From Microbacterium aoyamense (GTDB lineage Bacteria > Actinomycetota > Actinomycetes > Actinomycetales > Microbacteriaceae), in contig NZ_JAKNUT010000002.1 in the NCBI RefSeq assembly GCF_023155855.1, forward strand, positions 310,001 to 374,000: 64,000 nucleotides of DNA, in the 5' to 3' direction. Shown piece by piece: positions 1 through 64,000 of this stretch. Every line of letters begins with the position of its first letter. Position 1 is the stretch's first letter. The notes beneath the pieces are model-generated. The model was not told the origin of the DNA and ran no database searches. It was given only the letters and a program-made list of their open reading frames with translations. The position numbers and the translations under genes were made by a program.

Positions 1-1
1 T

Positions 2-1213
2 GACGTCGAGCTGGCGTGGCGTGTCCGAGACAAGGTCGTGCGGGACGACGGCACGCCCGCCGACTGGATCCTCGTGACCGGGACGAACGGCAAGACCACG
101 ACGACGCGGCTGACGGCGACGATGCTCGTGGCCGGCGGCCTGCGAGCCGCGCCGGTCGGGAACATCGGCACGCCGGTGCTCGACGCCGTCCGGGACCCGG
201 CGGGCTTCGACGCCCTCGTCGTCGAACTGTCGAGCCATCAGCTCTGGTACCTCGGGCTGCAGACCGGGCCCGAGCCGCTGTCGCCCCATGCGGCCGTGTG
301 CCTCAACCTCGCCGACGACCATCTCGAATGGCACGGATCGCCCGACGCCTATCGCGCCGCGAAGGCCCACGTCTACGACAACACCCGCGTCGCCTGCGTC
401 TACAACAAGGCGGATGCCGCGACGCGCGAAATGGTCGAGGACGCCGAGGTCGTCGAGGGCGCGCGGGCCATCGGCTTCGATCTCGGGGTGCCCGGGCCGA
501 GCGATCTCGGCCTCGTCGACGGCATCCTCGTCGACCGCGCCTTCCTCGAGGACCGCCGCACCAGCGCCCTCGAGCTCACGACACTCGCAGACCTCGCCGC
601 GCGCGGGCTCGCAGCCCCGCACATCGTCGCGAACATCCTGGCGGCGGCGGCGCTCGCGCGCTCGCTCGACGTTCCCCCCGAGGCGATCCGCGAGGCGCTG
701 GACGGATTCCGTCTCGACCCGCATCGCATCGAAGTCGTCGCCGTCGCTTCGGGTGTGACGTGGGTGGATGACTCGAAGGCGACGAATCCGCATGCCGCCG
801 CGTCCTCACTCGCCGCGTACCCGGGTGCCGTGTGGGTCGTCGGCGGGCTGCTCAAGGGCGTCGACATCGCGGACCTCGTGGCCTCGCGCGGATCGAGCGC
901 GAAGGCGGCGATCGTCATCGGCTCCGACCGGTCGGCCGTCGTCGCGGCGTTCTCGCGACACGCGCCCGAGGTGCCGCTGTTCGAGGTCGACGGCGCTCAG
1001 ACTGAAGACGTCATGGCGCAGGTCGTCGAGACGGCGATGAGTGTCGTGCAGGACGGAGACGTGGTGCTCCTGGCGCCTGCCGCGGCATCCTTCGATCAGT
1101 TCTCGTCGTACTCGGACCGTGGCCGGCGCTTCGCCGCAGCAGTGAACGATCGTCTCGGGAGGGGGAGCGATGGCGGGAACGACCGCGACACGCACCCCCC
1201 GGCCGACGCCTGA
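2..1213 (+). CDS. murD: UDP-N-acetylmuramoylalanine--D-glutamate ligase MurD, 5' truncated by the window edge
   Basis: MurD adds D-glutamate to UDP-MurNAc-L-Ala in cytoplasmic peptidoglycan precursor synthesis. The visible 403 residues carry the Mur-ligase ATP loop GTNGKTTTT (visible residues 27-35), the central-domain segments NLADDHLEWHG and YNKAD, and the HRIEVV and DDSKATNPHA motifs at the start of the C-terminal domain. The family is usually about 450-500 residues, so roughly the first 50-100 are missing to the left of base 1. The reading frame is open from base 2. Its 3' end overlaps ftsW by 44 bases, which fits one translationally linked division operon. Confidence 0.95.
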   Translation, partial: DVELAWRVRDKVVRDDGTPADWILVTGTNGKTTTTRLTATMLVAGGLRAAPVGNIGTPVLDAVRDPAGFDALVVELSSHQLWYLGLQTGPEPLSPHAAVCLNLADDHLEWHGSPDAYRAAKAHVYDNTRVACVYNKADAATREMVEDAEVVEGARAIGFDLGVPGPSDLGLVDGILVDRAFLEDRRTSALELTTLADLAARGLAAPHIVANILAAAALARSLDVPPEAIREALDGFRLDPHRIEVVAVASGVTWVDDSKATNPHAAASSLAAYPGAVWVVGGLLKGVDIADLVASRGSSAKAAIVIGSDRSAVVAAFSRHAPEVPLFEVDGAQTEDVMAQVVETAMSVVQDGDVVLLAPAAASFDQFSSYSDRGRRFAAAVNDRLGRGSDGGNDRDTHPPADA

Positions 1214-2429
1214 CCCCGCTCCGGAGACCAAACGCGGCCTCGCCGCGCGCGTCTCGCTGGGGCGGGTCTTCGCCCCCGTGCCGAGCGAATTTTTGCTGAT
1301 CGCCTCGACGGCACTGCTGCTGACGGTGTTCGGACTCGTCATGGTGCTGTCCGCGACGTCGGCGACGGCGACGGCCGCGGGCGAGCCTCCGTACGAGGCC
1401 ATGATCAAGCAGGGCGTCTTCGCAGTCATCGGCGTGCCGCTCATGTTCGTCGCGAGCCGCCTGCCGATCACGTTCTGGAAGCGGGTCGCCTGGCCGTCGC
1501 TCATCCTCGCGACGCTGTTCCAGCTGCTCGTCTTCGTACCCGGCCTCGGCGTCGAAGCCCACGGAAATCGCAACTGGGTGCAGATCGCGGGCTTCCAGTT
1601 CCAGCCCGCCGAGTTCCTGAAGCTGACCCTCGCACTGTGGCTCGGCTACGTGCTCTTCCGCAAACAGACGCTGCTCGCCTCGTGGAAGCACGTCGCGATC
1701 CCGATCGTGCCCGTCGCCTTCCTCGTCATCCTGACCGTGCTGATGGGCGGTGACCTCGGCACGGCGATGGTGCTCGTGCTCATCGCGCTGGGCGCGCTGT
1801 TCTTCTCGGGCGTCAAGCTGCGGATCTTCCTGGTGCCGCTGATCCTCGGCGGCATCCTCGTCGCGGTCTACGCCATCACGAGCCCCAACCGCATGGCGCG
1901 CATCATGAGCCTGTTCAACGAGAACTGCCTCGACGACTACCTGACGAGCTGCTACCAGCCGCTGCACGGCATGTGGGCGCTCGCGAGCGGGGGCATCTTC
2001 GGGCTGGGTCTGGGCAACTCGCGCGAGAAATACGACTGGCTGCCCGCGGCGGCGAACGACTACATCTTCGCGATCGTGGGCGAAGAGCTCGGGCTCATCG
2101 GCTGCGTCGTCGTCCTGGCCCTCTTCGCCCTGTTCGCCGTCGGCGCGTTCCACGTCATCCGCAAGACGAACGACCCCTTCGTGCGCATCGTGTCGGGCGG
2201 CATCACGGTGTGGATCGTCGGTCAGGCGCTGATCAACGTCGGCGTCGTGTTGCGCGTCTTCCCCGTGCTGGGTGTGCCGCTGCCGTTCATGTCGCAGGGC
2301 GGCACGTCGCTGCTGTCGGTGCTCGTCGCGTGCGGTGTGCTCCTGTCGTTCGCCCGCTCGCTTCCGGCGCCGCGCACCCCCGGCTCGCCGCGGGCATCCA
2401 CGCGCACGCGTGCGAAGATCGCTGAGTGA
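1170..2429 (+). CDS. ftsW: Lipid II-polymerising SEDS glycosyltransferase FtsW
   Basis: FtsW is the septal SEDS-family peptidoglycan polymerase, an integral membrane protein working with a class B PBP. The 419-residue protein has a basic, Pro-rich N-terminus of about 40 residues and then about ten hydrophobic segments. It contains family motifs HGNRNWVQI, QPAEFLKL, GGDLGTA, and the long extracytoplasmic loop from SLFNENCLDDY to YDWLPAAANDYIFAIVGEE. The ATG was chosen because a purine-rich GGGAGGGGG site lies just upstream. The frame overlaps the murD end by 44 bases and shares 4 bases with murG. Position between murD and murG supports FtsW over RodA. Confidence 0.95.
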   Translation: MAGTTATRTPRPTPDPAPETKRGLAARVSLGRVFAPVPSEFLLIASTALLLTVFGLVMVLSATSATATAAGEPPYEAMIKQGVFAVIGVPLMFVASRLPITFWKRVAWPSLILATLFQLLVFVPGLGVEAHGNRNWVQIAGFQFQPAEFLKLTLALWLGYVLFRKQTLLASWKHVAIPIVPVAFLVILTVLMGGDLGTAMVLVLIALGALFFSGVKLRIFLVPLILGGILVAVYAITSPNRMARIMSLFNENCLDDYLTSCYQPLHGMWALASGGIFGLGLGNSREKYDWLPAAANDYIFAIVGEELGLIGCVVVLALFALFAVGAFHVIRKTNDPFVRIVSGGITVWIVGQALINVGVVLRVFPVLGVPLPFMSQGGTSLLSVLVACGVLLSFARSLPAPRTPGSPRASTRTRAKIAE

Positions 2430-3511
2430 GTTCTCCCCGCACGTACCTTCTCGCCGGCGGTGGCACCGCGGGTCACGTCAATCCGCTGCTCGCTGTCGCA
2501 GACGCGCTGCGTGAGCGCGAGCCCGATGCCCTCGTGCTGGTGCTCGGCACCCGTGAGGGACTCGAGGCGCGCCTCGTCCCCGAGCGCGGCTACGAGCTCG
2601 TGTTCGTCGACAAGGTCCCCTTCCCGCGGCGTCCGAATCGGGATGCCGCGGGCTTCCCCGCGCGCTTCCGGCGCGCTATCGCGCAGGTGCGGACGATCAT
2701 CGCGGAGCGCGGGGTCGACGTCGTCGTGGGGTTCGGCGGCTACGCCTCGGCCCCCGCGTACGTCGCGGCGCGCCGCGCGAGGGTGCCGTTCGTCGTGCAC
2801 GAGGCCAACGCCAAGCCCGGGCTCGCGAACATCCTCGGTGCGCGGTGGGCAGCGGCATCCGGCGTCGCTTTCGACGGCACATCGCTGCGCGGCTCGCGCG
2901 TCGTGGGCATGCCCCTGCGGCGGGAGCTGATGGAGCTCGACCGCGCCGCGGTGCGCGCCGAGGGCGCCGCCCACTTCGGCCTCGACCCCGCGAAGCCCAC
3001 GCTGCTCGTGTTCGGGGGTTCGCTCGGCGCCGCGCGGCTCAACGCCGCGTTCGAGGGCGCGTGGCAGGACGTCCTCGACGCGGGGTGGCAGCTGCTGCAC
3101 GTCACGGGGGAGAGGTCGGAGCTCGAGGATCCGGATGCCGCGGGCTACGCCCTGCGTCGCTACGTCGACCGCATGGACCTCGCCTTCGCCGCGGCCGACT
3201 TCGTCGTCTCGCGCGCGGGAGCCGCGACCGTGAGCGAGATCAGCGCCCTCGGCATCCCCGCGGTCTACGTGCCGTACGCCGTCGGCAACGGCGAGCAGGC
3301 GCAGAACGCGGCCTCGGCCGTCCGCGCGGGGGCCGCGCGTCTCATCCCCGATGCCGAGTTCACGAGCGATCGCGTCCGGAGCGAGATCGTGCCGCTGCTG
3401 ACCGACTCCGGCGCACGCGACCAGATGGCGGAGGCCGCGGCATCCATCGGCGAACGGCACGGCACCGAGAACGTCGTCGCCCTCGTCGACGAGGCGCTGA
3501 GCGCAGGGTAG
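2426..3511 (+). CDS. murG: UDP-GlcNAc:lipid I N-acetylglucosaminyltransferase MurG
   Basis: MurG (361 residues) converts lipid I to lipid II on the inner face of the membrane. The N-terminal domain has the signature loop GGGTAGHVNPLLA at residues 11-23 and GFGGYASAPAYVAA. The C-terminal domain has VFGGSLGAARLN, SRAGAATVSEI and the GNGEQAQNA nucleotide-binding segment. It starts with GTG inside the ftsW stop (4-base overlap), so translation is probably coupled. In most actinobacteria murC follows directly, but here murG is followed by an accessory gene on the opposite strand and murC lies almost 5 kb away. Confidence 0.96.
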   Translation: MSSPRTYLLAGGGTAGHVNPLLAVADALREREPDALVLVLGTREGLEARLVPERGYELVFVDKVPFPRRPNRDAAGFPARFRRAIAQVRTIIAERGVDVVVGFGGYASAPAYVAARRARVPFVVHEANAKPGLANILGARWAAASGVAFDGTSLRGSRVVGMPLRRELMELDRAAVRAEGAAHFGLDPAKPTLLVFGGSLGAARLNAAFEGAWQDVLDAGWQLLHVTGERSELEDPDAAGYALRRYVDRMDLAFAAADFVVSRAGAATVSEISALGIPAVYVPYAVGNGEQAQNAASAVRAGAARLIPDAEFTSDRVRSEIVPLLTDSGARDQMAEAAASIGERHGTENVVALVDEALSAG

Positions 3512-3536
3512 GTCGACCGAGAGGCCGCACGTCTCC

Positions 3537-3782
3537 TCAGGACAGCGGCGTGGCACCGACGAAGGCGAGGACGGCGAGGACGCGTCGATGGGCGTCTGCG
3601 CCCGCTGAGATGGCGAGTTTGGCGAAGACGCTCGTCACATGGCTCTCGACTGTCCGCTCCGAGACCCAGAGCCGTCGCGCGATCGCGCGGTTGGTGAGAC
3701 CGTGCGCCATCAGCGACAGCACGTCCCGCTCACGAGCGGTCAGGTGCGCGGCGCTCAGGACTGGTTGGTCGACCGTGGACAT
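3537..3782 (-). CDS. Small LuxR-type helix-turn-helix protein
   Basis: This 81-residue protein is almost entirely a LuxR/NarL-type DNA-binding domain: LTARERDVLSLMAHGLTNRAIARRL, then VSERTVESHVTSVFAKL, at about residues 14-60. It has no receiver or ligand-binding domain. The ATG at 3782 was chosen over an upstream GTG because GAGGAGAGGGAG sits directly before it. It runs opposite to murG and divergently from the large LuxR regulator 144 bases away. It may be a stand-alone regulator or the remnant of a longer one; target unknown. Confidence 0.85.
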   Translation of the reverse strand: MSTVDQPVLSAAHLTARERDVLSLMAHGLTNRAIARRLWVSERTVESHVTSVFAKLAISAGADAHRRVLAVLAFVGATPLS

Positions 3783-3914
3783 CTCCCTCTCCTCACGTCG
3801 GTGCGTCGGAAGCCCAGCTTCCCCCGGGAGCCCGCAGCCCGCACGCGTAGTCACTACTCGTTCTCGCCGATCGCACGCAGGTCGCGGACGATTGCAGGTG
3901 TGACCGCCCCGCGG

Positions 3915-3920
3915 TAGCTT
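3915..3920 (+). promoter_or_regulatory. Predicted -10 box, leaderless start of the LAL regulator
   Basis: TAGCTT lies six bases before the GTG at 3927, so transcription should begin at about the start codon. No convincing -35 box is visible. Confidence 0.5.
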
Positions 3921-3926
3921 GCCAAG

Positions 3927-6563
3927 GTGGACCTCCGCGCGGCGGCATCTGCCTCTCTCAGGGCTTGGACGGTCGCAGGTCGCGAGTCCGAACTCGGCCG
4001 CATGGACGACGCGCTCTCCGTCGCCGGCGGCGGTGTCATGCTGGTCGGCGCACCCGGGGTCGGCAAGACCCGTCTCGCTCGAGAGGCACTGGAGCGACTC
4101 TCGTCGCGAGGCGTGCCGACCGCCTGGGCGGTCGGCTCCGAGTCCTCCCGTGAACTGCCGCTGGGAGCGTTCGCCGGGATGCTGTCACGGTGGGAGGACG
4201 CGGCGCCGTCTCAGAGCGTGACAGAGCGCCTGGCCGAAGCGATCCGCAACCTCGCACCGCGCCAGGGCGCGCTCGTGCTCGGCGTCGACGACGTGAACCT
4301 GCTCGACCAGGCCTCGGTGGTGCTCGTCCACCAACTCGCCACCCAGGGGGTCATTCGGGTGGTGATGACGCAGAGGGCGTGCACACCGTCCCCCGATGCC
4401 GTGTCCGCGCTCCTGCGGAGCGAGCGCATGATCCGGATCGACCTGGCCGAGATCCCGTCGGACATCGCAGACGGTCTGATCGACGCGTCGTTGGACGCGC
4501 CCGTCGATCGCGCCGCGCGGCGTGCGCTGCGTCGAGCTGCGGGCGGGAATCCCCTCTATCTCCGAGAGCTGCTCCGAGGGGGTCTCGAAGAGGGGTGGCT
4601 CGCGTACGCGGACGGCCTGTGGCAGCTCACGAGACCACTTCGGCTGCCGTCCAGTCTCGTCGAGCTCGTCTCGGATCGCATCGGAGCAGTCGAGGGCGAC
4701 GTCGGCGAACTGCTCGACATCCTTGCACTCGCGGAGCCTCTCTCGATCGACCTCTCCGAGCACCTCGTCGGCGGCGACGTCGTCGAACTCGTCGAGACGC
4801 ACGGCCTCGTGAGCATCCAGCGATCCGCGGACGATCGTGACTTCGTCCGACTTGCGCACCCGCTGTTCGGTGAAGCGCGTCGGGCTGTACTCGGCGCGGC
4901 GCGGGCGAGGCGTCTGCGGCGTCGGGCCGCGGGCGCGATGGCCGACCCGGCGCTCGGTCACTCCGGCGACGTCATGCGCCGCGCCGTGCTGGAGCTCGAC
5001 GCCGGCGACCGGCCTCAGCTCGAGCTGCTGCTCGCGGCAGTCGACCGCGCCGCCGACCTGGTCGACGTGCCGCTCGCGCACCGGCTCGCCACCGCGGCGA
5101 TCGGGGCCGGTGCCGGTTTCGAGACGCAGGCCTACGTCGCGAACCTCGCTGCTCTGGTGCCCGGCGAAGACCCGGTGGCCGAGCTCGACCGGCTCGAAGC
5201 TCTGGCCGGCGACGAGGTCGAACGCGCACGAGCCGCGGCGATGCGCATCGCGCACATCGCCTGGGAGCGCAATGGTCCGCAGGAGGCCGAGGCCGAGCTC
5301 CGCCGTGCGCGGAGCGCTCTGAGCGATCCGATCGCGATCGCCCACATCGATGCGATCGGCGCACTCTTCGCCGAGCGGCTCGCGCGATCCGCTGAGGCGA
5401 GTGCGACCGCCGAGCGATTGCTCGCCATGCCGGGGCTCGATCGGGACAGCGTCGCGCTCGCCACCTCCGCACTCGTCGCGGCGCGCGCGGGATCCGGCCG
5501 GGTCGAGGGACTCGCTCCCTTCATCGAGCGAGCACTCGCGGACAGTTCGACTCTCGCGCGAGGAGCCTTCCGGACGCCGCTCATAGCGTCGTACGCGCTC
5601 GGACTCGAGTGGGCGGGGCGTCTGGATGCAGCCGAGCAGACGAAACGCGACCTGGTCGGCGGCCTGCGCGACAGCGGCCCGGTGAGCGCGGTCGCCGCCT
5701 ATCTGCTGGGCGCCAACGAGCTGGCACGCGGACGGCCCCGCTCGGCTGTCGCGCTGCTGCGGGAGGCCAAGGCGGGGTTGATCTATTTCGGCGGCTGGAA
5801 GTACGCGACTCAGATCGCCGTGACGCGCGCTCTCGCGCTGTGCGGCACGCCCGGGGAGGCCGTCGCAGCGCGCGATGAGCTCAACGCCCGGGTACTGGAA
5901 TCCATGCGTCATTGGGAGCCGGATCGGCTCCTGGCGAACGCGATGGTCGAGGCCCGCCTCGGAGCGGTCGCTGCGGCGATCGCGCTCATCCATCAGGCGG
6001 CCCGGTTCGCGAGAGAGCACGGACTGTTCGCCAACGAGGTCATCGCGCTGCAGATGCGGGTGATGCTGGGACGATCCGGCGCAGACCGAAGGCTGTCGGA
6101 ACTCGCCGGGATCGTGGACGGCCCCCGGGTCGGTCTGGCACTCGCGCACGATCGCGCGCTCTCCACCTCCGACCCGGGAGCACTGCTGAGCGTGTCGGAC
6201 GCGTGGGACGAGATGGGTGATCAGCTCGCTGCGGCGACGGCGAGTGCACAGTCGTTCCGTCTCGCATCACGTGGGCGGCAGTCGGCCGCCGATCGACGGC
6301 ATGTTGCTCGGGCCCGCATCCGCACGATGGAGCTCCTCCTGCGTTGCGAGGAGGCCAACACGCCGGAACTGGATCGCTTCGCGCGGCCGTCGCCCCTCAC
6401 GGACCGGGAGCGGGAAGTGGTGCACCTCGCTGCGACCGGCAAGTCGAACCGACAGATCGCCGGACAGCTGGGCGTCTCCGTCCGAACCATCGAAGGCCAC
6501 GTCTACCGAGCGACGGACAAGCTGGGGCTCACGCGCGCCGAGTTCTCCCAGTATCACGGCTGA
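3927..6563 (+). CDS. Large ATP-binding LuxR-family (LAL/MalT-like) transcriptional regulator
   Basis: This 878-residue protein begins with an AAA/STAND-type ATPase: Walker A GAPGVGKTRLA at about residue 41 and a Walker-B-like ALVLGVDD at about 114. A long Ala/Leu/Arg-rich helical region without recognisable catalytic motifs follows, probably a TPR-like sensor. It ends with a LuxR HTH (PLTDREREVVHLAATGKSN, then VSVRTIEGHVY) from about residue 824. Such LAL proteins are usually pathway activators that bind DNA when ATP and a ligand or partner are bound. The next gene on the same strand encodes an unknown protein that may be its target. Confidence 0.9.
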   Translation: MDLRAAASASLRAWTVAGRESELGRMDDALSVAGGGVMLVGAPGVGKTRLAREALERLSSRGVPTAWAVGSESSRELPLGAFAGMLSRWEDAAPSQSVTERLAEAIRNLAPRQGALVLGVDDVNLLDQASVVLVHQLATQGVIRVVMTQRACTPSPDAVSALLRSERMIRIDLAEIPSDIADGLIDASLDAPVDRAARRALRRAAGGNPLYLRELLRGGLEEGWLAYADGLWQLTRPLRLPSSLVELVSDRIGAVEGDVGELLDILALAEPLSIDLSEHLVGGDVVELVETHGLVSIQRSADDRDFVRLAHPLFGEARRAVLGAARARRLRRRAAGAMADPALGHSGDVMRRAVLELDAGDRPQLELLLAAVDRAADLVDVPLAHRLATAAIGAGAGFETQAYVANLAALVPGEDPVAELDRLEALAGDEVERARAAAMRIAHIAWERNGPQEAEAELRRARSALSDPIAIAHIDAIGALFAERLARSAEASATAERLLAMPGLDRDSVALATSALVAARAGSGRVEGLAPFIERALADSSTLARGAFRTPLIASYALGLEWAGRLDAAEQTKRDLVGGLRDSGPVSAVAAYLLGANELARGRPRSAVALLREAKAGLIYFGGWKYATQIAVTRALALCGTPGEAVAARDELNARVLESMRHWEPDRLLANAMVEARLGAVAAAIALIHQAARFAREHGLFANEVIALQMRVMLGRSGADRRLSELAGIVDGPRVGLALAHDRALSTSDPGALLSVSDAWDEMGDQLAAATASAQSFRLASRGRQSAADRRHVARARIRTMELLLRCEEANTPELDRFARPSPLTDREREVVHLAATGKSNRQIAGQLGVSVRTIEGHVYRATDKLGLTRAEFSQYHG

Positions 6564-6632
6564 CACGGATGCGCGGCGAGGAGCATCGGCCCTAGGTTGT
6601 GCTCCAGTCGTCGGCTGCAGCACAGGAGAACC

Positions 6633-7118
6633 ATGTCGGGTTCGTACACGCACGAAACACCCTCCGTCCCTCCGCGCGCGCTGGCGTTCGGGACACCCGA
6701 GATGGGAAGGACGCTCCGTCGGGAACGCGAAGCTTTCCGTCGTGGGGGCGACGCGAGCGCCACGCTGCGAAGCATTCTGGACGACGCGGTCGAGCTGAGT
6801 GCACTGAGCACTCGAGATGCCGATCGGATCTCGGTCTACGCCGGTCGCACAGAAGGTCGTGAAGGCATTGCGAATCGCTACTACCGCGAGGCGCTGGATG
6901 ATGCCGAGGCGTCTCCGCTGCTGGGCGTGCTCTTCGGCGTCGCGGCGACGGTCTGTGAGAGCGGGGACCGAGGAGATGAGCCGGGACTGCGGGATGAGGA
7001 GATCGCCTCGTTCGTCAGCGGTTGGACGACCTTCGGGCCGGCCGTCGGCACAGGCATGCTTCTCGGAATGGTGTTCGGTCGGTCGGTCGGCGCCCCTGTC
7101 GACGAGGGGCGCGCCTAA
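6633..7118 (+). CDS. Uncharacterised protein with a glycine-rich hydrophobic C-terminus
   Basis: The family is not recognised. The 161-residue product is charged and soluble-looking over the first 120 residues (many Arg, Asp and Glu). Near the C-terminus is one glycine-rich hydrophobic stretch, FGPAVGTGMLLGMVFGRSVG, that could insert in a membrane. The start ATG follows AGGAGAACC. A TAGGTT hexamer at 6593-6598 could serve as -10 for a leader of about 30 bases. It lies 69 bases after the LAL regulator, on the same strand, and converges on the GntR gene (stop codons overlap). Co-expression with the LAL gene is plausible. The hydrophobic tail recalls small membrane-active peptides, but I would not call it a bacteriocin. 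Confidence 0.7.
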   Translation: MSGSYTHETPSVPPRALAFGTPEMGRTLRREREAFRRGGDASATLRSILDDAVELSALSTRDADRISVYAGRTEGREGIANRYYREALDDAEASPLLGVLFGVAATVCESGDRGDEPGLRDEEIASFVSGWTTFGPAVGTGMLLGMVFGRSVGAPVDEGRA

Positions 7119-7480
7119 GTCGCGGGCTCGGACTTCAGAGCCGCGGCGACGAGCGCGAGCGCCTCGTCTGCGTCGAGGCGGAGCAGTCGCACCTGCTCCG
7201 CGAACCGCGCCGCGGCGCGCTGGGCCTCCTGCCGCGCGGGGTCGCCGTACAGCGCGACGAACGTGCCGTTGCGTCCGCGGGTCTCGATGACGCGGGATGC
7301 CTCCAGCTCGCGGTACGCGCGGGCGACCGTTCCCGGCGCGAGCCCGAGGTCTTCCGCGAGGCGTCGGACCGTCGGAAGCCGCGCGCCGGCGGCGAGCTCG
7401 CCGGACGTGACGGCCTCGAGCAGCTGAGCGCGCAGCTGCTCGTACGGCGGCACGGGGGAGCGGGGATCGACGACGATCAT
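7115..7480 (-). CDS. GntR-family transcriptional regulator, YtrA-like
   Basis: A 121-residue regulator with the GntR winged helix at residues 12-75: PPYEQLRAQLLEAVTSGEL, then LPTVRRLAEDLGLAPGTVARAYREL, then GRNGTFVA. The short helical C-terminal part (about 45 residues) is typical of the YtrA subfamily, which lacks the large FadR or HutC effector domains and often controls adjacent membrane-protein or transporter genes. The ATG shares four bases with the stop of the upstream membrane-protein gene, so the two are probably translationally coupled. The inverted repeat at 8419-8440, in front of the operon, is the likely operator. Confidence 0.92.
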   Translation of the reverse strand: MIVVDPRSPVPPYEQLRAQLLEAVTSGELAAGARLPTVRRLAEDLGLAPGTVARAYRELEASRVIETRGRNGTFVALYGDPARQEAQRAAARFAEQVRLLRLDADEALALVAAALKSEPAT

Positions 7481-8400
7481 GAGGTGCTGCCGGCGGGAAC
7501 GGGATGGCGGAGCCAATCCGGATAGAGCGCCGCAGGCAGGGGGCGCCCGGTGCTCGCGGGGTAGATGAAGCTGAGCGCGATGATTCCCCACGTCGGGATC
7601 TGCGTGGCCCAGCTGCTCCACAGCGTGTCCAGGGGCGTCGTCAGCGAGATGATCGCGAACGACAGGACGAGCCATCCTGCGATCGCGCACGACAGGCGGA
7701 GCGACATGATGGTCGCCGCGCGCAGCGCGTCGTCCCACGCGAGTTCGAGCGAGTGCGAGGCCGGCTGCGGCTGATCGAGGACCAGCCGCTCGAGGCGTGG
7801 AAGAGCGATGAAGACGCCGGCTGCGACGACGCCGAACACGGCGGCGGCGATCGCGGCGGACGCCTGGACGCGGGTCGGTGCGGCGATCGCGACGACTCCG
7901 ACGGCAACGGCCGCGACGGCGGCCGCGCCGGCGATCACCCACGGGATCCGGAGGCGCGCCGGACCGAGGTAGTCCGCCGCCGTCATCACCCGCGCCCGCG
8001 CGACGCGGGGCGCGTCGGGCGCCGGATGGAAGAGTCGCTCGTGGACGGCGACGATCGTGGTGCCGATCACGTTGCCGACGACGACTCCCGTGAGGAGCGT
8101 GTAGAAGATGAAGAAGGCACTCGTCGCGAGCGGTGTGAGCAGGAGCAGGGCGGCCATCGCGGCCCCCGCGACTATCGCCCACGCGCCGGCGATGGCCCGC
8201 GCCCGCAGAGCGCGGGCGACCGAAACCCGCGTCTGGTCCGAGCCGTAGGGAAGGCGCACACCCATCGAGAACCGGTCGGCGCGCGCCCGGCCCGAGGACC
8301 TGTCCCACATCGCGACCAAGAAGCACACGGCGATGATGGCGACGATGATCGTCAGGACGATGTTCATTCCGCGGGTGATGTCAGGGTAGAGGCCGTCCAT
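7477..8400 (-). CDS. Multi-pass membrane protein, first gene of a GntR-controlled operon
   Basis: A 307-residue integral membrane protein with about seven or eight hydrophobic segments: one at the N-terminus (IVLTIIVAIIAVCFLVAMW), pairs around residues 75-120 and 140-200, and two near the C-terminus. No catalytic or transport motif is recognised. The short MGVRLPYG segment recalls proteins of the DUF1648/SdpI type often paired with YtrA-like regulators, but the match is weak. The ATG at 8400 is preferred because a strong promoter would start transcription at this base. A second ATG at 8367 is possible. The last four bases overlap the GntR gene. Confidence 0.75.
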   Translation of the reverse strand: MDGLYPDITRGMNIVLTIIVAIIAVCFLVAMWDRSSGRARADRFSMGVRLPYGSDQTRVSVARALRARAIAGAWAIVAGAAMAALLLLTPLATSAFFIFYTLLTGVVVGNVIGTTIVAVHERLFHPAPDAPRVARARVMTAADYLGPARLRIPWVIAGAAAVAAVAVGVVAIAAPTRVQASAAIAAAVFGVVAAGVFIALPRLERLVLDQPQPASHSLELAWDDALRAATIMSLRLSCAIAGWLVLSFAIISLTTPLDTLWSSWATQIPTWGIIALSFIYPASTGRPLPAALYPDWLRHPVPAGSTS

Positions 8401-8406
8401 CCCTCT

Positions 8407-8440
8407 TTTGTACGTCGTTTGTATCAATGTGTCAATACAA
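8407..8440 (-). promoter_or_regulatory. Promoter with overlapping inverted-repeat operator, GntR/membrane-protein operon
   Basis: On the minus strand TTGACA (8435-8430) is followed after 17 bases by TACAAA (8412-8407), a near-consensus pair. The predicted transcription start falls at 8400, the A of the ATG, so the mRNA is probably leaderless. TTGTAT (8419-8424) and ATACAA (8435-8440) form a perfect inverted repeat with a 10-base centre that overlaps the -35 box. This is where a GntR-family repressor would bind. Confidence 0.75.
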
Positions 8441-8482
8441 TGCGCCACCGCGCGCCGGGGCCTGCCTCTCCGACCACCGACC

Positions 8483-8488
8483 TAGACT
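8483..8488 (+). promoter_or_regulatory. Predicted -10 box upstream of murC
   Basis: TAGACT lies nine bases before the murC ATG, leaving a leader of at most about three bases. After the insertion upstream, murC needs its own promoter, and this is the best candidate. Confidence 0.5.
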
Positions 8489-8497
8489 TGACCGGTC

Positions 8498-9907
8498 ATG
8501 ATTCGACCCGACTTGAGCCTTCCCATCCCCGAGAACATCGAGGCCGCGCACTTCATCGGCATCGGCGGTTCCGGCATGTCGGGCCTCGCCCGCATGTTCC
8601 TCGAGCGCGGCATCCGCGTCTCGGGATCCGACCGTGCCGACAGCCCCGGCCTTCGCCAGCTCGAGGCACTGGGTGCGACCGTCTACGTCGGGCACGAGGC
8701 GTCGAACCTCGGCGACGACGTCGACACGGTCGTGCACACGGGAGCCATCTGGCCCGAGAACCCCGAGTTCGTCCTGGCGAAGCAGCGCGGGCTGCACGTC
8801 ATCCATCGCTCGCAGGCGCTGCACTGGTTCATCGGCGGCCGCCGGCTCGTCTCGATCGCGGGGGCGCACGGCAAGACCACGTCGACGGGCATGGTCGTCA
8901 CCGCGCTGCAGGCACTCGGAGTCGACCCCACCTTCGTCAACGGCGGCGTCATCGCGCAGCTCGGCGTCTCGAGCGGGAGCGGCGCCGACGACGTGTTCGT
9001 CATCGAGGCCGACGAGTCCGACGGCACGTTCCTCCTCTACGACACCTCGATCGCGCTCATCACCAACGTCGATCCCGACCACCTCGATCACTGGGGCTCG
9101 CGCGACGCATTCGACGCCGCGTTCGCCGAGTTCGCCAACAGCGCGCGCGAAGCCGTCGTCATCTCGTCCGACGACGAGGGCGCCGTGTCGGTGCGCGCAC
9201 GCCTCACGCACGAGAACGTCGTCTCGTTCGGAGAGGCGGCGGATGCCGACATCCGCGTCACCGACATCGTGACCGACGGCCCGGTGCGCTTCACCGTGCG
9301 CCACGGGGTCGCCGCCGCCGAGATCCAGCTCGCCGTGCCCGGTGCGCACAACGCGATCAACGCGGCGGGCGCGATCGGCGTGCTCGTCGCGCTCGGCCAC
9401 GGGTTCCTCGACGCCGCTCGCGCGGTCGAAGGCTTCGCCGGCACGGCCCGCCGCTTCGAACTGCACGACGTCGTTCGCGGCGTGAGCGTGTACGACGACT
9501 ACGCGCATCACCCGACCGAAGTGGCGGCCGCACTCGCCGCCGCACGGACCGTCGTCGGTGACGGGCGCATCATCGCCCTGCATCAGCCGCACACCTATTC
9601 GCGCACCCAGGCGATGTTCCAGGAGTTCGCCGACGTGCTCGAATCGCACGCCGACCACACCGTCGTCCTCGACGTGTACGGCGCGCGCGAAGACCCCGTC
9701 GAAGGTGTGACGGGCGCCCTCGTCAGCGAGGCGTTCGCCGAGCCCGAGCACGTGCACTTCGTCGCGGACTGGCAGGATGCCGCGGACTACACCGCGTCCG
9801 TCGCCCGTGACGGCGACTTCGTCATCACACTCGGCTGCGGCAACGTCAACCTCATCGTGCCCCAGGTGCTCGACGCCCTCGCGCGCACGTCGTCCGCGGG
9901 GGAGTAG
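8498..9907 (+). CDS. murC: UDP-N-acetylmuramate--L-alanine ligase MurC
   Basis: MurC (469 residues) adds the first L-alanine to UDP-MurNAc. The Rossmann-like N-terminus reads [18 protein letters not shown] at residues 17-34. The ATP loop is [13 protein letters not shown]. The central domain includes [10 protein letters not shown] and [12 protein letters not shown], and the C-terminal domain has [10 protein letters not shown] and HQPHTYSRT. Full length for the family. No Shine-Dalgarno site precedes the ATG; see the -10 box at 8483. ftsQ follows after four bases. Confidence 0.97.
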
Positions 9908-9911
9908 CCGG

Positions 9912-10958
9912 ATGCGTCGGCCTTCGCCGCTGCCGCAGTCGGCGGTGCCGCGCGCGCCGGCGCCCGAGGTCGACCCCTCGGCGGACGAGCGCGAGGAGTC
10001 CCTCGCCGACAGCCCGGCCGCGCCCGACGCCGCGATCACCGAGCCGATCCCGATCATCCGCGATCCGGACGCCGCGCCGGCGCCGGAGACTGCCCCCCTC
10101 GCGCCGCCACGGCCGATTCCGATCGCCGTGCCCGACGATGCCCCGGCCGATCCCGCTGCACCGGCGGAGGCCGAGGCGCCGAATCCCGCGACCCCCGTCG
10201 GTCTTCGTGCCGTGTGGTCCGCGGCCCGTGCGCGGCGCAAGGCCCTGCGCGCCGAAGTGCGCCGCTTCACAGTGCGCCAGCGCCGCCGGCGGGCGACGTG
10301 GATCGGAGTCGCGGCATCCTTCGTCCTGCTCGTGCTCGCGACGCTCGGCGCGGCGTACAGTCCGCTCTTCGCGGTGGAGCAGATCCGCATCGTCGGGGCC
10401 TCGCAGCTCGACGCGGATGCCGTCGAGGCCGCGCTCGACGGCCAGATCGGCACGCCGCTGCCGCTCGTCGACGAGAGCGAGGTCAAGGCCGCCCTCGTCA
10501 CGTTCCCGCTCGTCGAGTCGTACACGCTCGAGGCGCGTCCTCCGCACGAGCTCGTCGTGCGCATCGTCGAGCGCACACCCGTCGGCTACCTGGAGACTCC
10601 TGCCGGGTTCTCGCTCGTCGATGCCGCCGGCGTCGTCCTCTCGACCGCACCGACCCCGGGGAGCGAGGGGCCCATGCTGACGATCGCGGGCGGTTCCGAC
10701 ACGCCGGCGTTCGCCGCGGCCGGCGCCGTCATGCGCGCACTCCCCCTGAGCATCCGCGCGCAGGTGACGGCGGTCGCGGCATCCACCCCCGACGATGTGA
10801 CCCTCACCCTCGGCGGCACGAACACGACGGTCGTGTGGGGGAGCGCCGAGGAGTCGGCGCTGAAGGGCGTCGTGCTCGCCAAGGCGATGGCCGCCCGGCC
10901 GCCCGAGACGGTGAGCGAGTATGACGTCTCGTCGCCGCGGGCCGTCGTCGTGCGCTGA
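9912..10958 (+). CDS. ftsQ: Cell division protein FtsQ/DivIB
   Basis: FtsQ is a single-pass membrane protein of the divisome that links FtsW/FtsI to FtsL and FtsB. The 348-residue product has a long Pro/Ala-rich cytoplasmic region (about 115 residues) and a basic stretch RQRRRRATW. One membrane helix follows (VAASFVLLVLATLGAAY), then a POTRA domain (FAVEQIRIVGASQLDADAV) and the FtsQ domain with VESYTLEARPPHELVVRIVERTPVG. The ATG four bases after the murC stop was chosen. An upstream frame extension would lie inside murC. The cytoplasmic tail is long, as is common in actinobacteria. Confidence 0.93.
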   Translation: MRRPSPLPQSAVPRAPAPEVDPSADEREESLADSPAAPDAAITEPIPIIRDPDAAPAPETAPLAPPRPIPIAVPDDAPADPAAPAEAEAPNPATPVGLRAVWSAARARRKALRAEVRRFTVRQRRRRATWIGVAASFVLLVLATLGAAYSPLFAVEQIRIVGASQLDADAVEAALDGQIGTPLPLVDESEVKAALVTFPLVESYTLEARPPHELVVRIVERTPVGYLETPAGFSLVDAAGVVLSTAPTPGSEGPMLTIAGGSDTPAFAAAGAVMRALPLSIRAQVTAVAASTPDDVTLTLGGTNTTVVWGSAEESALKGVVLAKAMAARPPETVSEYDVSSPRAVVVR

Positions 10959-11016
10959 TCGGCCGGCTAATCCCCGACACGCCCATGTCGCTCCACGGTG
11001 TGCGGCGGCATCCGCC

Positions 11017-11072
11017 TACTTTCGATCTAGGAATTGCATACCGAGCAATTCTTTAAACCTCTACATGAGGTT
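11017..11072 (+). promoter_or_regulatory. ftsZ leader with two adjacent hairpins
   Basis: GAATTGC (11031-11037) and GCAATTC (11045-11051) form a perfect 7-bp inverted repeat with a 7-base loop. Five bases further, AACCTC (11056-11061) and GAGGTT (11067-11072) form a 6-bp hairpin with a 5-base loop. The AT-rich composition stands out from the flanks. TACTTT (11017-11022) could be a -10 box that starts the transcript almost at the first hairpin. The ftsZ ATG with its ACGGAGG site lies 26 bases after the second. Confidence 0.55.
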
Positions 11073-11098
11073 GAAGGTTGGGTCAGACGGAGGCCGGC

Positions 11099-12244
11099 AT
11101 GAGCCAGAACCAGAACTACCTCGCGGTGATCAAGGTCGTCGGAGTCGGTGGCGGCGGCGTCAACGCCGTCAACCGCATGATCGACCTCGGTCTGCGCGGC
11201 GTGGAGTTCATCGCGATCAACACCGACGCGCAGGCGCTCCTCATGAGCGACGCCGACGTCAAGCTCGACGTGGGTCGCGAACTCACGCGCGGTCTCGGCG
11301 CGGGCGCCGACCCCGAGGTGGGTCGTCGCGCGGCGGAAGACCACGCGGAAGAGATCGAAGAGGCCCTGCGCGGCGCCGACATGGTCTTCGTGACCGCCGG
11401 AGAAGGCGGTGGCACGGGCACCGGTGGCGCGCCCGTCGTCGCGAAGATCGCGAAGTCGATCGGCGCCCTCACGATCGGCGTCGTGACGAAGCCGTTCTCG
11501 TTCGAGGGGCGACGTCGTCAGCAGCAGGCCGAGACGGGCGTCGGCAAGCTGAAGGAAGAGGTCGACACCCTCATCGTCGTGCCGAACGATCGCCTGCTCG
11601 AGATCAGCGACCGCGGGATCTCGATGATCGAGGCGTTCGCGACCGCCGACCAGGTGCTCCTCGCCGGTGTGCAGGGCATCACCGACCTGATCACGACCCC
11701 GGGCCTCATCAACCTCGACTTCGCCGACGTCAAGTCGGTCATGCAGGGCGCGGGCTCCGCGCTCATGGGCATCGGCTCGGCACGCGGTGCCGACCGCGCG
11801 ATCAAGGCGGCCGAGCTCGCCGTCGAGTCGCCGCTGCTCGAGGCCTCGATCGAGGGTGCGCACGGCGTGCTCCTGTCGATCCAGGGCGGGTCCAACCTCG
11901 GCATCTTCGAGATCAATGACGCGGCGCAGCTCGTGAAAGAGGCCGCGCACCCCGAGGCGAACATCATCTTCGGAACCGTCATCGACGACACGCTGGGCGA
12001 CGAGGTGCGGGTCACCGTCATCGCGGCCGGCTTCGACGGAGGCGAGCCGTCGCTGCGGATCGACCCCGTGAACGCCTCGCGCGTCGTGACGCCGCCCGCG
12101 CTGCCGTCGACGGACGCGACGGCCGACGACGTCGTGCGCGAGTTCGACACGCCCGAGCCCGTCGCGGTCGCGGCGGTCACCGACAGCGGCTACGACTCCG
12201 CGTTCGGCGACGACGACCTCGACATCCCCGACTTCCTCAAGTAA
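11099..12244 (+). CDS. ftsZ: Cell division GTPase FtsZ
   Basis: FtsZ polymerises into the Z ring. The 381-residue protein has the GTP-binding [15 protein letters not shown] near the N-terminus, the tubulin signature [12 protein letters not shown] at about residues 99-110, and the T7 synergy loop [11 protein letters not shown] at about 204. A variable linker follows, and the conserved C-terminal peptide [11 protein letters not shown] binds partners such as SepF. The ATG was chosen over an in-frame TTG seven codons upstream because ACGGAGG precedes it. No ftsA is present, as is normal in actinobacteria, where SepF anchors the ring. Confidence 0.98.
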
Positions 12245-12250
12245 CGCTCG

Positions 12251-12937
12251 ATGGACCGCGATCTCGCCGCCCGTCTCGACGAGGTCGACGGTCGCATCGC
12301 GCAGGCCGCGAGCGACGCCGGGCGCGATCCGGCGTTGCTCACGCGCATCGTCGTGACGAAGTTCCACTCCGCCGAGCTCGTCCGCGAGCTCGCGGCGCTC
12401 GGGGTGCGCGACGTCGGCGAGAACAAGCAGCAGGAGCTCACCGCCAAGCGCGCGGAACTGCCCGACCTCGATGCGAACTGGCACTTCATCGGCCAGATCC
12501 AGACCAACAAGGCGCGCGCGGTGCGGGCCGCGGCATCCATCGTCCACTCGGTGGACCGGGCGAGACTCGCCGACGCACTCGATGCCGCCGCACCCGACGA
12601 CGAATCGGTGCTCGACGTCCTGCTGCAGGTCAATCTCACGGACGACCCGGGACGCGGCGGTGTGGAGCCTGCCGAACTCGAATCGCTCGCCGAGCACGTC
12701 GACGGGTGCCGCACCCTCCGGGTCCGGGGAGTCATGGCCGTCGCTCCGCTGGACGAGGAGCCTGCGTCCGCCTTCGCGCGCCTGCGCGCGTACAGCGACC
12801 GGCTGCGTGCGGTCGTGCCGGACGCCGATTGGATGTCGGCGGGGATGACCGCGGACTTCGTCGAAGCGATCGCCGCCGGCGCGACACACCTTCGGATCGG
12901 GTCGGCAATCACGGGTCCGCGCCCGATGCACGGTTAA
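12251..12937 (+). CDS. PLP-homeostasis protein, YggS/PROSC family
   Basis: This 228-residue protein is a monomeric alanine-racemase-fold PLP carrier thought to maintain free pyridoxal phosphate and amino acid balance. Visible are [10 protein letters not shown] with the PLP-binding lysine (residue 38), [23 protein letters not shown] and [22 protein letters not shown] with the phosphate-binding segment. It lies six bases after ftsZ. In many actinobacteria a laccase-like pgeF gene sits between ftsZ and yggS; it is absent here. Its stop codon forms the start of a TAACCT box for sepF. Confidence 0.93.
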
Positions 12938-12940
12938 CCT
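12935..12940 (+). promoter_or_regulatory. Candidate -10 box for sepF, overlapping the yggS stop codon
   Basis: TAACCT begins with the TAA stop of the preceding gene and would give sepF a leader of about 20-25 bases containing AGGAGG. Confidence 0.35.
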
Positions 12941-12969
12941 CGGAACAGACGAGCGATCAGGAGGATGCG

Positions 12970-13431
12970 ATGTCGAACCCGCTCAAGAAGACCATGGTGT
13001 ACCTGGGCCTCGCCGACGAGGAAGAGGTGTACGAGGAGCAGACGCCGCAGCCTCGCGGACGCCGCACCGAGGCCGTGGTCGAGAAGGCCGCACCCGTGAC
13101 GCCGATCCACCGGCCGACCGTCGTGCGCCAGCCCTCGCCCACCGCGATCAGCGAGATCCTCACGGTGCACCCCAAGCAGTACCGCGATGCGCAGGTGATC
13201 GCCGAGAACTTCCGCGAGGGGATCCCGGTCATCATCAACCTGTCGCAGATGAGCGACGCCGATGCGCGCCGCCTGATCGACTTCGCGAGCGGCCTCTCGC
13301 TCGGGCTCTACGGACGCATCGAGCGGGTCACCAGCAAGGTGTTCCTGCTCTCGCCCGAGAACGTCGCCGTATCGGGCGACGGCGCCGTGGCGCAGGCCGA
13401 CCCCGAGTCGGTTCCGTTCTCGCAGCACTGA
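12970..13431 (+). CDS. sepF: Cell division protein SepF
   Basis: SepF is the FtsZ membrane anchor in actinobacteria. The 153-residue protein has the amphipathic N-terminus [19 protein letters not shown], a disordered acidic and Pro-rich linker to about residue 65, and the SepF domain ([43 protein letters not shown]). AGGAGG lies five bases before the ATG. It is followed after three bases by yggT. Confidence 0.96.
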
Positions 13432-13434
13432 CCC

Positions 13435-13737
13435 GTGGACATCGTCCGCCTCATCGCGGCGATCCTCAACGCCGCGCTCGTCATCTACGTCCTCGTGCTG
13501 CTCGCGCGGCTGATCCTGGAATGGATCCCGTTCTTCAACCGGGAGTGGCGCCCGCGCGGTGCCGTTCTCGTGATCGCCGAGATCATCTACACCGTCACGG
13601 ATCCGCCCATCCGCTTCTTCCGTCGCTTCATCCCGCCCCTGCGGGTCGGGGCGATCGCGATCGACTTCGGATTCGCGCTCACGATGCTCCTGTGCTTCGT
13701 GCTGCTCGCGGTCACCCGCGTTTTCGCGAGTTCGTGA
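13435..13737 (+). CDS. YggT-family membrane protein
   Basis: A 100-residue protein with two hydrophobic segments: residues 4-28 (RLIAAILNAALVIYVLVLLARLIL) and about 70-96 (GAIAIDFGFALTMLLCFVLLAV). Between them is the YggT signature EIIYTVTDPPIRFFRRFIPPLRVG. Its function is not firmly established. Location between sepF and wag31 points to a role linked to the cell envelope or division. The GTG start lies three bases after the sepF stop, so it is probably co-translated. Confidence 0.93.
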   Translation: MDIVRLIAAILNAALVIYVLVLLARLILEWIPFFNREWRPRGAVLVIAEIIYTVTDPPIRFFRRFIPPLRVGAIAIDFGFALTMLLCFVLLAVTRVFASS

Positions 13738-13778
13738 CACGAACCGACCCGACTTCCACACAGGCGCGACGGCGCGAC

Positions 13779-13784
13779 TATGCT
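13779..13784 (+). promoter_or_regulatory. Candidate -10 box for wag31
   Basis: TATGCT is followed by a leader of about 70 bases ending in the GAAAGAGG ribosome binding site before the wag31 ATG. The -35 position shows no clear match. Confidence 0.4.
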
Positions 13785-13861
13785 TGCCTGATACGGCCCG
13801 CCCCCACTGGGCCCGCCACAGACAGCTGCCAGCGACCTGAGCGCTCGAAAGAGGAACCACC

Positions 13862-14464
13862 ATGGCATTGACCCCCGATGACGTCGTCACCAAGCAGTTC
13901 CAGCACGTCCGATTCAAGGACGGCTTCGACCCCGACGAGGTCGACGACTTCCTCGACGAGATCGTCGTGGAGTGGCGCAAGGCCCTCGCCGAGAACGAAG
14001 AGCTGAAGGCGAAGCTCGCGGCCTACGAGTCCGGCGCATCCGCCCCCGAACCCGCCGCAGCACCGGCCGCGGCACCGGTCGTCGAGACCGCCGCCCCCGA
14101 GCCGGTCGTCGCCGAAGCCGCCGCCGTCTCCACGGGCGCCGGAGCCTCTGCCGGCATCATCGAGCTCGCGCAGCGTCTGCACGACGAGCACGTCGCCGAG
14201 GGCATCGCCCAGCGCGACCAGCTCATCTCCGAGGCCAAGTCGCAGGCCGCCGCGATCGTGACCGACGCCGAGACGCGCGGCCGCGAGGAGCTCGCGAAGC
14301 TCGACCGCGAGCGCAGCGTGCTCGAGACGCGCATCACCGAGCTTCGGAACTTCGAGCGCGACTACCGCTCGCAGCTGCGCAGCTACATCGAGGGCAAGCT
14401 CCGCGACCTCGAGACCACCGCGACCTCGTCAGGATCGACCCCGGTCTCTGCCATCGGCCTCTAA
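13862..14464 (+). CDS. wag31: Polar growth protein Wag31/DivIVA
   Basis: DivIVA/Wag31 marks cell poles and septa and directs polar wall synthesis in actinobacteria. The 200-residue protein has the N-terminal lipid-binding DivIVA domain (MALTPDDVVTKQFQHVRF, then GFDPDEVDDFLDEIVVEW). An Ala/Pro/Val-rich linker covers about residues 55-95. A long C-terminal coiled coil includes ELAQRLHDEHVAEGIAQRDQLI and RERSVLETRITELRNFERDYR. It is shorter than mycobacterial Wag31 because of its linker. A GAAAGAGGAA site precedes the ATG, and lspA follows after seven bases. Confidence 0.95.
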   Translation: MALTPDDVVTKQFQHVRFKDGFDPDEVDDFLDEIVVEWRKALAENEELKAKLAAYESGASAPEPAAAPAAAPVVETAAPEPVVAEAAAVSTGAGASAGIIELAQRLHDEHVAEGIAQRDQLISEAKSQAAAIVTDAETRGREELAKLDRERSVLETRITELRNFERDYRSQLRSYIEGKLRDLETTATSSGSTPVSAIGL

Positions 14465-14471
14465 GGTCGGC

Positions 14472-15206
14472 GTGTCCGAACGCCAGCCTCTGCGTCATTC
14501 GTCGGCCGGCGCCATCATCGCGGTTCTCGCGGTGCTGGTGCTGGCCGCCGACCAGTTCACGAAGTACCTCGCGCTGCAGAACCTGCCGCTCGAGGAGCCG
14601 GTGAAGATCCTCGGCGACTTCCTGATCTTCTACCTCGTCAAGAACCCCGGCGCCGCCTTCTCTCTCGGCGAGGGTGTCACGTGGATCTTCACGATCGCGC
14701 TGGCGGTCGTCGCGATCGCGATCGGCTGGCTCGCCGTACGTCGGGTGCAATCGCGACTCTGGGCAGTCGTGCTGGGCCTCCTTCTCGGAGGCGTGCTGGG
14801 CAACCTGACCGATCGACTGTTCCGCGAGCCGGGATTCCCCGTCGGTCACGTCATCGACTTCATCAACACCCCGTGGATGATGCCGGCGATCTACAACGTC
14901 GCCGACATCTTCATCGTGTGCGACATGATCCTGGTCGCACTGCTCGTCGTCGTAGGAGTGCACATGGACGGAACACGCGAACCCCGCCGGGCGCGCCAGG
15001 ACGAAGAGACGATCCTGGGCGAGGGAGACGAGACGCCGCCGGACGGTCCCATCGCCGGCTTCGGCGACGAGTTCCCCGTTGCGGATCCGGATGCCGGCAT
15101 CCCCGCCGATGAGCGTGGGCTGCCTCCGCTCAGCGAGGCGGATCAGCGGGCCGTCGAAGCCGAGGCCGACCGCGAAGCGCGGGGCGAGCGCCGCTCCGAC
15201 GACTGA
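14472..15206 (+). CDS. lspA: Lipoprotein signal peptidase LspA with an acidic C-terminal extension
   Basis: LspA is the aspartic protease that cleaves prolipoproteins at the lipobox in the membrane. Four hydrophobic segments are visible. Motifs are [24 protein letters not shown], and the two catalytic-Asp regions [20 protein letters not shown] and YNVADIFIV. The family core ends at about residue 165. The remaining 80 residues form an acidic, probably disordered cytoplasmic tail, so the 244-residue product is longer than typical LspA. The GTG start follows GGTCGG weakly. It abuts the RluD-type gene, the common actinobacterial order. Confidence 0.95.
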
Positions 15207-15207
15207 C

Positions 15208-16128
15208 ATGCCCTCTCGGCTGCTTCCCGTTCCGGACGGGCTCGAGGGCGCGCGCGTCGATCAGGCGCTCGCGAAGATGCTCGGCTTCTCGCGCACCTTC
15301 GCGGCCGACGTCGCCGAGCAGGGCGGCGTGCAGCTCGACGGTCGCTCTGTCGGCAAATCCGATCGCGTGACGGCGGGCTCGCTGCTGGACGTGACGTGGA
15401 CCGACAAGCTCGAGCCGCAGATCGTGCCGATCGCGGTTCCCGAGCTCGGCATCGTCTACGACGACGACGACATCGTCGTGATCGACAAGCCGTCCGGCGT
15501 CGCCGCGCATCCCTCACTCGGGTGGGAGGGCCCCACGGTGCTCGGAGCCCTCGCCGCGGCGGGGTTCCGCATCGCGACGACGGGTGCGGCCGAACGCCAG
15601 GGGATCGTTCATCGGCTCGACGTGGGTACGAGCGGTCTCATGGTCGTCGCGAAGAGCGAGCGCGCGTACACGGCACTCAAGCACGCGTTCAAGGCGCGCG
15701 AGGTCGACAAGATCTACCACGCCGTGGTGCAGGGGCATCCCGACCCGCTCGCGGGGACGATCGATGCGCCGATCGGGCGGCATCCGTCGCACTCGTGGAA
15801 GTTCGCCGTGACGCCCGAGGCCAAGGACTCCGTCACGCACTACGAGACTCTCGAGGCGTTCCGAGGGGCATCCCTCCTCGAGATCCACCTCGAAACCGGA
15901 CGCACGCACCAGATCCGCGTGCACATGGCCGCGCACCGTCATCCGTGCGTCGGCGACCCGCTCTACGGCGCCGATCCGACGCTGTCCGCACGCCTGGGGC
16001 TCACCCGCCAGTGGCTGCACGCGCACGAGCTGTCGTTCTCGCACCCGGCCACGGGGGAGTGGGTCACGTTCACCTCGGCGTACCCCGCCGACCTCGCGCA
16101 CGCCCTCGAGGTGCTGCGGGAGGAGTGA
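15208..16128 (+). CDS. RluA/RluD-family 23S rRNA pseudouridine synthase
   Basis: This 306-residue protein has an N-terminal S4-like RNA-binding domain (residues 10-75, [14 protein letters not shown]) and the RluA catalytic domain. The motif [17 protein letters not shown] contains the catalytic aspartate, and [13 protein letters not shown] and [26 protein letters not shown] are also family signatures. It isomerises uridine to pseudouridine in large-subunit rRNA. The exact site cannot be told from sequence alone, though the S4 domain and linkage to lspA favour the RluD group. The ATG lies one base after the lspA stop. Confidence 0.93.
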
Positions 16129-16160
16129 CGGATGTCGCATGCCGGTGCCAAGGTGTCGGT

Positions 16161-16727
16161 ATGTCGATCGAGATCCGGCCGGCCGAGACATACGCCGACG
16201 TCAAGACGATGGTGGGGCCCAAGAGCCCCGACGCCGATGTCTGCTGGTGCCTGAGCTACCGGCTCACGTCCAAAGAGAACCAGTCGCTGCACCGCAAGGC
16301 CCGCGGACGCAAGATGTCCGCGCTTCTCCGGCAGGGTCCGCCCGGAGTGCTGGCGTACGACGGTGACGAGGTCGTCGGCTGGGCGGCGGTGCACCGGCGG
16401 GCCGACACGTCGTTCGCGACCAACCGCCGCATCCCGCACGTCGACGACCTCGACGTCTGGAGCATCTGGTGCATCCGCGTGCGTCCGGGGCATCGCGGCG
16501 AGGGCATCTCGCACGCGCTCCTGCAGGGCGCCGTCGATTTCGCCCGTGACAACGGTGCTCCCGCGATCGAGGGGTACCCGGTCGACAATCGGGGCGAGAA
16601 GGTCGACCTCACGATGGCCTACGTCGGCACGAAGGCGGGATTCCGCAAGGCGGGATTCCGCAAGGCGGCCGACACCGAGTCGGTTCTGAACGGCTTCCCG
16701 CGCGTCCTCATGCGCCTCGACCTCTGA
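16161..16727 (+). CDS. GNAT-family acetyltransferase
   Basis: A 188-residue protein with a GNAT fold: GVLAYDGDEVVGWAAVHRR (beta strands 3-4), then VWSIWCIRVRPGHRGEGISHALLQGAVDFAR, the acetyl-CoA pyrophosphate-binding loop (R-x-x-H-R-G-x-G variant) and helix. The substrate is unknown. Near the C-terminus the KAGFR segment is repeated exactly (TKAGFRKAGFRKAAD), from a 15-base tandem duplication. The start was chosen at the ATG five bases after AAGGTG. It converges on the NUDIX gene. Confidence 0.85.
   Translation: MSIEIRPAETYADVKTMVGPKSPDADVCWCLSYRLTSKENQSLHRKARGRKMSALLRQGPPGVLAYDGDEVVGWAAVHRRADTSFATNRRIPHVDDLDVWSIWCIRVRPGHRGEGISHALLQGAVDFARDNGAPAIEGYPVDNRGEKVDLTMAYVGTKAGFRKAGFRKAADTESVLNGFPRVLMRLDL
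16632..16668 (+). repeat. 15-bp tandem duplication inside the GNAT gene
   Basis: AAGGCGGGATTCCGC occurs at 16632-16646 and 16647-16661, followed by a partial third copy (AAGGCGG). It adds five residues in frame next to the C-terminal beta strand. Confidence 0.85.
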
Positions 16728-16733
16728 CCTGGT

Positions 16734-16787
16734 TGCGACGCCGGTCCGGGTGACATCCCCCACGGACTCCTCGGTCCCGGCGTCGCA
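16734..16787. terminator. Inverted repeat between convergent genes, possible bidirectional terminator
   Basis: TGCGACGCCGG (16734-16744) and CCGGCGTCGCA (16777-16787) are perfect 11-bp arms around a 32-base centre. They lie just after the GNAT stop and before the end of the NUDIX gene on the other strand. There is no T-tract. Confidence 0.45.
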
Positions 16788-16890
16788 CTTCCACCGTACG
16801 AAGCAGCCTGGGGCGGAGCGGCGGACGCGGCAGGATGCCGTACTCGAGCGCCGTACTTGCGTAGTCGATCGCCGATTCTGCGTGGTCGGA

Positions 16891-17376
16891 TCACGCCGGT
16901 GCCGTGCCGCCTTCGAATCGGGTCGGCAGATCCGCGCCGAGTGCGAGGTCGATCCGCCGGCGCATGTCGGCGAGTTCGAGCTCGGGGAGTCCGTCGAGGT
17001 CGTACCAGCCGACGTCGGTGAGCTCGCCGTCGGCCGGGTGCGGATCGCCCTCGATCCATTCGCAGCGGAAGACGAGACCGAGATAGTCGCACTCGTCGCC
17101 GTTCGGATACGTCACCCTCGGGATCTGGTGCACCCACGCGAGTCGCTCAGCCCGCACCCTGACGCCGGTCTCCTCGAGCGTCTCGCGCACCGCCGCGTCG
17201 GCGGGCTCCTCGCCCGGGTCGACGATCCCCGTCGGCGGTGTGAGGGCGCCGTTGTCACTGCGGCGCCCGAGCAGGATGCGACCATCCCGCACGACGATCG
17301 CGGTGACACCGGCGAGGAAGAGCGGAGCGTGGCCGATGCAGGAGCGCATCGACAGGACGTAGTCGGGGGTAGGCAT
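16891..17376 (-). CDS. NUDIX hydrolase
   Basis: This 161-residue protein carries the NUDIX box GIVDPGEEPADAAVRETLEETGV, matching G-x5-E-x7-REU-x-EE-x-GU, at about residues 50-72. NUDIX enzymes hydrolyse nucleoside diphosphates linked to another group; the substrate cannot be deduced. The flanking ILLGRRSDNGALTPP and YLGLVFRCEWIEGDPHP resemble the MutT-like house-cleaning group. The ATG is preceded at six bases by a TAGCGT box and has no ribosome binding site. Confidence 0.9.
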   Translation of the reverse strand: MPTPDYVLSMRSCIGHAPLFLAGVTAIVVRDGRILLGRRSDNGALTPPTGIVDPGEEPADAAVRETLEETGVRVRAERLAWVHQIPRVTYPNGDECDYLGLVFRCEWIEGDPHPADGELTDVGWYDLDGLPELELADMRRRIDLALGADLPTRFEGGTAPA

Positions 17377-17382
17377 CCGGCC

Positions 17383-17388
17383 ACGCTA
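17383..17388 (-). promoter_or_regulatory. Predicted -10 box, leaderless start of the NUDIX gene
   Basis: TAGCGT on the minus strand, six bases before the ATG at 17376. Confidence 0.5.
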
Positions 17389-17486
17389 CCCGCACCCGTC
17401 CCGACCCCAGTCTCACCCTCAACTCGAGGGTGAGACGACCTCGACGACCCGCGCCGCCCTCGGGCGACCGATGTCGGAGCCGTCCG

Positions 17487-17492
17487 TAGACT
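17487..17492 (+). promoter_or_regulatory. Predicted -10 box, leaderless start of dnaE
   Basis: TAGACT lies six bases before the GTG at 17499. No Shine-Dalgarno sequence is present. Confidence 0.55.
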
Positions 17493-17498
17493 CGATCC

Positions 17499-20400
17499 GT
17501 GGCATCCGACTCCTTCGTTCATCTGCACGTGCACAGCGAATACTCGATGCTCGACGGGGCCGCGCGCATCAAACCCATGGTCGAAGAGGCCGTACGGCAG
17601 CAGATGCCCGCGATCGCCGTGACCGACCACGGCAACACCTTCGCGGCGTTCGAGTTCTACAGGACCGCGAAGGACGCCGGCATCAAGCCGATCATCGGCA
17701 TCGAGGCGTACGTCACACCGGGCACCCACCGATCCGACAAGGCGCGCGTGCGCTGGGGAACGCCCGAGCAGAACGACGACGACGTCTCGGGCTCCGGCGC
17801 GTACACCCACATGACGCTGCTCAGCGAGACGACGGCGGGCATGCACAACCTGTTCCGCCTCTCGTCGAAGGCGAGCATGGAGGGCTACTACTTCAAGCCG
17901 CGCATGGACCGCGAGCTCTTGCAGACCTACAGCGGCGGTCTCATCGCGACCACGGGCTGCCCCGGTGGCGAAGTCCAGACGCGACTTCGGCTCGGGCAGT
18001 ACGACGCCGCCCGCGCGGCGGCCGCCGAGTTCCAGGACATCTTCGGAAAAGACAACTACTTCGCCGAGATCATGGACCACGGTCTGTCGATCGAGCGGCG
18101 CGTGCAGGCCGATCTGCTCAAGATCGCGAAGGACCTCGACATTCCGCTCGTCGCGACCAACGACCTGCACTACACGCACCAGCACGACGCGGGCAGCCAC
18201 GCGGCGCTGCTGTGCGTGCAGTCGGGCTCGACGCTCGACGACCCGAAGCGGTTCAAGTTCGACGGTGACGGCTACTACGTCAAGACGCCCGCCGAGATGC
18301 GCCAGATCTTCCGCGACCACCCCGAGGCGTGCGACAACACCCTGCTCATCGCCGAGCGGTGCGAGGTCGAGTTCAACACGAGCGCGAACTACATGCCGCG
18401 ATTCCCGGTGCCGCAGGGCGAGACCGAGGACTCCTGGTTCGTCAAAGAGGTCGAGATCGGTCTCGAGAAGCGCTATCCCGGTGGCATCCCCGACCACGTC
18501 CGCAAGCAGGCCGAGTACGAGACCGGCGTCATCCTGCAGATGGGGTTCCCCGGCTACTTCCTCGTCGTGGCCGACTTCATCAACTGGGCCAAGCGCAACG
18601 GCATCCGCGTCGGCCCCGGCCGCGGGTCGGGTGCCGGTTCCATGGCGGCGTACGCGATGGGGATCACCGACCTCGATCCGCTGCAGCACGGCCTCATCTT
18701 CGAGCGATTCCTCAACCCCGACCGCGTCTCGATGCCCGACTTCGACGTCGACTTCGACGACCGTCGCCGTGGCGAGGTCATCACGTACGTCACCGAGAAG
18801 TACGGCGACGAGCGCGTCGCCCAGATCGTCACGTACGGCACGATCAAGGCGAAGCAGGCTCTGAAGGATGCCGGGCGCGTGCTCGGGTTCCCCTTCAGCA
18901 TGGGCGAGAAGCTGACGAAGGCCATGCCGCCCGCCGTCATGGGCAAGGACATGCCGCTCGAGGGCATGTTCGACAAGGAGCACCCGCGCTTCAAAGAAGC
19001 GAGCGAGTTCCGCGCGCTCATCGATACCGACCCCGAGGCCAAGACGGTCTTCGACACGGCCCTGGGCCTCGAGAACCTCAAGCGCCAGTGGGGCGTCCAC
19101 GCCGCCGGCGTCATCATGTCGTCCGAGCCGCTGATCGACATCATCCCGATCATGAAGCGGGAGCAGGACGGCCAGATCGTCACGCAGTTCGACTATCCGT
19201 CGTGCGAGGCGCTCGGCCTCATCAAGATGGACTTCCTGGGGCTGCGCAACCTCACGATCATCAACGATGCTCTCGACAACATCGAGGCGAACCGCGGCAC
19301 CAAGCTCGTGCTCGAGGATCTCGGACTCGATGACGCGGCGGCGTACGAGCTGCTGACCCGCGGCGACTCGCTCGGAGTCTTCCAGCTCGACTCCGGCCCG
19401 CTGCGCAGCCTCATGCGGCTCATGCGGCCCGACAACTTCGAAGACATCTCGGCGCTCATCGCGCTCTACCGCCCGGGCCCCATGGGGGCGAACTCGCACA
19501 TCAACTACGCGCTGCGCAAGACGGGGCAGCAGCCGATCACGCCGATCCACCCCGAGTTCGCCGAGAGTCTCTCCGACATCCTCGACACGTCCTACGGTCT
19601 GATCATCTATCAGGAGCAGGTCATGGCGATCGCCCAGCGGGTGGCCGGATTCTCGCTCGGTCAGGCCGACATCATGCGGCGCGCGATGGGCAAGAAGAAG
19701 AAGTCCGAGCTCGACAAGCAGTTCGAGGGCTTCGAGGCCGGCATGAAGGCGAACGGGTACTCCGAAGAGGCCATCACGACACTGTGGGAGATTCTGCTCC
19801 CCTTCTCTGACTACGCCTTCAACAAGGCCCACTCGGCCGCCTACGGTCTCGTGTCGTACTGGACGGCGTATCTCAAGGCGCACTATCCCGCCGAGTACAT
19901 GGCCGCCCTGCTGACGAGCGTCGGCGACTCGAAGGACAAGATGGCGGTCTACCTCAACGAGTGCCGCCGCATGGGCATCAAGGTTCTGCCGCCCGACGTC
20001 GGCCAGTCGATCCGCTACTTCGCCGCCGTGGGGGAGGACATCCGCTTCGGGCTCGGCGCCGTCCGCAACGTCGGCGCGAACGTTGTCGACGGCATCGTCG
20101 CCGCGCGCGCCGACGACAGCTTCGTCAGCTTCCACGACTTCCTCACCAAGGTGCCCATGCACGTGGCCAACAAGCGGACGGTCGAGTCGCTCATCAAGGC
20201 CGGCGCGTTCGACTCGCTGGGCTCGACCCGGCGGGCGCTGATGGAGATCCACGAGGACGCCACCGAGGCCGCCGTCGAGACCAAGCGCAAGGCGGCGACC
20301 GGGGCCATCGGGTTCGACTTCGACTCCCTCTACGACGAGGCCGAGGAGATCCAGCCCGCCAAGGTGCCCGAACGCCCCGAATGGACCAAGAAGGACAAGC

Positions 20401-21017
20401 TCGCGTTCGAGCGCGAGATGCTGGGGCTGTACGTGTCGGACCATCCGCTCGCGGGCCTCGAGATCCCGCTCGCGAAGCACGCATCCCTCACCATCCACGA
20501 CCTGCTCTCCTCCGAGACGATCGACGACGGAGACCAGGTCACGGTGGCGGGGCTCGTCACGAGCGTGCAGCACCGCGTCGCGAAGCAGAGCGGCAATCCC
20601 TACGGCATGATCACCGTCGAGGACTTCAACGGCGAGGTGACGGTCATGTTCATGGGCAAGACCTACACCGAGTTCCAGTCCATGCTGCAGGCGGACTCGA
20701 TCCTCGTCGTGCGCGGGCGCGTGTCCCGACGAGACGACGGGTTGAACCTGCACGCGCAGGCGGCGTTCTCTCCGGATCTGGGGACGATGGATGCCGCGGG
20801 CCCGCTCATGCTCGTCATGCCCGAGCATCGTGCGAGCGAGGCCGTCGTGAACGACCTCGCCGAGGTTCTGCGGCGTCATCAGGGCGATACCGAGGTCACA
20901 CTGCGCCTCTACAAGGGCTCGGCGGCGAAGGTGTTCGAGGTGCCGATGCCCGTCTCGGTGAGCGCCGACCTGTTCGGCGAGCTCAAGGGTCTGCTCGGCC
21001 CCCAGTGCTTGGGCTGA
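17499..21017 (+). CDS. dnaE: DNA polymerase III alpha subunit DnaE
   Basis: This is the replicative polymerase catalytic subunit (1172 residues, usual for DnaE1). It has an N-terminal PHP domain starting FVHLHVHSEYSMLDGAARIK, which retains the His motifs linked to proofreading in actinobacterial DnaE1. The palm contains PDFDVDFDDRRRGEV at about residue 413 with two catalytic aspartates, and a further Asp in SCEALGLIKMDFLGL. Fingers motifs include QEQVMAIAQRVAGFSLGQAD and FNKAHSAAYGLVSYWTAYLK. A C-terminal OB fold (VTVAGLVTSVQHRVAKQSG) follows at about residue 1010. The GTG start is supported by alignment to the PHP beginning and by the -10 box. Confidence 0.98.
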   Translation: MASDSFVHLHVHSEYSMLDGAARIKPMVEEAVRQQMPAIAVTDHGNTFAAFEFYRTAKDAGIKPIIGIEAYVTPGTHRSDKARVRWGTPEQNDDDVSGSGAYTHMTLLSETTAGMHNLFRLSSKASMEGYYFKPRMDRELLQTYSGGLIATTGCPGGEVQTRLRLGQYDAARAAAAEFQDIFGKDNYFAEIMDHGLSIERRVQADLLKIAKDLDIPLVATNDLHYTHQHDAGSHAALLCVQSGSTLDDPKRFKFDGDGYYVKTPAEMRQIFRDHPEACDNTLLIAERCEVEFNTSANYMPRFPVPQGETEDSWFVKEVEIGLEKRYPGGIPDHVRKQAEYETGVILQMGFPGYFLVVADFINWAKRNGIRVGPGRGSGAGSMAAYAMGITDLDPLQHGLIFERFLNPDRVSMPDFDVDFDDRRRGEVITYVTEKYGDERVAQIVTYGTIKAKQALKDAGRVLGFPFSMGEKLTKAMPPAVMGKDMPLEGMFDKEHPRFKEASEFRALIDTDPEAKTVFDTALGLENLKRQWGVHAAGVIMSSEPLIDIIPIMKREQDGQIVTQFDYPSCEALGLIKMDFLGLRNLTIINDALDNIEANRGTKLVLEDLGLDDAAAYELLTRGDSLGVFQLDSGPLRSLMRLMRPDNFEDISALIALYRPGPMGANSHINYALRKTGQQPITPIHPEFAESLSDILDTSYGLIIYQEQVMAIAQRVAGFSLGQADIMRRAMGKKKKSELDKQFEGFEAGMKANGYSEEAITTLWEILLPFSDYAFNKAHSAAYGLVSYWTAYLKAHYPAEYMAALLTSVGDSKDKMAVYLNECRRMGIKVLPPDVGQSIRYFAAVGEDIRFGLGAVRNVGANVVDGIVAARADDSFVSFHDFLTKVPMHVANKRTVESLIKAGAFDSLGSTRRALMEIHEDATEAAVETKRKAATGAIGFDFDSLYDEAEEIQPAKVPERPEWTKKDKLAFEREMLGLYVSDHPLAGLEIPLAKHASLTIHDLLSSETIDDGDQVTVAGLVTSVQHRVAKQSGNPYGMITVEDFNGEVTVMFMGKTYTEFQSMLQADSILVVRGRVSRRDDGLNLHAQAAFSPDLGTMDAAGPLMLVMPEHRASEAVVNDLAEVLRRHQGDTEVTLRLYKGSAAKVFEVPMPVSVSADLFGELKGLLGPQCLG

Positions 21018-21095
21018 CGCTGTTCTCGCGCTGCCGTACCCGAAACCCCTCTGACACACCGCGACCCGCGACCTGGCGCGCATAGGCCCTCCGAG

Positions 21096-21101
21096 TAGGA
21101 T
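21096..21101 (+). promoter_or_regulatory. Candidate -10 box for the membrane protein at 21137
   Basis: TAGGAT is followed by a leader of about 30 bases containing GAAAGGA nine bases before the GTG. Confidence 0.4.
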
Positions 21102-21136
21102 CGGCTCCACGCGCCCGAGCCGAAAGGACCCCCATC

Positions 21137-22174
21137 GTGAGCGACCAGCTGGACGAGACCCCCGCACTCACCGAATTCGACGGCGAGACGTTCGAGACCG
21201 TCGAAGAGCCCCCGCAGTACGGTGTCGGGCCCTTCTCGATCCGCGAGGTCGCCCTCGCCGGCGTCTGGGTCGCAGCGTTCGTCGTGTCGTTCTTCCAGGT
21301 CGCCGCGTTCATCAGCGGCCCAGGGCAGACTCTCCTGTTCGGCTTCGGATCCGTCTGGACGTCCGGACTCGGCTGGATCCTGACGATCGGTCTGCCGACC
21401 GCCGCCGTGTTCCTCCTGGCTCTGCGCCGGCTCTCACCCGATGGCATCCGCCGAGTCGGCTCGCTCGGCATCGACCAGTTCGCGTCAGTCGCCTTCTCGG
21501 TGTCCGCCGTCATCTGGCTCCAGCTCGCCTGGGAGACCGTCGCGTTCTCGATCGCGGGCGGTGGCTGGCTCCGGTCGTGGGTCGTCTGGGTCGAGCTCGT
21601 CCTCATGCTCATCGGCGTCGTGCTGACGGTGTTCGCTCCGTTCATCCCGCCGTTCGACGAGGACTTCCGTGGTCGTGCCGAGGTTCCCGCACACCGCAAC
21701 GCGCGCCCGATCCGCGCCGTCTCGCCGCGTCCGGCCCGCGAGCCGCGGCCGGCGCCCGCTCCCGCCGAGGAGTTCGCCCCTCCGGCGGAGTACACCGCGG
21801 GCGACGACGCGCAGACCGGCGAGTACGCCCCGTATGCCCCTGTGCAGGAGCAGGCGGCCTATGACGCGAGCACGCAGGGCGAACCCGTCTACACGGCCGA
21901 GCCGGTCGACGAGTCGGGCGAGGCGTGGACGCCGCCGCAGACGCGTGGCACCTACGAAGCACCCGTCGAGCAGGCACCCGTGCGGCACCAGGCTTTCTGG
22001 GCGCTCGCGCCCGTCGAGCGTGACGTCGTCGACGAGAACGGCGTCCCGCTGTTCCGCATCGGTCCGACCGCGTGGGCGCTCGTCATCGAAGACCACGGCA
22101 GCCGCTTCGTCGTGCGCCACGAGGACGGCCGCGTCGGCTACCTGCTCGATGTGACCGACGTCACGCGGGGGTAG
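21137..22174 (+). CDS. Four-helix membrane protein with a long Pro/Glu-rich cytoplasmic tail
   Basis: Not assigned to a family. The 345-residue protein has hydrophobic segments at about residues 37-62, 70-95, 115-140 and 148-172. The tail from about residue 180 to 285 is low-complexity and rich in Pro, Ala, Glu and Tyr. A short ordered C-terminal segment, FRIGPTAWALVIEDHGSRFVVRHEDGRVGYLLDV, looks like a small beta domain. GAAAGGA precedes the GTG. It ends three bases before hisD, but a functional link to histidine synthesis is not evident. Confidence 0.75.
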   Translation: MSDQLDETPALTEFDGETFETVEEPPQYGVGPFSIREVALAGVWVAAFVVSFFQVAAFISGPGQTLLFGFGSVWTSGLGWILTIGLPTAAVFLLALRRLSPDGIRRVGSLGIDQFASVAFSVSAVIWLQLAWETVAFSIAGGGWLRSWVVWVELVLMLIGVVLTVFAPFIPPFDEDFRGRAEVPAHRNARPIRAVSPRPAREPRPAPAPAEEFAPPAEYTAGDDAQTGEYAPYAPVQEQAAYDASTQGEPVYTAEPVDESGEAWTPPQTRGTYEAPVEQAPVRHQAFWALAPVERDVVDENGVPLFRIGPTAWALVIEDHGSRFVVRHEDGRVGYLLDVTDVTRG

Positions 22175-22177
22175 CTC

Positions 22178-23488
22178 TTGCTCCGCACGATCGACCTCCG
22201 CGGGCGCGACCTTTCGCCCGCAGAGCTTCTCGCAGCTGTCCCGCGGGCGACCGCCGCGCGCGATGAAGCGCTCGCTTCGGCGGCGCGGCTCGTCGCCGAT
22301 GTCGCGGCCGATGGCGAGCGCGCGCTGCGCGCGCAGGCCGAGCGCTTCGACGGCGTGACCGATCACGAGATCCGTGTGCCGTCCGAGCACCTCGACGAGG
22401 CGCTCGCGCAGCTCGATCCGTCGGTGCGCGCGGCGCTCGACGAGGCGATCTCGCGCGTGCGCGCCGCATCCCGCGCCCAGGTGCCCGCGCCCGTCGTCAC
22501 CGAGCTCGGGCCCGGTGCCCGCGTCTCGCAGCGCTGGCAGCCCGTGCGCCGCGTGGGGTTGTACGTGCCGGGCGGCAAGGCGGTGTACCCGTCGAGCGTC
22601 GTCATGAACGTCGTGCCCGCGCAGGTCGCCGGTGTCGAGCGCATCGCCCTCGCCTCGCCGCCGCAGCGTTCGCACGGCGGACGCGTGCACCCCGTCATCC
22701 TCGCCGCCGCACGTCTGCTCGATATCGACGAGGTCTACGCGATGGGCGGCGCGGGCGCGATCGGCGCCTTCGCCGAGGGCGTCGCGTCGCTCGGGCTCGA
22801 TCCCGTCGACGTCGTGACGGGCCCGGGCAACAACTACGTCGCGGCGGCCAAGCGCGCCGTCGCCGGGCGGGTGGGGACGGATGCCGAGGCCGGCGCGACC
22901 GAGATCCTCGTCGTGGCGGATGCCGCGGCCGACGCGCGGCTCATCGCGTTCGACCTCGTGAGCCAGGCCGAGCACGACGAACAGGCCGCGGCCGTGCTCG
23001 TGACGGACTCGCCCGAGCTCGCCGGCGCTGTCGACGCCGAGACGCGCCTTGCGGCGACGGCGACGCACCACGCGGCGCGAGTCGCGGTGGCGCTCGCGGG
23101 CCCGCAGTCCGCGATCGTCCTCGTCGACGACCTCGCAGCGGCGACGGCGTTCAGCAACGCGTACGCGCCCGAGCACCTCGAGCTGCACCTCGTCGACCCC
23201 CGCCCCCAGGACTTCGTGCACGCGGGGGCCGTCTTCGTGGGTCCCGACTCGCCCGTGAGCCTCGGCGACTATCTCGCGGGCTCCAACCACGTGCTCCCGA
23301 CCGGCGGTCAGTCGCGCTACGCGTCCGGGCTCTCGGCGGCGACCTTCCTGCGGCCCCAGCAGGTGATCGAGTACGACCGCGCGGCCCTCGCCGACGTCCG
23401 CGACGCGATCGTGACCCTCGCGGAAGCCGAACAGCTCCCGGCGCACGGTGAAGCGATCACGGCCCGCTTCACCGGCGCGCAGGCGTAG
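22178..23488 (+). CDS. hisD: Histidinol dehydrogenase HisD
   Basis: HisD (436 residues) is the zinc enzyme oxidising L-histidinol to histidine in two NAD-dependent steps. Motifs visible are RVGLYVPGGKAVYPSSVVMN, YAMGGAGAIGAFAEG, VDVVTGPGNNYVAAAKRAV, LVSQAEHDEQAAAVLV with the Gln/His metal ligands, and NAYAPEHLELHL with the catalytic Glu-His. The likely TTG start lies three bases after the preceding stop, where GGGGG precedes it. The stop codon TAG overlaps the -10 box of nrdR. Confidence 0.96.
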   Translation: MLRTIDLRGRDLSPAELLAAVPRATAARDEALASAARLVADVAADGERALRAQAERFDGVTDHEIRVPSEHLDEALAQLDPSVRAALDEAISRVRAASRAQVPAPVVTELGPGARVSQRWQPVRRVGLYVPGGKAVYPSSVVMNVVPAQVAGVERIALASPPQRSHGGRVHPVILAAARLLDIDEVYAMGGAGAIGAFAEGVASLGLDPVDVVTGPGNNYVAAAKRAVAGRVGTDAEAGATEILVVADAAADARLIAFDLVSQAEHDEQAAAVLVTDSPELAGAVDAETRLAATATHHAARVAVALAGPQSAIVLVDDLAAATAFSNAYAPEHLELHLVDPRPQDFVHAGAVFVGPDSPVSLGDYLAGSNHVLPTGGQSRYASGLSAATFLRPQQVIEYDRAALADVRDAIVTLAEAEQLPAHGEAITARFTGAQA

Positions 23489-23491
23489 TCT
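23486..23491 (+). promoter_or_regulatory. Predicted -10 box of nrdR overlapping the hisD stop codon
   Basis: TAGTCT begins with the hisD TAG and lies nine bases before the nrdR ATG. A leaderless or nearly leaderless mRNA would result. Confidence 0.45.
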
Positions 23492-23500
23492 CTTCCTGCC

Positions 23501-23977
23501 ATGCATTGCCCGTTCTGCCGTCATTCCGACTCGCGCGTCATCGATTCGCGCACCAGTGACGACGGCCTCAGCATCCGTCGCCGTCGTCAGTGCCCCGAGT
23601 GCGGCGGACGCTTCACGACCGTCGAGACGGCGAGCCTCAACGTCGTCAAGCGGTCCGGTGTCATGGAGCCGTTCAGTCGCGAGAAGGTCATCTCGGGCGT
23701 GCGCAAGGCGTGCCAGGGGCGTCCCGTGACAGACAGCGACCTCGCCGTGCTCGCCCAGACGGTGGAGGAGACGCTCCGACAGACCGGCGCCTCGCAGCTC
23801 GACGCGAACGAGATCGGTCTCGCGATCCTCGGCCCCCTGCGCGAGCTCGACGAGGTGGCCTATCTGCGGTTCGCGAGCGTCTACCAGGCGTTCGACTCGC
23901 TCGAGGACTTCGAGTCCGCGATCGAGGCGCTGCGCGCCGACCACCCGCGTCGCGTCGTGAGCGATCTCGACCGATAA
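23501..23977 (+). CDS. nrdR: Ribonucleotide reductase transcriptional repressor NrdR
   Basis: NrdR represses ribonucleotide reductase operons when (d)ATP is bound. The 158-residue protein has the N-terminal zinc ribbon with Cys3, Cys6, Cys31 and Cys34 ([16 protein letters not shown]), then an ATP-cone at about residues 46-136 ([39 protein letters not shown]). Length is typical. It lies between hisD and pyrD with its own promoter signal. No NrdR box is visible nearby, so its targets lie outside the window. Confidence 0.96.
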
Positions 23978-23980
23978 TCT
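23975..23980 (+). promoter_or_regulatory. Predicted -10 box of pyrD overlapping the nrdR stop codon
   Basis: TAATCT begins with the nrdR TAA and lies seven bases before the pyrD ATG. Confidence 0.5.
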
Positions 23981-23987
23981 GGACGGG

Positions 23988-25013
23988 ATGTATCCCCTCC
24001 TCTTCCGCGTCGTGCTCTCGCGCATGGATCCCGAATCCGCGCACCATGCCGCGATGACCGTCATCCGCATCCTCGGCCTTCCCGCGTTCGCGTGGGCCGC
24101 TCGAGCGATCGCCAAGCCCGATCGCTCGCTCGAGACGACGGCCCTCGGTCTGACCTTCCCGTCGCCGTTCGGCGTCGCGGCGGGCTTCGATAAGGACGTC
24201 AAGGGCGCGCAAGGCCTGTGGGCTCTCGGCTTCGGCCATGTCGAGGTCGGCACACTCACGGCCATCCCGCAGGACGGCAATCCGCGCCCGCGCCTCTTCC
24301 GGCTCATCCCTGATCGCGCGGTCGTCAACCGCATGGGATTCAACAACCGGGGAGCGGATGCCGCGGCCGCCCGCCTGCGGCCCCTCCGTGCCCGCGACAA
24401 CAGGGCCGTGATCGGCGTCAACATCGGCAAGAGCCGGGTCGTCGACGTGGCCGACGCGACGGCCGACTACGTGCGCAGCGCATCGCTGCTCGCGCCCCTC
24501 GCGGACTATCTCGTCGTCAACGTCTCCTCGCCCAACACCCCGGGCCTGCGCGGTCTGCAGGCCGTCGAGACGCTCCGCCCGCTGCTGGATGCCGTGCGCG
24601 CCGCCGCCGGTGCGACGCCGCTCCTCGTGAAGATCGCGCCCGACCTCGCGGACGACGAGGTCCAGGGCATCGCGCGTCTCGCGGTCGATGCCGGACTCGC
24701 GGGCATCATCGCGACCAACACGACGATCTCGCGCGCAGGGCTGCGCACCGACCCGGCAGTGATCGACGCGGCGGGGGAGGGCGGCCTCTCAGGCGCTCCG
24801 CTCAAGGCACGCGCTCTCGAAGTGCTCGCGCTCGTTCGTGCCGTCGTCCCACCCGAGTTCTGCGTCATCTCCGCCGGTGGCGTCGAGACCGCCGCAGACG
24901 TTCAGGAGCGGATGGATGCCGGAGCCACCCTCGTGCAGGGCTACACCGCATTCCTCTACCGCGGGCCGCTGTGGGCCCGGCAGATCAACCGGGGGCTGAA
25001 GCGCTCCCGTTGA
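23988..25013 (+). CDS. pyrD: Dihydroorotate dehydrogenase (quinone), class 2
   Basis: PyrD (341 residues) oxidises dihydroorotate to orotate with electrons passing to membrane quinone. The N-terminal helical region (YPLLFRVVLSRMDPESAHHAAM) is the class-2 membrane-contact domain. Motifs are AAGFDKDVKG, LFRLIPDRAVVNRMGFNNRGAD, VVNVSSPNTPGLRGLQ with the catalytic serine, IIATNTTISR, and ISAGGVETAADVQERMDAGATLVQGYTAF for FMN phosphate binding. Full length. Confidence 0.97.
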   Translation: MYPLLFRVVLSRMDPESAHHAAMTVIRILGLPAFAWAARAIAKPDRSLETTALGLTFPSPFGVAAGFDKDVKGAQGLWALGFGHVEVGTLTAIPQDGNPRPRLFRLIPDRAVVNRMGFNNRGADAAAARLRPLRARDNRAVIGVNIGKSRVVDVADATADYVRSASLLAPLADYLVVNVSSPNTPGLRGLQAVETLRPLLDAVRAAAGATPLLVKIAPDLADDEVQGIARLAVDAGLAGIIATNTTISRAGLRTDPAVIDAAGEGGLSGAPLKARALEVLALVRAVVPPEFCVISAGGVETAADVQERMDAGATLVQGYTAFLYRGPLWARQINRGLKRSR

Positions 25014-25031
25014 CCGGGATCGCGATACGGC

Positions 25032-25622
25032 CTACGCCGGGCGCTGGCCGCGCTTGACCTGAGGCTTCGGCAGGCGCAGGAACCGCATCTGGATCGACCG
25101 CATCGCGGCGTACCAGCCGAGGCCCTTCTCGACCTTGTCGCCCCACTTCGCCTTCGTGGCGCGCTTGACGCGGATCGACGTGATGATCATGTCGCCGATC
25201 ACGAAGAAGATGAAGATCCAGAGGGCGACGAACGACCAGTACTGGATCCCGAGCACGGGGATGAAGGTCGCGACGATGACGACGACCATCGCGGGCATGA
25301 CGGCCTCGCCGAGGTGCCAGCCCGAGTCGACGAAGTCGCGCACGAACTTGCGCTGCGGACCCTTGTCGCGGGCCGGGAGGTACTTGTCCTCGCCGGCGGC
25401 CATGCCGATGCGCGCCTTCTCGCGCTGCGCGTTGAGGTCGGCGCGGGCGCGGGCCTTCGCCTCCTTCGTGTCGGGCACGAGCGGGCGCTTGCGGGCGGCC
25501 TCCTGCTCGGCGCGCGAGGGCGTCGCGCGCCCCTTGCCGGACGCACCCACGGGCACGCCGTTCAGGGTCGTCCCCTCGGACGGCGCGTCATTGGGAGCCG
25601 GAGCGGCGGGAGTCTTGGCCAC
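25032..25622 (-). CDS. DUF3043-family membrane protein
   Basis: This 196-residue protein matches the actinobacterial DUF3043 pattern. It has a hydrophilic Ala/Lys/Arg-rich N-terminal half, the conserved segment ARDKGPQRKFVRDFVDSGWHLGEAVMPA, and two adjacent membrane helices (VVVIVATFIPVLGIQYWSFVALWIFIFFVIGDMI in two parts). A basic C-terminus follows (KGLGWYAAMRSIQMRFLRLPKPQVKRG). Its function is unknown. The GTG start follows GAGGA. It is divergent from the M20 peptidase gene with 47 bases between. Confidence 0.9.
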   Translation of the reverse strand: MAKTPAAPAPNDAPSEGTTLNGVPVGASGKGRATPSRAEQEAARKRPLVPDTKEAKARARADLNAQREKARIGMAAGEDKYLPARDKGPQRKFVRDFVDSGWHLGEAVMPAMVVVIVATFIPVLGIQYWSFVALWIFIFFVIGDMIITSIRVKRATKAKWGDKVEKGLGWYAAMRSIQMRFLRLPKPQVKRGQRPA

Positions 25623-25656
25623 GATGATCCTCGGGAGAGCGGGACGGGTTCGCCCT

Positions 25657-25662
25657 TAAGAT
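25657..25662 (+). promoter_or_regulatory. Predicted -10 box, leaderless start of the M20 peptidase
   Basis: TAAGAT lies seven bases before the ATG at 25670. Confidence 0.5.
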
Positions 25663-25669
25663 TACCCGC

Positions 25670-27064
25670 ATGACCACTGAGCTCTCTCGTCCCCAGGCAG
25701 TGCGGGATGCCGCGGCCGCCGCGGTCCCCGCCGCCCTCGCCGATCTCGGCACCCTCGTGCGCATCCCGTCCATCGCGTTCCCGGGCTTCGACCCGGCCGA
25801 CGTCCGCCGCAGCGCAGAGGCAGTGGCATCCCTCGCCGAAGGCCTCGGCATCTTCGACAGCGTCGAGATCCGCGACGCGGCGATCCCGGGCACGGACGAG
25901 CGCGGCATGCCCGCCGTCCTCGCGTCGCGCGCGGCGCGCAACGGTCGGCCGACGATCCTGCTCTACGCCCACCACGATGTCCAACCCACGGGCGACGACG
26001 CGCTGTGGGAGTCGCCGCCGTTCGAGCCCACGGTGCGCGACGGTCGCATCTTCGGGCGCGGCGCCGCCGATGACAAGGCCGGCGTCATGGCCCACATCGG
26101 CGCCCTGCGCGCCCTGAAGGAGGCGTTGGGGGAGGACTTCGACCTCGGCGTCGCGCTCTTCATCGAGGGCGAGGAGGAGGCGGGCTCGCGCTCGTTCGCA
26201 CAGTTCCTGTCGGACAACGCCGACGCGCTGCGCGCCGACGTCATCGTCGTGGCGGACTCCGGCAACTGGGACGACAAGACCCCGGGGCTCACGGTGTCGC
26301 TGCGCGGCAATGTGCGCTTCACCCTGCGTGTGCGCACGCTCGACCACGCCTCGCACTCCGGCATGTTCGGCGGCGCCGCGCCCGACGCCATGATGGCCAC
26401 GATCACGCTCCTGGCGACACTGTGGGCGCAGGACGGCTCGGTCGCGGTCGAGGGGATGACGTCGCGGGATGCCGCGACCCCCGAGTACTCCGAGGAGACC
26501 CTGCGCGACGAGGCGGGCCTGCCCGCCGGTGTCGAGCCGATCGGGCACGGCAGCATCCTGGACCGCATCTGGAATCAGCCCTCCATCACGGTCACGGGCA
26601 TCGATGCGCCGAGCGTCGTCAACGCCTCGAACACGCTGAGCCCCGAGATCTCGGTCGTGCTGAGCGCGCGGATCGCTCCCGGGCAGCCCGCGCGCGAGGC
26701 GTACGAGGCCCTCGAGCGGCACGTCCGCGCCCACGCGCCGTTCGGCGCCCAGGTCGAGATCATCGACCTCGACCTCGGCGACGGGTTCCTCGTCGACACG
26801 AGCGGCTGGGCCGTCGAGACGGCACGCGAAGCCCTCGCGGAGGGCTACGGCGCGGCATCCCTCGACCTCGGCGTCGGCGGGTCGATCCCGTTCATCTCCG
26901 ACCTCGTGCGCGAGTTCCCCTCGGCGCAGATCCTCGTGACGGGGGTCGAGGACCCGCACGCCAAGGCGCACAGCCCGAACGAGTCCCTGCACGTCGAGAC
27001 GTTCCGTCACGCCCTGATCGCCGAGGCGCTCCTGCTCGAGAAACTCGACGCGAGGACTCTGTGA
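25670..27064 (+). CDS. M20-family metallopeptidase (dipeptidase-type)
   Basis: This 464-residue zinc peptidase carries M20 metal-site motifs: LLYAHHDVQPTGDD (His and the catalytic Asp), GRGAADDKAGVMAHIGA (bridging Asp), FIEGEEEAGSRSF (catalytic Glu pair) and TGVEDPHAKAHSPNESL (His ligand near the end). The lid domain contains HASHSGMFGGAAPDAM. It belongs to the dipeptidase/CNDP-like branch. The physiological peptide is not known. It stands alone, upstream of erpA. Confidence 0.93.
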   Translation: MTTELSRPQAVRDAAAAAVPAALADLGTLVRIPSIAFPGFDPADVRRSAEAVASLAEGLGIFDSVEIRDAAIPGTDERGMPAVLASRAARNGRPTILLYAHHDVQPTGDDALWESPPFEPTVRDGRIFGRGAADDKAGVMAHIGALRALKEALGEDFDLGVALFIEGEEEAGSRSFAQFLSDNADALRADVIVVADSGNWDDKTPGLTVSLRGNVRFTLRVRTLDHASHSGMFGGAAPDAMMATITLLATLWAQDGSVAVEGMTSRDAATPEYSEETLRDEAGLPAGVEPIGHGSILDRIWNQPSITVTGIDAPSVVNASNTLSPEISVVLSARIAPGQPAREAYEALERHVRAHAPFGAQVEIIDLDLGDGFLVDTSGWAVETAREALAEGYGAASLDLGVGGSIPFISDLVREFPSAQILVTGVEDPHAKAHSPNESLHVETFRHALIAEALLLEKLDARTL

Positions 27065-27089
27065 CCGGCCCTTTGCCAGGATCCCGGCG

Positions 27090-27095
27090 TAGAAT
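27090..27095 (+). promoter_or_regulatory. Candidate -10 box for erpA
   Basis: TAGAAT precedes a leader of about 30 bases that ends with GGAGG six bases before the ATG. Confidence 0.45.
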
Positions 27096-27131
27096 CGAGG
27101 CATCCCGTCGCTCTTCCACCGGAGGAACCAC

Positions 27132-27497
27132 ATGACCGACACGACACTCGCGACCGAGGTCGCGGCTCCCGCCCACGGCGTCTCGCTCACCGAGGCCGCC
27201 GCGCGCAAGGTGCGAAACCTCCTCGAGCAGGAGGGCCGCGATGATCTGCGTCTGCGCGTCGCGGTGCAGCCGGGCGGATGCAGCGGCCTGATCTACCAGC
27301 TGTACTTCGACGAGCGCTTCCTCGACGGCGACCAGGCCGTCGACTTCGACGGCGTCGAGGTCATCGTGGACGACATGAGCGTGCCGTACCTCGACGGCGC
27401 CTCGATCGACTTCAAGGACACGATCTCCGAGCAGGGTTTCACGATCGACAATCCCAACGCAGCGGGCAGCTGCGCGTGCGGCGACAGCTTCCACTGA
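27132..27497 (+). CDS. erpA: Iron-sulfur cluster insertion protein, ErpA/HesB type
   Basis: A 121-residue A-type Fe-S carrier with the three conserved cysteines in PGGCSGLIYQ and near the C-terminus in GSCACGDSFH. The core LTEAAARKVRNLL and VIVDDMSVPYLDGASIDF match the HesB fold. It delivers clusters to apo-proteins. In actinobacteria it commonly sits beside cytochrome oxidase genes, as here. A strong hairpin terminator follows, separating it from ctaC. Confidence 0.94.
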   Translation: MTDTTLATEVAAPAHGVSLTEAAARKVRNLLEQEGRDDLRLRVAVQPGGCSGLIYQLYFDERFLDGDQAVDFDGVEVIVDDMSVPYLDGASIDFKDTISEQGFTIDNPNAAGSCACGDSFH

Positions 27498-27510
27498 GCC
27501 GAGAACTTCA

Positions 27511-27554
27511 GACCGGGTCCGGCCGCTCGTTTCGAGCGCCGGGCCCGGTCTTTT
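27511..27554 (+). terminator. Rho-independent terminator after erpA
   Basis: GACCGGGTCCGG, then CGCTCG-TTT-CGAGCG, then CGGGCCCGGTC make a long GC-rich stem of about 18 bp with one or two mismatches, followed by TTTT. Confidence 0.9.
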
Positions 27555-27613
27555 CCTGTCCGAAACGACGCGACAACCTGAGCGGATGGCCTGAATCCGC
27601 TGGATGCTTGCTC

Positions 27614-27619
27614 TAGACT
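27614..27619 (+). promoter_or_regulatory. Candidate -10 box for the ctaCDF operon
   Basis: TAGACT precedes a leader of about 30 bases carrying GGAAAGG before the ctaC GTG. Confidence 0.45.
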
Positions 27620-27656
27620 GACGAGAGTCCTGTTCGCGATCCGGAAAGGTGCATCC

Positions 27657-28544
27657 GTGCCCTCGAAACGCCGCTTCCGCTGGGCCGTTCTCCCCGTCGG
27701 GATCGCAACGGCAGTCGTACTGGCGGGGTGCACCCCGACCGAGCTGAACGGCTATCTGCCCGGCTTCCTGGCTGACGAGCCCAACACCACCAATCACACC
27801 GGCATGGTGTCGGGCCTGTGGGTCAACTCCTGGATCGTGCTGCTGGCCGTCGGTGTCATCACGTGGGGCCTCATGGGCTGGGCGGCGATCGCCTACCGCC
27901 GTCGTCGCGGTCAGAGCGGCCTGCCGGTGCAGCTGCGCTACAACATGCCGATCGAGATCTTCTACACGATCGTGCCGCTCATCCTGGTCATCGGCTTCTT
28001 CGCCTTCACGGCACGCGACCAGACGATCCTCGAGACGCAGACCGAGGATCCCGACGTGTCGATCACCGCGATCGGCAAGCAGTGGGCGTGGGACTTCCAG
28101 TACGACGGCGACTCCGAAGAGGACACCGTCTGGTCGATGGGCGTCCAGGCCGAGACCGACGACGCGGGCAACATCGTCAGCAAGCTTCCGACGCTCTACC
28201 TCCCGGTGGGCGAGACGGTGAAGATCAAGCTGCAGTCGCGCGACGTCATCCACTCCTTCTGGATCATCGACTTCCTGTACAAGAAGGACATGTACCTCGG
28301 GCGTGACAACTACTGGTCGTTCACGCCGACCCGCGAGGGCGAGTACGCCGGCAAGTGCGCCGAGCTCTGCGGCGAGTACCACTCGATGATGCTGTTCAAC
28401 GTCAAGGTCGTCAGCGCCGAGGAGTACGACCAGTACCTCGACTCGCTGCGTGCCGCCGGTCAGACGGGCGACATCAACGACGAATACGACAGGCTGGGGA
28501 ACCTGCCCGGAACGGACGGCGAAACGTCCGAGGGAGAGCACTGA
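27657..28544 (+). CDS. ctaC: Cytochrome c oxidase subunit II CtaC
   Basis: Subunit II carries the CuA centre of the aa3 oxidase. The 295-residue precursor begins with a lipoprotein-like signal, [16 protein letters not shown] (lipobox VLAGC). Two membrane helices follow ([20 protein letters not shown] and [17 protein letters not shown]), then the cupredoxin domain with [30 protein letters not shown] and the CuA ligands [15 protein letters not shown] start. ctaD starts two bases after its stop. Confidence 0.97.
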
Positions 28545-28546
28545 TC

Positions 28547-30310
28547 ATGGCGACGACACTTCCCCTCAACGAGCCGGCCAACGGCCGCCCCACGACGCTG
28601 CCGCCGCGCCAGGCCGCTCTGCTCAGCTCCTCGCGGGTCGAGCAGAAGGGCAACATCGTCGTCAAGTGGATCACCTCCACCGACCACAAGACGATCGGGT
28701 ACATGTACCTCATCGCCTCGGTGATCTTCTTCATGCTCGGCGGCGTGATGGCCCTCATCATCCGGGCCGAGCTCTTCGAGCCCGGGATGCAGATCATCCC
28801 CACCAAGGAGCAGTACAACCAGCTGTTCACGATGCACGGCACGATCATGCTGCTGATGTTCGCGACGCCGCTGTTCGCCGGGTTCGCCAACGTCATCATG
28901 CCGCTGCAGATCGGTGCCCCCGATGTCGCGTTCCCGCGACTGAACGCCTTCGCGTTCTGGCTCTTCCTCTTCGGCTCGACGATCGCCGTCGCCGGCTTCC
29001 TCACGCCGCAGGGCGCCGCGGCGTTCGGCTGGTTCGCGTATCAACCTCTCGCCAGCGCGACGTTCTCACCGGGCGTGGGAGGAAATCTCTGGATGCTCGG
29101 CCTCGGCATGAGCGGTTTCGGCACGATCCTCGGCGCGGTGAACTTCATCACGACGATCATCACGATGCGCGCGCCGGGCATGACGATGTGGCGCATGCCG
29201 ATCTTCACGTGGAACACGCTCATCACGAGCATCCTCGTGCTGATGGCCTTCCCCGTCCTCGCCGCAGCCATCCTCGCCGCCGCCGCGGACCGCGTGCTGG
29301 GCGCCCACATCTACGACCCCGCCAACGGCGGTGTGCTCCTCTGGCAGCACCTCTTCTGGTTCTTCGGCCACCCCGAGGTCTACATCATCGCGCTGCCATT
29401 CTTCGGCATCGTGTCCGAGATCTTCCCGGTCTTCAGCCGCAAGCCGATCTTCGGCTACAAGACGCTCGTGTACGCGACCATCGCGATCGCGGCGCTGTCC
29501 GTCGCGGTGTGGGCGCACCACATGTACGTCACGGGTGCTGTGCTCCTGCCGTTCTTCGCCCTCATGACGATGCTCATCGCGGTGCCGACGGGTGTGAAGA
29601 TCTTCAACTGGATCGGAACCCTCTGGCGAGGGTCGGTGACCTTCGAGACGCCGATGGTGTTCGCCCTCGGCTTCCTGGTCTCGTTCGTGTTCGGTGGTCT
29701 GACGGGCGTCATCCTCGCCTCGCCGCCGTTGGACTTCCACCTCTCCGACTCGTACTTCGTCGTCGCCCACTTCCACTACGTGGTGTTCGGCACCGTCGTG
29801 TTCGCGATGTTCGCCGGCTTCTACTTCTGGTGGCCCAAGTGGACGGGGCGCATGCTCAACGAGCGCCTCGGCATGGTGCACTTCTGGATGCTGTTCATCG
29901 GCTTCCACATGACGTTCCTCATCCAGCACTGGCTGGGCGTCGAGGGCATGGTGCGTCGCTACGCCGACTACTCGGCGGCCGACAACTTCACGTGGCAGAA
30001 CCAGATCTCGACGATCGGCGCGATCCTGCTCGGTGCCTCGATGATCCCGTTCCTCTTCAACGTCTGGATCACGGCACGCAAGGCGCCGAAGGTCACGGTC
30101 AACGACCCGTGGGGCTACGGCGCATCGCTCGAGTGGGCGACGTCGTGCCCGCCGCCGCGCCACAACTTCACGTCGATTCCGCGCATCCGCAGCGAGCGCC
30201 CCGCATTCGATCTCAACCACCCCGAAGCGGGCGTGCCCGTGGGCGTGGGCCCGGCGAAGGATGCCCCCGATGCCCCCGTTGTGGACGCCGAGACGCGAGA
30301 GGTCAAGTAA
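28547..30310 (+). CDS. ctaD: Cytochrome c oxidase subunit I CtaD
   Basis: This is the catalytic subunit with heme a and the heme a3-CuB site, a proton pump in the cytoplasmic membrane. The 587-residue protein shows about 12 hydrophobic segments. Signatures are [31 protein letters not shown] (heme a His), [15 protein letters not shown] (CuB His and the His-Tyr region), [10 protein letters not shown] (CuB histidines) and [12 protein letters not shown] (heme His pair). The ATG lies two bases after ctaC. Full length. Confidence 0.98.
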
Positions 30311-30775
30311 GTGAAGACCAATACCGGCCTCTGGTGGCTGCTGAGCGCATTCTTCTTCCTGATGTTCGTGGTCTACACGATCTGGAACGTGCTCGCGCAC
30401 TGGGACACACACGCGGCGCCCGACGTCAGCGGGTGGGAGGTCTTCACGCTTTCGACCGAGTGGGTCGGCACCGTCGCGCTGCTCTTCGTGACACTCATGG
30501 CGGCGTTCATCGCGTTCTACATCGGGCGCGTGCACAAGGCCCAGCGTGGTGAGCTGCCCGAAGACATCCTGACGGCCGACATCGACGACGGCGACCCCGA
30601 GGCGGGCGAGTTCAGCCCGTGGTCGTGGTGGCCCATCGTCCTCGCGGCTTCGGCAGCGGTCGGCATCCTCGGTCTGGCTGTCGGCGTCTGGATGTTCCCG
30701 ATCGGTCTCGCGATCTTCGTCGTGGCGATCGTCGGCTGGGTCTACGAGTACTACCGGGGCTATTTCGCGCGCTGA
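30311..30775 (+). CDS. ctaF: Cytochrome c oxidase subunit IV, actinobacterial CtaF type
   Basis: A 154-residue membrane subunit of the aa3 oxidase found in actinobacteria. Helices lie at about residues 5-30 (GLWWLLSAFFFLMFVVYTIWNVLAHW), 45-68, and a pair in the last third. The loop contains LPEDILTADIDDGDPEAGEFSPWSWWP in two parts, characteristic of the family. GTG directly follows the ctaD stop. The PP2C gene follows after four bases. Confidence 0.92.
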   Translation: MKTNTGLWWLLSAFFFLMFVVYTIWNVLAHWDTHAAPDVSGWEVFTLSTEWVGTVALLFVTLMAAFIAFYIGRVHKAQRGELPEDILTADIDDGDPEAGEFSPWSWWPIVLAASAAVGILGLAVGVWMFPIGLAIFVVAIVGWVYEYYRGYFAR

Positions 30776-30779
30776 TCCC

Positions 30780-31568
30780 GTGATCCGCCTCGACGTCGGT
30801 GGCGCTTCGGATGTCGGTGCGCATCGCACGGTGAATCAGGACGCCGCATTCACGGCGCCCTGGGGCGCTGGGGTCGCCGACGGTGTCGGTGGTGGGCCGT
30901 CGGGCGATCTTGCGTCAGCGACGCTCCTGCACCGTCTGGTAGCGGGTTCTGCTCCGGGTCTGGATGCCGAGCAGCTCGCTGAGATGCTACGGATCGCGAA
31001 CTGGGACCTCCGGGCTCGTGTCGAACGAGACGGCTCCCTGCGCGGAATGGCGACCACCTTCACGGGAATCTTCGTAGGCAGCGAGGGTGATCTGCTGCTC
31101 GCGCACGCCGGCGACTCGCGCGCCTACCTTCTGCGCCACGGTGGACTGCGTCGTGAGACGCGGGACGACTCGTACGTGCAGGCGCTCGTCGACCGCGGTC
31201 TCGTCGCTCCCGAGGCCGCTCAGTCTCACCCGCAGCGCAACATCATCATGTCCTCCTTCGCCGGCGGCGAGGCCGACCAGTCGAGCGTCGCGACCCGCGA
31301 GGCGCGCGTCGGGGATCGATGGATGCTGTGCAGCGATGGGCTGACGGACTACGTCCCCGAGCCCGACGTCGCAGGGCTCCTCGAACGTGGAACGCCGAGC
31401 GAGGCGGCACGCGCTGCCGTCAACCTCGCGCTCGAGGCAGGGACGCGCGACAACGTCACCGTCCTCGTCTGTGACGTCGTGGAGGGTCCACCGCATCCTG
31501 AACGGCCCGTCTTCTACGGGAGCGCCGCGAATCGATTCACGGAGGAACTGGGGAGCGCTTCAGCGTAG
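30780..31568 (+). CDS. PP2C-family protein serine/threonine phosphatase
   Basis: This 262-residue cytoplasmic phosphatase has PP2C motifs in order: ASDVGAHRTVNQDAAF, GVADGVGGGPSG (metal-binding Asp-Gly), MATTFTGIFV, LLAHAGDSRAYLLR, WMLCSDGLTDYV and GTRDNVTVLVCDV. It dephosphorylates Ser/Thr kinase substrates. The GTG lies four bases after ctaF, so it is probably co-transcribed with the oxidase genes. No Ser/Thr kinase is present in the window. It converges on the rhodanese gene (four bases between stops). Confidence 0.92.
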   Translation: MIRLDVGGASDVGAHRTVNQDAAFTAPWGAGVADGVGGGPSGDLASATLLHRLVAGSAPGLDAEQLAEMLRIANWDLRARVERDGSLRGMATTFTGIFVGSEGDLLLAHAGDSRAYLLRHGGLRRETRDDSYVQALVDRGLVAPEAAQSHPQRNIIMSSFAGGEADQSSVATREARVGDRWMLCSDGLTDYVPEPDVAGLLERGTPSEAARAAVNLALEAGTRDNVTVLVCDVVEGPPHPERPVFYGSAANRFTEELGSASA

Positions 31569-31571
31569 GTG

Positions 31572-31979
31572 TTACGGCCTGACGACCATGACCTGTGAGT
31601 CGAAGACGCGGGGGAGGGGACCCTCGTCGTTCTCGGTCGGCTGACCCTCGCGTACCCAGTACTCGTATCCGCCGATCATCTCGCGTACCTGATAGCCGAG
31701 CTTCGCGAACGCGAGGGCGCCCTTCGCGCCGCCGTTGCAGCCGGGGCTCCAGCAGTAGACGACGACCGGCACCGCGGGATCGAGTTCGACGGGCGCTCGT
31801 GCGGCGATCTCCTGGTGAGGGATGTGCACGGCGCCGACGATGCGGCCCTGCGTCCAGGCATCCATCCCTCGCACGTCGACGAGCACGAACTCGTCACCGC
31901 TCTTCTGCGCAGCGTAGACGTCGGAGGCGTCGGTCTCGAGAGCGAGCTTTGCGGAGAAGTACGTGATCGCATCGGTCAT
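31572..31979 (-). CDS. Rhodanese-domain protein
   Basis: A single-domain rhodanese of 135 residues with the family pattern FVLVDVRGMDAWTQGRIVGAVHIP, then the active-site region VVVYCWSPGCNGGAKGA with the persulfide-forming cysteine, then GYQVREMIGGYEYWVREGQP. It may handle sulfur transfer; the partner is unknown. The ATG is preceded at six bases by TACCGT, and there is no ribosome binding site. It lies directly after the terminator of the qcr operon on the same strand. Confidence 0.9.
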   Translation of the reverse strand: MTDAITYFSAKLALETDASDVYAAQKSGDEFVLVDVRGMDAWTQGRIVGAVHIPHQEIAARAPVELDPAVPVVVYCWSPGCNGGAKGALAFAKLGYQVREMIGGYEYWVREGQPTENDEGPLPRVFDSQVMVVRP

Positions 31980-31985
31980 GGCTCC

Positions 31986-31991
31986 ACGGTA
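31986..31991 (-). promoter_or_regulatory. Predicted -10 box, leaderless start of the rhodanese gene
   Basis: TACCGT on the minus strand, six bases before the ATG at 31979. Confidence 0.45.
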
Positions 31992-32000
31992 GGACACGAA

Positions 32001-32031
32001 AGTGGCGCCCCCCGATTCGGGGAGCGCCACT
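32001..32031 (-). terminator. Terminator of the ctaE-qcrCAB operon
   Basis: AGTGGCGC and GCGCCACT, with CCCC/GGGG inside, form a near-perfect stem of about 13 bp around GATT. It sits 22 bases after the qcrB stop and before the rhodanese promoter. The tract after it on the minus strand is not T-rich. Confidence 0.8.
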
Positions 32032-32053
32032 CTCAGTTCGATTCCTGCCGCCC

Positions 32054-33895
32054 TTACGAGCCGCCGTCCTTCTCCTTGTTGCGAGGAGGCTTCGTGCCGG
32101 GCTCGGGCTCGGGCACGATGACGTTCGAGGGCCGCACGGCGGTCTCGGAGTGCACACCATCGTCGATCGGCACGTGCGGGGCATCCGGAACACCGGCGCG
32201 CTCGTGGGCGCCCTGGATCTCGGCGTCTTCCTCGTGCGCGATGTGCTCGAGCTCGTGATGCTGGTGGGCGAGTGCCGCATCGACCTCGGCCTGCGTGACC
32301 GGGATCAGGCGGTCTTCGAAGAACCAGCGCGAGACGACGGCACGCACGTTCTCGTGCCACGGGATGCGACCGCGCGAGTTCGGGCGCACGACCAGCGGCT
32401 CGTACGTCTCGAAGCCCACGAGCTTCCAGCGCTCGTACTCGTCGACCGGCTGGTGCACCTCGATGTACTCGCCGCCCGGAAGTCGGACGATGCGACCCGA
32501 TTCGTAGCCGTGCAGCGCGATCTCGCGGTCCTTCTTCTGGAGCGCGATGCAGATGCGCTTCGTGACGAAGTAGGCGATGATCGGCCCGATGATGAGCAGC
32601 GCCTGGAGGGTGTGGATGACCCCTTCCATCGTGAGCCAGAAGTGCGTCGCGATGATGTCGGAGGATGCCGCGGCCCACAGCACCGCGTAGAACGTGACGC
32701 CGGCCGCGCCGATCGCCGTGCGGGTCGCCGCGTTGCGGGGGCGCTGTGCGATGTGGTGCTCGCGCTTGTCGCCCGTGACCCACGCCTCGATGAAGGGGTA
32801 GATCAGGACGAGCACGATGAAGACGCCGATCACGCCGAGCGGGATCAGGATGTTCCACGACCACGTGTGACCGAGGAAGACGCTCTCGAGATGCGGGGGC
32901 ACGAGTCGCAGGGCGCCGTCGGCGAAGCCGATGTACCAGTCGGGCTGCGTACCGGCCGAGACGGGCGACGGGTCGTACGGGCCGTAGTTCCAGATCGGGT
33001 TGATCGTGAACAGCGAGGCGATGAGCACGATCACGCCGAACGTGATGAACAGGAAGCCGCCCATCTTGGTCATGTACACGGGCATCATCGGGTAGCCCAC
33101 GACATTGCTGTTCGTGCGGGCGGGGCCGCCGAACTGCGTGTGCTTGTTGATGACCATGAGCATGAGGTGCAGTACCAGGAGGCCGACGAGGATCGCCGGC
33201 AGCAGCAGGATGTGCAGCGTGTAGAGGCGTCCGACGATCTGCGTGCCGGGGAACTCGCCGCCGAAGAGCAGGAACGAGGTCCACGTGCCGATGAGCGGGA
33301 TGCCCTTGACCATGCCGTCGATGATGCGCAGGCCGTTGCCCGAGAGCAGGTCGTCGGGGAGCGAGTAGCCCGTGAACCCTTCGCCCATCGCGAGGATGAA
33401 GAGGATGAAGCCGATGACCCAGTTGAGCTCACGAGGCTTGCGGAAGGCGCCCGTGAAGAACACGCGGAGCATGTGCACGCCGATGCCGGCGACGAACACG
33501 AGAGCAGCCCAGTGGTGGATCTGCCGCACGAGCAGACCGCCGCGGATGTCGAACGAGATCCGCAGGGTCGAGTCGAGCGCCGCCGACATCTCGAGACCGC
33601 GCATCGGGAGGTAGGACCCCGTGTAGTGCGTCTCGACCATCGAGGCCTGGAAGAAGAACGTCAGGAACGTACCCGACAGCAGCACGACCACGAAGGCCCA
33701 CAGCGCGATCTCACCGAGCATGAACGACCAGTGGTCGGGGAAGATCTTGCGGCCGAGCTCCTTGACGAAACCCGAGAGGCTCGTTCGCTCGTCGATGTAG
33801 TTGGCCGTGGCGGCGACGAATCGTCCCCCCAGCGGCTTCTCCGGCTGCGACGTCGTGTCGGTCCCGTGCTCTTCAGAGACAGTGGCGGTACTCAA
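32054..33895 (-). CDS. qcrB: Cytochrome b subunit of the bcc complex, QcrB
   Basis: QcrB carries the two b hemes and the quinol sites of the cytochrome bcc complex. The 613-residue protein has eight or nine membrane helices. Motifs are RQIHHWAALVFVAGIGVHMLRVFFTG (heme His ligands), MGEGFTGYSLPDD and LHILLLPAILVGLLVLHLML (second His set). The long C-terminal cytoplasmic tail of about 150 residues is typical of actinobacteria. I chose TTG at 33895, which overlaps the qcrA stop by three or four bases; the frame stays open further upstream, but that part lies over qcrA and is not protein-like. Confidence 0.93.
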   Translation of the reverse strand: MSTATVSEEHGTDTTSQPEKPLGGRFVAATANYIDERTSLSGFVKELGRKIFPDHWSFMLGEIALWAFVVVLLSGTFLTFFFQASMVETHYTGSYLPMRGLEMSAALDSTLRISFDIRGGLLVRQIHHWAALVFVAGIGVHMLRVFFTGAFRKPRELNWVIGFILFILAMGEGFTGYSLPDDLLSGNGLRIIDGMVKGIPLIGTWTSFLLFGGEFPGTQIVGRLYTLHILLLPAILVGLLVLHLMLMVINKHTQFGGPARTNSNVVGYPMMPVYMTKMGGFLFITFGVIVLIASLFTINPIWNYGPYDPSPVSAGTQPDWYIGFADGALRLVPPHLESVFLGHTWSWNILIPLGVIGVFIVLVLIYPFIEAWVTGDKREHHIAQRPRNAATRTAIGAAGVTFYAVLWAAASSDIIATHFWLTMEGVIHTLQALLIIGPIIAYFVTKRICIALQKKDREIALHGYESGRIVRLPGGEYIEVHQPVDEYERWKLVGFETYEPLVVRPNSRGRIPWHENVRAVVSRWFFEDRLIPVTQAEVDAALAHQHHELEHIAHEEDAEIQGAHERAGVPDAPHVPIDDGVHSETAVRPSNVIVPEPEPGTKPPRNKEKDGGS

Positions 33896-34971
33896 TGACG
33901 CTCCCAGAAGCTCGGGCCGACGGGTTCGGTGAAGTCGCTCATGGCCACGAGGTAGCCCTCGTCGTCGACTTCGATGGGCAGCTGCGGCAGCGCGCGCGCA
34001 GCCGGGCCGAAGATCACCGCGGCGCCGTTGGCCACGTCGAACTGCGACTGGTGACACGGGCACAGCAGGTGGTGGGTCTGCTGCTCGTACAGCGCGACGG
34101 GGCAGCCGACGTGCGTGCAGACCTTCGAGTAGGCGACGATGCCGTCGTACGTCCAGTCGAGCTTGTTCGTCTCGGGGTTGAGCTGCTCGGGGAGAAGGCG
34201 CATGAGCAGGACGATCGCCTTCGCCTTCTCTTCGAGGTAGCCGTCGTGGTGGCTGAGCTCGGCGAGCGGCTCGGGGATGACGTGCACGGCGGAGCCGAGC
34301 GTGATGTCGGCGGCGCGGATCGGCGTGCCCTCGGGGTCGTGCGCGAGTCGCATCCCCTTCTTCCACATCGTGTGGCTGAGGAGGTAGACCGGGTTGCCGC
34401 CGTTGGGGTGCTCGGGGGTGTCCTGCGGCGCGAGACCGCGGAAGAGCGCGATGCCGGGGACGATGGATGCCGCGACCGCCGCGATGAGCGAGTTGCGGAT
34501 CATCGTGCGGCGCCCGAACCCGGACTCCTCGTTGGCGTCCGCGAACGCCTGGACGGCAGCCGCACGGGTCGTGTCACGACCGCGTGTCGCGTGCCGGGGC
34601 TCGATGAACTCCTTGTCGGACATGACGGCCTTGGACCAGTGGATGGCGCCGATGCCGATGGCGAGCAGAGCGAGAGCGATGCCGAGTCCGACGAAGAGGT
34701 TGTTGTTGCGGATGTCGACGATCCGGCCGCTCTCGATCGGGAAGATCATGTAGGCCGCGACGGCCCAGATCGACGCGGCGACCGAGAGGTAGAAGAGCGT
34801 GTAGACGGTGCGGACGGCGGTCTTCATCGCCGCCGGGTCCTTGTCGGTCATCCGCGCGCGGTGCGGCGGCAGCTCCGGGTTGTGCACCGGGTCGGTGACC
34901 GCGACGGCGAGCCCGGGGGAGGGCTTCCAAGAAGCCCTCTCGTGCTCGAGCGCGTCATCCTCGTGTGCCAT
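33892..34971 (-). CDS. qcrA: Rieske iron-sulfur subunit of the bcc complex, QcrA
   Basis: QcrA transfers electrons from quinol to cytochrome cc. The 359-residue protein has the actinobacterial architecture of three N-terminal membrane helices (residues about 50-75, 85-105, 155-180). The Rieske domain has cluster ligands in CTHVGCPVALYEQ and LLCPCHQSQFD. FGPAARALPQLPI follows the cluster region. GAGGAG precedes the ATG. It lies between qcrC and qcrB on the same strand. Confidence 0.96.
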   Translation of the reverse strand: MAHEDDALEHERASWKPSPGLAVAVTDPVHNPELPPHRARMTDKDPAAMKTAVRTVYTLFYLSVAASIWAVAAYMIFPIESGRIVDIRNNNLFVGLGIALALLAIGIGAIHWSKAVMSDKEFIEPRHATRGRDTTRAAAVQAFADANEESGFGRRTMIRNSLIAAVAASIVPGIALFRGLAPQDTPEHPNGGNPVYLLSHTMWKKGMRLAHDPEGTPIRAADITLGSAVHVIPEPLAELSHHDGYLEEKAKAIVLLMRLLPEQLNPETNKLDWTYDGIVAYSKVCTHVGCPVALYEQQTHHLLCPCHQSQFDVANGAAVIFGPAARALPQLPIEVDDEGYLVAMSDFTEPVGPSFWERH

Positions 34972-35007
34972 GCTGCTCCTCGTTCGTGCTGTGTTTCGTA
35001 TCGTTCG

Positions 35008-35808
35008 TCAGTTGGACTTCGCCGTGATCCACACGGTGATGGCGATCAATGCGCCGATGCCGAAGATCCAGATGAAGAGGCCCTCGGAGACGGGGCCGAG
35101 CGAGCCGAGCGAGAAGCCGCCCGGTGATTCGTTCTCTTGGAGGAAGAGCAGCGCGGAGATGATGTCGCGCTTGTCTTCCGTCGTGAGGTTCATGTCGTTG
35201 AAGACCGGCATGTTCTGCGGGCCGGTGACCATCGCGGCGTACATGTGCAGTGCGCTCGTGTTCTGCAGGCCGGGGGCGTACTTGCCCTCGGTGAGCGCAC
35301 CACCCGCGGCGGCGACGTTGTGGCACATGGCGCAGTTGATGCGGAAGAGCTCCGCGCCGCGTGCGACATCGCCCTCGCCGTCGATCGTCTCTTCGGACGG
35401 ATAGGTCGGGCCGGGCGCCATCGACTGCACGTAGGCGGCCATCGCCTTGATCTGCTCTTCGGTGAACTGCACCGGCTTCTGCGGAGCCTGAGGCCCCTGC
35501 ATCTGCAGCGGCATGCGACCGGTAGCGACCTGGAACTCGACCGCGAGCTCGCCGACGCCGTAGAGCGACGGGCCGCTCTCGGTGCCCTGCAGATCGAGAC
35601 CGTGGCAGGTGGCGCAGTTGGCCTGGAACAGCTTCTTGCCGTCTTCGACCGAGAGGGCCGAGGCGACCTGGGTGTCGCTCGTGGCGGCGACCGCCGCAGA
35701 GGCGCCGGCGTAGATGCCGCCGGTGAGCAGAAGACCGATGCCGATGAGCGCGGCGGCAGCCCAGGGACTGCGGCGGCCGGCCTGGCGGCGCGTCTTGTGT
35801 CGTGCCAT
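35008..35808 (-). CDS. qcrC: Diheme cytochrome cc subunit QcrC
   Basis: This 266-residue membrane-anchored diheme cytochrome c replaces soluble cytochrome c in actinobacteria and passes electrons to CtaC. Two heme motifs are visible, CATCHG (about residue 63) and CAMCHN (about 165). There is an N-terminal signal/anchor (AAAALIGIGLLLTGGIYAGAS) and a C-terminal helix (GLFIWIFGIGALIAITVWITA). ATG at 35808 lies 20 bases after the ctaE stop. A GTG six codons upstream is an alternative. Confidence 0.95.
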   Translation of the reverse strand: MARHKTRRQAGRRSPWAAAALIGIGLLLTGGIYAGASAAVAATSDTQVASALSVEDGKKLFQANCATCHGLDLQGTESGPSLYGVGELAVEFQVATGRMPLQMQGPQAPQKPVQFTEEQIKAMAAYVQSMAPGPTYPSEETIDGEGDVARGAELFRINCAMCHNVAAAGGALTEGKYAPGLQNTSALHMYAAMVTGPQNMPVFNDMNLTTEDKRDIISALLFLQENESPGGFSLGSLGPVSEGLFIWIFGIGALIAITVWITAKSN

Positions 35809-35828
35809 GTGGGGGTTCAGCTCCACTC

Positions 35829-36464
35829 TTATTTCAGGAAGTAGATGACGAGGAACAGGGCGATCCAGACGACATCCACGAAGTGCCAGTAGTACGAGAC
35901 CACGATCGACGAGGTCATCTCTTTGCGCCCGAAGTTCTTCACCGCGTAGGCGCGGCCGATGACGAGCAGGAAGGCGATGAGGCCGCCCGTCACGTGCAGG
36001 GCGTGGAAGCCCGTCGTGATGTAGAAGGCCGAGGCGTACGCGTTGGCCGAGATCGGCATGCCTTCGTAGACGAGCTGGGCGTATTCCCACACCTGGCCGG
36101 ACACGAAGATCGCGCCGAGCGCGAAGGTCAGCCAGAACCACTCGACCATGCCCCAGCGGTGCCAGAACCGGTTCGACTTCACGGTGTAGGGCTGGAAGCG
36201 CTCGGCCGCGAAGACGCCCATCTGGCAGGTCACGGACGACAGCACGAGGATGATCGTGTTGACCAGCGCATAAGGGACGTTGAGCAGCTGCGTCTCTTCG
36301 GCCCACAGGCCGGGGGAGGTGCTGCGAAGGGTGAAGTAGATCGCGAACAGGCCCGCGAAGAACATCACCTCGCTGCCGAGCCACACGATGGTTCCGACAG
36401 CGACCGGATCCGGTCGCTTCACGGACCGCATCGCCTGAGAGTAGGTCGCTGAGGTGGTCGTCAC
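35829..36464 (-). CDS. ctaE: Cytochrome c oxidase subunit III CtaE
   Basis: A 211-residue oxidase subunit with five hydrophobic segments and motifs [64 protein letters not shown] and the terminal [19 protein letters not shown]. It is the first gene of the minus-strand ctaE-qcrC-qcrA-qcrB operon. The GTG at 36464 was chosen because an AATAAT hexamer lies seven bases before it. The frame is open 26 codons further upstream. Confidence 0.95.
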
Positions 36465-36471
36465 GCTCCCC

Positions 36472-36477
36472 ATTATT
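36472..36477 (-). promoter_or_regulatory. Predicted -10 box of the ctaE-qcrCAB operon
   Basis: AATAAT on the minus strand, seven bases before the ctaE GTG. It lies in an AT-richer patch between ctaE and the divergent trpD. Confidence 0.45.
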
Positions 36478-36606
36478 GCCGATACCGCGGCGCGATTTTC
36501 GCATCGGCGGGTATCGATTTGGGTTGATGCGAACTTAGGCATGCCTAAGAGATGGCCGAGAATCCGCCGTGCGTCGGCTCGGCGCGGGCTGTACGGCGCC
36601 CGCGGC

Positions 36607-36612
36607 TAGGCT
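36607..36612 (+). promoter_or_regulatory. Predicted -10 box of trpD
   Basis: TAGGCT lies eight bases before the trpD ATG. Confidence 0.45.
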
Positions 36613-36620
36613 CTGGTGAC

Positions 36621-37682
36621 ATGGCGGATCTGTTCTCCTGGCCCGATGTGCTCACGAACCTGCTCGAAGGGCGCGATTTGAGCGTCTCGGAATCGACCTG
36701 GGCGATGCGCCGGATCATGGCGGGCGAAGCCACGCCGTCGCAGATCGGCGGGTTCCTCGTCGCGCTGCGCGCGAAGGGCGAGACCGTCGACGAGATCGTC
36801 GGATTCCGCGACGCGATCCTCGAGGCGGCGGTCCCGCTTCCGGTGGATGCCGGGGTGCTCGACATCGTCGGCACGGGCGGCGATCGCTTCGGCACCGTCA
36901 ACGTCTCGACCATGGCGGCGATCGTCGCGGCATCCTCCGGCGTCCCCGTCGTCAAGCACGGGAACCGCGCCGCGAGCTCGTCGTCGGGGTCGTCCGACGT
37001 GCTGGGCGCTCTCGGGATCGACCTGACCCTCACGCCCGAATCGGTCGCCGAGACGCTCTCGCGCGCGGGCATCGCGTTCGTGTTCGCGTCCGCCTTCCAT
37101 CCCGGGTTCAAGCACGCGGGTCCGACGCGGAGCGAACTGGGTGTGCCGACCGTGTTCAACTTCCTCGGCCCCCTGTGCAACCCCGCGCGCGCCGAGGCCA
37201 ACGCGGTGGGCGTCGCCCAGCTCGATCGCGTGCCCCTCATCACGGGCGTCTTCCGCACGCGCGGCGCGACGGCGCTCGTCTTCCGCGGCGACGACGGCCT
37301 CGACGAGCTCACGACGACGGGCCACAGCCGCATCTGGGAGGTCAGTCGCGGCGACATCCACGAACACGACCTGGACCCGCGCGACCTCGGCATCCCGCTC
37401 GCCGACATCGACGATCTGCTGGGCGGTGACCCTGCGCACAACGCCGACGTGGTGCGCCGCGTGATCGGCGGCGAGACCGGGCCCGTGCGCGACATCGTGC
37501 TGCTCAACGCGGCAGCAGGGATCGTCGCCTATCGGCTGTTCCGGGACGCCGCGCAGGTCCAGCGGCCCATCGTCGAGCGGCTCGCGGGGGCGATGGCGGA
37601 TGCCGCGGCATCCATCGACGACGGTCGCGCGCAGCGCACACTCGACCAGTGGGTGGCCGTGACGCGGGAACTGTCGCGCTGA
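36621..37682 (+). CDS. trpD: Anthranilate phosphoribosyltransferase TrpD
   Basis: TrpD (353 residues) joins anthranilate and PRPP in tryptophan synthesis. The PRPP-binding GTGGDRFGTVNVST and the conserved KHGNRAASSSSGSSDVLGALG, FHPGFKHAGPTRSELGVPTVFNFLGP and VFRGDDGLDELTTTG are present. It is isolated from other trp genes, next to ctaE-qcrCAB, as is usual in actinobacteria. The ATG at 36621 was chosen over an upstream in-frame one because it matches the family N-terminus and the -10 box. Confidence 0.95.
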   Translation: MADLFSWPDVLTNLLEGRDLSVSESTWAMRRIMAGEATPSQIGGFLVALRAKGETVDEIVGFRDAILEAAVPLPVDAGVLDIVGTGGDRFGTVNVSTMAAIVAASSGVPVVKHGNRAASSSSGSSDVLGALGIDLTLTPESVAETLSRAGIAFVFASAFHPGFKHAGPTRSELGVPTVFNFLGPLCNPARAEANAVGVAQLDRVPLITGVFRTRGATALVFRGDDGLDELTTTGHSRIWEVSRGDIHEHDLDPRDLGIPLADIDDLLGGDPAHNADVVRRVIGGETGPVRDIVLLNAAAGIVAYRLFRDAAQVQRPIVERLAGAMADAAASIDDGRAQRTLDQWVAVTRELSR

Positions 37683-37704
37683 CGCCCGTGATCGGGCGCG
37701 TTTT
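37683..37704 (+). terminator. Rho-independent terminator after trpD
   Basis: CGCCCG-TGAT-CGGGCG followed by CGTTTT, starting at the trpD stop codon. Confidence 0.8.
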
Positions 37705-37744
37705 GCACGGCGCGGCGCCCTTCCGCTCGTGTCGGGCGCGCCGA

Positions 37745-37750
37745 TAGCGT
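37745..37750 (+). promoter_or_regulatory. Candidate -10 box for the gene at 37787
   Basis: TAGCGT precedes a leader of about 30 bases that ends with GAGGAGG before the ATG. Confidence 0.4.
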
Positions 37751-37786
37751 GACGGTGACAGGTTCCCGTTCCGCGAGGAGGACGCC

Positions 37787-38284
37787 ATGACCGACATCAC
37801 CGCTTCAGACACCGCAGCCGCCGTCGAGCCGCCTGCACGCTCTCTCGGGGCCGTCAAGGTCGTGGGGATCCTCGGCATCCTCGCCGGCATCGTGCTGATC
37901 GTGGGCGGCATCGTCGTGTGGATCATGGTGTCGTCGCAGCTGCGGGCCGAGAACATCACGATCCCCGACGACGCGATGGCGTTCCAGGGCCAGATCGTGC
38001 AGGGGCCGTTCACGGCGTATGTGCAGGCCGACATCATCCAGCATCACGCGCTCGCGCTGTCGGACGGCAAGACCTACGCGGAGCTGCCGATGGAGGACCC
38101 GGTGCGGGCGACGCTCATGAACGCCTCGTTCCTGCGCGCTTCCCTCTTCACGTCGGTCGTGTCGTTCGGCGTCGCCTTCTTCGCGATGGGGATGGGCATC
38201 CTGTCGATCCTCTTCGGCTGGGCGCTGCACCGCCTCGCGAGTGCGCCGGTCGTCGTCAAGCGCGCGCGCCTCGCCGACGCGTAA
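37787..38284 (+). CDS. Two-helix membrane protein, often mislabelled LigA-like
   Basis: A 165-residue protein with membrane helices at about residues 25-50 (VVGILGILAGIVLIVGGIVVWIMV) and 118-150. The loop between them contains ITIPDDAMAFQGQIVQGPFTAYVQADIIQHHAL. Proteins of this kind in Microbacteriaceae are sometimes annotated as aromatic ring-opening dioxygenase LigA, but I see no dioxygenase fold or metal site, so that name should not be trusted. Function unknown. GAGGAGG precedes the ATG. Confidence 0.75.
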   Translation: MTDITASDTAAAVEPPARSLGAVKVVGILGILAGIVLIVGGIVVWIMVSSQLRAENITIPDDAMAFQGQIVQGPFTAYVQADIIQHHALALSDGKTYAELPMEDPVRATLMNASFLRASLFTSVVSFGVAFFAMGMGILSILFGWALHRLASAPVVVKRARLADA

Positions 38285-38287
38285 CCT
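38282..38287 (+). promoter_or_regulatory. Predicted -10 box of the PHP gene overlapping the upstream stop
   Basis: TAACCT begins with the stop codon of the preceding gene and lies six bases before the ATG at 38294. Confidence 0.45.
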
Positions 38288-38293
38288 GCGGGG

Positions 38294-39289
38294 ATGGACC
38301 CGCACGAGGCGCTCTCCGAGATCGCGACGCTGCTCGAACGTGAGCGTTCGTCGCGCTACAAGTCGAAGGCGTTCCGTGCAGCGGCCGATGCGATCGAAGG
38401 GCTGAGTGACGCGGAGGTGCGGGATGCCGCATCCCTCCGCCGTCGCAAGGGCATCGGCGATTCGACGTTCGCCGTCATCCAGCAGGCGCTCTCGGGCGAG
38501 GTGCCGGGCTATCTTGCGGACTTGCGGGAGCGGGCCGGGGTGCAGCGCTCGTCGACCCTGCGTGGCCTGCTGCGGGGCGACCTCCACGCGCACAGCGACT
38601 GGTCGGACGGCCTGACCTCGATCGATCTGATGGTCGATGCAGCCCGTGCGCTCGGGCACGAGTACCTCGCTCTGACCGACCATTCCCCGCGGCTACGCGT
38701 CGCGAACGGCCTGTCGGCGGAGCGACTGCGCGCGCAGCTGAAGGTCGTCGCGGACATGAGCGGCGACGGATTCACGCTCCTGTCGGGCATCGAGGTCGAC
38801 ATCCTGGACCACGGCGAGCTCGACCAGGATCCGGATCTGCTGGACGAGCTCGACATCGTCGTGGCCTCCGCGCATTCCAAGCTCCGCATGGAGCGCGGGC
38901 CGATGACGCGGCGGCTCGTGAAGGCCGTGTCGAACCCGCGGGTCGACGTGCTCGGCCACGTGACGGGCCGCCTCGTCGAGGGTTCGCGGGGGACGCGCCC
39001 GCCGTCGACGTTCGACGCGCGGCCGGTCTTCGCCGCCTGCGCCGAGCACGGAGTGGCGGTCGAGATCAATTCGCGACCCGAGCGTCAGGATCCCCCCGAC
39101 GATCTGATCGCGATCGCGCTGGGCGAGGGATGCCTGTTCTCGATCGACTCCGATGCGCACGCGCCCGGGCAGTTGTCGCTGCTGGACTACGGCGCCGAGC
39201 GGGCGGAGCGGGCGGGGGTACCGGCCGAGCGGATCGTCACGACGTGGCCGCTCGACCGACTGCGGGAGTGGACGCGCCGTCCCCGCTAG
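38294..39289 (+). CDS. PHP-domain phosphoesterase with N-terminal helix-hairpin-helix
   Basis: The 331-residue protein has an N-terminal HhH-like region (KAFRAAADAIEGLSD, RRRKGIGDSTFAVIQQAL). The PHP metallo-phosphoesterase domain follows: LRGDLHAHSDWSDG, YLALTDHSPRLRVANGL, GIEVDILDHGEL, VVASAHSKL, VDVLGHVTGR and FSIDSDAHAP supply the His/Asp metal ligands. The architecture equals the accessory and nuclease parts of PolX without the polymerase palm and fingers. It may act as a stand-alone phosphoesterase or exonuclease. Confidence 0.88.
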   Translation: MDPHEALSEIATLLERERSSRYKSKAFRAAADAIEGLSDAEVRDAASLRRRKGIGDSTFAVIQQALSGEVPGYLADLRERAGVQRSSTLRGLLRGDLHAHSDWSDGLTSIDLMVDAARALGHEYLALTDHSPRLRVANGLSAERLRAQLKVVADMSGDGFTLLSGIEVDILDHGELDQDPDLLDELDIVVASAHSKLRMERGPMTRRLVKAVSNPRVDVLGHVTGRLVEGSRGTRPPSTFDARPVFAACAEHGVAVEINSRPERQDPPDDLIAIALGEGCLFSIDSDAHAPGQLSLLDYGAERAERAGVPAERIVTTWPLDRLREWTRRPR

Positions 39290-39570
39290 GACGGCGCGTT
39301 CGCGCGCAGCACTTCGAGCCGCGCGCGGTACTCGACCTCGTCGATGTCGCCCTGCGCGAACCGCTCGGCGAGCGTGCTCTCGGCCCGACGACCCGGCGTC
39401 CGGCGCCGCTCGGCGGCCGCGTGACGCCAGCGGCGGCCGAAGATCGCGAACAGCAGGGCGACGACGGCGATCCAGAACAGCGGGATGAGCAGGAACCACA
39501 GGCCGGGTCCCGGACCCCAGCCCCAGGGGCCGTGCGGGTGAAGGGCGACGGCGGTGAGAACGTCGGACAT
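39286..39570 (-). CDS. SHOCT-domain membrane protein
   Basis: A 94-residue protein with one membrane helix (GLWFLLIPLFWIAVVALLFAIFG, about residues 25-48), a basic linker, and a C-terminal SHOCT motif LAERFAQGDIDEVEYRARLEVL. SHOCT domains are short helical hairpins of unknown role on many membrane proteins. The ATG at 39570 follows GAGAGGAAAG. The end overlaps the PHP gene end by four bases. Confidence 0.85.
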   Translation of the reverse strand: MSDVLTAVALHPHGPWGWGPGPGLWFLLIPLFWIAVVALLFAIFGRRWRHAAAERRRTPGRRAESTLAERFAQGDIDEVEYRARLEVLRANAPS

Positions 39571-39688
39571 GGGCTTTCCTCTCGGTGTGCCCCGGCGGTC
39601 GCCGAGCGCATCACCAGTCCACCCGACCCGCGGCATCCCGGAATCCGCCCGTCGGCGTGAATCGCTCTGCTCCCGGTGGAGTACGAGG

Positions 39689-40357
39689 TCAGTCGGCGCG
39701 CCACCCCGGGGTGACGAGGCCGGCCTCGTAGCCGATGACGACGAGGGCGGCGCGATCGCGCGCGTGGAGCTTCTGCATGACGCGGGAAACGTGGGTCTTC
39801 GCGGTCAGCGGCGAGAGGAACAGCCGCTGGGCGATCTCGTCGTTCGTGAGCCCCTCTGCGACAAGGCGGAGCACGTCGACCTCGCGTTCGGTGAGCGTCT
39901 TCAGGAGGTGCGGATCGGGCGCATCGCGCATTCCGGTCGCCGCGCGTTCGAGGAGTCGTCGCGTGATGCCCGGCGAGAGCAGCGCGTCGCCCGCCGCGAC
40001 GACGCGCACGGCGCGGATGAGGTCGACGGGCTCGGTGTCCTTCACGAGGAAGCCGCTCGCACCGGCGCGGATCGCCCGCGCGACGTACTCGTCGAGCTCG
40101 AAGGTCGTGACGATCACGACCCTGGTGCGGGCGAGCGCGGGGTCGGCCGCGATCTGCTCGGTCGTCCACAGACCGTCGCCGTCCGGCATCCTGATGTCGA
40201 TCATCGCCACGTCGACGGGCGTCGTCCGCAGGATCCGCAGGAGCTCTTCGCCTCCGGATGCCTCGGCCACGACCTCGATGTCGGGCTCCGAGTCGAGGAG
40301 CGCGCGGAATCCGGCCCGCACGAGCTGGTGGTCGTCCGCGAGCGCGACCCGGATCAC
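39689..40357 (-). CDS. NarL/FixJ-family response regulator
   Basis: A 222-residue regulator. The receiver domain has VALADDHQLVRAGFRALL, the phosphoacceptor Asp in VDVAMIDIRMPDGDGLW, VIVTTFELDEYV and GFLVKDTEPVDLIRAV. The LuxR-type HTH is LTEREVDVLRLVAEGLTNDEIAQRLFLS, in two parts. The GTG at 40357 overlaps the kinase stop by four bases, so the two are translationally coupled. Its partner kinase is frameshifted. Confidence 0.93.
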   Translation of the reverse strand: MIRVALADDHQLVRAGFRALLDSEPDIEVVAEASGGEELLRILRTTPVDVAMIDIRMPDGDGLWTTEQIAADPALARTRVVIVTTFELDEYVARAIRAGASGFLVKDTEPVDLIRAVRVVAAGDALLSPGITRRLLERAATGMRDAPDPHLLKTLTEREVDVLRLVAEGLTNDEIAQRLFLSPLTAKTHVSRVMQKLHARDRAALVVIGYEAGLVTPGWRAD

Positions 40358-41516
40358 GCTGCGCCGTCCCACGGGATCCGGGCCGTCACCACGGTGCCGT
40401 TCGGTGTGCCCGGCGTGACGGCGAGGTCGCCGCCGGCGAGCTCGGCGCGTTCGCGCATTCCGCGGATGCCGGCGCCCTCGCCGCCGTGCACGCCGGTGCC
40501 GTCGTCCGTCACCGAGAGGACGAGCGCGTCGTCGCGGTGGTCGACCACGACGTTCGCGCGGGTAGCTGCGGAGTGTCGCACGACGTTCGTGAGCGCCTCC
40601 TGCGCGATGCGGTAGGCGGCCGTCTGCACGGCACCCCGCGGGCGCTCGTCCGCGAGGCGGTCGTCGAGTGTCACCGTCAGCCCGAGTCCCGTGCGCTGGG
40701 CCACGAGCGCAGGAAGCTCGGCGAGCTGCGGCTGCGGCGTGAGCGGCGCGGTCGCGGGCGCGCCCGCCGTATCACCACGCAGGAAGGACAGCACGCCGCG
40801 CACTTCGTCGAGACCGGTCGCACTGAGGCTGCGGATGCTCGCGAGGGCCTCGCGCGCACGCTCCGGCTCGCGGTCGAACAGGTGCAGACCGACGCCCGAC
40901 TGCACCGCGATCTGGCTGAGCGAATGCGCGAGCACGTCGTGCAGCTCGCGAGCCATGCGGGCGCGCTCCTCCTGCTCGGCGACGCGGCGCCGCTCGGCGA
41001 GCTGTGCGCGTCGCTCCGCCCCGTGCTCGCGGCGGCCCGGATTCCCTCGCCGATCGCGAAGCAGAGCGCCAGACCCAGCGTCGTGAGGGCGACGCGGAAC
41101 GGATGCCACGTCATCCCGATCGCGCCCGCGGCGACGATCGTGGCGAGCCAGGCGCTGCCGACCGAGATGAGGGCCCAGAGGCGCGCGCCGCGCACGACGG
41201 CTCCGACGATGGCGAAGGCGAGGGCGACGAAGGGCGGCCCGGCTTCGGGGGCGACGAACAGGTCCAGGGCGGTGAGCGCGGCGACGACGGCGACCGTCGG
41301 CCCCGGGAATCGGCGCGCGGCGAGAAGGGCGAGGGCGGATGCCGCGGCCAGCGCGAGACTCGCGGACGCCGCGGCGGGGGGCGTGCGGGTCCACGCCGCG
41401 ATCGCGACGGTTCCGCCGACCTGGATCAGGAAGGCGAGGGCGACCGGGAGGTACAGCGTGAGCCCGGGCGGCGGTCGGAATCGGGGCTCGCTCTCGATCG
41501 CGTAGGGCCCCGACAT
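40354..41516 (-). pseudogene. NarL-type sensor histidine kinase, interrupted by a frameshift
   Basis: The gene is split over two frames. From 41516 to about 41040 it encodes a membrane sensor with five or six helices (MSGPYAIESEPRFRPPPGLT onward to GLALCFAIGEGIRAA). From about 41030 to 40354 another frame encodes the kinase part: REHGAERRAQLAERRRVAEQ, the HisKA_3 motif ARELHDVLAHSLSQIAVQ, and the ATPase segments AYRIAQEALTNVVRHS and DDGTGVHGGEGAGIRGMRER. The break lies in the GC-rich run GGGCCGCCGCG at about 41028-41040, where one base too many (or two too few) disrupts the frame. Both halves are otherwise intact, so a recent mutation or an assembly error are both possible. Confidence 0.85.
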
Positions 41517-41523
41517 GCGGACG

Positions 41524-41529
41524 AGCCTA
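41524..41529 (-). promoter_or_regulatory. Predicted -10 box of the kinase/regulator operon
   Basis: TAGGCT on the minus strand, seven bases before the ATG at 41516. Confidence 0.5.
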
Positions 41530-41569
41530 CGCCCGGGTTCGCTGAGCGTCGTCTGAGCCGGGGAGTGCT

Positions 41570-41597
41570 CGCGCCTACTCCCGCGGGAGTAGGCGCG
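41570..41597. promoter_or_regulatory. Perfect 28-bp palindrome, candidate operator
   Basis: CGCGCCTACTCCCG is followed directly by its exact reverse complement, with no spacer. It lies 41 to 68 bases upstream of the -10 box of the kinase/NarL-regulator operon, a position suited to an activator site. The inner TACTCCCGCGGGAGTA would be a natural dimer site. Confidence 0.65.
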
Positions 41598-41674
41598 TCC
41601 GCGCGGTGCGCGCTGCGAGGGTCGCGAACGCCTCGACGAGCGCGGGCAATGCCTGTGCTGCGCTCGAGCACTAA

Positions 41675-42065
41675 CGATCGGTTCTCGGCGGCCATCTCGC
41701 CATCACGACATATCAGGAACTCGGGATGCCGTCGGAGGCGCCGGGCGCGTCGGGGGTGGTGTTCGGACTTCTGGTCGCGCAGAACGGGTTCCGGATCATG
41801 GCGTACGACGTCCCGGGCTCATCCCCGAGTGGTTCCGTAGGGGCGGGGTCGGCTCGACGTGAGAACGGGATGACGTTCACAGATCAGCCGTTTCTTCGTG
41901 TCGGTATCGGGCGAGACACTCGACGACGTGACGACCTTGTGGAACGGTCTGTCGGAGGGGGCGACGGTCGTCGAACCCTTGGCGGCGTCGGCGTGGAGTG
42001 CCCGGTTCGGGATGCTCACCGATCGCTTCGGCGTGACGTGGACCTTCGGTGTCGTCACGGCGTGG
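41675..42065 (+). pseudogene. PhnB-like VOC/glyoxalase-family protein, decayed
   Basis: Translating from about 41681 gives VLGGHLAITTYQELGMPSEA, then FGLLVAQNGFRIMAYDVPG and ENGMTFTDQPF. After a one-base shift at about 41890 (an extra T in CCGTTTCTTCG) it continues VSVSGETLDDVTTLWNGLSEG, VVEPLAASAWSARFGMLTDRF and GVTWTFGV. This is the order of a VOC/PhnB-like domain. The first beta-alpha unit and a start codon are missing (a TAA lies at about 41672 in the same frame), and there is no normal stop. It is a broken relic. Confidence 0.75.
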
Positions 42066-42483
42066 TCGGTGCGCTGTGCCCGCAGTGGATGGCGTGCGCC
42101 GCGCGCGGTGCGCCCGGCGGCTCTCGCGTGTGAGCGCGGTGGCCGCCGCGTGCCGCCACGATGCCCTGGGCTGCCTGGCGCGCCGACCGGATCTGGCGGT
42201 GCCGGCAGGAAGCGGGCGAGTGAAATCAGACGCGCGGAGGTGGAGCGTTCGAACCCTCCTCCGCAGGCGGATGATGAGCTGCCCGGAACGATCGTTCGAG
42301 TGCCATCGGGCGTGGCGCGCGGCGGTGCGGTTCGGCGCGGCGCGCGGCGGGCCGGTCGGAACGGTGGCGCGCGGCTACGCGATCGGGGCCGTTGCGCGCG
42401 TGGGATCACGGCCACGTTCACGCGGTCAAACCTGATGGGTTGACCGTACGGCTCGACAGAGCTGATCGATAAGAACGGATCGA
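42066..42483. other. Gene-free stretch with no recognisable product
   Basis: About 420 bases between the VOC relic and the 13E12 gene. Six-frame reading gives only Arg/Ala-rich low-complexity translations with no family motif. It looks like decayed sequence. Only the hairpin at its right end is noteworthy. Confidence 0.6.
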
Positions 42484-42487
42484 TCAG
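42462..42487 (-). terminator. Hairpin overlapping the stop of the 13E12 gene
   Basis: CTGATCGAT (42462-42470) and ATCGATCAG (42479-42487) are perfect 9-bp arms with an 8-base loop. The gene's stop codon lies inside one arm. No T-tract follows on the minus strand, so termination is only possible. Confidence 0.45.
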
Positions 42488-43980
42488 AACGGCGGTGGGT
42501 CGTCTTCCGTGCCCGGAGTCGCCTTCCCGTGGCCGGAGCTCGGAACGAACCTCACCGTAGGCGGGGGTCGGTCGATGTAGATGCGCCGGGTCGGACTCGT
42601 CCACTCGAGGACGCCGCCGCCCACCTGGCGGACCGTCCAGGCCGACTCGTGTTTGAGGGTGTGATGGCGTCGGCAGAAGTGCGCGAGGTTGCAGTCCGTC
42701 GTAGCGCCGCCGCGCGCTGCGTCGACAGTGTGGTCGATGTCGCAACGGTGCGCGGGTCGGCGGCAGCCGGGGAACCGGCAGTGCTCGTCTCGGGCTGCGA
42801 GGAAGCGCACGATCGCGGGGTTGGGTCGGTAGCGATCCACAGCGAGGACGTCCCCCGTGAATGGGTCGGTCAGTACGCGGTCCCAGCCCGGCGCGTGTCC
42901 GGCCAGGCGTCGTGCCGATGCGAGGTCGATGGGCGTGGAGCCCGCGATGATCGCCGGACCGGCGTCGCGTCCTGCGAGCGCCAGGGCGGGAATCGTCACC
43001 TGAACCCTGGCCGCGATTGCGGCGAGACCGTCACCGTGCGCGACCGGCGAACCGCCGAGCAGGGTGTCGCACAGGATGTCGAGGCGCAGCTGGTCCATCG
43101 TTCGCGAGTCAGGCGTCTGATCGGCTGGCGCGGGAGGTCCACCGGTCACGGATCGCGCTCCGGTGACGACTTCCAGACGTCCGAGAGAGTCCGCTGACGA
43201 CGCCTCGTCGTCCGGGGGTGCGTCGGTCGGGCATCCGGCTTCGGTGTGCACGTCAGCAGGCCCGCGCGCATTCGGGGAAGACGAATCCTCGCACCGATCC
43301 GCGTCCGACACGTCGGCAAGGGGAGGGCGATCCTTGACCGCACGGGCCATCTGCGTGAGGCGGTCGACGATGCCGTGGGCGAGCGGAGCACTCATATCGG
43401 CGGTCAGACGCGCCATGCCATCGCCCCGATCCGTGACCCGCACCATGTGGCGGGCCTCGGCATCCGTCATCCGGTCCTGCACGCCTTCGGGGTCGATCTT
43501 GGCGACAATCGCACGGGCGATCGCGCGCAGGCGCGGTGCGGATTCGGTGTCGGCGATGCGCAGGATCTCCTGTTCGAAGTGTGCCCGGCGGTCGTCATCG
43601 ACGATTCCCGCGCCCGCGTCGAGGATCGCCGACACGTGTGCGGAGTCCACGCGACCGCTCTCCCACGCATGCAGGGTCGCCGGGAAGCGGGTGACGAGCG
43701 TCCACGCGTCGCCGATGCGCCCCTGGATCGCGCGATCGCTGACCCGCATCGCTGTGCCGAGCTCGGCGCTGACTTCGCGCAGCGGCAGATCGGCTCGAGA
43801 GCGGCGGCCTTCGCGACGAAGCTCGTCGGATCGGTTGGTGACGAGGTCGGCGGCTGAAGCGAGGAGTCGAGCCTCTCGAGCCTGCAGAGCGGCGATCGAG
43901 GAGCGCACCTCGACCACGTCATCGACGAGGTCGCTCAACGCCGACCACTGCGGCGGCGGAGGGGTACTGCTTGCGCCCAT
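42484..43980 (-). CDS. 13E12 repeat family protein, DUF222 with C-terminal HNH nuclease domain
   Basis: A 498-residue protein of the multicopy actinobacterial 13E12 family. An N-terminal helical DUF222 region of about 350 residues includes RDADPGPAI-like segments and VDSAHVSAILDAGAGIVDDDRR. A Ser/Pro-rich insert is near residues 225-290. A C-terminal HNH domain is CRFPGCRRPAHRCDIDHTV, then LAHFCRRHHTLKHESAW, with Cys pairs and catalytic His. These proteins may be mobile-type nucleases; their function is unproven. It has its own near-consensus promoter. Confidence 0.92.
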   Translation of the reverse strand: MGASSTPPPPQWSALSDLVDDVVEVRSSIAALQAREARLLASAADLVTNRSDELRREGRRSRADLPLREVSAELGTAMRVSDRAIQGRIGDAWTLVTRFPATLHAWESGRVDSAHVSAILDAGAGIVDDDRRAHFEQEILRIADTESAPRLRAIARAIVAKIDPEGVQDRMTDAEARHMVRVTDRGDGMARLTADMSAPLAHGIVDRLTQMARAVKDRPPLADVSDADRCEDSSSPNARGPADVHTEAGCPTDAPPDDEASSADSLGRLEVVTGARSVTGGPPAPADQTPDSRTMDQLRLDILCDTLLGGSPVAHGDGLAAIAARVQVTIPALALAGRDAGPAIIAGSTPIDLASARRLAGHAPGWDRVLTDPFTGDVLAVDRYRPNPAIVRFLAARDEHCRFPGCRRPAHRCDIDHTVDAARGGATTDCNLAHFCRRHHTLKHESAWTVRQVGGGVLEWTSPTRRIYIDRPPPTVRFVPSSGHGKATPGTEDDPPPF

Positions 43981-44049
43981 TGCGGCTCCAGGTTCGAGGC
44001 TCGGTCAACGAGCGAATCGATCGGCGCGACGGGCACTTCGCGTACCTAG

Positions 44050-44079
44050 AGACTAGTACATAAATTCGAGACTTGTCAA
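44050..44079 (-). promoter_or_regulatory. Promoter of the 13E12 gene
   Basis: On the minus strand TTGACA (44079-44074) and TAGTCT (44055-44050) are 18 bases apart within an AT-rich patch. The predicted leader is about 60 bases. Confidence 0.7.
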
Positions 44080-44116
44080 GCTCGCGGAAAAGAGGAATCC
44101 TCAGACAGTCCGCGGT

Positions 44117-45043
44117 TCAGCCGACGGAGTCGAGAGCCTCGACCAGTCGCGTCATCGAGGCGCCGAGGGCCCACTTCTCGGCGAGGGCCGCGGCATCCGT
44201 CTTCTGATCCTCGGTGAGGGGATGAAGGCGGGAGTCCACCGTCGGCAGATCCAGATCGCGTACGACCGCCACGACGGTCGGTGCGACGGCGAGGTAGGGG
44301 CGGCCGGCGTCGAGCTTCGCGCGGACGCCGGCCGACATGCCCTCACCCGTCTCTGCGGCGGAGAGGATGCCGGCGAGATCGCCGTGCGCGGCCAGCAGGC
44401 CGGCGGCGGTCTTCTCTCCGATGCCCGCGACGCCCGGGAGTCCGTCGGACGAGTCTCCGCGCAGCGTCGCGAAGTCGGCGTACTGGCTCGGCAGGACGCC
44501 GTACTTGGCGACGACCGAGGCATCCGTCAGCACCTCGAGGTTGCTCATGCCGCGCGCCGTGTAGACGACCCGCACGTCACGCGCGTCGTCGATGAGCTGG
44601 AACAGATCACGGTCGCCCGTCACGACGTCGACGGGCATCGTCGCGGTCGTCGCGAGGGTTCCGATGACGTCGTCCGCCTCGTGCTCGGCTGCGCCGACGA
44701 TCACGATGCCCGCGGCCGCGAGCGCTTCGCGGATGACCGGGATCTGGATCTCGAGGGGGTCGGGCACTTCTTCGACGTCGGGGCCGCCCGCGACGACCTC
44801 GGCGACGCGGTGCGTCTTGTAGGTCGGGATGAGGTCGACGCGCCACTGCGGCCGCCAGTCGTCGTCCCAGCACGCGACGAGATGCGTCGGCTCGTACATC
44901 GTCACGAGCTTCGCGATGATGTCGAGGAACCCGCGGACGGCGTTGACAGGTCGTCCGTCGGGGGCGCGCACGGTGTCGGGCACGCCGTAGAACGCGCGGA
45001 AGTACAGCGAGGCGCTGTCGAGGAGCATGAGACGGTCGGCCAT
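44117..45043 (-). CDS. 5'-3' exonuclease, PolA N-terminal domain type
   Basis: This 308-residue protein is a stand-alone homologue of the 5' nuclease domain of DNA polymerase I. Visible are LMLLDSASLYFRAFYGVP, HLVACWDDDWRPQWRVDLIPTYK, AEHEADDVIGTLA, VDVVTGDRDLFQLIDD (acidic metal-binding cluster) and the H3TH region LRGDSSDGLPGVAGIGEKTAAGLL. It probably removes flaps or RNA primers. A CAGACT box lies six bases before the ATG. Confidence 0.93.
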   Translation of the reverse strand: MADRLMLLDSASLYFRAFYGVPDTVRAPDGRPVNAVRGFLDIIAKLVTMYEPTHLVACWDDDWRPQWRVDLIPTYKTHRVAEVVAGGPDVEEVPDPLEIQIPVIREALAAAGIVIVGAAEHEADDVIGTLATTATMPVDVVTGDRDLFQLIDDARDVRVVYTARGMSNLEVLTDASVVAKYGVLPSQYADFATLRGDSSDGLPGVAGIGEKTAAGLLAAHGDLAGILSAAETGEGMSAGVRAKLDAGRPYLAVAPTVVAVVRDLDLPTVDSRLHPLTEDQKTDAAALAEKWALGASMTRLVEALDSVG

Positions 45044-45284
45044 GACGACAGTCTGGCAGGGCTGGCCGACGCGTTTCGCGGCGCTGTAGCGCCATCCTCG
45101 ACCGGGGGTCGCGATCCGCGGTCATGGAGCGCTCGTGCAGCAGATTGCGCCCCTCACTTCGCCGGCCCGGAAAGTGGGGGCGCGAATTTCGGTCACGCGG
45201 CGGTCGTCGCCGCAGTTTACGGGCGACATGGGCGGCACGCGGTTCGACGTCGTCGGCTCGCCCCTGCGCGCGGGTGCGGACTGA
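45044..45284. other. Intergenic region without a gene
   Basis: 241 bases between the exonuclease start and the end of the secreted protein. No coding pattern or strong hairpin was seen beyond the CAGACT box at 45050-45055, the presumed -10 of the exonuclease. Confidence 0.5.
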
Positions 45285-46061
45285 TCAGCAGCCGGGACCG
45301 CGCGGATTCTCGGCGCACGACGCCAGCACGAGCGCTGTGCGCGCCTCGAAGATCCGGATGCTGTGGCCAGACGTGGATGCCGTGACCTGACCGATGACCG
45401 GGCGCCAGTTCCCCGTGCCGAAGTCGACTGCCGCGTCGTACAGCACGCGCACGGATGCCGCGTAGGTGCCGTGTTCGCGGTAGGCATGGCTCGTCGCGGT
45501 CGGCGTGAACTGCGCGGCCCCCAGACGTGCCCACGTGACGCCTCCGCTCGCCGAACGCTGCGTCGCACCGTCGCCGTAGTCGAAGACGAAGCCCGCCGGC
45601 ACGAACCGCACGGTCACCGGGAAGCCGAGCAGGTCGCCGGAGATGTGCTGGACGGATGCCGCGGCCACGAGATTCGTCGGAAGCCCCGCCACCCCGAGCC
45701 CGGCGGGCTCCGTTGCAATGCTCGGTGCTGCCGGGCGGAACGAGACGAGGTCCTCGGCGTAGACCGTGGGGAGCGCGCCGACCGCGTAGCCGCAGCGGTT
45801 GTCGAGCTGGTCGTCGCACGTGTCGCGGCCGGGAATCGGACGCGGGCTGGGGATGCCGGGCCCGTTCGATCCGGATTCCGAGCCGGCGTCGGGCCCCGCC
45901 CCCGGAGTCGAGGTCGAACCTGTCACGTCGACGTGATCGCCGCCGTTGGTGGTGCTCGCACAGAGGCCGGATGACACCTGGACTGCGCTGCAGGGCTCGG
46001 CGGCGTGAGTGGACGACGAGACGCTCAGCGCAAGCGCAAGAGTCAACAACGTCGCTAGCAC
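45285..46061 (-). CDS. Secreted protein with PKD-like domain
   Basis: A 258-residue exported protein with an N-terminal signal peptide (MLATLLTLALALSVSSSTHA, cleavage near AAEP). A Ser/Gly/Pro-rich linker with TGSTSTPGAGPDAGSESGSN follows. A beta-rich region contains FVFDYGDGATQRSASGG and AYREHGTYAASVRVLY, the usual PKD strand and turn pattern. Six cysteines suggest disulfides. The ATG overlaps the upstream lipoprotein gene by seven bases, so they are translationally coupled. Function unknown; probably cell-surface. Confidence 0.8.
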   Translation of the reverse strand: MLATLLTLALALSVSSSTHAAEPCSAVQVSSGLCASTTNGGDHVDVTGSTSTPGAGPDAGSESGSNGPGIPSPRPIPGRDTCDDQLDNRCGYAVGALPTVYAEDLVSFRPAAPSIATEPAGLGVAGLPTNLVAAASVQHISGDLLGFPVTVRFVPAGFVFDYGDGATQRSASGGVTWARLGAAQFTPTATSHAYREHGTYAASVRVLYDAAVDFGTGNWRPVIGQVTASTSGHSIRIFEARTALVLASCAENPRGPGC

Positions 46062-46600
46062 TCTGCACCGGCTTTCCCCGGCTCCACGAAGTCGATGATG
46101 AGCGCGGTCTCCGATGACTTAGATGGAGCGAAGCTGACCTGGATCGATTGGAGGGTGGCCCGATCGGGTGGCAGTACTGACCTGCCCGAGGCATCGATGA
46201 TGTCTACTCCCTCAGAGAGCAAGCACACGTCCGCGGTCAGCTCGAGCGGTCGGAGCGTCGCGCGACTGAAGTCGATGGCCGTGATGGTGCTCTTACCTCG
46301 CAGGGCGTATCCCTCTGCGTGGAGCTCGGAGAACGTCCCACGATCGCTCGCATTCAATTCCCCGGTAGTCCAGGCATACACGGCCTCGAAAGTGCTCGGG
46401 TCGGCCAGATCGACCTGGTTCAACGCATCCACATACGCCCGATACGTCTCTTCCGCCGCGGCGAACGCCTCTTCCTCCGTCGCGAACGTCGCGATGGTCG
46501 GCGACGAAGACGGCACGGAATCGGCAGCCGCGCTGCACCCCACGAGTGCAGACGCCGCGAGCGACAAAACGGCGAGAGACCACAGCATCCGGAACTTCAC
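46055..46600 (-). CDS. Predicted lipoprotein
   Basis: A 181-residue protein with a lipoprotein signal (MLWSLAVLSLAASALVGCSA, lipobox ALVGC). The soluble part begins with an NTF2-like helix, TEEEAFAAAEETYRAYVDALNQVD. It resembles small actinobacterial lipoproteins, but no ligand can be inferred. The GTG at 46600 is preferred because TACGGT lies seven bases before it. It lies just upstream of and overlaps the PKD-like secreted protein gene. Confidence 0.8.
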   Translation of the reverse strand: MKFRMLWSLAVLSLAASALVGCSAAADSVPSSSPTIATFATEEEAFAAAEETYRAYVDALNQVDLADPSTFEAVYAWTTGELNASDRGTFSELHAEGYALRGKSTITAIDFSRATLRPLELTADVCLLSEGVDIIDASGRSVLPPDRATLQSIQVSFAPSKSSETALIIDFVEPGKAGAEC

Positions 46601-46607
46601 GCCGACA

Positions 46608-46613
46608 ACCGTA
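46608..46613 (-). promoter_or_regulatory. Predicted -10 box of the lipoprotein/PKD operon
   Basis: TACGGT on the minus strand, seven bases before the GTG. Confidence 0.4.
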
Positions 46614-46695
46614 AGCACCGGGCACGTGAACCGTCCGCGATTTATCCACACCGACGCCCCTGTGCAGAAGAGGACCTTCCTGCCATTCTTGCCCC

Positions 46696-47061
46696 ATGAG
46701 CATTCGCCGCATCGCCGCCGTCGCCGTCCTCGCCGTCGCCTTCGCGCTCACCGCCTGCACGTCCGCGGGCACGCCCGTCATCGCCCCTGTGACGATGGAC
46801 GTGAACGACCTGCAGGGCGCGACGGTCGACCTCAAGGTCGGGCAGGTGCTCAACATCAACACCGGCAGCCTCGCGGTGACGAGCTACAGCGGCGAGGTCG
46901 AAGACACGAGCATCGCCGAGTTCGTGAAGGGCTCCGACACGCAGGACGCCCAGTTCAATCCCGGTGTCAAGGGTCTCGCCGAGGGATCGACGAAGGTCGT
47001 GCTGTCGAACAGCGACGGCGGCATCGAGGACGTCACCTTCACAGTGGACGTCACGTCCTGA
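46696..47061 (+). CDS. Small predicted lipoprotein
   Basis: A 121-residue protein with a lipoprotein signal (IAAVAVLAVAFALTACTS, lipobox LTAC). It then has a beta-rich segment including VDLKVGQVLNINTGSL, VEDTSIAEFVKG, NPGVKGLAEGSTKVVLSNSDGG and VTFTVDV, suggestive of a small Ig-like (bacterial Ig type 2) fold. The weak -10 CATTCT lies six bases before the ATG. It ends over the tail of the DUF1653 gene on the other strand. Confidence 0.8.
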   Translation: MSIRRIAAVAVLAVAFALTACTSAGTPVIAPVTMDVNDLQGATVDLKVGQVLNINTGSLAVTSYSGEVEDTSIAEFVKGSDTQDAQFNPGVKGLAEGSTKVVLSNSDGGIEDVTFTVDVTS

Positions 47062-47254
47062 CGAACCGCGGCCCCGAATAGCCGTCGCGCGAGACGGTCT
47101 CGGTCCACATCGACGCGGGCCGCACCCACAGCCCGCCGTCGCCGGAGACCGCGCGATACACGACGTGCTCCTCTTCGGTCTCGCTGTGGCGCGCGACGCC
47201 GATGACTTCGTACTCGGCGCCCTTGAAGTGCCGATATCTGCCGGGTTCGATCAT
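47051..47254 (-). CDS. DUF1653-family protein
   Basis: A 67-residue protein with the DUF1653 pattern: GRYRHFKGAEYEVIGVARHSE, EEHVVYRAVSGDGGLWVRPASMW and FVR. Its function is unknown. The ATG shares four bases with the stop of the FUSC gene, so it is translationally coupled. Its 3' end overlaps the lipoprotein gene by 11 bases. Confidence 0.88.
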   Translation of the reverse strand: MIEPGRYRHFKGAEYEVIGVARHSETEEEHVVYRAVSGDGGLWVRPASMWTETVSRDGYSGPRFVRT

Positions 47255-48261
47255 TCGCTCAGTGCCTCGTGGATTCGTCTCAGGTCTTCCAGCATGGATC
47301 CGATGAGCATCCAATGCTCGGAGTTCGGTGCCCGCACGTCCACCGGCCGCGTGAGCGCCGGCAGTTCGTCGGGCTCGACGGCCGCGCCACCTCCGACGAT
47401 CCGCACGTCGTGCGCCGCGCGGCGCAGCTGCTCGGCGATCGCCTGGACGACCGGCTCATCGGTGACAGACGGGTCGTAGTGGTCGGCGAAGGCGCGCGTC
47501 ATGCCGATGGTCTGCGTGACGATCGGTGCGAAGCGGTCGAGCTCCGCCCGCAGCGCCGCGAGTTCGCTGCGATGCGCGCGCCGGGGGTTGAGAGTGAGGG
47601 AGTCGGATGCCTCGGCCAGCGCGGCATCCGCCTTCTCTCTCATGGGCTTCATGAGTCGCGCCTCGAGCAGCAGCTCTTCGACCTGCGCACGCGAGCGGGG
47701 CGATTCGAGCGCGCTGGCAAGCCGTTCCAGCGACGCGGCGAGCTCCGCCGCGAGCCCGTCGACGGCGTCACGCGCCGGGGAGACGGCGACGGGCGGCACG
47801 ATGACGAGGTTGACGACGATGCCGATGGCCGCGCCCAGGAGCGTCTCGAGGATGCGGTCCAGCGCATAGCTCGGCGTCGTCCCGCCGAGGGCGAGGACGA
47901 GCAGCGCGCTGATCGCCACCTGATTGGCGGTACCCGGCGTCATCCGCAGCGCCCACGCCACGAGCAGCGCGATGACCGTCGCGAGCAGGATCACCCACGT
48001 CGCGCCGCCGAACGCGATGCCCAGGGCGGACGCGATGACGACGCCGGCGATGACCCCGATGGAGCGTTCGAGCGCCTTCGTGAGCGACTGGTTGACACTC
48101 GGCTGCACGACCAGCAGCGCCGCGATCGCGGCGAAGACGGGAGGCGGTCCCTGGATGAGCCAACCTGCGAGCAGCCACGCCGCGATCGTCGCAGCCGCCG
48201 ACTTGAGCACCTGCAGGAACGGCGACCGGCGCGGCGCGCGGAGAGCGGCGGTCATGCGCAT
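47251..48261 (-). CDS. FUSC-family aromatic-acid-exporter-type membrane protein
   Basis: A 336-residue protein with six membrane helices in the first half (from AAATIAAWLLAGWLIQG to AAIGIVVNLVIVPP). The cytoplasmic helical domain follows (ELAASLERLASALESPRSRAQVEELLLEAR). This matches the FUSC/YccS/AaeB half-size exporters. The substrate is not known. A TACGCT box lies six bases before the ATG. Confidence 0.85.
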   Translation of the reverse strand: MRMTAALRAPRRSPFLQVLKSAAATIAAWLLAGWLIQGPPPVFAAIAALLVVQPSVNQSLTKALERSIGVIAGVVIASALGIAFGGATWVILLATVIALLVAWALRMTPGTANQVAISALLVLALGGTTPSYALDRILETLLGAAIGIVVNLVIVPPVAVSPARDAVDGLAAELAASLERLASALESPRSRAQVEELLLEARLMKPMREKADAALAEASDSLTLNPRRAHRSELAALRAELDRFAPIVTQTIGMTRAFADHYDPSVTDEPVVQAIAEQLRRAAHDVRIVGGGAAVEPDELPALTRPVDVRAPNSEHWMLIGSMLEDLRRIHEALSE

Positions 48262-48267
48262 GGGTCG

Positions 48268-48273
48268 AGCGTA
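48268..48273 (-). promoter_or_regulatory. Predicted -10 box, leaderless start of the FUSC gene
   Basis: TACGCT on the minus strand, six bases before the ATG at 48261. Confidence 0.5.
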
Positions 48274-48306
48274 GCCGCGCGGTCCGCGGCGTCGGGAGCG
48301 GGGCGG

Positions 48307-49323
48307 CTACCCCTCCATCTCGTCGATGTAGCGACGCACCACCGGCCACGCGCCCTCGGACGAGTTCGACAGGATCGTGACGGTGAGCCCGGTCTGGGGG
48401 TCGTGACGCGTCCAGGCAGAGACGCCGGCGTCGTATCCCGTCAGGATGAGCCCTGGTCCGTCCTCGTCGAGGTAGAGGCCGAGGCCGTAGCGCAGGTCTT
48501 CGTCCTCGTCGACGTTGCGCGGTGCCGTCATGAGGTCGCGGGTCGCGGCATCCACGATCCGTCCGCCGACGAACGCGCGCCAGAACGTCGAGATGTCGGA
48601 TGCCGTCGTGAACGCGCCCCCGTCGCCGCTGCCGCGGATCGGCAGGTGCAGCAGGTTGGTGCGCAGCGACGCGGGATCCTCGTAGAGATAGCCGAGCGCC
48701 GCGTCGCCCGGCAGCTCGTCGGTGCGCAGGTACCCCGTGTGCGGGAGACCCGCGCGGTCGAGGACCCGCGCCTGCACGAGCTCGTGGAAGGGCGTCCCAC
48801 TCGCGCGCTGCGCGACGAGGGCGAGGAGCATGAAGCCGCCGTTGTTGTACTGGAACGTCTCGCCGGGCGGGGTCTTCTGGGGGAATCCGTCGAGCATCGG
48901 CACGAACGCCTCGACGTCGGTCAGCGTGTGCACCGGCAGGGTCAGGACGTAGTCATCCACCTCCCAGTCGGCCTCCTCATCGAGGTAGTCGCCGATGCCC
49001 GAGGTGTGGGCCAGCAGCTGCTCGATCGTGACGTCGTCGTCGACGAGCGGCAGATCCGAGCCGAGCACGGAGCGCACGCGCGTGTCGAGTGACAGGAGGC
49101 CGTCCTGGACGAGCGACATCACGGCGATCGCCGTGAAGCCCTTCGAGAGACTCGCGACCGCGAAGCGGGTCTCGGTCGTGTTCGGGATCCCGTGCCCGCG
49201 ATCGGCGAGACCGTAGGCCCCGGCGAAGACGGTCTCGCCTTCGACGTCGATGCGGATCGTGCCCGACATGCCCTTGCCGCGGGCTGTCTCATCGAGGGCG
49301 GCGCCCAGTTCGTCGGGGGTCAT
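48307..49323 (-). CDS. Serine hydrolase, class C beta-lactamase/penicillin-binding-protein-like
   Basis: A 338-residue protein with the serine beta-lactamase fold. SxxK is in VASLSKGFTAIAV (about residue 55). The YxN element is TFQYNNGGFMLLALV (about 148). HTSGIGDYL is the usual segment between. No signal peptide is seen, so a cytoplasmic esterase or peptidase (EstB-like) is more likely than a resistance enzyme. The start was set at 49323 from the TACCCT box six bases upstream. Confidence 0.88.
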   Translation of the reverse strand: MTPDELGAALDETARGKGMSGTIRIDVEGETVFAGAYGLADRGHGIPNTTETRFAVASLSKGFTAIAVMSLVQDGLLSLDTRVRSVLGSDLPLVDDDVTIEQLLAHTSGIGDYLDEEADWEVDDYVLTLPVHTLTDVEAFVPMLDGFPQKTPPGETFQYNNGGFMLLALVAQRASGTPFHELVQARVLDRAGLPHTGYLRTDELPGDAALGYLYEDPASLRTNLLHLPIRGSGDGGAFTTASDISTFWRAFVGGRIVDAATRDLMTAPRNVDEDEDLRYGLGLYLDEDGPGLILTGYDAGVSAWTRHDPQTGLTVTILSNSSEGAWPVVRRYIDEMEG

Positions 49324-49357
49324 GCCGCCAGGGTACGCCTGGCCGTAGGCTCGATGC
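49324..49357. promoter_or_regulatory. 34-bp divergent leaderless promoter pair
   Basis: Minus strand: TACCCT (49335-49330), six bases before the hydrolase ATG. Plus strand: TAGGCT (49346-49351), six bases before the dehydrogenase ATG. The -35 position of each falls on or beside the start codon of the other, so RNA polymerase could probably not occupy both at once. Confidence 0.6.
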
Positions 49358-50407
49358 ATGCTCGCCACCGTCATCCACGCCGCCCACGACATCCGCGTCG
49401 AAGAGGTTCCCGATCCCGTGCTCTCCACCGGGGGCGACGCGATCGTGCGGGTCGTCGCGGCGTGCGTGTGCGGTTCGGACCTCTGGCCCTACCGCGGCGT
49501 CACGCCGACGAACGAGCCGCACCGCATCGGCCATGAGTTCGTCGGCGTCGTCGAGGCCGTCGGCCCCGATGTCGAGCTCGTCAAGGAGGGCGATTTCGTC
49601 ATCGCCCCCTTCTACGTGTGCGACGGCACGTGCCTCAACTGCCGCAACGGCGTCTCGACCTCGTGCCTCGGCGGCGGATGGTGGGGGAGCGACGACCGAC
49701 TCGGCGGGTTCGCCGACGGCGGGCAGGGAGAGCGCGTGCGCGTGCCCCTCGCCGACGGCACGCTCGCCGTCGTCCCCGGGCCCGTCGCGCCGGAAGAGAT
49801 CCCCGGCCTGCTCACGCTCAGCGATGTGATGGGCACGGGTTGGCACGCCGCCGTTTCGGCGGGAGTGCGCTCGGGGGAGTCCGTCGCGGTCGTCGGCGAC
49901 GGCGCCGTCGGCCTGTGCGCGATCATCGCCGCGAAGCGGCTGGGCGCCACGACGATCATCGCGATGTCGCGGCATCCGCAGCGCCAGGCGCTCGCGCGCC
50001 GCTTCGGCGCGACGCACATCGTCGAAGAGCGGGGGGATGCCGGAGTGGATGCCGTGCGCGAGCTCACCGACGGCATCGGGGCGGACCGCGTGCTCGAGTG
50101 CGTCGGCACGAAGGAGTCGATGGATCAGGCTCTGCGCTCGACGCGCCCGGGCGGCATGGTGGGGTACGTCGGCGTTCCCAACGGCGGGCCCGAGCTGCCG
50201 ATCCGCTCGATGTTCAGCCGCAACGTCGGCGTCAACGGAGGTGTCGCGCCCGTCCGTGGTTACATCGAGGAGCTCCTGCCCGATGTGCGCTCCGGCGCGA
50301 TCGAGCCGGGTCTCGTCTTCGATCTGGAGCTTCCGCTGACCGAGGCCGCCGAGGCGTACGCCGCGATGGACGAGCGCCGCGCGACGAAGGTCCTGCTGCG
50401 GCCGTGA
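49358..50407 (+). CDS. Zinc-dependent alcohol dehydrogenase family (MDR)
   Basis: This 349-residue medium-chain dehydrogenase has CVCGSDLWPYRG (catalytic zinc Cys), GHEFVGVVEAVGPDV, and the structural-zinc cysteines in YVCDGTCLNCRNGVSTSCLGG. The nucleotide-binding loop is VAVVGDGAVGLCAIIAAKRLG. GMVGYVGVPNGG and VFDLELPLTEAAEAYAAMDERRA close the fold. The substrate is undefined. It has a leaderless-type start and overlaps the following zinc-finger gene by four bases. Confidence 0.92.
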   Translation: MLATVIHAAHDIRVEEVPDPVLSTGGDAIVRVVAACVCGSDLWPYRGVTPTNEPHRIGHEFVGVVEAVGPDVELVKEGDFVIAPFYVCDGTCLNCRNGVSTSCLGGGWWGSDDRLGGFADGGQGERVRVPLADGTLAVVPGPVAPEEIPGLLTLSDVMGTGWHAAVSAGVRSGESVAVVGDGAVGLCAIIAAKRLGATTIIAMSRHPQRQALARRFGATHIVEERGDAGVDAVRELTDGIGADRVLECVGTKESMDQALRSTRPGGMVGYVGVPNGGPELPIRSMFSRNVGVNGGVAPVRGYIEELLPDVRSGAIEPGLVFDLELPLTEAAEAYAAMDERRATKVLLRP

Positions 50408-50748
50408 ACCCTCGCGACGCGCTCGAGGCGCGCCGCCGCGATGTCCTCACGCGCCTGGCGCACCTCGACGACGTGCTCGCGGGGCTGCGCCAGGACCGCG
50501 GCGCCGACAGCGCCGACGACGAGCACGATCCCGAAGGGGCGACGCTCTCGGGCGAGTGGTCGCGGCTCGAAGGGCTGCGTTCCGACGCGGCGCGCGAGGT
50601 CGAAGAGGTGGATGCCGCGCTCGCCCGCGTGGCCGCGGGTTCGTACGGCGTCTGCACGGACTGCGGCCGCGACATCCCGTCCGCACGTCTCGCCGCGCGA
50701 CCCGACGCGACCCGCTGCGTCGCCTGCGCGGAGCGCGCCGGAGGGTAG
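50404..50748 (+). CDS. DksA/TraR-type C4 zinc finger protein
   Basis: A 114-residue protein with an N-terminal helical hairpin (LEARRRDVLTRLAHLDDVLAGL, then LRSDAAREVEEVDAALARVAAGS). A zinc finger GVCTDCGRDIPSARLAARPDATRCVACAERAG is at residues about 80-112, with two CxxC pairs. The family regulates RNA polymerase in proteobacteria; in actinobacteria its role is less clear. The GTG overlaps the dehydrogenase stop by four bases. Confidence 0.9.
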   Translation: MNPRDALEARRRDVLTRLAHLDDVLAGLRQDRGADSADDEHDPEGATLSGEWSRLEGLRSDAAREVEEVDAALARVAAGSYGVCTDCGRDIPSARLAARPDATRCVACAERAGG

Positions 50749-50769
50749 CGCGGGGCCTGACCTCACTGC

Positions 50770-52314
50770 TCAGTCGAACGCGAGCACACGGTCGCCCCAG
50801 CTGCTGCGCAGCGCGGCATCCAGATCGTCCACGATGCGGTCGGTCGCATCGATCACGAGCGTCGACCGGTTCTCGAGGTCGTACGCCGGCCAGAGCGGCT
50901 CGGCGGCATCGATCTCGGCGCCGGGTGTCGCGCCGCGCGCGAACGCGATCCAGCGGGCCTGGACGCGCCGGGACACCTCCTCGGCGATGCGACGACCCCC
51001 GAGCCAGAAGGTCGGGTCGATCCGTCCGCGTGAGAAGTTGTCCCACACGTAGGCGAGCTCCGCGCCGTGGGTCGCACCGATCGCGAGGGCGTCGAGCGCG
51101 GGTGTGGAGTGATCGAACCGGTAGAGCCAGACATCGGCGACTCGACTGTGTCCCTCCGCGATCCAGATCGTCGGCAGGCGGAAGGCGATGTCGCGTGCGA
51201 CGCCCGAGCCGACCGCCCGCTGCCGCACGCCCTCGTATGCCCGCAGCACCGTCGCACGGTCGGGCAGGGGCAGGTCGGGCCGCTCCGCCCTCATGTCGGC
51301 GAACATCTTCAGGATGCGGTCCTCGGTGACCGGCATGAGCGGACTCTTCATGTGGATGAAGAACGACGCCTCGTCGTGGTTGGTCCCGATGAGCAGCGGG
51401 ACCGGGATGCCGCGGCCCGACGACAGCACGTCCGCCGGCGCTTCGGGGAGCAGGTCGCCGTCCACGACCGGGGCGAAGGCGAGCGTGCCCGGCGCCTCGG
51501 TGGGCACGCCGGCGTAGACGACCATGCCGGCCTTGACGATGTCGTCGACGGCGAGTTCGCGCACACCGGCGGCGGACGAGGCATCCATCCCCGCCGCCGT
51601 CAGGAACTGCTCGGCGACGCGTCGAGCTCGCACGGGGCCGTACATGCTCGTCGCGGGGGAAGACTCCGCGATCGCCCGGTGGAAGAGTCCCTCCGCCGAG
51701 GGCGTGGCGAGGAGCGTCGTGACGAGCCCGCCTCCCGCGGACTCGCCGAAGATCGTCACACGGTCGGGATCGCCGCCGAACGCCGCGATGTTGACCTGCA
51801 CCCACCGCAGGGCGAGCAGCACGTCCTTGAGGGCGAGGTTCCCGTCGTAGGGGTCCTCCGGGGTCGCGTACGACCTCAGGTCGAGGAACCCGAGCGCACC
51901 GATGCGGTAGTTGAGCGTCACGACGACGAGATCGCCCCGGGTCACCAGGTTCGTCGCGTCGAACATGGGCTGGCTGCCGGCGCCGTACGTGTACGCGCCC
52001 CCGTGGAGCCACACCATGACGGGACGCGGAGCGTGAGGCGGCGAAGACGGCGTCCAGACGTTGAGGAACAGGCAGTCCTCGTCGATGCGCGCATCAGGCC
52101 CGAGGTCGAGCACGGGAAGCCGCTGCTGGGGGGCTGTGGCGCCGAATGCGAGGGCGTCCACCTCGCCCGCGGGCTCGGCGGCGACGGGGTCGCGGAACCG
52201 CCGGGATCCGACGGGCGCCTGCGCGTAGCGGATGCCCCGCCACACGCTCACGCCGCGCGACGTCTCGCCGCGGAAGGTCCCGGCCGCGCATGCGGCCACC
52301 GGTGCATCCGTCAT
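50770..52314 (-). CDS. Type B carboxylesterase family protein
   Basis: A 514-residue alpha/beta hydrolase of the carboxylesterase/para-nitrobenzyl esterase group. It has the oxyanion segment VMVWLHGGAYTYGAGSQ, the nucleophile elbow VTIFGESAGGGLV (catalytic Ser about residue 198), the partner Glu region, and a catalytic His in IGATHGAELAYVWDN. No signal peptide, so it is probably intracellular. GGGAGGA precedes the ATG, and a TAGACT box (minus 52341-52336) would give a leader of about 20 bases. Confidence 0.92.
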   Translation of the reverse strand: MTDAPVAACAAGTFRGETSRGVSVWRGIRYAQAPVGSRRFRDPVAAEPAGEVDALAFGATAPQQRLPVLDLGPDARIDEDCLFLNVWTPSSPPHAPRPVMVWLHGGAYTYGAGSQPMFDATNLVTRGDLVVVTLNYRIGALGFLDLRSYATPEDPYDGNLALKDVLLALRWVQVNIAAFGGDPDRVTIFGESAGGGLVTTLLATPSAEGLFHRAIAESSPATSMYGPVRARRVAEQFLTAAGMDASSAAGVRELAVDDIVKAGMVVYAGVPTEAPGTLAFAPVVDGDLLPEAPADVLSSGRGIPVPLLIGTNHDEASFFIHMKSPLMPVTEDRILKMFADMRAERPDLPLPDRATVLRAYEGVRQRAVGSGVARDIAFRLPTIWIAEGHSRVADVWLYRFDHSTPALDALAIGATHGAELAYVWDNFSRGRIDPTFWLGGRRIAEEVSRRVQARWIAFARGATPGAEIDAAEPLWPAYDLENRSTLVIDATDRIVDDLDAALRSSWGDRVLAFD

Positions 52315-52353
52315 CCGATCCTCCCGATCGCGGTCAGTCTAGGAGACCGCTCG

Positions 52354-52359
52354 TAGAGT
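52354..52359 (+). promoter_or_regulatory. Predicted -10 box, leaderless start of the YchJ-type gene
   Basis: TAGAGT lies six bases before the ATG at 52366. It faces the carboxylesterase promoter on the other strand. Confidence 0.5.
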
Positions 52360-52365
52360 GGCGGG

Positions 52366-52746
52366 ATGAGTCCGCGCGCCGCGTCACCGTGCCCCTGCGG
52401 CAGCGGCGAGTCCTTCGATGGATGCTGCGGCCCGCTCCTCGCGGGGGAGCTCGCCGCGTCGCCCGAGGCGCTCATGCGCTCGCGCTACGTCGCGTACGCG
52501 CTCGGCGATCTCGCGTACGTCGCCCGGACATGGCATCCCGGCACACGGCCGGACGTTCTCGAGCCCACTCCGGGGCTGCACTGGACGGGGCTCGAGGTCG
52601 TCGCCGCCGAGCACGGCGAGAAGCGGGGAACGGTCGAGTTCCGCGCGCGATGGCGAGAGGCCGGGCGCGCGGGCGAGATGCACGAGCGGAGCCGCTTCGT
52701 GCGCCAGAGCGGGCGGTGGTGGTACCTCGACGGCGAGGTGCGCTGA
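52366..52746 (+). CDS. YchJ-family protein, UPF0225 type
   Basis: A 126-residue protein with a SEC-C-like metal motif at the N-terminus, SPCPCGSGESFDGCCGPLL. The NTF2-like YchJ domain follows: MRSRYVAYALGDLAYVARTWHPGTRP and LEVVAAEHGEKRGTVEFRARW. It ends with FVRQSGRWWYLDGE. Its biochemical role is not established. Confidence 0.9.
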   Translation: MSPRAASPCPCGSGESFDGCCGPLLAGELAASPEALMRSRYVAYALGDLAYVARTWHPGTRPDVLEPTPGLHWTGLEVVAAEHGEKRGTVEFRARWREAGRAGEMHERSRFVRQSGRWWYLDGEVR

Positions 52747-52776
52747 GGAACATTCCGGGCGACAGGGGCGTTCTGG

Positions 52777-52927
52777 TAGTCTTGAGACGTCACTCGTGTG
52801 GCTTCATTGCCGTGCGTCCAAGACATCGTAAGAAAATCCATTCGCTTCCGCCGAAGCATCCGCGTGCATCCGTGCGCGTATGCGGCGCGAAGCCCGATAC
52901 CCACACCCAACAAGGACAACCCCCTAC
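52777..52927 (+). promoter_or_regulatory. rpsA promoter and long 5' leader
   Basis: TAGTCT at 52777-52782 would start a leader of about 140 bases, unusually long here. It contains a small hairpin (GCTTC-CGCC-GAAGC at about 52847-52860) and a GCGTG/CGCGT-rich region. AAGGA lies about nine bases before the ATG. S1 autoregulates its mRNA in E. coli; whether this leader does so is inference. Confidence 0.4.
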
Positions 52928-54379
52928 ATGACTATCGCAACGACCGCCCCGGCCACCAAGCAGGTCGCCATCAACGACATCGGATCTGCTGAGGACTTCC
53001 TGGCCGCGGTCGAACTGACCATCAAGTCCTTCAACGACGGAGACCTCATCGAAGGCACCGTCGTGAAGGTCGACCGCGACGAGGTCCTCCTCGACGTCGG
53101 CTTCAAGACCGAGGGCGTCATCCCCTCGCGCGAGCTTTCCATCAAGCACGACGTCGACCCCAACGAGGTCGTCAAGGTCGGCGACGCCGTCGAGGCGCTC
53201 GTTCTCCAGAAGGAGGACAAGGAAGGCCGTCTCATCCTGTCGAAGAAGCGTGCGCAGTACGAGCGCGCGTGGGGCGACGTGGAGAAGATCAAGGAGAACG
53301 ACGGCGTCGTGACCGGTCAGGTCATCGAGGTCGTCAAGGGCGGCCTCATCGTCGACATCGGCCTCCGCGGCTTCCTCCCGGCTTCGCTCATCGAGCTGCG
53401 CCGTGTCCGCGACCTCACGCCGTACCTCGGCCAGGAGATCGAGGCCAAGATCCTCGAGCTCGACAAGAACCGCAACAACGTCGTGCTCTCGCGCCGCGCC
53501 CTGCTCGAGCAGACGCAGTCCGAGTCGCGCACCACGTTCCTCAACAACCTCCACAAGGGTCAGGTCCGCAAGGGCACCGTCTCGTCGATCGTCAACTTCG
53601 GTGCGTTCGTCGACCTCGGTGGCGTCGACGGTCTCGTCCACGTCTCGGAGCTCTCGTGGAAGCACATCGAGCACGCGTCCGAGGTCGTCGAGGTCGGTCA
53701 GGAAGTCACCGTCGAGATCCTCGAGGTCGACCTCGACCGTGAGCGCGTGTCGCTCTCGCTCAAGGCGACGCAGGAGGACCCGTGGCAGGTCTTCGCCCGC
53801 ACGCACGCGATCGGTCAGGTCGCTCCGGGCAAGGTCACCAAGCTCGTTCCGTTCGGTGCGTTCGTCCGCGTCGCCGACGGCATCGAGGGCCTCGTGCACA
53901 TCTCGGAGCTCTCGGGCAAGCACGTCGAGCTCGCCGAGCAGGTCGTCTCGGTCGGCGAAGAGGTCTTCGTCAAGATCATCGACATCGACCTCGAGCGTCG
54001 CCGCATCTCGCTCTCGCTCAAGCAGGCGAACGAGTCGGTCGACCCCAACGGCACCGAGTTCGACCCGGCGCTTTACGGCATGGTCACCGAGTACGACGAG
54101 AACGGCGAGTACAAGTACCCGGACGGCTTCGACGCCGTGAACGGTGTCTGGCTCGAAGGCTTCGACGCCGAGCGCGAGAAGTGGGAGCAGGAGTACGCGG
54201 CTGCCCAGGCTCGCTGGGAGCAGCACAAGGCTGCTGTCGCCAAGGCCATCGAGGCCGAGGCGAACTCGCCCGTCGCCGAGTCGGGTGCGTCCTCGTTCTC
54301 GTCCGAGTCGAACTCGGGCGGCACGCTCGCCGACGACGAGGCCCTCGCGGCGCTTCGCGAGAAGCTCTCGGGTCGCTGA
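52928..54379 (+). CDS. rpsA: 30S ribosomal protein S1
   Basis: S1 (483 residues) has four S1 OB-fold domains at about residues 35-105, 120-190, 205-275 and 290-362. Each is recognisable by repeats such as GDLIEGTVVKVDRDEVLLDVGF, GLIVDIGLRGFLPASLI, VNFGAFVDLGGVDGLVHVSEL and VPFGAFVRVADGIEGLVHISEL. The C-terminal part is acidic and low-complexity, as in other actinobacteria, where S1 has four rather than six domains. The ATG at 52928 was chosen over an in-frame start 16 codons upstream because it matches the family N-terminus. Confidence 0.97.
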   Translation: MTIATTAPATKQVAINDIGSAEDFLAAVELTIKSFNDGDLIEGTVVKVDRDEVLLDVGFKTEGVIPSRELSIKHDVDPNEVVKVGDAVEALVLQKEDKEGRLILSKKRAQYERAWGDVEKIKENDGVVTGQVIEVVKGGLIVDIGLRGFLPASLIELRRVRDLTPYLGQEIEAKILELDKNRNNVVLSRRALLEQTQSESRTTFLNNLHKGQVRKGTVSSIVNFGAFVDLGGVDGLVHVSELSWKHIEHASEVVEVGQEVTVEILEVDLDRERVSLSLKATQEDPWQVFARTHAIGQVAPGKVTKLVPFGAFVRVADGIEGLVHISELSGKHVELAEQVVSVGEEVFVKIIDIDLERRRISLSLKQANESVDPNGTEFDPALYGMVTEYDENGEYKYPDGFDAVNGVWLEGFDAEREKWEQEYAAAQARWEQHKAAVAKAIEAEANSPVAESGASSFSSESNSGGTLADDEALAALREKLSGR

Positions 54380-54394
54380 TCCGCAGCACGCTCT

Positions 54395-54440
54395 GAAGCG
54401 GGCCGTCAGCCGTTCCTCGGAACGGGTGGCGGCCCGCTTC
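54395..54440 (+). terminator. Strong terminator hairpin after rpsA
   Basis: GAAGCGGGCC (54395-54404) pairs with GGCCCGCTTC (54431-54440), with CCGTTC/GAACGG inside around CTCG. No T-tract follows. Confidence 0.85.
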
Positions 54441-54515
54441 CCTTGTCGGCGCCGGTCGGGCCGTCAGCCGTTCTTCGGAACGGGTGGCGGCCCGCTTCCG
54501 CTGTCGGCGCCGGTC
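54400..54515 (+). repeat. 58-bp tandem duplication of the rpsA terminator
   Basis: A 58-base unit starting GGGCCGTCAGCCG occurs at 54400-54457 and 54458-54515 with three mismatches. The second hairpin has a TTCG tetraloop (CCGTTC-TTCG-GAACGG) where the first has CTCG. The second copy ends three bases before the TACGGT box of the next gene. Confidence 0.9.
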
Positions 54516-54517
54516 GG

Positions 54518-54523
54518 TACGGT
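54518..54523 (+). promoter_or_regulatory. Predicted -10 box, leaderless start of the GIY-YIG-like gene
   Basis: TACGGT lies six bases before the GTG at 54530. Confidence 0.4.
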
Positions 54524-54529
54524 CGATCC

Positions 54530-55081
54530 GTGCCCTCTTCTTCCTGCCTCGTGGGCGATGGATGCCGGGGCCTCGTGCCGCCGGATTCGCCGATCGCTCT
54601 GTGCGAGCGGCACCTCGCGATCGCGGGGGAGTCCGCGTCCGTGTCCTTCGGCGCGACGGACCTGTTGCCGTCGCCCTGTCTGCTCTGCCGGTCCCGGCTC
54701 GGTGTGCGCTGGCCGTCGGGGTGGCTGTGCGCCGTGTGCGAGTGGCCCTACGGCGAGATCCCCGACACCGACCTGCCGCCGCCGCGCGTGGACGTCGTCT
54801 ACTACCTGCGGTTCGACGACCGGATCAAGATCGGCACGAGCGTCAATCCGCGGCAGCGGTTCGCGGCCATCTGGCATGACGAGGTGCTCGCCTTCGAGCG
54901 CGGCGACCGCACGCTCGAACGCCACCGGCACGAGCAATTCGCCGACGAGCGCTTCGCCCGCACCGAGTGGTTCGAGGCATCCATCCCCTTGCGGGAGCAC
55001 ATCGAAACGCTCGCCGGCGGAATCGACCCGTGGAGTCGGTATGCACGCTGGGTCAGCGAGGCCGTCGCGTTGCGCGGGTGA
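54530..55081 (+). CDS. GIY-YIG/T5orf172-like nuclease-fold protein with N-terminal Cys clusters
   Basis: A 183-residue protein. The C-terminal half matches the T5orf172 branch of the GIY-YIG fold: VVYYLRFDDRIKIGTSVNPRQRF, then LERHRHEQFADERFARTEWFEAS. The N-terminal half has several cysteines and histidines (CLVGDGCRG, CERH, CLLCRSRLG, CAVCEWPYGE) that may bind zinc. It could be a DNA-interacting protein. The start was set at 54530; a frame further upstream runs through the terminator repeat and is not credible. Confidence 0.75.
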   Translation: MPSSSCLVGDGCRGLVPPDSPIALCERHLAIAGESASVSFGATDLLPSPCLLCRSRLGVRWPSGWLCAVCEWPYGEIPDTDLPPPRVDVVYYLRFDDRIKIGTSVNPRQRFAAIWHDEVLAFERGDRTLERHRHEQFADERFARTEWFEASIPLREHIETLAGGIDPWSRYARWVSEAVALRG

Positions 55082-55097
55082 ACGGGCGCAGGAGCGA

Positions 55098-55103
55098 TAG
55101 CGT
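55098..55103 (+). promoter_or_regulatory. Predicted -10 box, leaderless start of the kinase gene
   Basis: TAGCGT lies six bases before the ATG at 55110. Confidence 0.45.
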
Positions 55104-55109
55104 CGGTGC

Positions 55110-56813
55110 ATGGCATCCCCCGTTCGCGCATCGCGCATCTCGAGGGGTGAGCTGTTCGAGGGGCGCACGCGCGCGAGGACCGCCCTGTTGAATCAGCTCC
55201 TCCTGGGCGCTGTCGTGCTGCTGCTGGCCATCGTCGGCTTCGTGCGCCCTTTCGAGGGCGACCGGGCGCTCTTCTACCTCGCGGTCGTCATCGTCTTCGT
55301 CGCGACGGCCGCTGCGATCGTCGTTCCCTGGAACCGTATCCCCGCGACGGTGAGCGCCGTCGTGCCGATCGTGGACGTCGTCGCCATCGCGATGATGAGC
55401 GAAGCGAGCTCGACGTCGGGCTTCAGCCTGCTGTTCATCTTCCCGGCCATGTGGCTCGCGGGCAGCTTCGGGATGCCGGGACTCGTGTTCGGCGTGGCAT
55501 CCATCTGCATCGTCTACACCGTGCAGTCGATCACGGACGAGAACGATGTCTCGATCACGACGCTTCTCCCGCCGTTCGCCGTCATCGCACTCGCCACGAC
55601 GAGCTACATCACCGCTCGCCGCGCCAGGATGCAGCGTTATCTGCTCGACGCGCAGACCCGACTGCTCGGTCAGGCGCTCTCGCAGGCTCGCCAACAGGAG
55701 GAGACGGTGACGGAGGTCCTCGACGCGGTCGACTTCGGCATCATCCGCATCGATGCGGACGGCCGCATCGCCGTCACGAACGAGGCGCACTGGTCGCTGC
55801 AGAGCTTCCCCGATCCCGCCGATCCGACGGGGCCGCCCATCGTCCGGCCGGCGTATGCGCGTGACGGAATCACGCTCCTGGCGGCCCGGCGGCAGCCGCT
55901 CGCACGCGCCCTGCGCGGCGAAGCGTTCGACGACGAGGTCGTGTGGTTCGGCGAGCCGGGCGAGGAACGTCGCGCTCTCACGATCACGACACGACGTGTG
56001 CACAACGACGACGGCAGTCCGGCGGGAGCCGTCGTCATCTCGCGCGACATCACGGTCGAGTTGAGCGCGATCCGCGCGCGCGAGGACCTCGTGGCCTCCG
56101 TCTCGCACGAGCTGCGGACGCCGTTGACGTCGATCGTCGGCTACCTCGAGCTCGTTCTCGACGAAGAAGGTCTCGCGCCGTCCGCGCGCCGCGGCCTCGA
56201 AGTCGCGGAGCGCAACGCGAACCGACTGCTCACGATCATCGCCGACATCCTCGCCGCCTCGGGTCGCGGTCGCTCGACGATCGAGCTCAGCATCCATCCC
56301 GAACCCACCGACATCTCGGTGATCGCGGCAGCCGCCGTCGAGCTGCAGACGCCGCGCGCCGCCGAACGCGGGATCACGATCGATGCGTCGGGGCTCGAGC
56401 CGGCGATCGCCAATGTCGATCCATCGCGGCTGCGACAGGTGCTCGACAATCTGCTGTCGAACGCGGTCAAGTACAACGTGGATGACGGCACGATCGACGT
56501 CGGCACGACGGCCGACGCCGACCACGCATGGATCGTCGTCCGGGACTCGGGCACCGGCATCTCGGACACCGAGCTGCCCCAGTTGTTCGGACGATTCTTC
56601 CGCGCCGACGCCGTACGCAAGACCTCGACGCACGGAAGCGGGCTCGGACTCTCGATCAGTCGGGACATCATCCGCTCGCACGGAGGCGAGATCACGGTGC
56701 AGAGCGAGCTCGGCGTCGGCACGACGTTCGTCGTCCGGCTGCCGCTGCGCGCGGCACCGGCGACCGGGCTGATCGACGTCGTGGCCACGCCCACCCCTCA
56801 GGAGGAATCATGA
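55110..56813 (+). CDS. Membrane sensor histidine kinase with PAS-like domain
   Basis: A 567-residue kinase with five or six membrane helices in residues 25-175 and a short coiled linker. A PAS-like domain spans about 195-325 (TEVLDAVDFGIIRIDADGRIAVTNEA). The dimerisation domain is SVSHELRTPLTSIVGYLE, with the phosphorylated His at about residue 333. The ATPase has VLDNLLSNAVKYN (N box, about 446), VVRDSGTGISDTELPQLFGRF and HGSGLGLSI. It shares four bases with the next gene. The OmpR-type regulator at 58002-58799 is the only orphan partner in the window. Confidence 0.93.
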   Translation: MASPVRASRISRGELFEGRTRARTALLNQLLLGAVVLLLAIVGFVRPFEGDRALFYLAVVIVFVATAAAIVVPWNRIPATVSAVVPIVDVVAIAMMSEASSTSGFSLLFIFPAMWLAGSFGMPGLVFGVASICIVYTVQSITDENDVSITTLLPPFAVIALATTSYITARRARMQRYLLDAQTRLLGQALSQARQQEETVTEVLDAVDFGIIRIDADGRIAVTNEAHWSLQSFPDPADPTGPPIVRPAYARDGITLLAARRQPLARALRGEAFDDEVVWFGEPGEERRALTITTRRVHNDDGSPAGAVVISRDITVELSAIRAREDLVASVSHELRTPLTSIVGYLELVLDEEGLAPSARRGLEVAERNANRLLTIIADILAASGRGRSTIELSIHPEPTDISVIAAAAVELQTPRAAERGITIDASGLEPAIANVDPSRLRQVLDNLLSNAVKYNVDDGTIDVGTTADADHAWIVVRDSGTGISDTELPQLFGRFFRADAVRKTSTHGSGLGLSISRDIIRSHGGEITVQSELGVGTTFVVRLPLRAAPATGLIDVVATPTPQEES

Positions 56814-57976
56814 GTCTGGATCTCTATACGGTCTCGCTGCTGACCGCGCTCGTGGTCGTCGTCTCGAGCGTCGTGTTCCTGGTCGGGATGCTGCTGCGCA
56901 AGGACGAGGACGCCGGGCGGCTCTGGGGGCTCGCCTTCCTCATGGGGCTGCTCACGGTCGTGTCGTATCTGGTCTGGGCGGCGACGCCCGACTCCTGGTG
57001 GGCCGTCGCGGTCGGCAACGCCGCTTTCGTGGCCAACATCGGCAGCATGTGGCTCGGTGCTCGACGGTTCAACAACCACCCGATCGGCATCGCGAGCATC
57101 GCGGTGGGCGTCGGCGCGGTCGCGGCGGCCGTCGCAGTCGCTCTCGAGGGCCCGGCCGGCGGCGACTGGGCGGGCGCTGCCGTCTTCCTGGCCGGGGTGA
57201 TGCTGTTCGCGGGGCTCGGAGCTTTCGAGTGCCTGCGGGGCGAGATGGGCCAGAATCGTCTCGCCTGGGCGATGTCGGTGAGCCTCGGGCTCGTGACGGT
57301 GTTCTTCGCCGTGCGCATCGTCGCCTTCTTCGCACTCGGAGTCGACAGCGAGTTCTTCCGGACCTGGCTCGACACCGTCCCGGCGAGCTTCCTCACGATC
57401 ACGCTCTCGATCGTCGCCGTGGTGGTCACGACCGTGCTGCTGTCGGGACGCGCGCGGCTCACGGCATCCATCGATCCCGAACGTCTCACGCTCAGCGACG
57501 ACGACGTCCTGCCCGAAGTGTCCTTCGCACACGTTCTGCTCGACATGACAGCCCGCGCGCGGCGCCGCGAGGACCTCGTCGGTGTCGTCTCGCTGCGCAT
57601 CGACGACCTGCCCGCCATCGCGACGGCGTTCGGCAGCGAAGCCGCTGCGGGGGTCGGCAACGCGTTCCGGGCGATCGTGCGCCGGTACGCGCCGACGAGC
57701 GCGTTCGTCGGCATGGACGGCCAGACCGGCCTGCTCGTCGGCATCCAGGCGGACTCCGAGACGGATGCGAGCCGCATCGCGATGCGGATCCGGCGCGGAC
57801 TCTTCGACGAGCTCAGCGGGGTCGTCGGCGTCATCCTGCCCGTCGTCGGCGTCGGCATCAGCCTGAGCTCGCGGTGCGGCTACGAGCCGGGCGTGCTCAT
57901 CCGCGAGGCGCGGACAGCGGCGCGGGAGGCCGCAGCGAGTCCGGACAAGGTCGTCGTGCTCTCACGCGGTGACTGA
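56810..57976 (+). CDS. Membrane protein with a degenerate GGDEF-like domain
   Basis: A 388-residue protein with about seven membrane helices in residues 1-215 and a C-terminal domain at about 235-385 following the GGDEF fold order. FAHVLLDMTARARRREDLVGVVSLRIDDLPAIATAFG corresponds to the metal/substrate strand and helix. FVGMDGQTGLLVG (about 299) stands where the active GGDEF signature should be, and VGVILPVVGVGISLSSRCGYEPGVLIREARTAA corresponds to the final beta-alpha units. It lacks GGDEF residues, so synthesis of cyclic-di-GMP is unlikely; nucleotide sensing is possible. AGGAGG precedes the ATG, which overlaps the kinase stop. Confidence 0.8.
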   Translation: MSLDLYTVSLLTALVVVVSSVVFLVGMLLRKDEDAGRLWGLAFLMGLLTVVSYLVWAATPDSWWAVAVGNAAFVANIGSMWLGARRFNNHPIGIASIAVGVGAVAAAVAVALEGPAGGDWAGAAVFLAGVMLFAGLGAFECLRGEMGQNRLAWAMSVSLGLVTVFFAVRIVAFFALGVDSEFFRTWLDTVPASFLTITLSIVAVVVTTVLLSGRARLTASIDPERLTLSDDDVLPEVSFAHVLLDMTARARRREDLVGVVSLRIDDLPAIATAFGSEAAAGVGNAFRAIVRRYAPTSAFVGMDGQTGLLVGIQADSETDASRIAMRIRRGLFDELSGVVGVILPVVGVGISLSSRCGYEPGVLIREARTAAREAAASPDKVVVLSRGD

Positions 57977-58001
57977 TCAGCGGCCTCGGGCGGCAGCCTC
58001 G

Positions 58002-58799
58002 TCAGCGGGTCAGCCGGTACCCGACGCCGCGCACCGTCTCGATCCAGCGCGGGTTGCTCGGAGTCTCGCCGAGCTTGCGCCGCAGGTTCGCCATGTGCAC
58101 CTCGATGGCGCGCGCGTCGGCGTCGCTGACGTAGTCGCTGCCATAGCTGTCGCCGCGCAGCATGAGCGCGAGGTCCGTCTTGCCGACGACGCGGCCTCGG
58201 GCGGCCAGGAGCTCCGCGAGGATGTCGAACTCGCTGCGGGTGAGGTCGCACTCCTCGCCATCGCGGCTCACGATGCGCATGGCGGGATGCACGCGCAGGC
58301 CGCGATGCTCGAGCCACGCACCGTCGTCCGTCGGCGCCCCGGCGGCAGCGGGCGCGGCACCCGCGGGCGCCTCGACGTCGGCGGCGGCATCGGCCGGAGC
58401 CGCGCTGTGCACGCGGGGCCGGCGCAGCATCGCCTCGATACGGGCACGGAGTTCGCGCGGGCGGAAGGGCTTCGTGACGTAGTCGTCGGCACCCGATTCG
58501 AGGCCCTGCAGGGCATCGATCTCTTCGCTGCGAGCGGTGAGCATGACGATGTACGTGCTGCTGATGGCGCGCACGCGCTTGGCTGTCTCGAACCCGTCGA
58601 TGCCGGGCATGCTGACGTCGAGCGTCGTCACGACGGGGCGATGCTCGCGCACGAGTTCGATGCCTTCCAGGCCCGACGCCGCCGCGTGGACTTCGAAACC
58701 GGCCGAGGCGAGGACGTCGCTCAGAAGCTGCCGGATGTCGGCTTCGTCCTCGATCACGACGGCGACGCGGTTCTCGTCCACGCTCACACTCCCGCTCAT
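58002..58799 (-). CDS. OmpR/PhoB-family response regulator
   Basis: A 265-residue regulator. The receiver has VAVVIEDEADIRQLLSDVLASAG, the phosphoacceptor Asp in TLDVSMPGIDGFE, YIVMLTARSEE and GADDYVTKPFRPRELRARIEAML. An Ala/Pro-rich linker of about 45 residues follows. The winged helix has CDLTRSEFDILAELLAARGRV and RAIEVHMANLRRKLGE, then WIETVRGVGYRL. I chose ATG at 58799. An ATG at 58889 overlaps the stop of the preceding exported-protein gene by four bases, but the extra 30 codons contain rare codons and do not align with the family. Same strand as the exported-protein operon. Confidence 0.9.
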   Translation of the reverse strand: MSGSVSVDENRVAVVIEDEADIRQLLSDVLASAGFEVHAAASGLEGIELVREHRPVVTTLDVSMPGIDGFETAKRVRAISSTYIVMLTARSEEIDALQGLESGADDYVTKPFRPRELRARIEAMLRRPRVHSAAPADAAADVEAPAGAAPAAAGAPTDDGAWLEHRGLRVHPAMRIVSRDGEECDLTRSEFDILAELLAARGRVVGKTDLALMLRGDSYGSDYVSDADARAIEVHMANLRRKLGETPSNPRWIETVRGVGYRLTR

Positions 58800-58885
58800 C
58801 GATTCTTCGGAAGCTCTAGGCCCCGTGACATCCGCGATGATATCCCAGAAGACCTCACGGAAGCGGCGGCCCGCCACGTCGTTGC

Positions 58886-59518
58886 TCATTTGCACGTCAC
58901 CCCCGTTCCGCGCTTGTCGACCATGGTGAAGTAGAAGGTCCGCGACGACTGCCAGAACTGGCCCGTGTTGGCCACGAGCTTGGGCAGCTCGGAGCATGCG
59001 GAGGTCGGGGTGATCTCGCCGCCGGTCGTGGCGGCGTTGTTCCACTTCCACGTGCCGACCCCGGTGTCGCTGCCCAGCGTCGCGGCGTTGAGGTCGAGGG
59101 TGAGCTGGACGTATCCCGAACCGGCGTTGGACTGGACATCGACGTAGTAGTTGCGGAAGTGCTGCGAGTTGTCGCCCCACTGGTCGTAGCGCACCTTGGT
59201 CACGGTGCAGGTTCCGCCCTGCATGACCGTGCCGTTCTGGTTCATCGCGACGCAGCCGTACGTGGCGGCGGGTGGCGCGGGCGCCCAGTCGCCCGACGTC
59301 ACGGCAGCGGACGAGTACGAGGCATCCGTCCACGCCGCCTGCGTCGGAGCGACGGATGCGGCGGCCACCGCGACACCGGCGACGAGAGCGAGCGCGGCCA
59401 CGAGTGCGAGCGCCCGCGAGCGCCACGAGGGTGAACCGGCCATGGCGGCCGTCATCGGCGCGGCCCCCACCGCGACATCGATGACGGCCGCACGGCCGAC
59501 CGTTGATCGCCGGCTCAT
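58886..59518 (-). CDS. SipW-type alternate-signal exported protein
   Basis: A 210-residue protein with a long N-terminal signal: charged residues, then ALALVAALALVAGVAVAAASVAPTQAAWTDASYSSAAV, in two parts, ending in the AAWTD motif typical of proteins processed by SipW-like signal peptidases. The mature part is beta-rich with four cysteines (YGCVAM, GGTCTV, TSACSEL and the C-terminal TCK) and many Asn, Thr and Gly. It probably sits at the surface or forms fibres. The ATG overlaps the signal peptidase stop by four bases. Confidence 0.8.
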   Translation of the reverse strand: MSRRSTVGRAAVIDVAVGAAPMTAAMAGSPSWRSRALALVAALALVAGVAVAAASVAPTQAAWTDASYSSAAVTSGDWAPAPPAATYGCVAMNQNGTVMQGGTCTVTKVRYDQWGDNSQHFRNYYVDVQSNAGSGYVQLTLDLNAATLGSDTGVGTWKWNNAATTGGEITPTSACSELPKLVANTGQFWQSSRTFYFTMVDKRGTGVTCK

Positions 59519-60057
59519 CCGGTGGCCCCCGCCACGCGGTGGGCACGGGAGCGCGTCTTCGGGTCACGCGCGACCGGTGCCGGGATCAGCCACGTGATGC
59601 CCAGGAGGGCGACGAGACCGATCATGAGCGGGATCGCAACAGCCGGAGTCGTGACGCGCGAGATGACCGTGCCGGCCCCCGCCAGCTGCATCGTCGGCTT
59701 CCACACTTCCCCCGAGATGTGGTAGTCGAGCGCGTCCTCGAACTCGTTGTTGTCGCCCTTCATCGTGACGAGGAAGCCGTCCCCTTCGGCTTCGATCGCC
59801 ACGATGCGGTGCGTCACGAGGTGACTCGTGAGCTCACTCGGAAGGCTCACCACGTCGCCGACCCCCAGATCGGCGGCGGATGCCTTCGTCGCGACGAGCA
59901 GGTCGCCCGTCATGATGCCGGGCTCCATCGAACCCGAGATCACGATGAGCGGCTTGATGATGCCGGCGGCCGTCGCTCCCCAGACCAGGCCGCAGGCGAT
60001 TCCGACAGCGGCGAGAGCCCAGAGGGCGACCATGGCGATGCGACGAAGCGTGTTCAC
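59515..60057 (-). CDS. SipW-type signal peptidase I (Ser/His class)
   Basis: A 180-residue membrane protease. Catalytic Ser43 is in ISGSMEPGIMTGDLL. His83 in HLVTHRIVAIEAEG takes the place of the lysine of ordinary signal peptidase I, as in the SipW/ER-type enzymes. GDNNEFEDALDY and an N-terminal and a C-terminal membrane helix are also present. It lies between two genes with AAWTD-type signals, so it is probably the dedicated processing enzyme for them. Confidence 0.93.
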   Translation of the reverse strand: MNTLRRIAMVALWALAAVGIACGLVWGATAAGIIKPLIVISGSMEPGIMTGDLLVATKASAADLGVGDVVSLPSELTSHLVTHRIVAIEAEGDGFLVTMKGDNNEFEDALDYHISGEVWKPTMQLAGAGTVISRVTTPAVAIPLMIGLVALLGITWLIPAPVARDPKTRSRAHRVAGATG

Positions 60058-60105
60058 GATGTTCTCCTCTGGGTCTCGTAGCTGCGGAAGGGTGATGGAT
60101 CAGGG

Positions 60106-60669
60106 TCAGGAGGTGGCTTCGCCGGCGAGCGTGACGACGATCGTGCCGGACTTGCCCTTGTTGGCGACGTCCCAGTCGGCCGGTGCCGTCACGGTGAGCG
60201 TGAAGGCGTCGGTGTCGCCGGTCGAACCCGACGGTGCGAGCGATGCGGCGAGGTCGCCGACCTCGGCCTTGGGGTTGGTCGCGAAGGTGGAGCCGGCCCA
60301 CTCGACGGACGAGACGAGCTTGGCGTTGACGTTGCCCGCGTTCTTGACGTAGAGCGTGACGGTGCGCGTCTGACCCGGCAGGAGCTTCGCGAACTTGTCG
60401 GCCGCGACCGTGATCTGCACGGCCTTCTTGTCGTCCGACTGCTTCCAGTCCTTGTTGTCGAGCGAGGCCTGCAGATCGAAGGTCGCGCCGTCGGCGGCCG
60501 CAGCCATGAACACGTTGTCGGTCCAGGCCGCGCTCGTGAGCGCGGCGCCGACGCCGCCGACCGCGAGGGTCGCGAGGGCGAAGGCCACGATGGGGCGACG
60601 CTTGTTCTTCTTGGGAGCCGCCGTGCGGTTCTCGCGGCGAGTGGTGGGCTGCGTGGTGAGGTCCGACAT
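60106..60669 (-). CDS. Alternate-signal exported protein, TasA/camelysin-like
   Basis: A 187-residue protein with a basic N-terminus (RRENRTAAPKKNKRRP). The signal helix IVAFALATLAVGGVGAALTSAAWTD ends in the SipW-type SAAWTD motif. The mature domain of about 135 residues is Lys/Asp/Thr-rich and beta-stranded (TRTVTLYVKNAGNVNAKLVSSVEW, GTIVVTLAGEA). This resembles the actinobacterial alternate-signal-mediated exported proteins related to TasA. GAAAGG precedes the ATG. It is the first gene of the operon exported protein - SipW - exported protein, with the regulator after it on the same strand. Confidence 0.88.
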   Translation of the reverse strand: MSDLTTQPTTRRENRTAAPKKNKRRPIVAFALATLAVGGVGAALTSAAWTDNVFMAAAADGATFDLQASLDNKDWKQSDDKKAVQITVAADKFAKLLPGQTRTVTLYVKNAGNVNAKLVSSVEWAGSTFATNPKAEVGDLAASLAPSGSTGDTDAFTLTVTAPADWDVANKGKSGTIVVTLAGEATS

Positions 60670-60751
60670 GACGTGCCTTTCGAGGAAGTGTGGGTGTCGC
60701 CTGGAGTGATCCCCCCGGATCTTTCGACTCCGTTCGCTTGCGACATGAGAG

Positions 60752-60832
60752 ACGGTATGGGCCCGTCCTCAGGGCGTCCTTGGCTGAGGCTCAGGAGCGT
60801 CTTCAGATGCCCGTCCTGAGCCAAACCTGAGC
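60752..60832. promoter_or_regulatory. Phased CCTGAGC boxes upstream of the SipW operon
   Basis: CCTGAGC at 60815-60821 and 60826-60832 (plus strand, 11 bases apart). GCTCAGG at 60789-60795 and CCTCAGG at 60767-60773 (22 bases apart) are the same motif on the minus strand. TACCGT (minus 60757-60752) could be the -10 of the SipW operon, so the minus-strand boxes lie at and upstream of its -35 position. An 11-base phasing is typical of OmpR-family sites. Confidence 0.55.
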
Positions 60833-60874
60833 GACGGGCGTCGAGGATGCCGCGGGCGTGGCATCCTCGAAGTC

Positions 60875-61495
60875 ATGCCTCTCATCGCGCTGACGGGTGG
60901 AATCGCATCCGGCAAATCGACGATCGCCCGCAGGCTCGCAGAGCACGGCGCCGTGGTGGTCGACGCCGACCAGATCGTGCGGGACGTCCAGCAGCCCGGA
61001 ACACCCGTGCTCGCAACGCTCGCCGACGCGTTCGGGTCCGACGTCATCGCCGCAGACGGGTCTCTTGATCGGCCGGCGCTCGGCGCGCGGGTCTTCGGCG
61101 ACCCCGAGGCCGTGTCGCGGCTCAACGCGATCGTGCATCCCGCGGTGCGAGACGAGTCCGCCCGCCGCTTCTCGGAGGCCTTCGCGGCTGATACCGACGC
61201 GGTCGTCGTGTACGACGTCCCTCTCCTCGTCGAAGCGCGCGCGAGCGACCCGTGGCAGCTCATCGTCGTCGCCCATGCCCCGGCCGACGTCCGCACGCGG
61301 CGGATGGTGGATCTGCGGGGGATGACGGAGCAGGATGCCGCAGCCCGCCTCGCGTCGCAGGTGTCCGACGAGGTGCGGCTCGCGATCGCCGATGTCGTCA
61401 TCGACACCTCCGGGACCATCCAACACACCCTCGACCAGTCCGACGAGCTGTGGGAGACGCTCGACGATCGCGTCGCCGAGCGCGCCGCGCGCTGA
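60875..61495 (+). CDS. coaE: Dephospho-CoA kinase CoaE
   Basis: CoaE (206 residues) performs the last step of coenzyme A synthesis. The P-loop GGIASGKSTIARRL is at residues about 7-20. VDADQIVRDVQQPGTPVLATL, RLNAIVHPAVR and VVVYDVPLLVEA are family signatures. Full length. It normally follows rpsA in actinobacteria; here about 6.5 kb of signalling and export genes lie between. Confidence 0.96.
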   Translation: MPLIALTGGIASGKSTIARRLAEHGAVVVDADQIVRDVQQPGTPVLATLADAFGSDVIAADGSLDRPALGARVFGDPEAVSRLNAIVHPAVRDESARRFSEAFAADTDAVVVYDVPLLVEARASDPWQLIVVAHAPADVRTRRMVDLRGMTEQDAAARLASQVSDEVRLAIADVVIDTSGTIQHTLDQSDELWETLDDRVAERAAR

Positions 61496-61554
61496 GGCTG
61501 TCCGTCTCGGCAGGACGCGCGTATCCTGGAGGGCACTCTCCGAGGAGGTGCGAC

Positions 61555-62205
61555 ATGGGCTTTCTGTCACGATTCCGCCGACGCACGGTGCCCTACGCGG
61601 CCGTGACCGAGGAGGAGAAGATCTCCCGGTACGTGTACCTGCTCAACACCCTGCCGGCATCCGTCATCGAGTCCGCGCACGCGACGGCGTTCGCCGACCT
61701 GCCGGCCGCACAACGCCGCGAGATGTTCGAGCAGCTGAAGCCGTTCATGGCCGAGAGCGAGCGGGACGCGGCATCCGACGATCCCATCGTCCTGGCGAGA
61801 CTGCTGCGGCGCGCCGAGGAGCACCGGGCGCAGCGTGCAGCGGGAGGCACGGATGCGGCGGCGACCACCGCGACGGCCACGGCCGTCCGCGAGCGCGACG
61901 GCGTCGATTCGCGCGACGTCCTGGTGAATGCGGGCGTGATGGGGCTCGTCGCGAATCAGATCCTCGTCTCGTCGGTCATCGCGGTGTACTTCACGCAGGG
62001 CGCGGGCTCGATCGGCATCGATGCCGAGCCCGGCTGGGTGGGTTCGACGTTCGATCCGGGATCGGCGGGCGGCACGGGTTGGGACGGAGGCCCCGGCGGG
62101 CTCGACGGCGGCGGCCATGACGGCGGCGGCTACGACGGTGGGGGATTCGGCGGGTTCGACGGGGGTGGCTTCGGCGGCGGGTTCGACGGCGGCGGAGGCA
62201 TGTGA
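61555..62205 (+). CDS. Uncharacterised protein with a glycine-rich C-terminus
   Basis: Family not recognised. The 216-residue protein starts with a basic helix (MGFLSRFRRRTVPY). It continues with an ordered helical region (EEEKISRYVYLLNTLPASVIESAHATAFADLPAAQRREMFEQL) and a possible hydrophobic helix (VLVNAGVMGLVANQILVSSVIAVYF, about 125-150). It ends in a Gly/Asp repeat tract (GGGHDGGGYDGGGFGG) ending FDGGGGM. AGGAGG precedes the ATG, and a TATCCT box lies about 35 bases upstream. Confidence 0.75.
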   Translation: MGFLSRFRRRTVPYAAVTEEEKISRYVYLLNTLPASVIESAHATAFADLPAAQRREMFEQLKPFMAESERDAASDDPIVLARLLRRAEEHRAQRAAGGTDAAATTATATAVRERDGVDSRDVLVNAGVMGLVANQILVSSVIAVYFTQGAGSIGIDAEPGWVGSTFDPGSAGGTGWDGGPGGLDGGGHDGGGYDGGGFGGFDGGGFGGGFDGGGGM

Positions 62206-62251
62206 CGTCGTCGCGATACAGCCGCGATACGTCGTGTTCACATCGCGTCGG

Positions 62252-62272
62252 TAGCCTCGCGCCATGACCTGA
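62252..62272 (+). promoter_or_regulatory. Leaderless-type -10 box with a two-codon open frame
   Basis: TAGCCT (62252-62257) lies six bases before ATG-ACC-TGA (62264-62272), a minimal Met-Thr frame. Spacing matches the leaderless starts elsewhere in the window. Confidence 0.35.
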
Positions 62273-62303
62273 GCACCACCTCTACTCCGGGGGGAGCACC
62301 GCC

Positions 62304-62402
62304 ATGGCACGCAGAACCGATGGATCGGCCGTCTTCGACGACGGCGATTGGGACGATTTCGCGATGGGCGACTTCGAGTCGGGCGACGACGACGTCCACT
62401 GA
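62304..62402 (+). CDS. Small acidic protein, 32 residues
   Basis: An open frame from ATG at 62304 encodes 32 residues: MARRTDGSAVFDDGD, then WDDFAMGDFESGDDDVH, with 11 Asp and 1 Glu. GGGGGAG lies eight bases before the ATG, a good ribosome binding site. It ends 61 bases before uvrB. Third-base GC bias is strong. No family is known to me, and it may be a real small protein or a leader. Confidence 0.55.
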   Translation: MARRTDGSAVFDDGDWDDFAMGDFESGDDDVH

Positions 62403-62451
62403 GCGGGCGTGCGCTCTGAGCGGATTCGGGCGCCGTGTCGGCGGCCGCGTC

Positions 62452-62457
62452 TAGCCT
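62452..62457 (+). promoter_or_regulatory. Predicted -10 box, leaderless start of uvrB
   Basis: TAGCCT lies six bases before the GTG at 62464. Confidence 0.5.
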
Positions 62458-62463
62458 GGAACG

Positions 62464-64000
62464 GTGCAGACCACACGTTCCGTCCGGCCGTTCGAAGTCG
62501 TGAGCGAATACGAGCCCTCGGGCGACCAGCCTCATGCGATCGCCGACCTCGCAGCGCGCATCAACGCGGGTGAGACCGACGTCGTGCTCCTGGGTGCGAC
62601 CGGCACCGGCAAGTCCGCCACGACCGCATGGCTCGTCGAGGCGGTGCAGCGGCCGACCCTCGTGCTCGCCCACAACAAGACGCTGGCCGCTCAGCTCGCG
62701 AACGAGTTCCGCGAGCTCATGCCGCACAACGCCGTCGAGTATTTCGTGAGCTATTACGACTACTACCAGCCCGAGGCGTATGTGCCCCAGACCGACACCT
62801 TCATCGAGAAGGACTCGTCGATCAACGCCGAGGTCGAGCGGCTGCGGCACTCCACGACGAACTCGCTCCTGTCGCGCCGTGACGTCATCGTCGTCTCGAC
62901 GGTGTCGTGCATCTACGGCCTCGGCTCGCCCGAAGAGTACCTGCGGGCGATGGTCGCCCTTCAGGTGGGGGAGCGCTACGATCGCGACGCGCTCATCCGC
63001 AAATTCATCGCGATGCAGTACAACCGCAACGACGTGGACTTCTCGCGCGGCAACTTCCGCGTGCGCGGTGACACGATCGAGATCATTCCCGTGTACGAGG
63101 AGTACGCGATCCGCGTCGAGCTGTTCGGCGACGAGATCGAGGCGCTGTACATGCTGCATCCGCTCACCGGCGACGTCGTCCAGCGACTCGACTCGGTGCC
63201 GATCTTCCCCGCAACGCACTACGCGGCGGGTACCGAGACGGTGCAGCGGGCGATCGGCACGATCGAGACCGAGCTCGAGGAGCGGTTGAAAGAACTCGAG
63301 TCGCAGAACAAGCTGCTCGAGGCGCAGCGACTGCGCATGCGCACGACGTTCGACCTCGAGATGCTGCAGCAGCTCGGCTTCTGCTCGGGCATCGAGAACT
63401 ACTCGCGCCACCTCGACGGGCGCGCAGCCGGTGAGCCTCCGCACACGCTCCTGGACTTCTTCCCCGACGACTTCCTGATGGTGATCGACGAGTCCCACGC
63501 GACCGTTCCCCAGATCGGTGCGATGTACGAGGGGGATGCCTCGCGCAAGCGCACGCTCGTCGAGCACGGGTTCCGCCTGCCGAGTGCGATGGACAACCGA
63601 CCGCTCCGGTGGGACGAGTTCAAGGATCGAATCGGCCAGACGGTGTACCTCTCGGCCACACCCGGGCGGTACGAGATGGGCATCGCCGACGGGGTGGTCG
63701 AGCAGATCATCCGCCCGACGGGCCTGGTCGACCCGCAGATCATCGTCAAGCCGTCCAAGGGCCAGATCGACGATCTGCTCGAAGAGATCCGCATCCGCGC
63801 CGGTCGTGACGAGCGGGTGCTCGTCACGACACTGACGAAGAAGATGGCCGAAGAGCTCACCGACTTCCTCGGCGAGCACGGTGTGCGGGTGCGCTACCTG
63901 CACTCCGACGTCGACACGCTCCGTCGCGTCGAGCTGCTGAGCGAGCTGCGCGCGGGCGTCTACGACGTGCTCGTCGGCATCAACCTGCTCCGCGAGGGTC
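62464..64000 (+). CDS. uvrB: Excinuclease ABC subunit UvrB, 3' truncated by the window edge
   Basis: UvrB is the damage-verifying helicase-like subunit of nucleotide excision repair. The visible 512 residues show the Walker [32 protein letters not shown], the beta-hairpin region [49 protein letters not shown] (Walker B, DESH), [10 protein letters not shown], and the start of the C-terminal helicase domain [18 protein letters not shown]. The family is about 690 residues, so roughly the last quarter is missing. It lies downstream of coaE, a conserved actinobacterial neighbourhood. Confidence 0.98.

Follow-up and report, generated by a model that had tools for sequence, protein, structure and literature searches.

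Does a SipW-type export operon in Microbacterium aoyamense carry a response regulator of its own, and is it controlled by that regulator? The locus lies in a window of 64,000 nucleotides (the whole stretch of DNA that was analyzed) and comprises four genes, all on the minus strand: sub1, sipW, sub2, and the gene for an OmpR-type regulator. Our preferred reading, to which we assign a probability of roughly 0.55, is that these genes form a single transcript, that SipW processes sub1 and sub2, and that the regulator, encoded last, controls the transcript via an operator situated before sub1.

The initial annotation placed 4-base overlaps on both sides of the peptidase gene. One such overlap joins sipW to sub2 (59515-59518) and another joins sub2 to the regulator gene (58886-58889), but sipW is not overlapped on its other side because 48 nt lie between sub1 and sipW. 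Beyond sub1, the conserved neighbor coaE (60875..61495, plus strand; Pfam CoaE, 8e-53) marks the edge of the locus. At the opposite end, two plus-strand genes that were missing from that annotation converge on the regulator gene and overlap each other by 4 nt: one encodes a histidine kinase (55110..56813), and the other a membrane protein whose GGDEF domain is degenerate (56810..57976). The regulator gene is part of a conserved block in which rpsA, the kinase gene and the degenerate-GGDEF gene are oriented toward it, and coaE, on its other side, is oriented away.

The product of sipW (59515..60057, minus strand, GTG start) passes the NCBIfam model TIGR02228 for SipW/archaeal-type signal peptidase I (77.5 bits; cutoff, 51.85) and falls below the Bacillus SipW equivalog NF046067 (51.2 bits; cutoff, 190). 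It has serine and histidine where serine and lysine would stand, and the Ser43 and His83 originally assigned to it are present, S43 within SGSMEP and H83 within VTHRI; we take these two to be the catalytic residues. The AAWTD-type signals attributed to the two exported proteins are likewise borne out, reading SAAWTD in sub1 and QAAWTD in sub2. Neither protein exceeds the cutoff of the signal model TIGR04088, of which the two above-cutoff matches in this genome are both on contig C1; within the sub1 family, 21 of 51 members reach an E value of 0.1 or better (best, 0.0025).

The 187-aa secreted protein encoded by sub1 (60106..60669, minus strand) is modeled as an Ig-like beta-sandwich and is likely a fiber subunit. 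A comparison (hhalign) with three TasA-like sequences only yielded a weak similarity (probability, 25.6%; E, 7.4e-4; 57 columns) covering the signal and a PG...N.G region. The PF12389 (TasA/CalY) profile had no match in the whole genome at E values up to 10, in a scan that scored two first-look candidates and whose control was positive in 4 of 14 genomes, including B. subtilis. Given the lack of a PF12389 match and the weakness of the profile-profile similarity, sub1 was rejected as a plain TasA. TasA chains were absent among the 50 matches listed, which says nothing about folds.

The second exported protein (sub2; 58886..59518, minus strand) has 210 aa, four conserved cysteines and a predicted sandwich fold with a weak likeness to carbohydrate-binding modules; none of 23 members of its family matched a carbohydrate-binding-module sequence model, CBM2 included, at E values up to 1. 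Scores from the protein search with sub2 cover the best 7,998 candidates by shared words. The original proposal that the operon builds a surface fiber or matrix is supported to the extent that the predicted folds of sub1 and sub2 would suit a surface fiber. It is unlikely that the two are instead separate SipW-processed glycan-binding or antimicrobial proteins, a reading that draws on the weak likeness of sub2 to carbohydrate-binding folds, on the missing TasA/CalY match of sub1, and on lectin domains in two proteins of Cellulomonas cassettes (Ricin_B_lectin matched 2 of 8 proteins scanned, at 4e-13 and 8.2e-13, both with SipW signals). Against this reading are the predicted sandwich of sub1 with its weak TasA-like match over the signal and PG...N.G region, and the common occurrence of a sortase-signal partner, encoded by gene X in 12 of the 21 loci L003-L023 and in 5 of the 20 loci L111-L130 (L003 and L111 are one contig).

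The assignment of the fourth gene (58002..58889, minus strand) to the OmpR type was confirmed: its product combines a receiver (PF00072, Response_reg, 98.9 bits) with a winged-helix output domain (PF00486, Trans_reg_C, 71.3 bits), as in OmpR/PhoB regulators. It also bears an N-terminal extension, FREVFWDIIA, and 42 of 58 orthologues, versus 0 of 21 paralogues, have a motif of the form F[WR]D[IV] in the 60 residues that precede the receiver. The histidine kinase, with about four hydrophobic segments followed by PAS_4, HisKA and HATPase_c domains, is likely the partner of the regulator, judging from their conserved linkage. The GGDEF-like protein of the window has no Pfam match of its own, and its GG[DE]EF motif is not intact, with GMDGQT at that position; the homologous stretch in genome G129 matches PF00990 at 2.9e-10.

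That the regulator is the operon's own, as initially claimed, is not supported by its distribution: the initial annotation named an unlinked regulator in related genomes as grounds for refutation, and most regulator-bearing genomes are of this kind. Regulator orthologues occur in 67 of 247 genus genomes, and 53 of these 67 have no linked cassette; the orthologous cassette occurs in 17 of the 247, of which 14 have the linked regulator and 3 do not. Neighborhoods were fetched for 40 of the 53 (L124 and L131-L169; the other 13 were left out). Of the 39 fetched loci that lack sipW, all 39 keep the kinase gene, the GGDEF-like gene, the regulator gene and coaE, and 38 keep rpsA; L124 (G364) falls outside this count because it has a diverged sipW beyond the far side of coaE. 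The cassette stands between the regulator gene and coaE in the window and in 13 further loci (L111-L123), with the exceptions that the contig of L119 ends before coaE, that L123 has no sub2 match, and that in L122 another copy of the regulator gene adjoins coaE. The tight packing of the regulator gene with the export genes on one strand, as first described, does recur: the candidate regulator start lies -10 to +36 nt from the sub2 stop in all 12 of these 13 loci that have both genes.

The core-regulator possibility, that the regulator serves some other surface program and that the cassette came to lie upstream by chance, with read-through transcription and incidental control, seems doubtful. 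It gains from the regulator being commoner than the cassette (67 versus 17 genomes) and loses from the presence of the same linkage, at another chromosomal site, in Microterricola (L015) and G129 (L130), both with the order sub1-sipW-X-sub-regulator. In G129, the kinase and GGDEF genes are also convergent, and the neighbor of sub1 is not coaE. Cassette and regulator are, in addition, associated across the genus (14/3/53/177 genomes with both, cassette only, regulator only, or neither; Fisher P = 1.3e-6, uncorrected for relatedness), and cassette-bearing lineages are paraphyletic and placed basally in the regulator tree, with the Microterricola pair outside. Over all 80 rows, this tree contains nine label changes, six of them forced by well-supported branches, which suits an old linkage with several losses, although gains may also have occurred. 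Recent insertion of the cassette was not adopted as the sole reading, because the linkage also occurs in Microterricola and G129 and the tree suits an old linkage with losses. Distance correlations over 13 taxa are mixed (regulator-sipW, 0.26; regulator-kinase, 0.49; regulator-GGDEF-like, 0.70; sipW-kinase, 0.60; sipW-sub1, 0.52). Other arrangements also exist: in M. murale (L006), genes for the kinase, a GGDEF-like protein and a paralogue of the regulator are followed by sub1, sipW and sub2, all codirectional.

Control of the operon by the regulator, the other half of the original claim, is favored by a candidate operator array that precedes sub1. The array, CTGAG-N6-CCAAG-N6-CTGAG (60768..60794, minus strand), agrees with the consensus at 13 of 15 positions and is followed, 10 nt past the last repeat and with the same spacing in relatives, by the -10-like element TACCGT (60752..60757, minus strand). 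The resulting signature, three YTGAG repeats spaced at 11 bp, then 10 nt, then a TAnCGT-like box, stands before sub1 where the cassette is present and before the regulator gene where it is absent. Arrays matching at least 14 of 15 positions were found in 43 of 54 upstream regions and in none of 40 dinucleotide shuffles (the regions of L119, L128-L130, L163 and L166 were left out). The exact triple was present in 32 of 40 whole genomes, in 31 at this locus, and the backwards control produced one match. In a second scan, array scores were 11 to 15 in nine of nine regulator-linked loci (four of them contigs also in the 54-region scan; L003, L018 and L022 were unscored) and 10 or lower in 8 of 10 loci lacking a linked regulator. 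The array is likely the operator of the regulator. A sigma-70 consensus scan of 57900-60900, little informative for actinobacteria, returned no promoter.

Exact triples away from the locus, in related genomes, add to the case for a core regulator: by eye, the gene that follows is type IV pilin-like in two genomes, encodes a large secreted protein in three others' worth of rows, and encodes another long secreted protein in one (11 of 15 rows, in eight regions, L200-L207, were inspected; four rows in G292, G234 and G199 were left out). It is quite improbable that the array serves coaE or a different OmpR-type regulator and that the cassette is controlled from outside the locus. Loci L125-L127, which keep array and cassette and are missing the linked kinase, GGDEF-like and regulator genes, would fit such outside control, as would, in the window and in some relatives, CTCAG repeats on the opposite strand that are directed at coaE; opposed to it are the fixed spacing between array and -10-like box, pointing at sub1 or the regulator gene, and the array before sub1 in Microterricola and in G129, where coaE is not adjacent.

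Under the preferred reading of a single self-controlled transcript, the kinase would phosphorylate the regulator, which would bind the YTGAG repeats and activate its own transcript; the SipW-type peptidase would process the predicted fiber subunit sub1 and its predicted sugar-binding partner sub2, the latter binding a polysaccharide, and in relatives a sortase-signal protein may tie the structure to the wall. The lectin domains of the two Cellulomonas cassette proteins are a parallel for glycan binding. Because most regulator-bearing relatives are without them, the fiber genes look like a payload that is optional for an older two-component switch; the cassette has probably travelled with this autoregulated locus for a long time and been lost in many lineages. 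More tentatively, the rpsA-coaE locus may be a modular switch for surface payloads, composed of kinase, enzymatically dead GGDEF sensor, self-activating regulator and exchangeable front cassette. The three-repeat promoter would drive a cassette that in some lineages encodes a SipW-exported fiber whose second substrate binds glycans, joined in relatives by a base anchored through sortase, with a structured leader RNA taking its place in other lineages. Rfam gave no family in window positions 50000-64000 at the gathering cutoff and one weak match, sX5, in 15 loci of relatives (29 bits; gathering cutoff, 50). The GGDEF-like protein could link the locus to cyclic-di-GMP-type matrix control, as suggested by the cousin locus of G129, which includes GGDEF/EAL genes and glycosyltransferase genes.

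If the preferred reading is true, SipW-dependent matrix fibers, best studied in Bacillus and Clostridium, reach an actinobacterial family, with candidate operator, kinase and regulator named and a putatively sugar-binding second substrate. Dozens of sister species, having the same regulator and promoter with or without the fiber genes, constitute a natural experiment.

Among the matches listed from open-licence literature, no title or abstract start concerned this locus, and SipW with Microbacterium gave no match. Actinobacterial alternate signal-mediated export (TIGR04088/TIGR04089) presumably also places a SipW-type peptidase beside exported proteins with SipW-type signals, as here, but in this genome those models match another SipW system, located on contig C1, and not sub1 or sub2.

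The suggestion of an undescribed system is not supported, since the sipW-bsaABCRSD operon of C. perfringens (PMC7395162) already unites the two-component pair BsaR/BsaS with SipW and secreted matrix proteins. In both organisms, sipW, the genes for its substrates and the regulator gene stand together in one run. In C. perfringens, sipW expression requires the regulator, which binds to the promoter of sipW (PMC7395162), whereas here an operator-like array is seen; there, the kinase gene lies within the operon, whereas here it is convergent on the opposite strand and forms a pair with the gene for the degenerate-GGDEF membrane protein. Two further differences from C. perfringens are that the regulator block here commonly occurs on its own, lacking the export genes, and that the second substrate has a weak likeness to carbohydrate-binding modules. 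The B. subtilis tapA-sipW-tasA operon (PMC9674648) similarly encodes two SipW substrates around the peptidase, a beta-sandwich filament subunit (here predicted) and a second accessory one, but is under SinR control, and the M. aoyamense genome has no TasA/camelysin family match. The locus is a new actinobacterial variant of the known SipW operon with a two-component pair.

Four minus-strand genes of the window lie between coaE (60875-61495, plus strand), which borders the cassette on its sub1 side, and a pair of plus-strand genes running towards them. First is sub1 (60106-60669), which encodes an exported protein predicted to be a fibre subunit, followed by sipW (59515-60057, GTG start), sub2 (58886-59518) and RR (58002-58889), whose product combines receiver and winged-helix domains. 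As the initial annotation held, the SipW-type peptidase carries Ser43 and His83 and an OmpR-type regulator is encoded on the same strand. The peptidase passes the TIGR02228 cut-off. That annotation also placed 4-base overlaps on both sides of the peptidase gene; two such overlaps exist, at sipW/sub2 and sub2/RR, but the wording is only partly right because 48 nt separate sub1 from sipW. The regulator has an N-terminal extension (58760-58889) with an FWDII-type motif ahead of the receiver, an unusual feature among OmpR regulators; an F[WR]D[IV] motif precedes the receiver in 42 of 58 RR orthologues versus 0 of 21 paralogues.

The convergent genes, which overlap by 4 nt, encode a histidine kinase (PAS, HisKA and HATPase domains) and a membrane protein for which a Pfam search returned zero matches. 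A homologous stretch in G129, a genome from another genus of the same family, matches GGDEF (2.9e-10), and the window protein, like its aligned G129 and M. murale homologues, has a degenerate sequence where the GGDEF motif would lie.

The claim that the regulator is the operon's own did not survive a synteny comparison across 247 genomes of the genus. Orthologues of sipW occur in 17 genomes, this one included (57-81% identity elsewhere, E < 1e-50), and RR orthologues in 67, at a cut of at least 322 bits that was our choice (the next row, at 304 bits, falls outside the orthologue clade of the RR tree). The two are linked in 14 genomes; 53 of the 67 RR genomes have no linked cassette, and 3 of the 17 cassettes have no linked RR. 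A diverged sipW lies elsewhere in the genome in two of the 53 (G364 and G241). Neighbourhoods were fetched for 40 of these 53, and in the 39 without any sipW (L131-L169) the kinase, the GGDEF-like gene, RR and coaE were matched in every case and rpsA in 38. In 13 cassette loci (L111-L123), the cassette is placed between RR and coaE, except that the L119 contig ends with coaE out of sight and that L123 has no sub2 match. One of these, from G245 (L122), has an RR copy on either side of the cassette. In L125-L127, sub1-sipW-sub2 adjoins coaE, and a search there for the kinase, the GGDEF-like gene and RR matched none.

On a tree of 80 RR rows, the genus lineages with a cassette are paraphyletic, and a single clade, of 35 rows, is cassette-less in 34, L124 (from G364) being the exception. 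The cassette-less L131 clusters with the window, L111 and L004 (100/91). Cassette presence or absence changes label nine times over all rows, six of them forced. The tree suits an old RR-cassette linkage followed by several losses; cassette gains are a possible alternative history. The Microterricola/G129 pair (sub1-sipW-X-sub-RR, X being an additional gene) falls outside the genus orthologues, and since the neighbour of sub1 in G129 is not coaE, the linkage is not bound to a single chromosomal site. All six genes from kinase to sub2 (kinase, GGDEF-like gene, RR, sub1, sipW, sub2) are co-directional in M. murale, where the pairing may be independent because the linked RR belongs to the paralogue clade. 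A receiver-only gene (L006:6983-7432; PF00072, 54.8 bits) follows sub2 there. In the G129 cousin locus (L208:1-4289, L130:9853-12255), extra genes, one encoding a GGDEF/EAL protein and one a family 2 glycosyltransferase, lie between the GGDEF-like gene and RR.

The stretch that separates coaE from the leading minus-strand gene carries one signature in both cases, with sub1 or with RR in the lead: three YTGAG repeats at 11-bp intervals and, 10 nt further on, TAnCGT or a close variant of it. The array scores at least 14 of 15 consensus positions in 43 of 54 regions and at least 13 in 48, and none of 40 dinucleotide shuffles reached 14. Six regions score below 13 (L120 and L131, 12; L122 and L156, 9; L169, 8; L168, 7). 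The values for L122 and L156 are low because the scored interval missed the array: a whole-genome scan finds the exact triple ahead of sub1 in G245 (L122) and ahead of RR in G165 (L156). The window array, CTGAG-CCAAG-CTGAG followed by TACCGT, scores 13, and its CCAAG middle repeat is common to the near relatives L111 and L004. All nine RR-linked cassettes of a further set score 11-15, four of them (L007, L010, L012, L013) overlapping genomes already among the 54 regions; the other five are L004 (13), L005 (15), M. murale L006 (11), Microterricola L015 (13) and G129 L130 (13); in both L015 and L130 the box reads TAGCGT and keeps its spacing. Among ten cassettes without RR on the flank examined, eight of Leucobacter/Cellulomonas score at most 10 and two of Cellulosimicrobium type score 13. 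Tandem repeats at 11 bp are usual for OmpR-family regulators, and we infer that RR binds the array; its retention in L125-L127 despite the lack of a linked RR counts against such binding.

The exact-triple scan covered 40 genomes, every one with an RR orthologue, and found the triple in 32, at the locus in 31 (with two overlapping matches in G245), but not in the other eight, this genome among them; the backwards control gave one match in 40 genomes. Off-locus matches make up 15 of the 47 rows. Genes were read by eye in eight off-locus regions: a type IV pilin-like gene follows the triple in G325 (L200) and G242 (L201), with TTGACA in between, and a large secreted protein follows one in G325, G242 and G341. 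A different long secreted protein comes next in G260, and two G357 regions gave no pilin-like or secreted-protein reading.

In relatives without the cassette, the leader between promoter and RR can form a 7-14 bp hairpin whose hexaloop is TGGGGG and whose stem shows paired changes. It was found in 16 of 39 leaders (L135:7226-7259, L141:8770-8803, L161:6976-7009 and 13 more), and the constancy of its loop is partly by construction, because TGGGG was the search key. No Rfam family fits in the 15 loci searched.

Downstream of sipW, 12 of the 21 loci in L003-L023 and 5 of the 20 in L111-L130 carry a further gene whose product closes with an L[PA]xTG motif, then a hydrophobic segment and a tail rich in Arg/Lys; one contig belongs to both sets, as L003 and as L111. 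Its product would be a wall-anchored fibre base. The gene is absent from the window, where sub2 and sipW overlap. Cellulomonas cassettes (L014:7187-7765, L019:7727-8368) encode SipW-signal proteins with Ricin_B_lectin domains. Records titled Planococcus (L003) and Sphaerisporangium (L009) hold Microbacterium- and Cellulosimicrobium-type loci, and their titles look wrong. A second SipW system in this genome (L170:7305-10135, plus strand; contig C1, about 1057304-1060134) comprises two exported proteins above the TIGR04088 cut-off, a 394-aa protein whose N-terminal domain is SipW-like and whose C-terminal extension is long, and one more AAWTD protein.

Overall, the initial annotation was mostly right in observation and half right in interpretation. 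The locus provides a testable operator and a natural comparison with and without the cassette, but a precedent is already published. In C. perfringens, sipW-bsaABCRSD encodes SipW, the filament protein BsaA, further putative secreted proteins and a two-component pair, BsaR/BsaS, which is required for expression of the operon, with BsaR binding the sipW promoter (PMC7395162). In B. subtilis, tapA-sipW-tasA yields TasA fibres through donor-strand exchange (PMC9674648). With these operons published, the kind of system is known, and the C. perfringens case leaves the proposal of an undescribed one unsupported. What is new here is the actinobacterial locus, with its convergent kinase and degenerate GGDEF partner and a regulator that is often without cargo.
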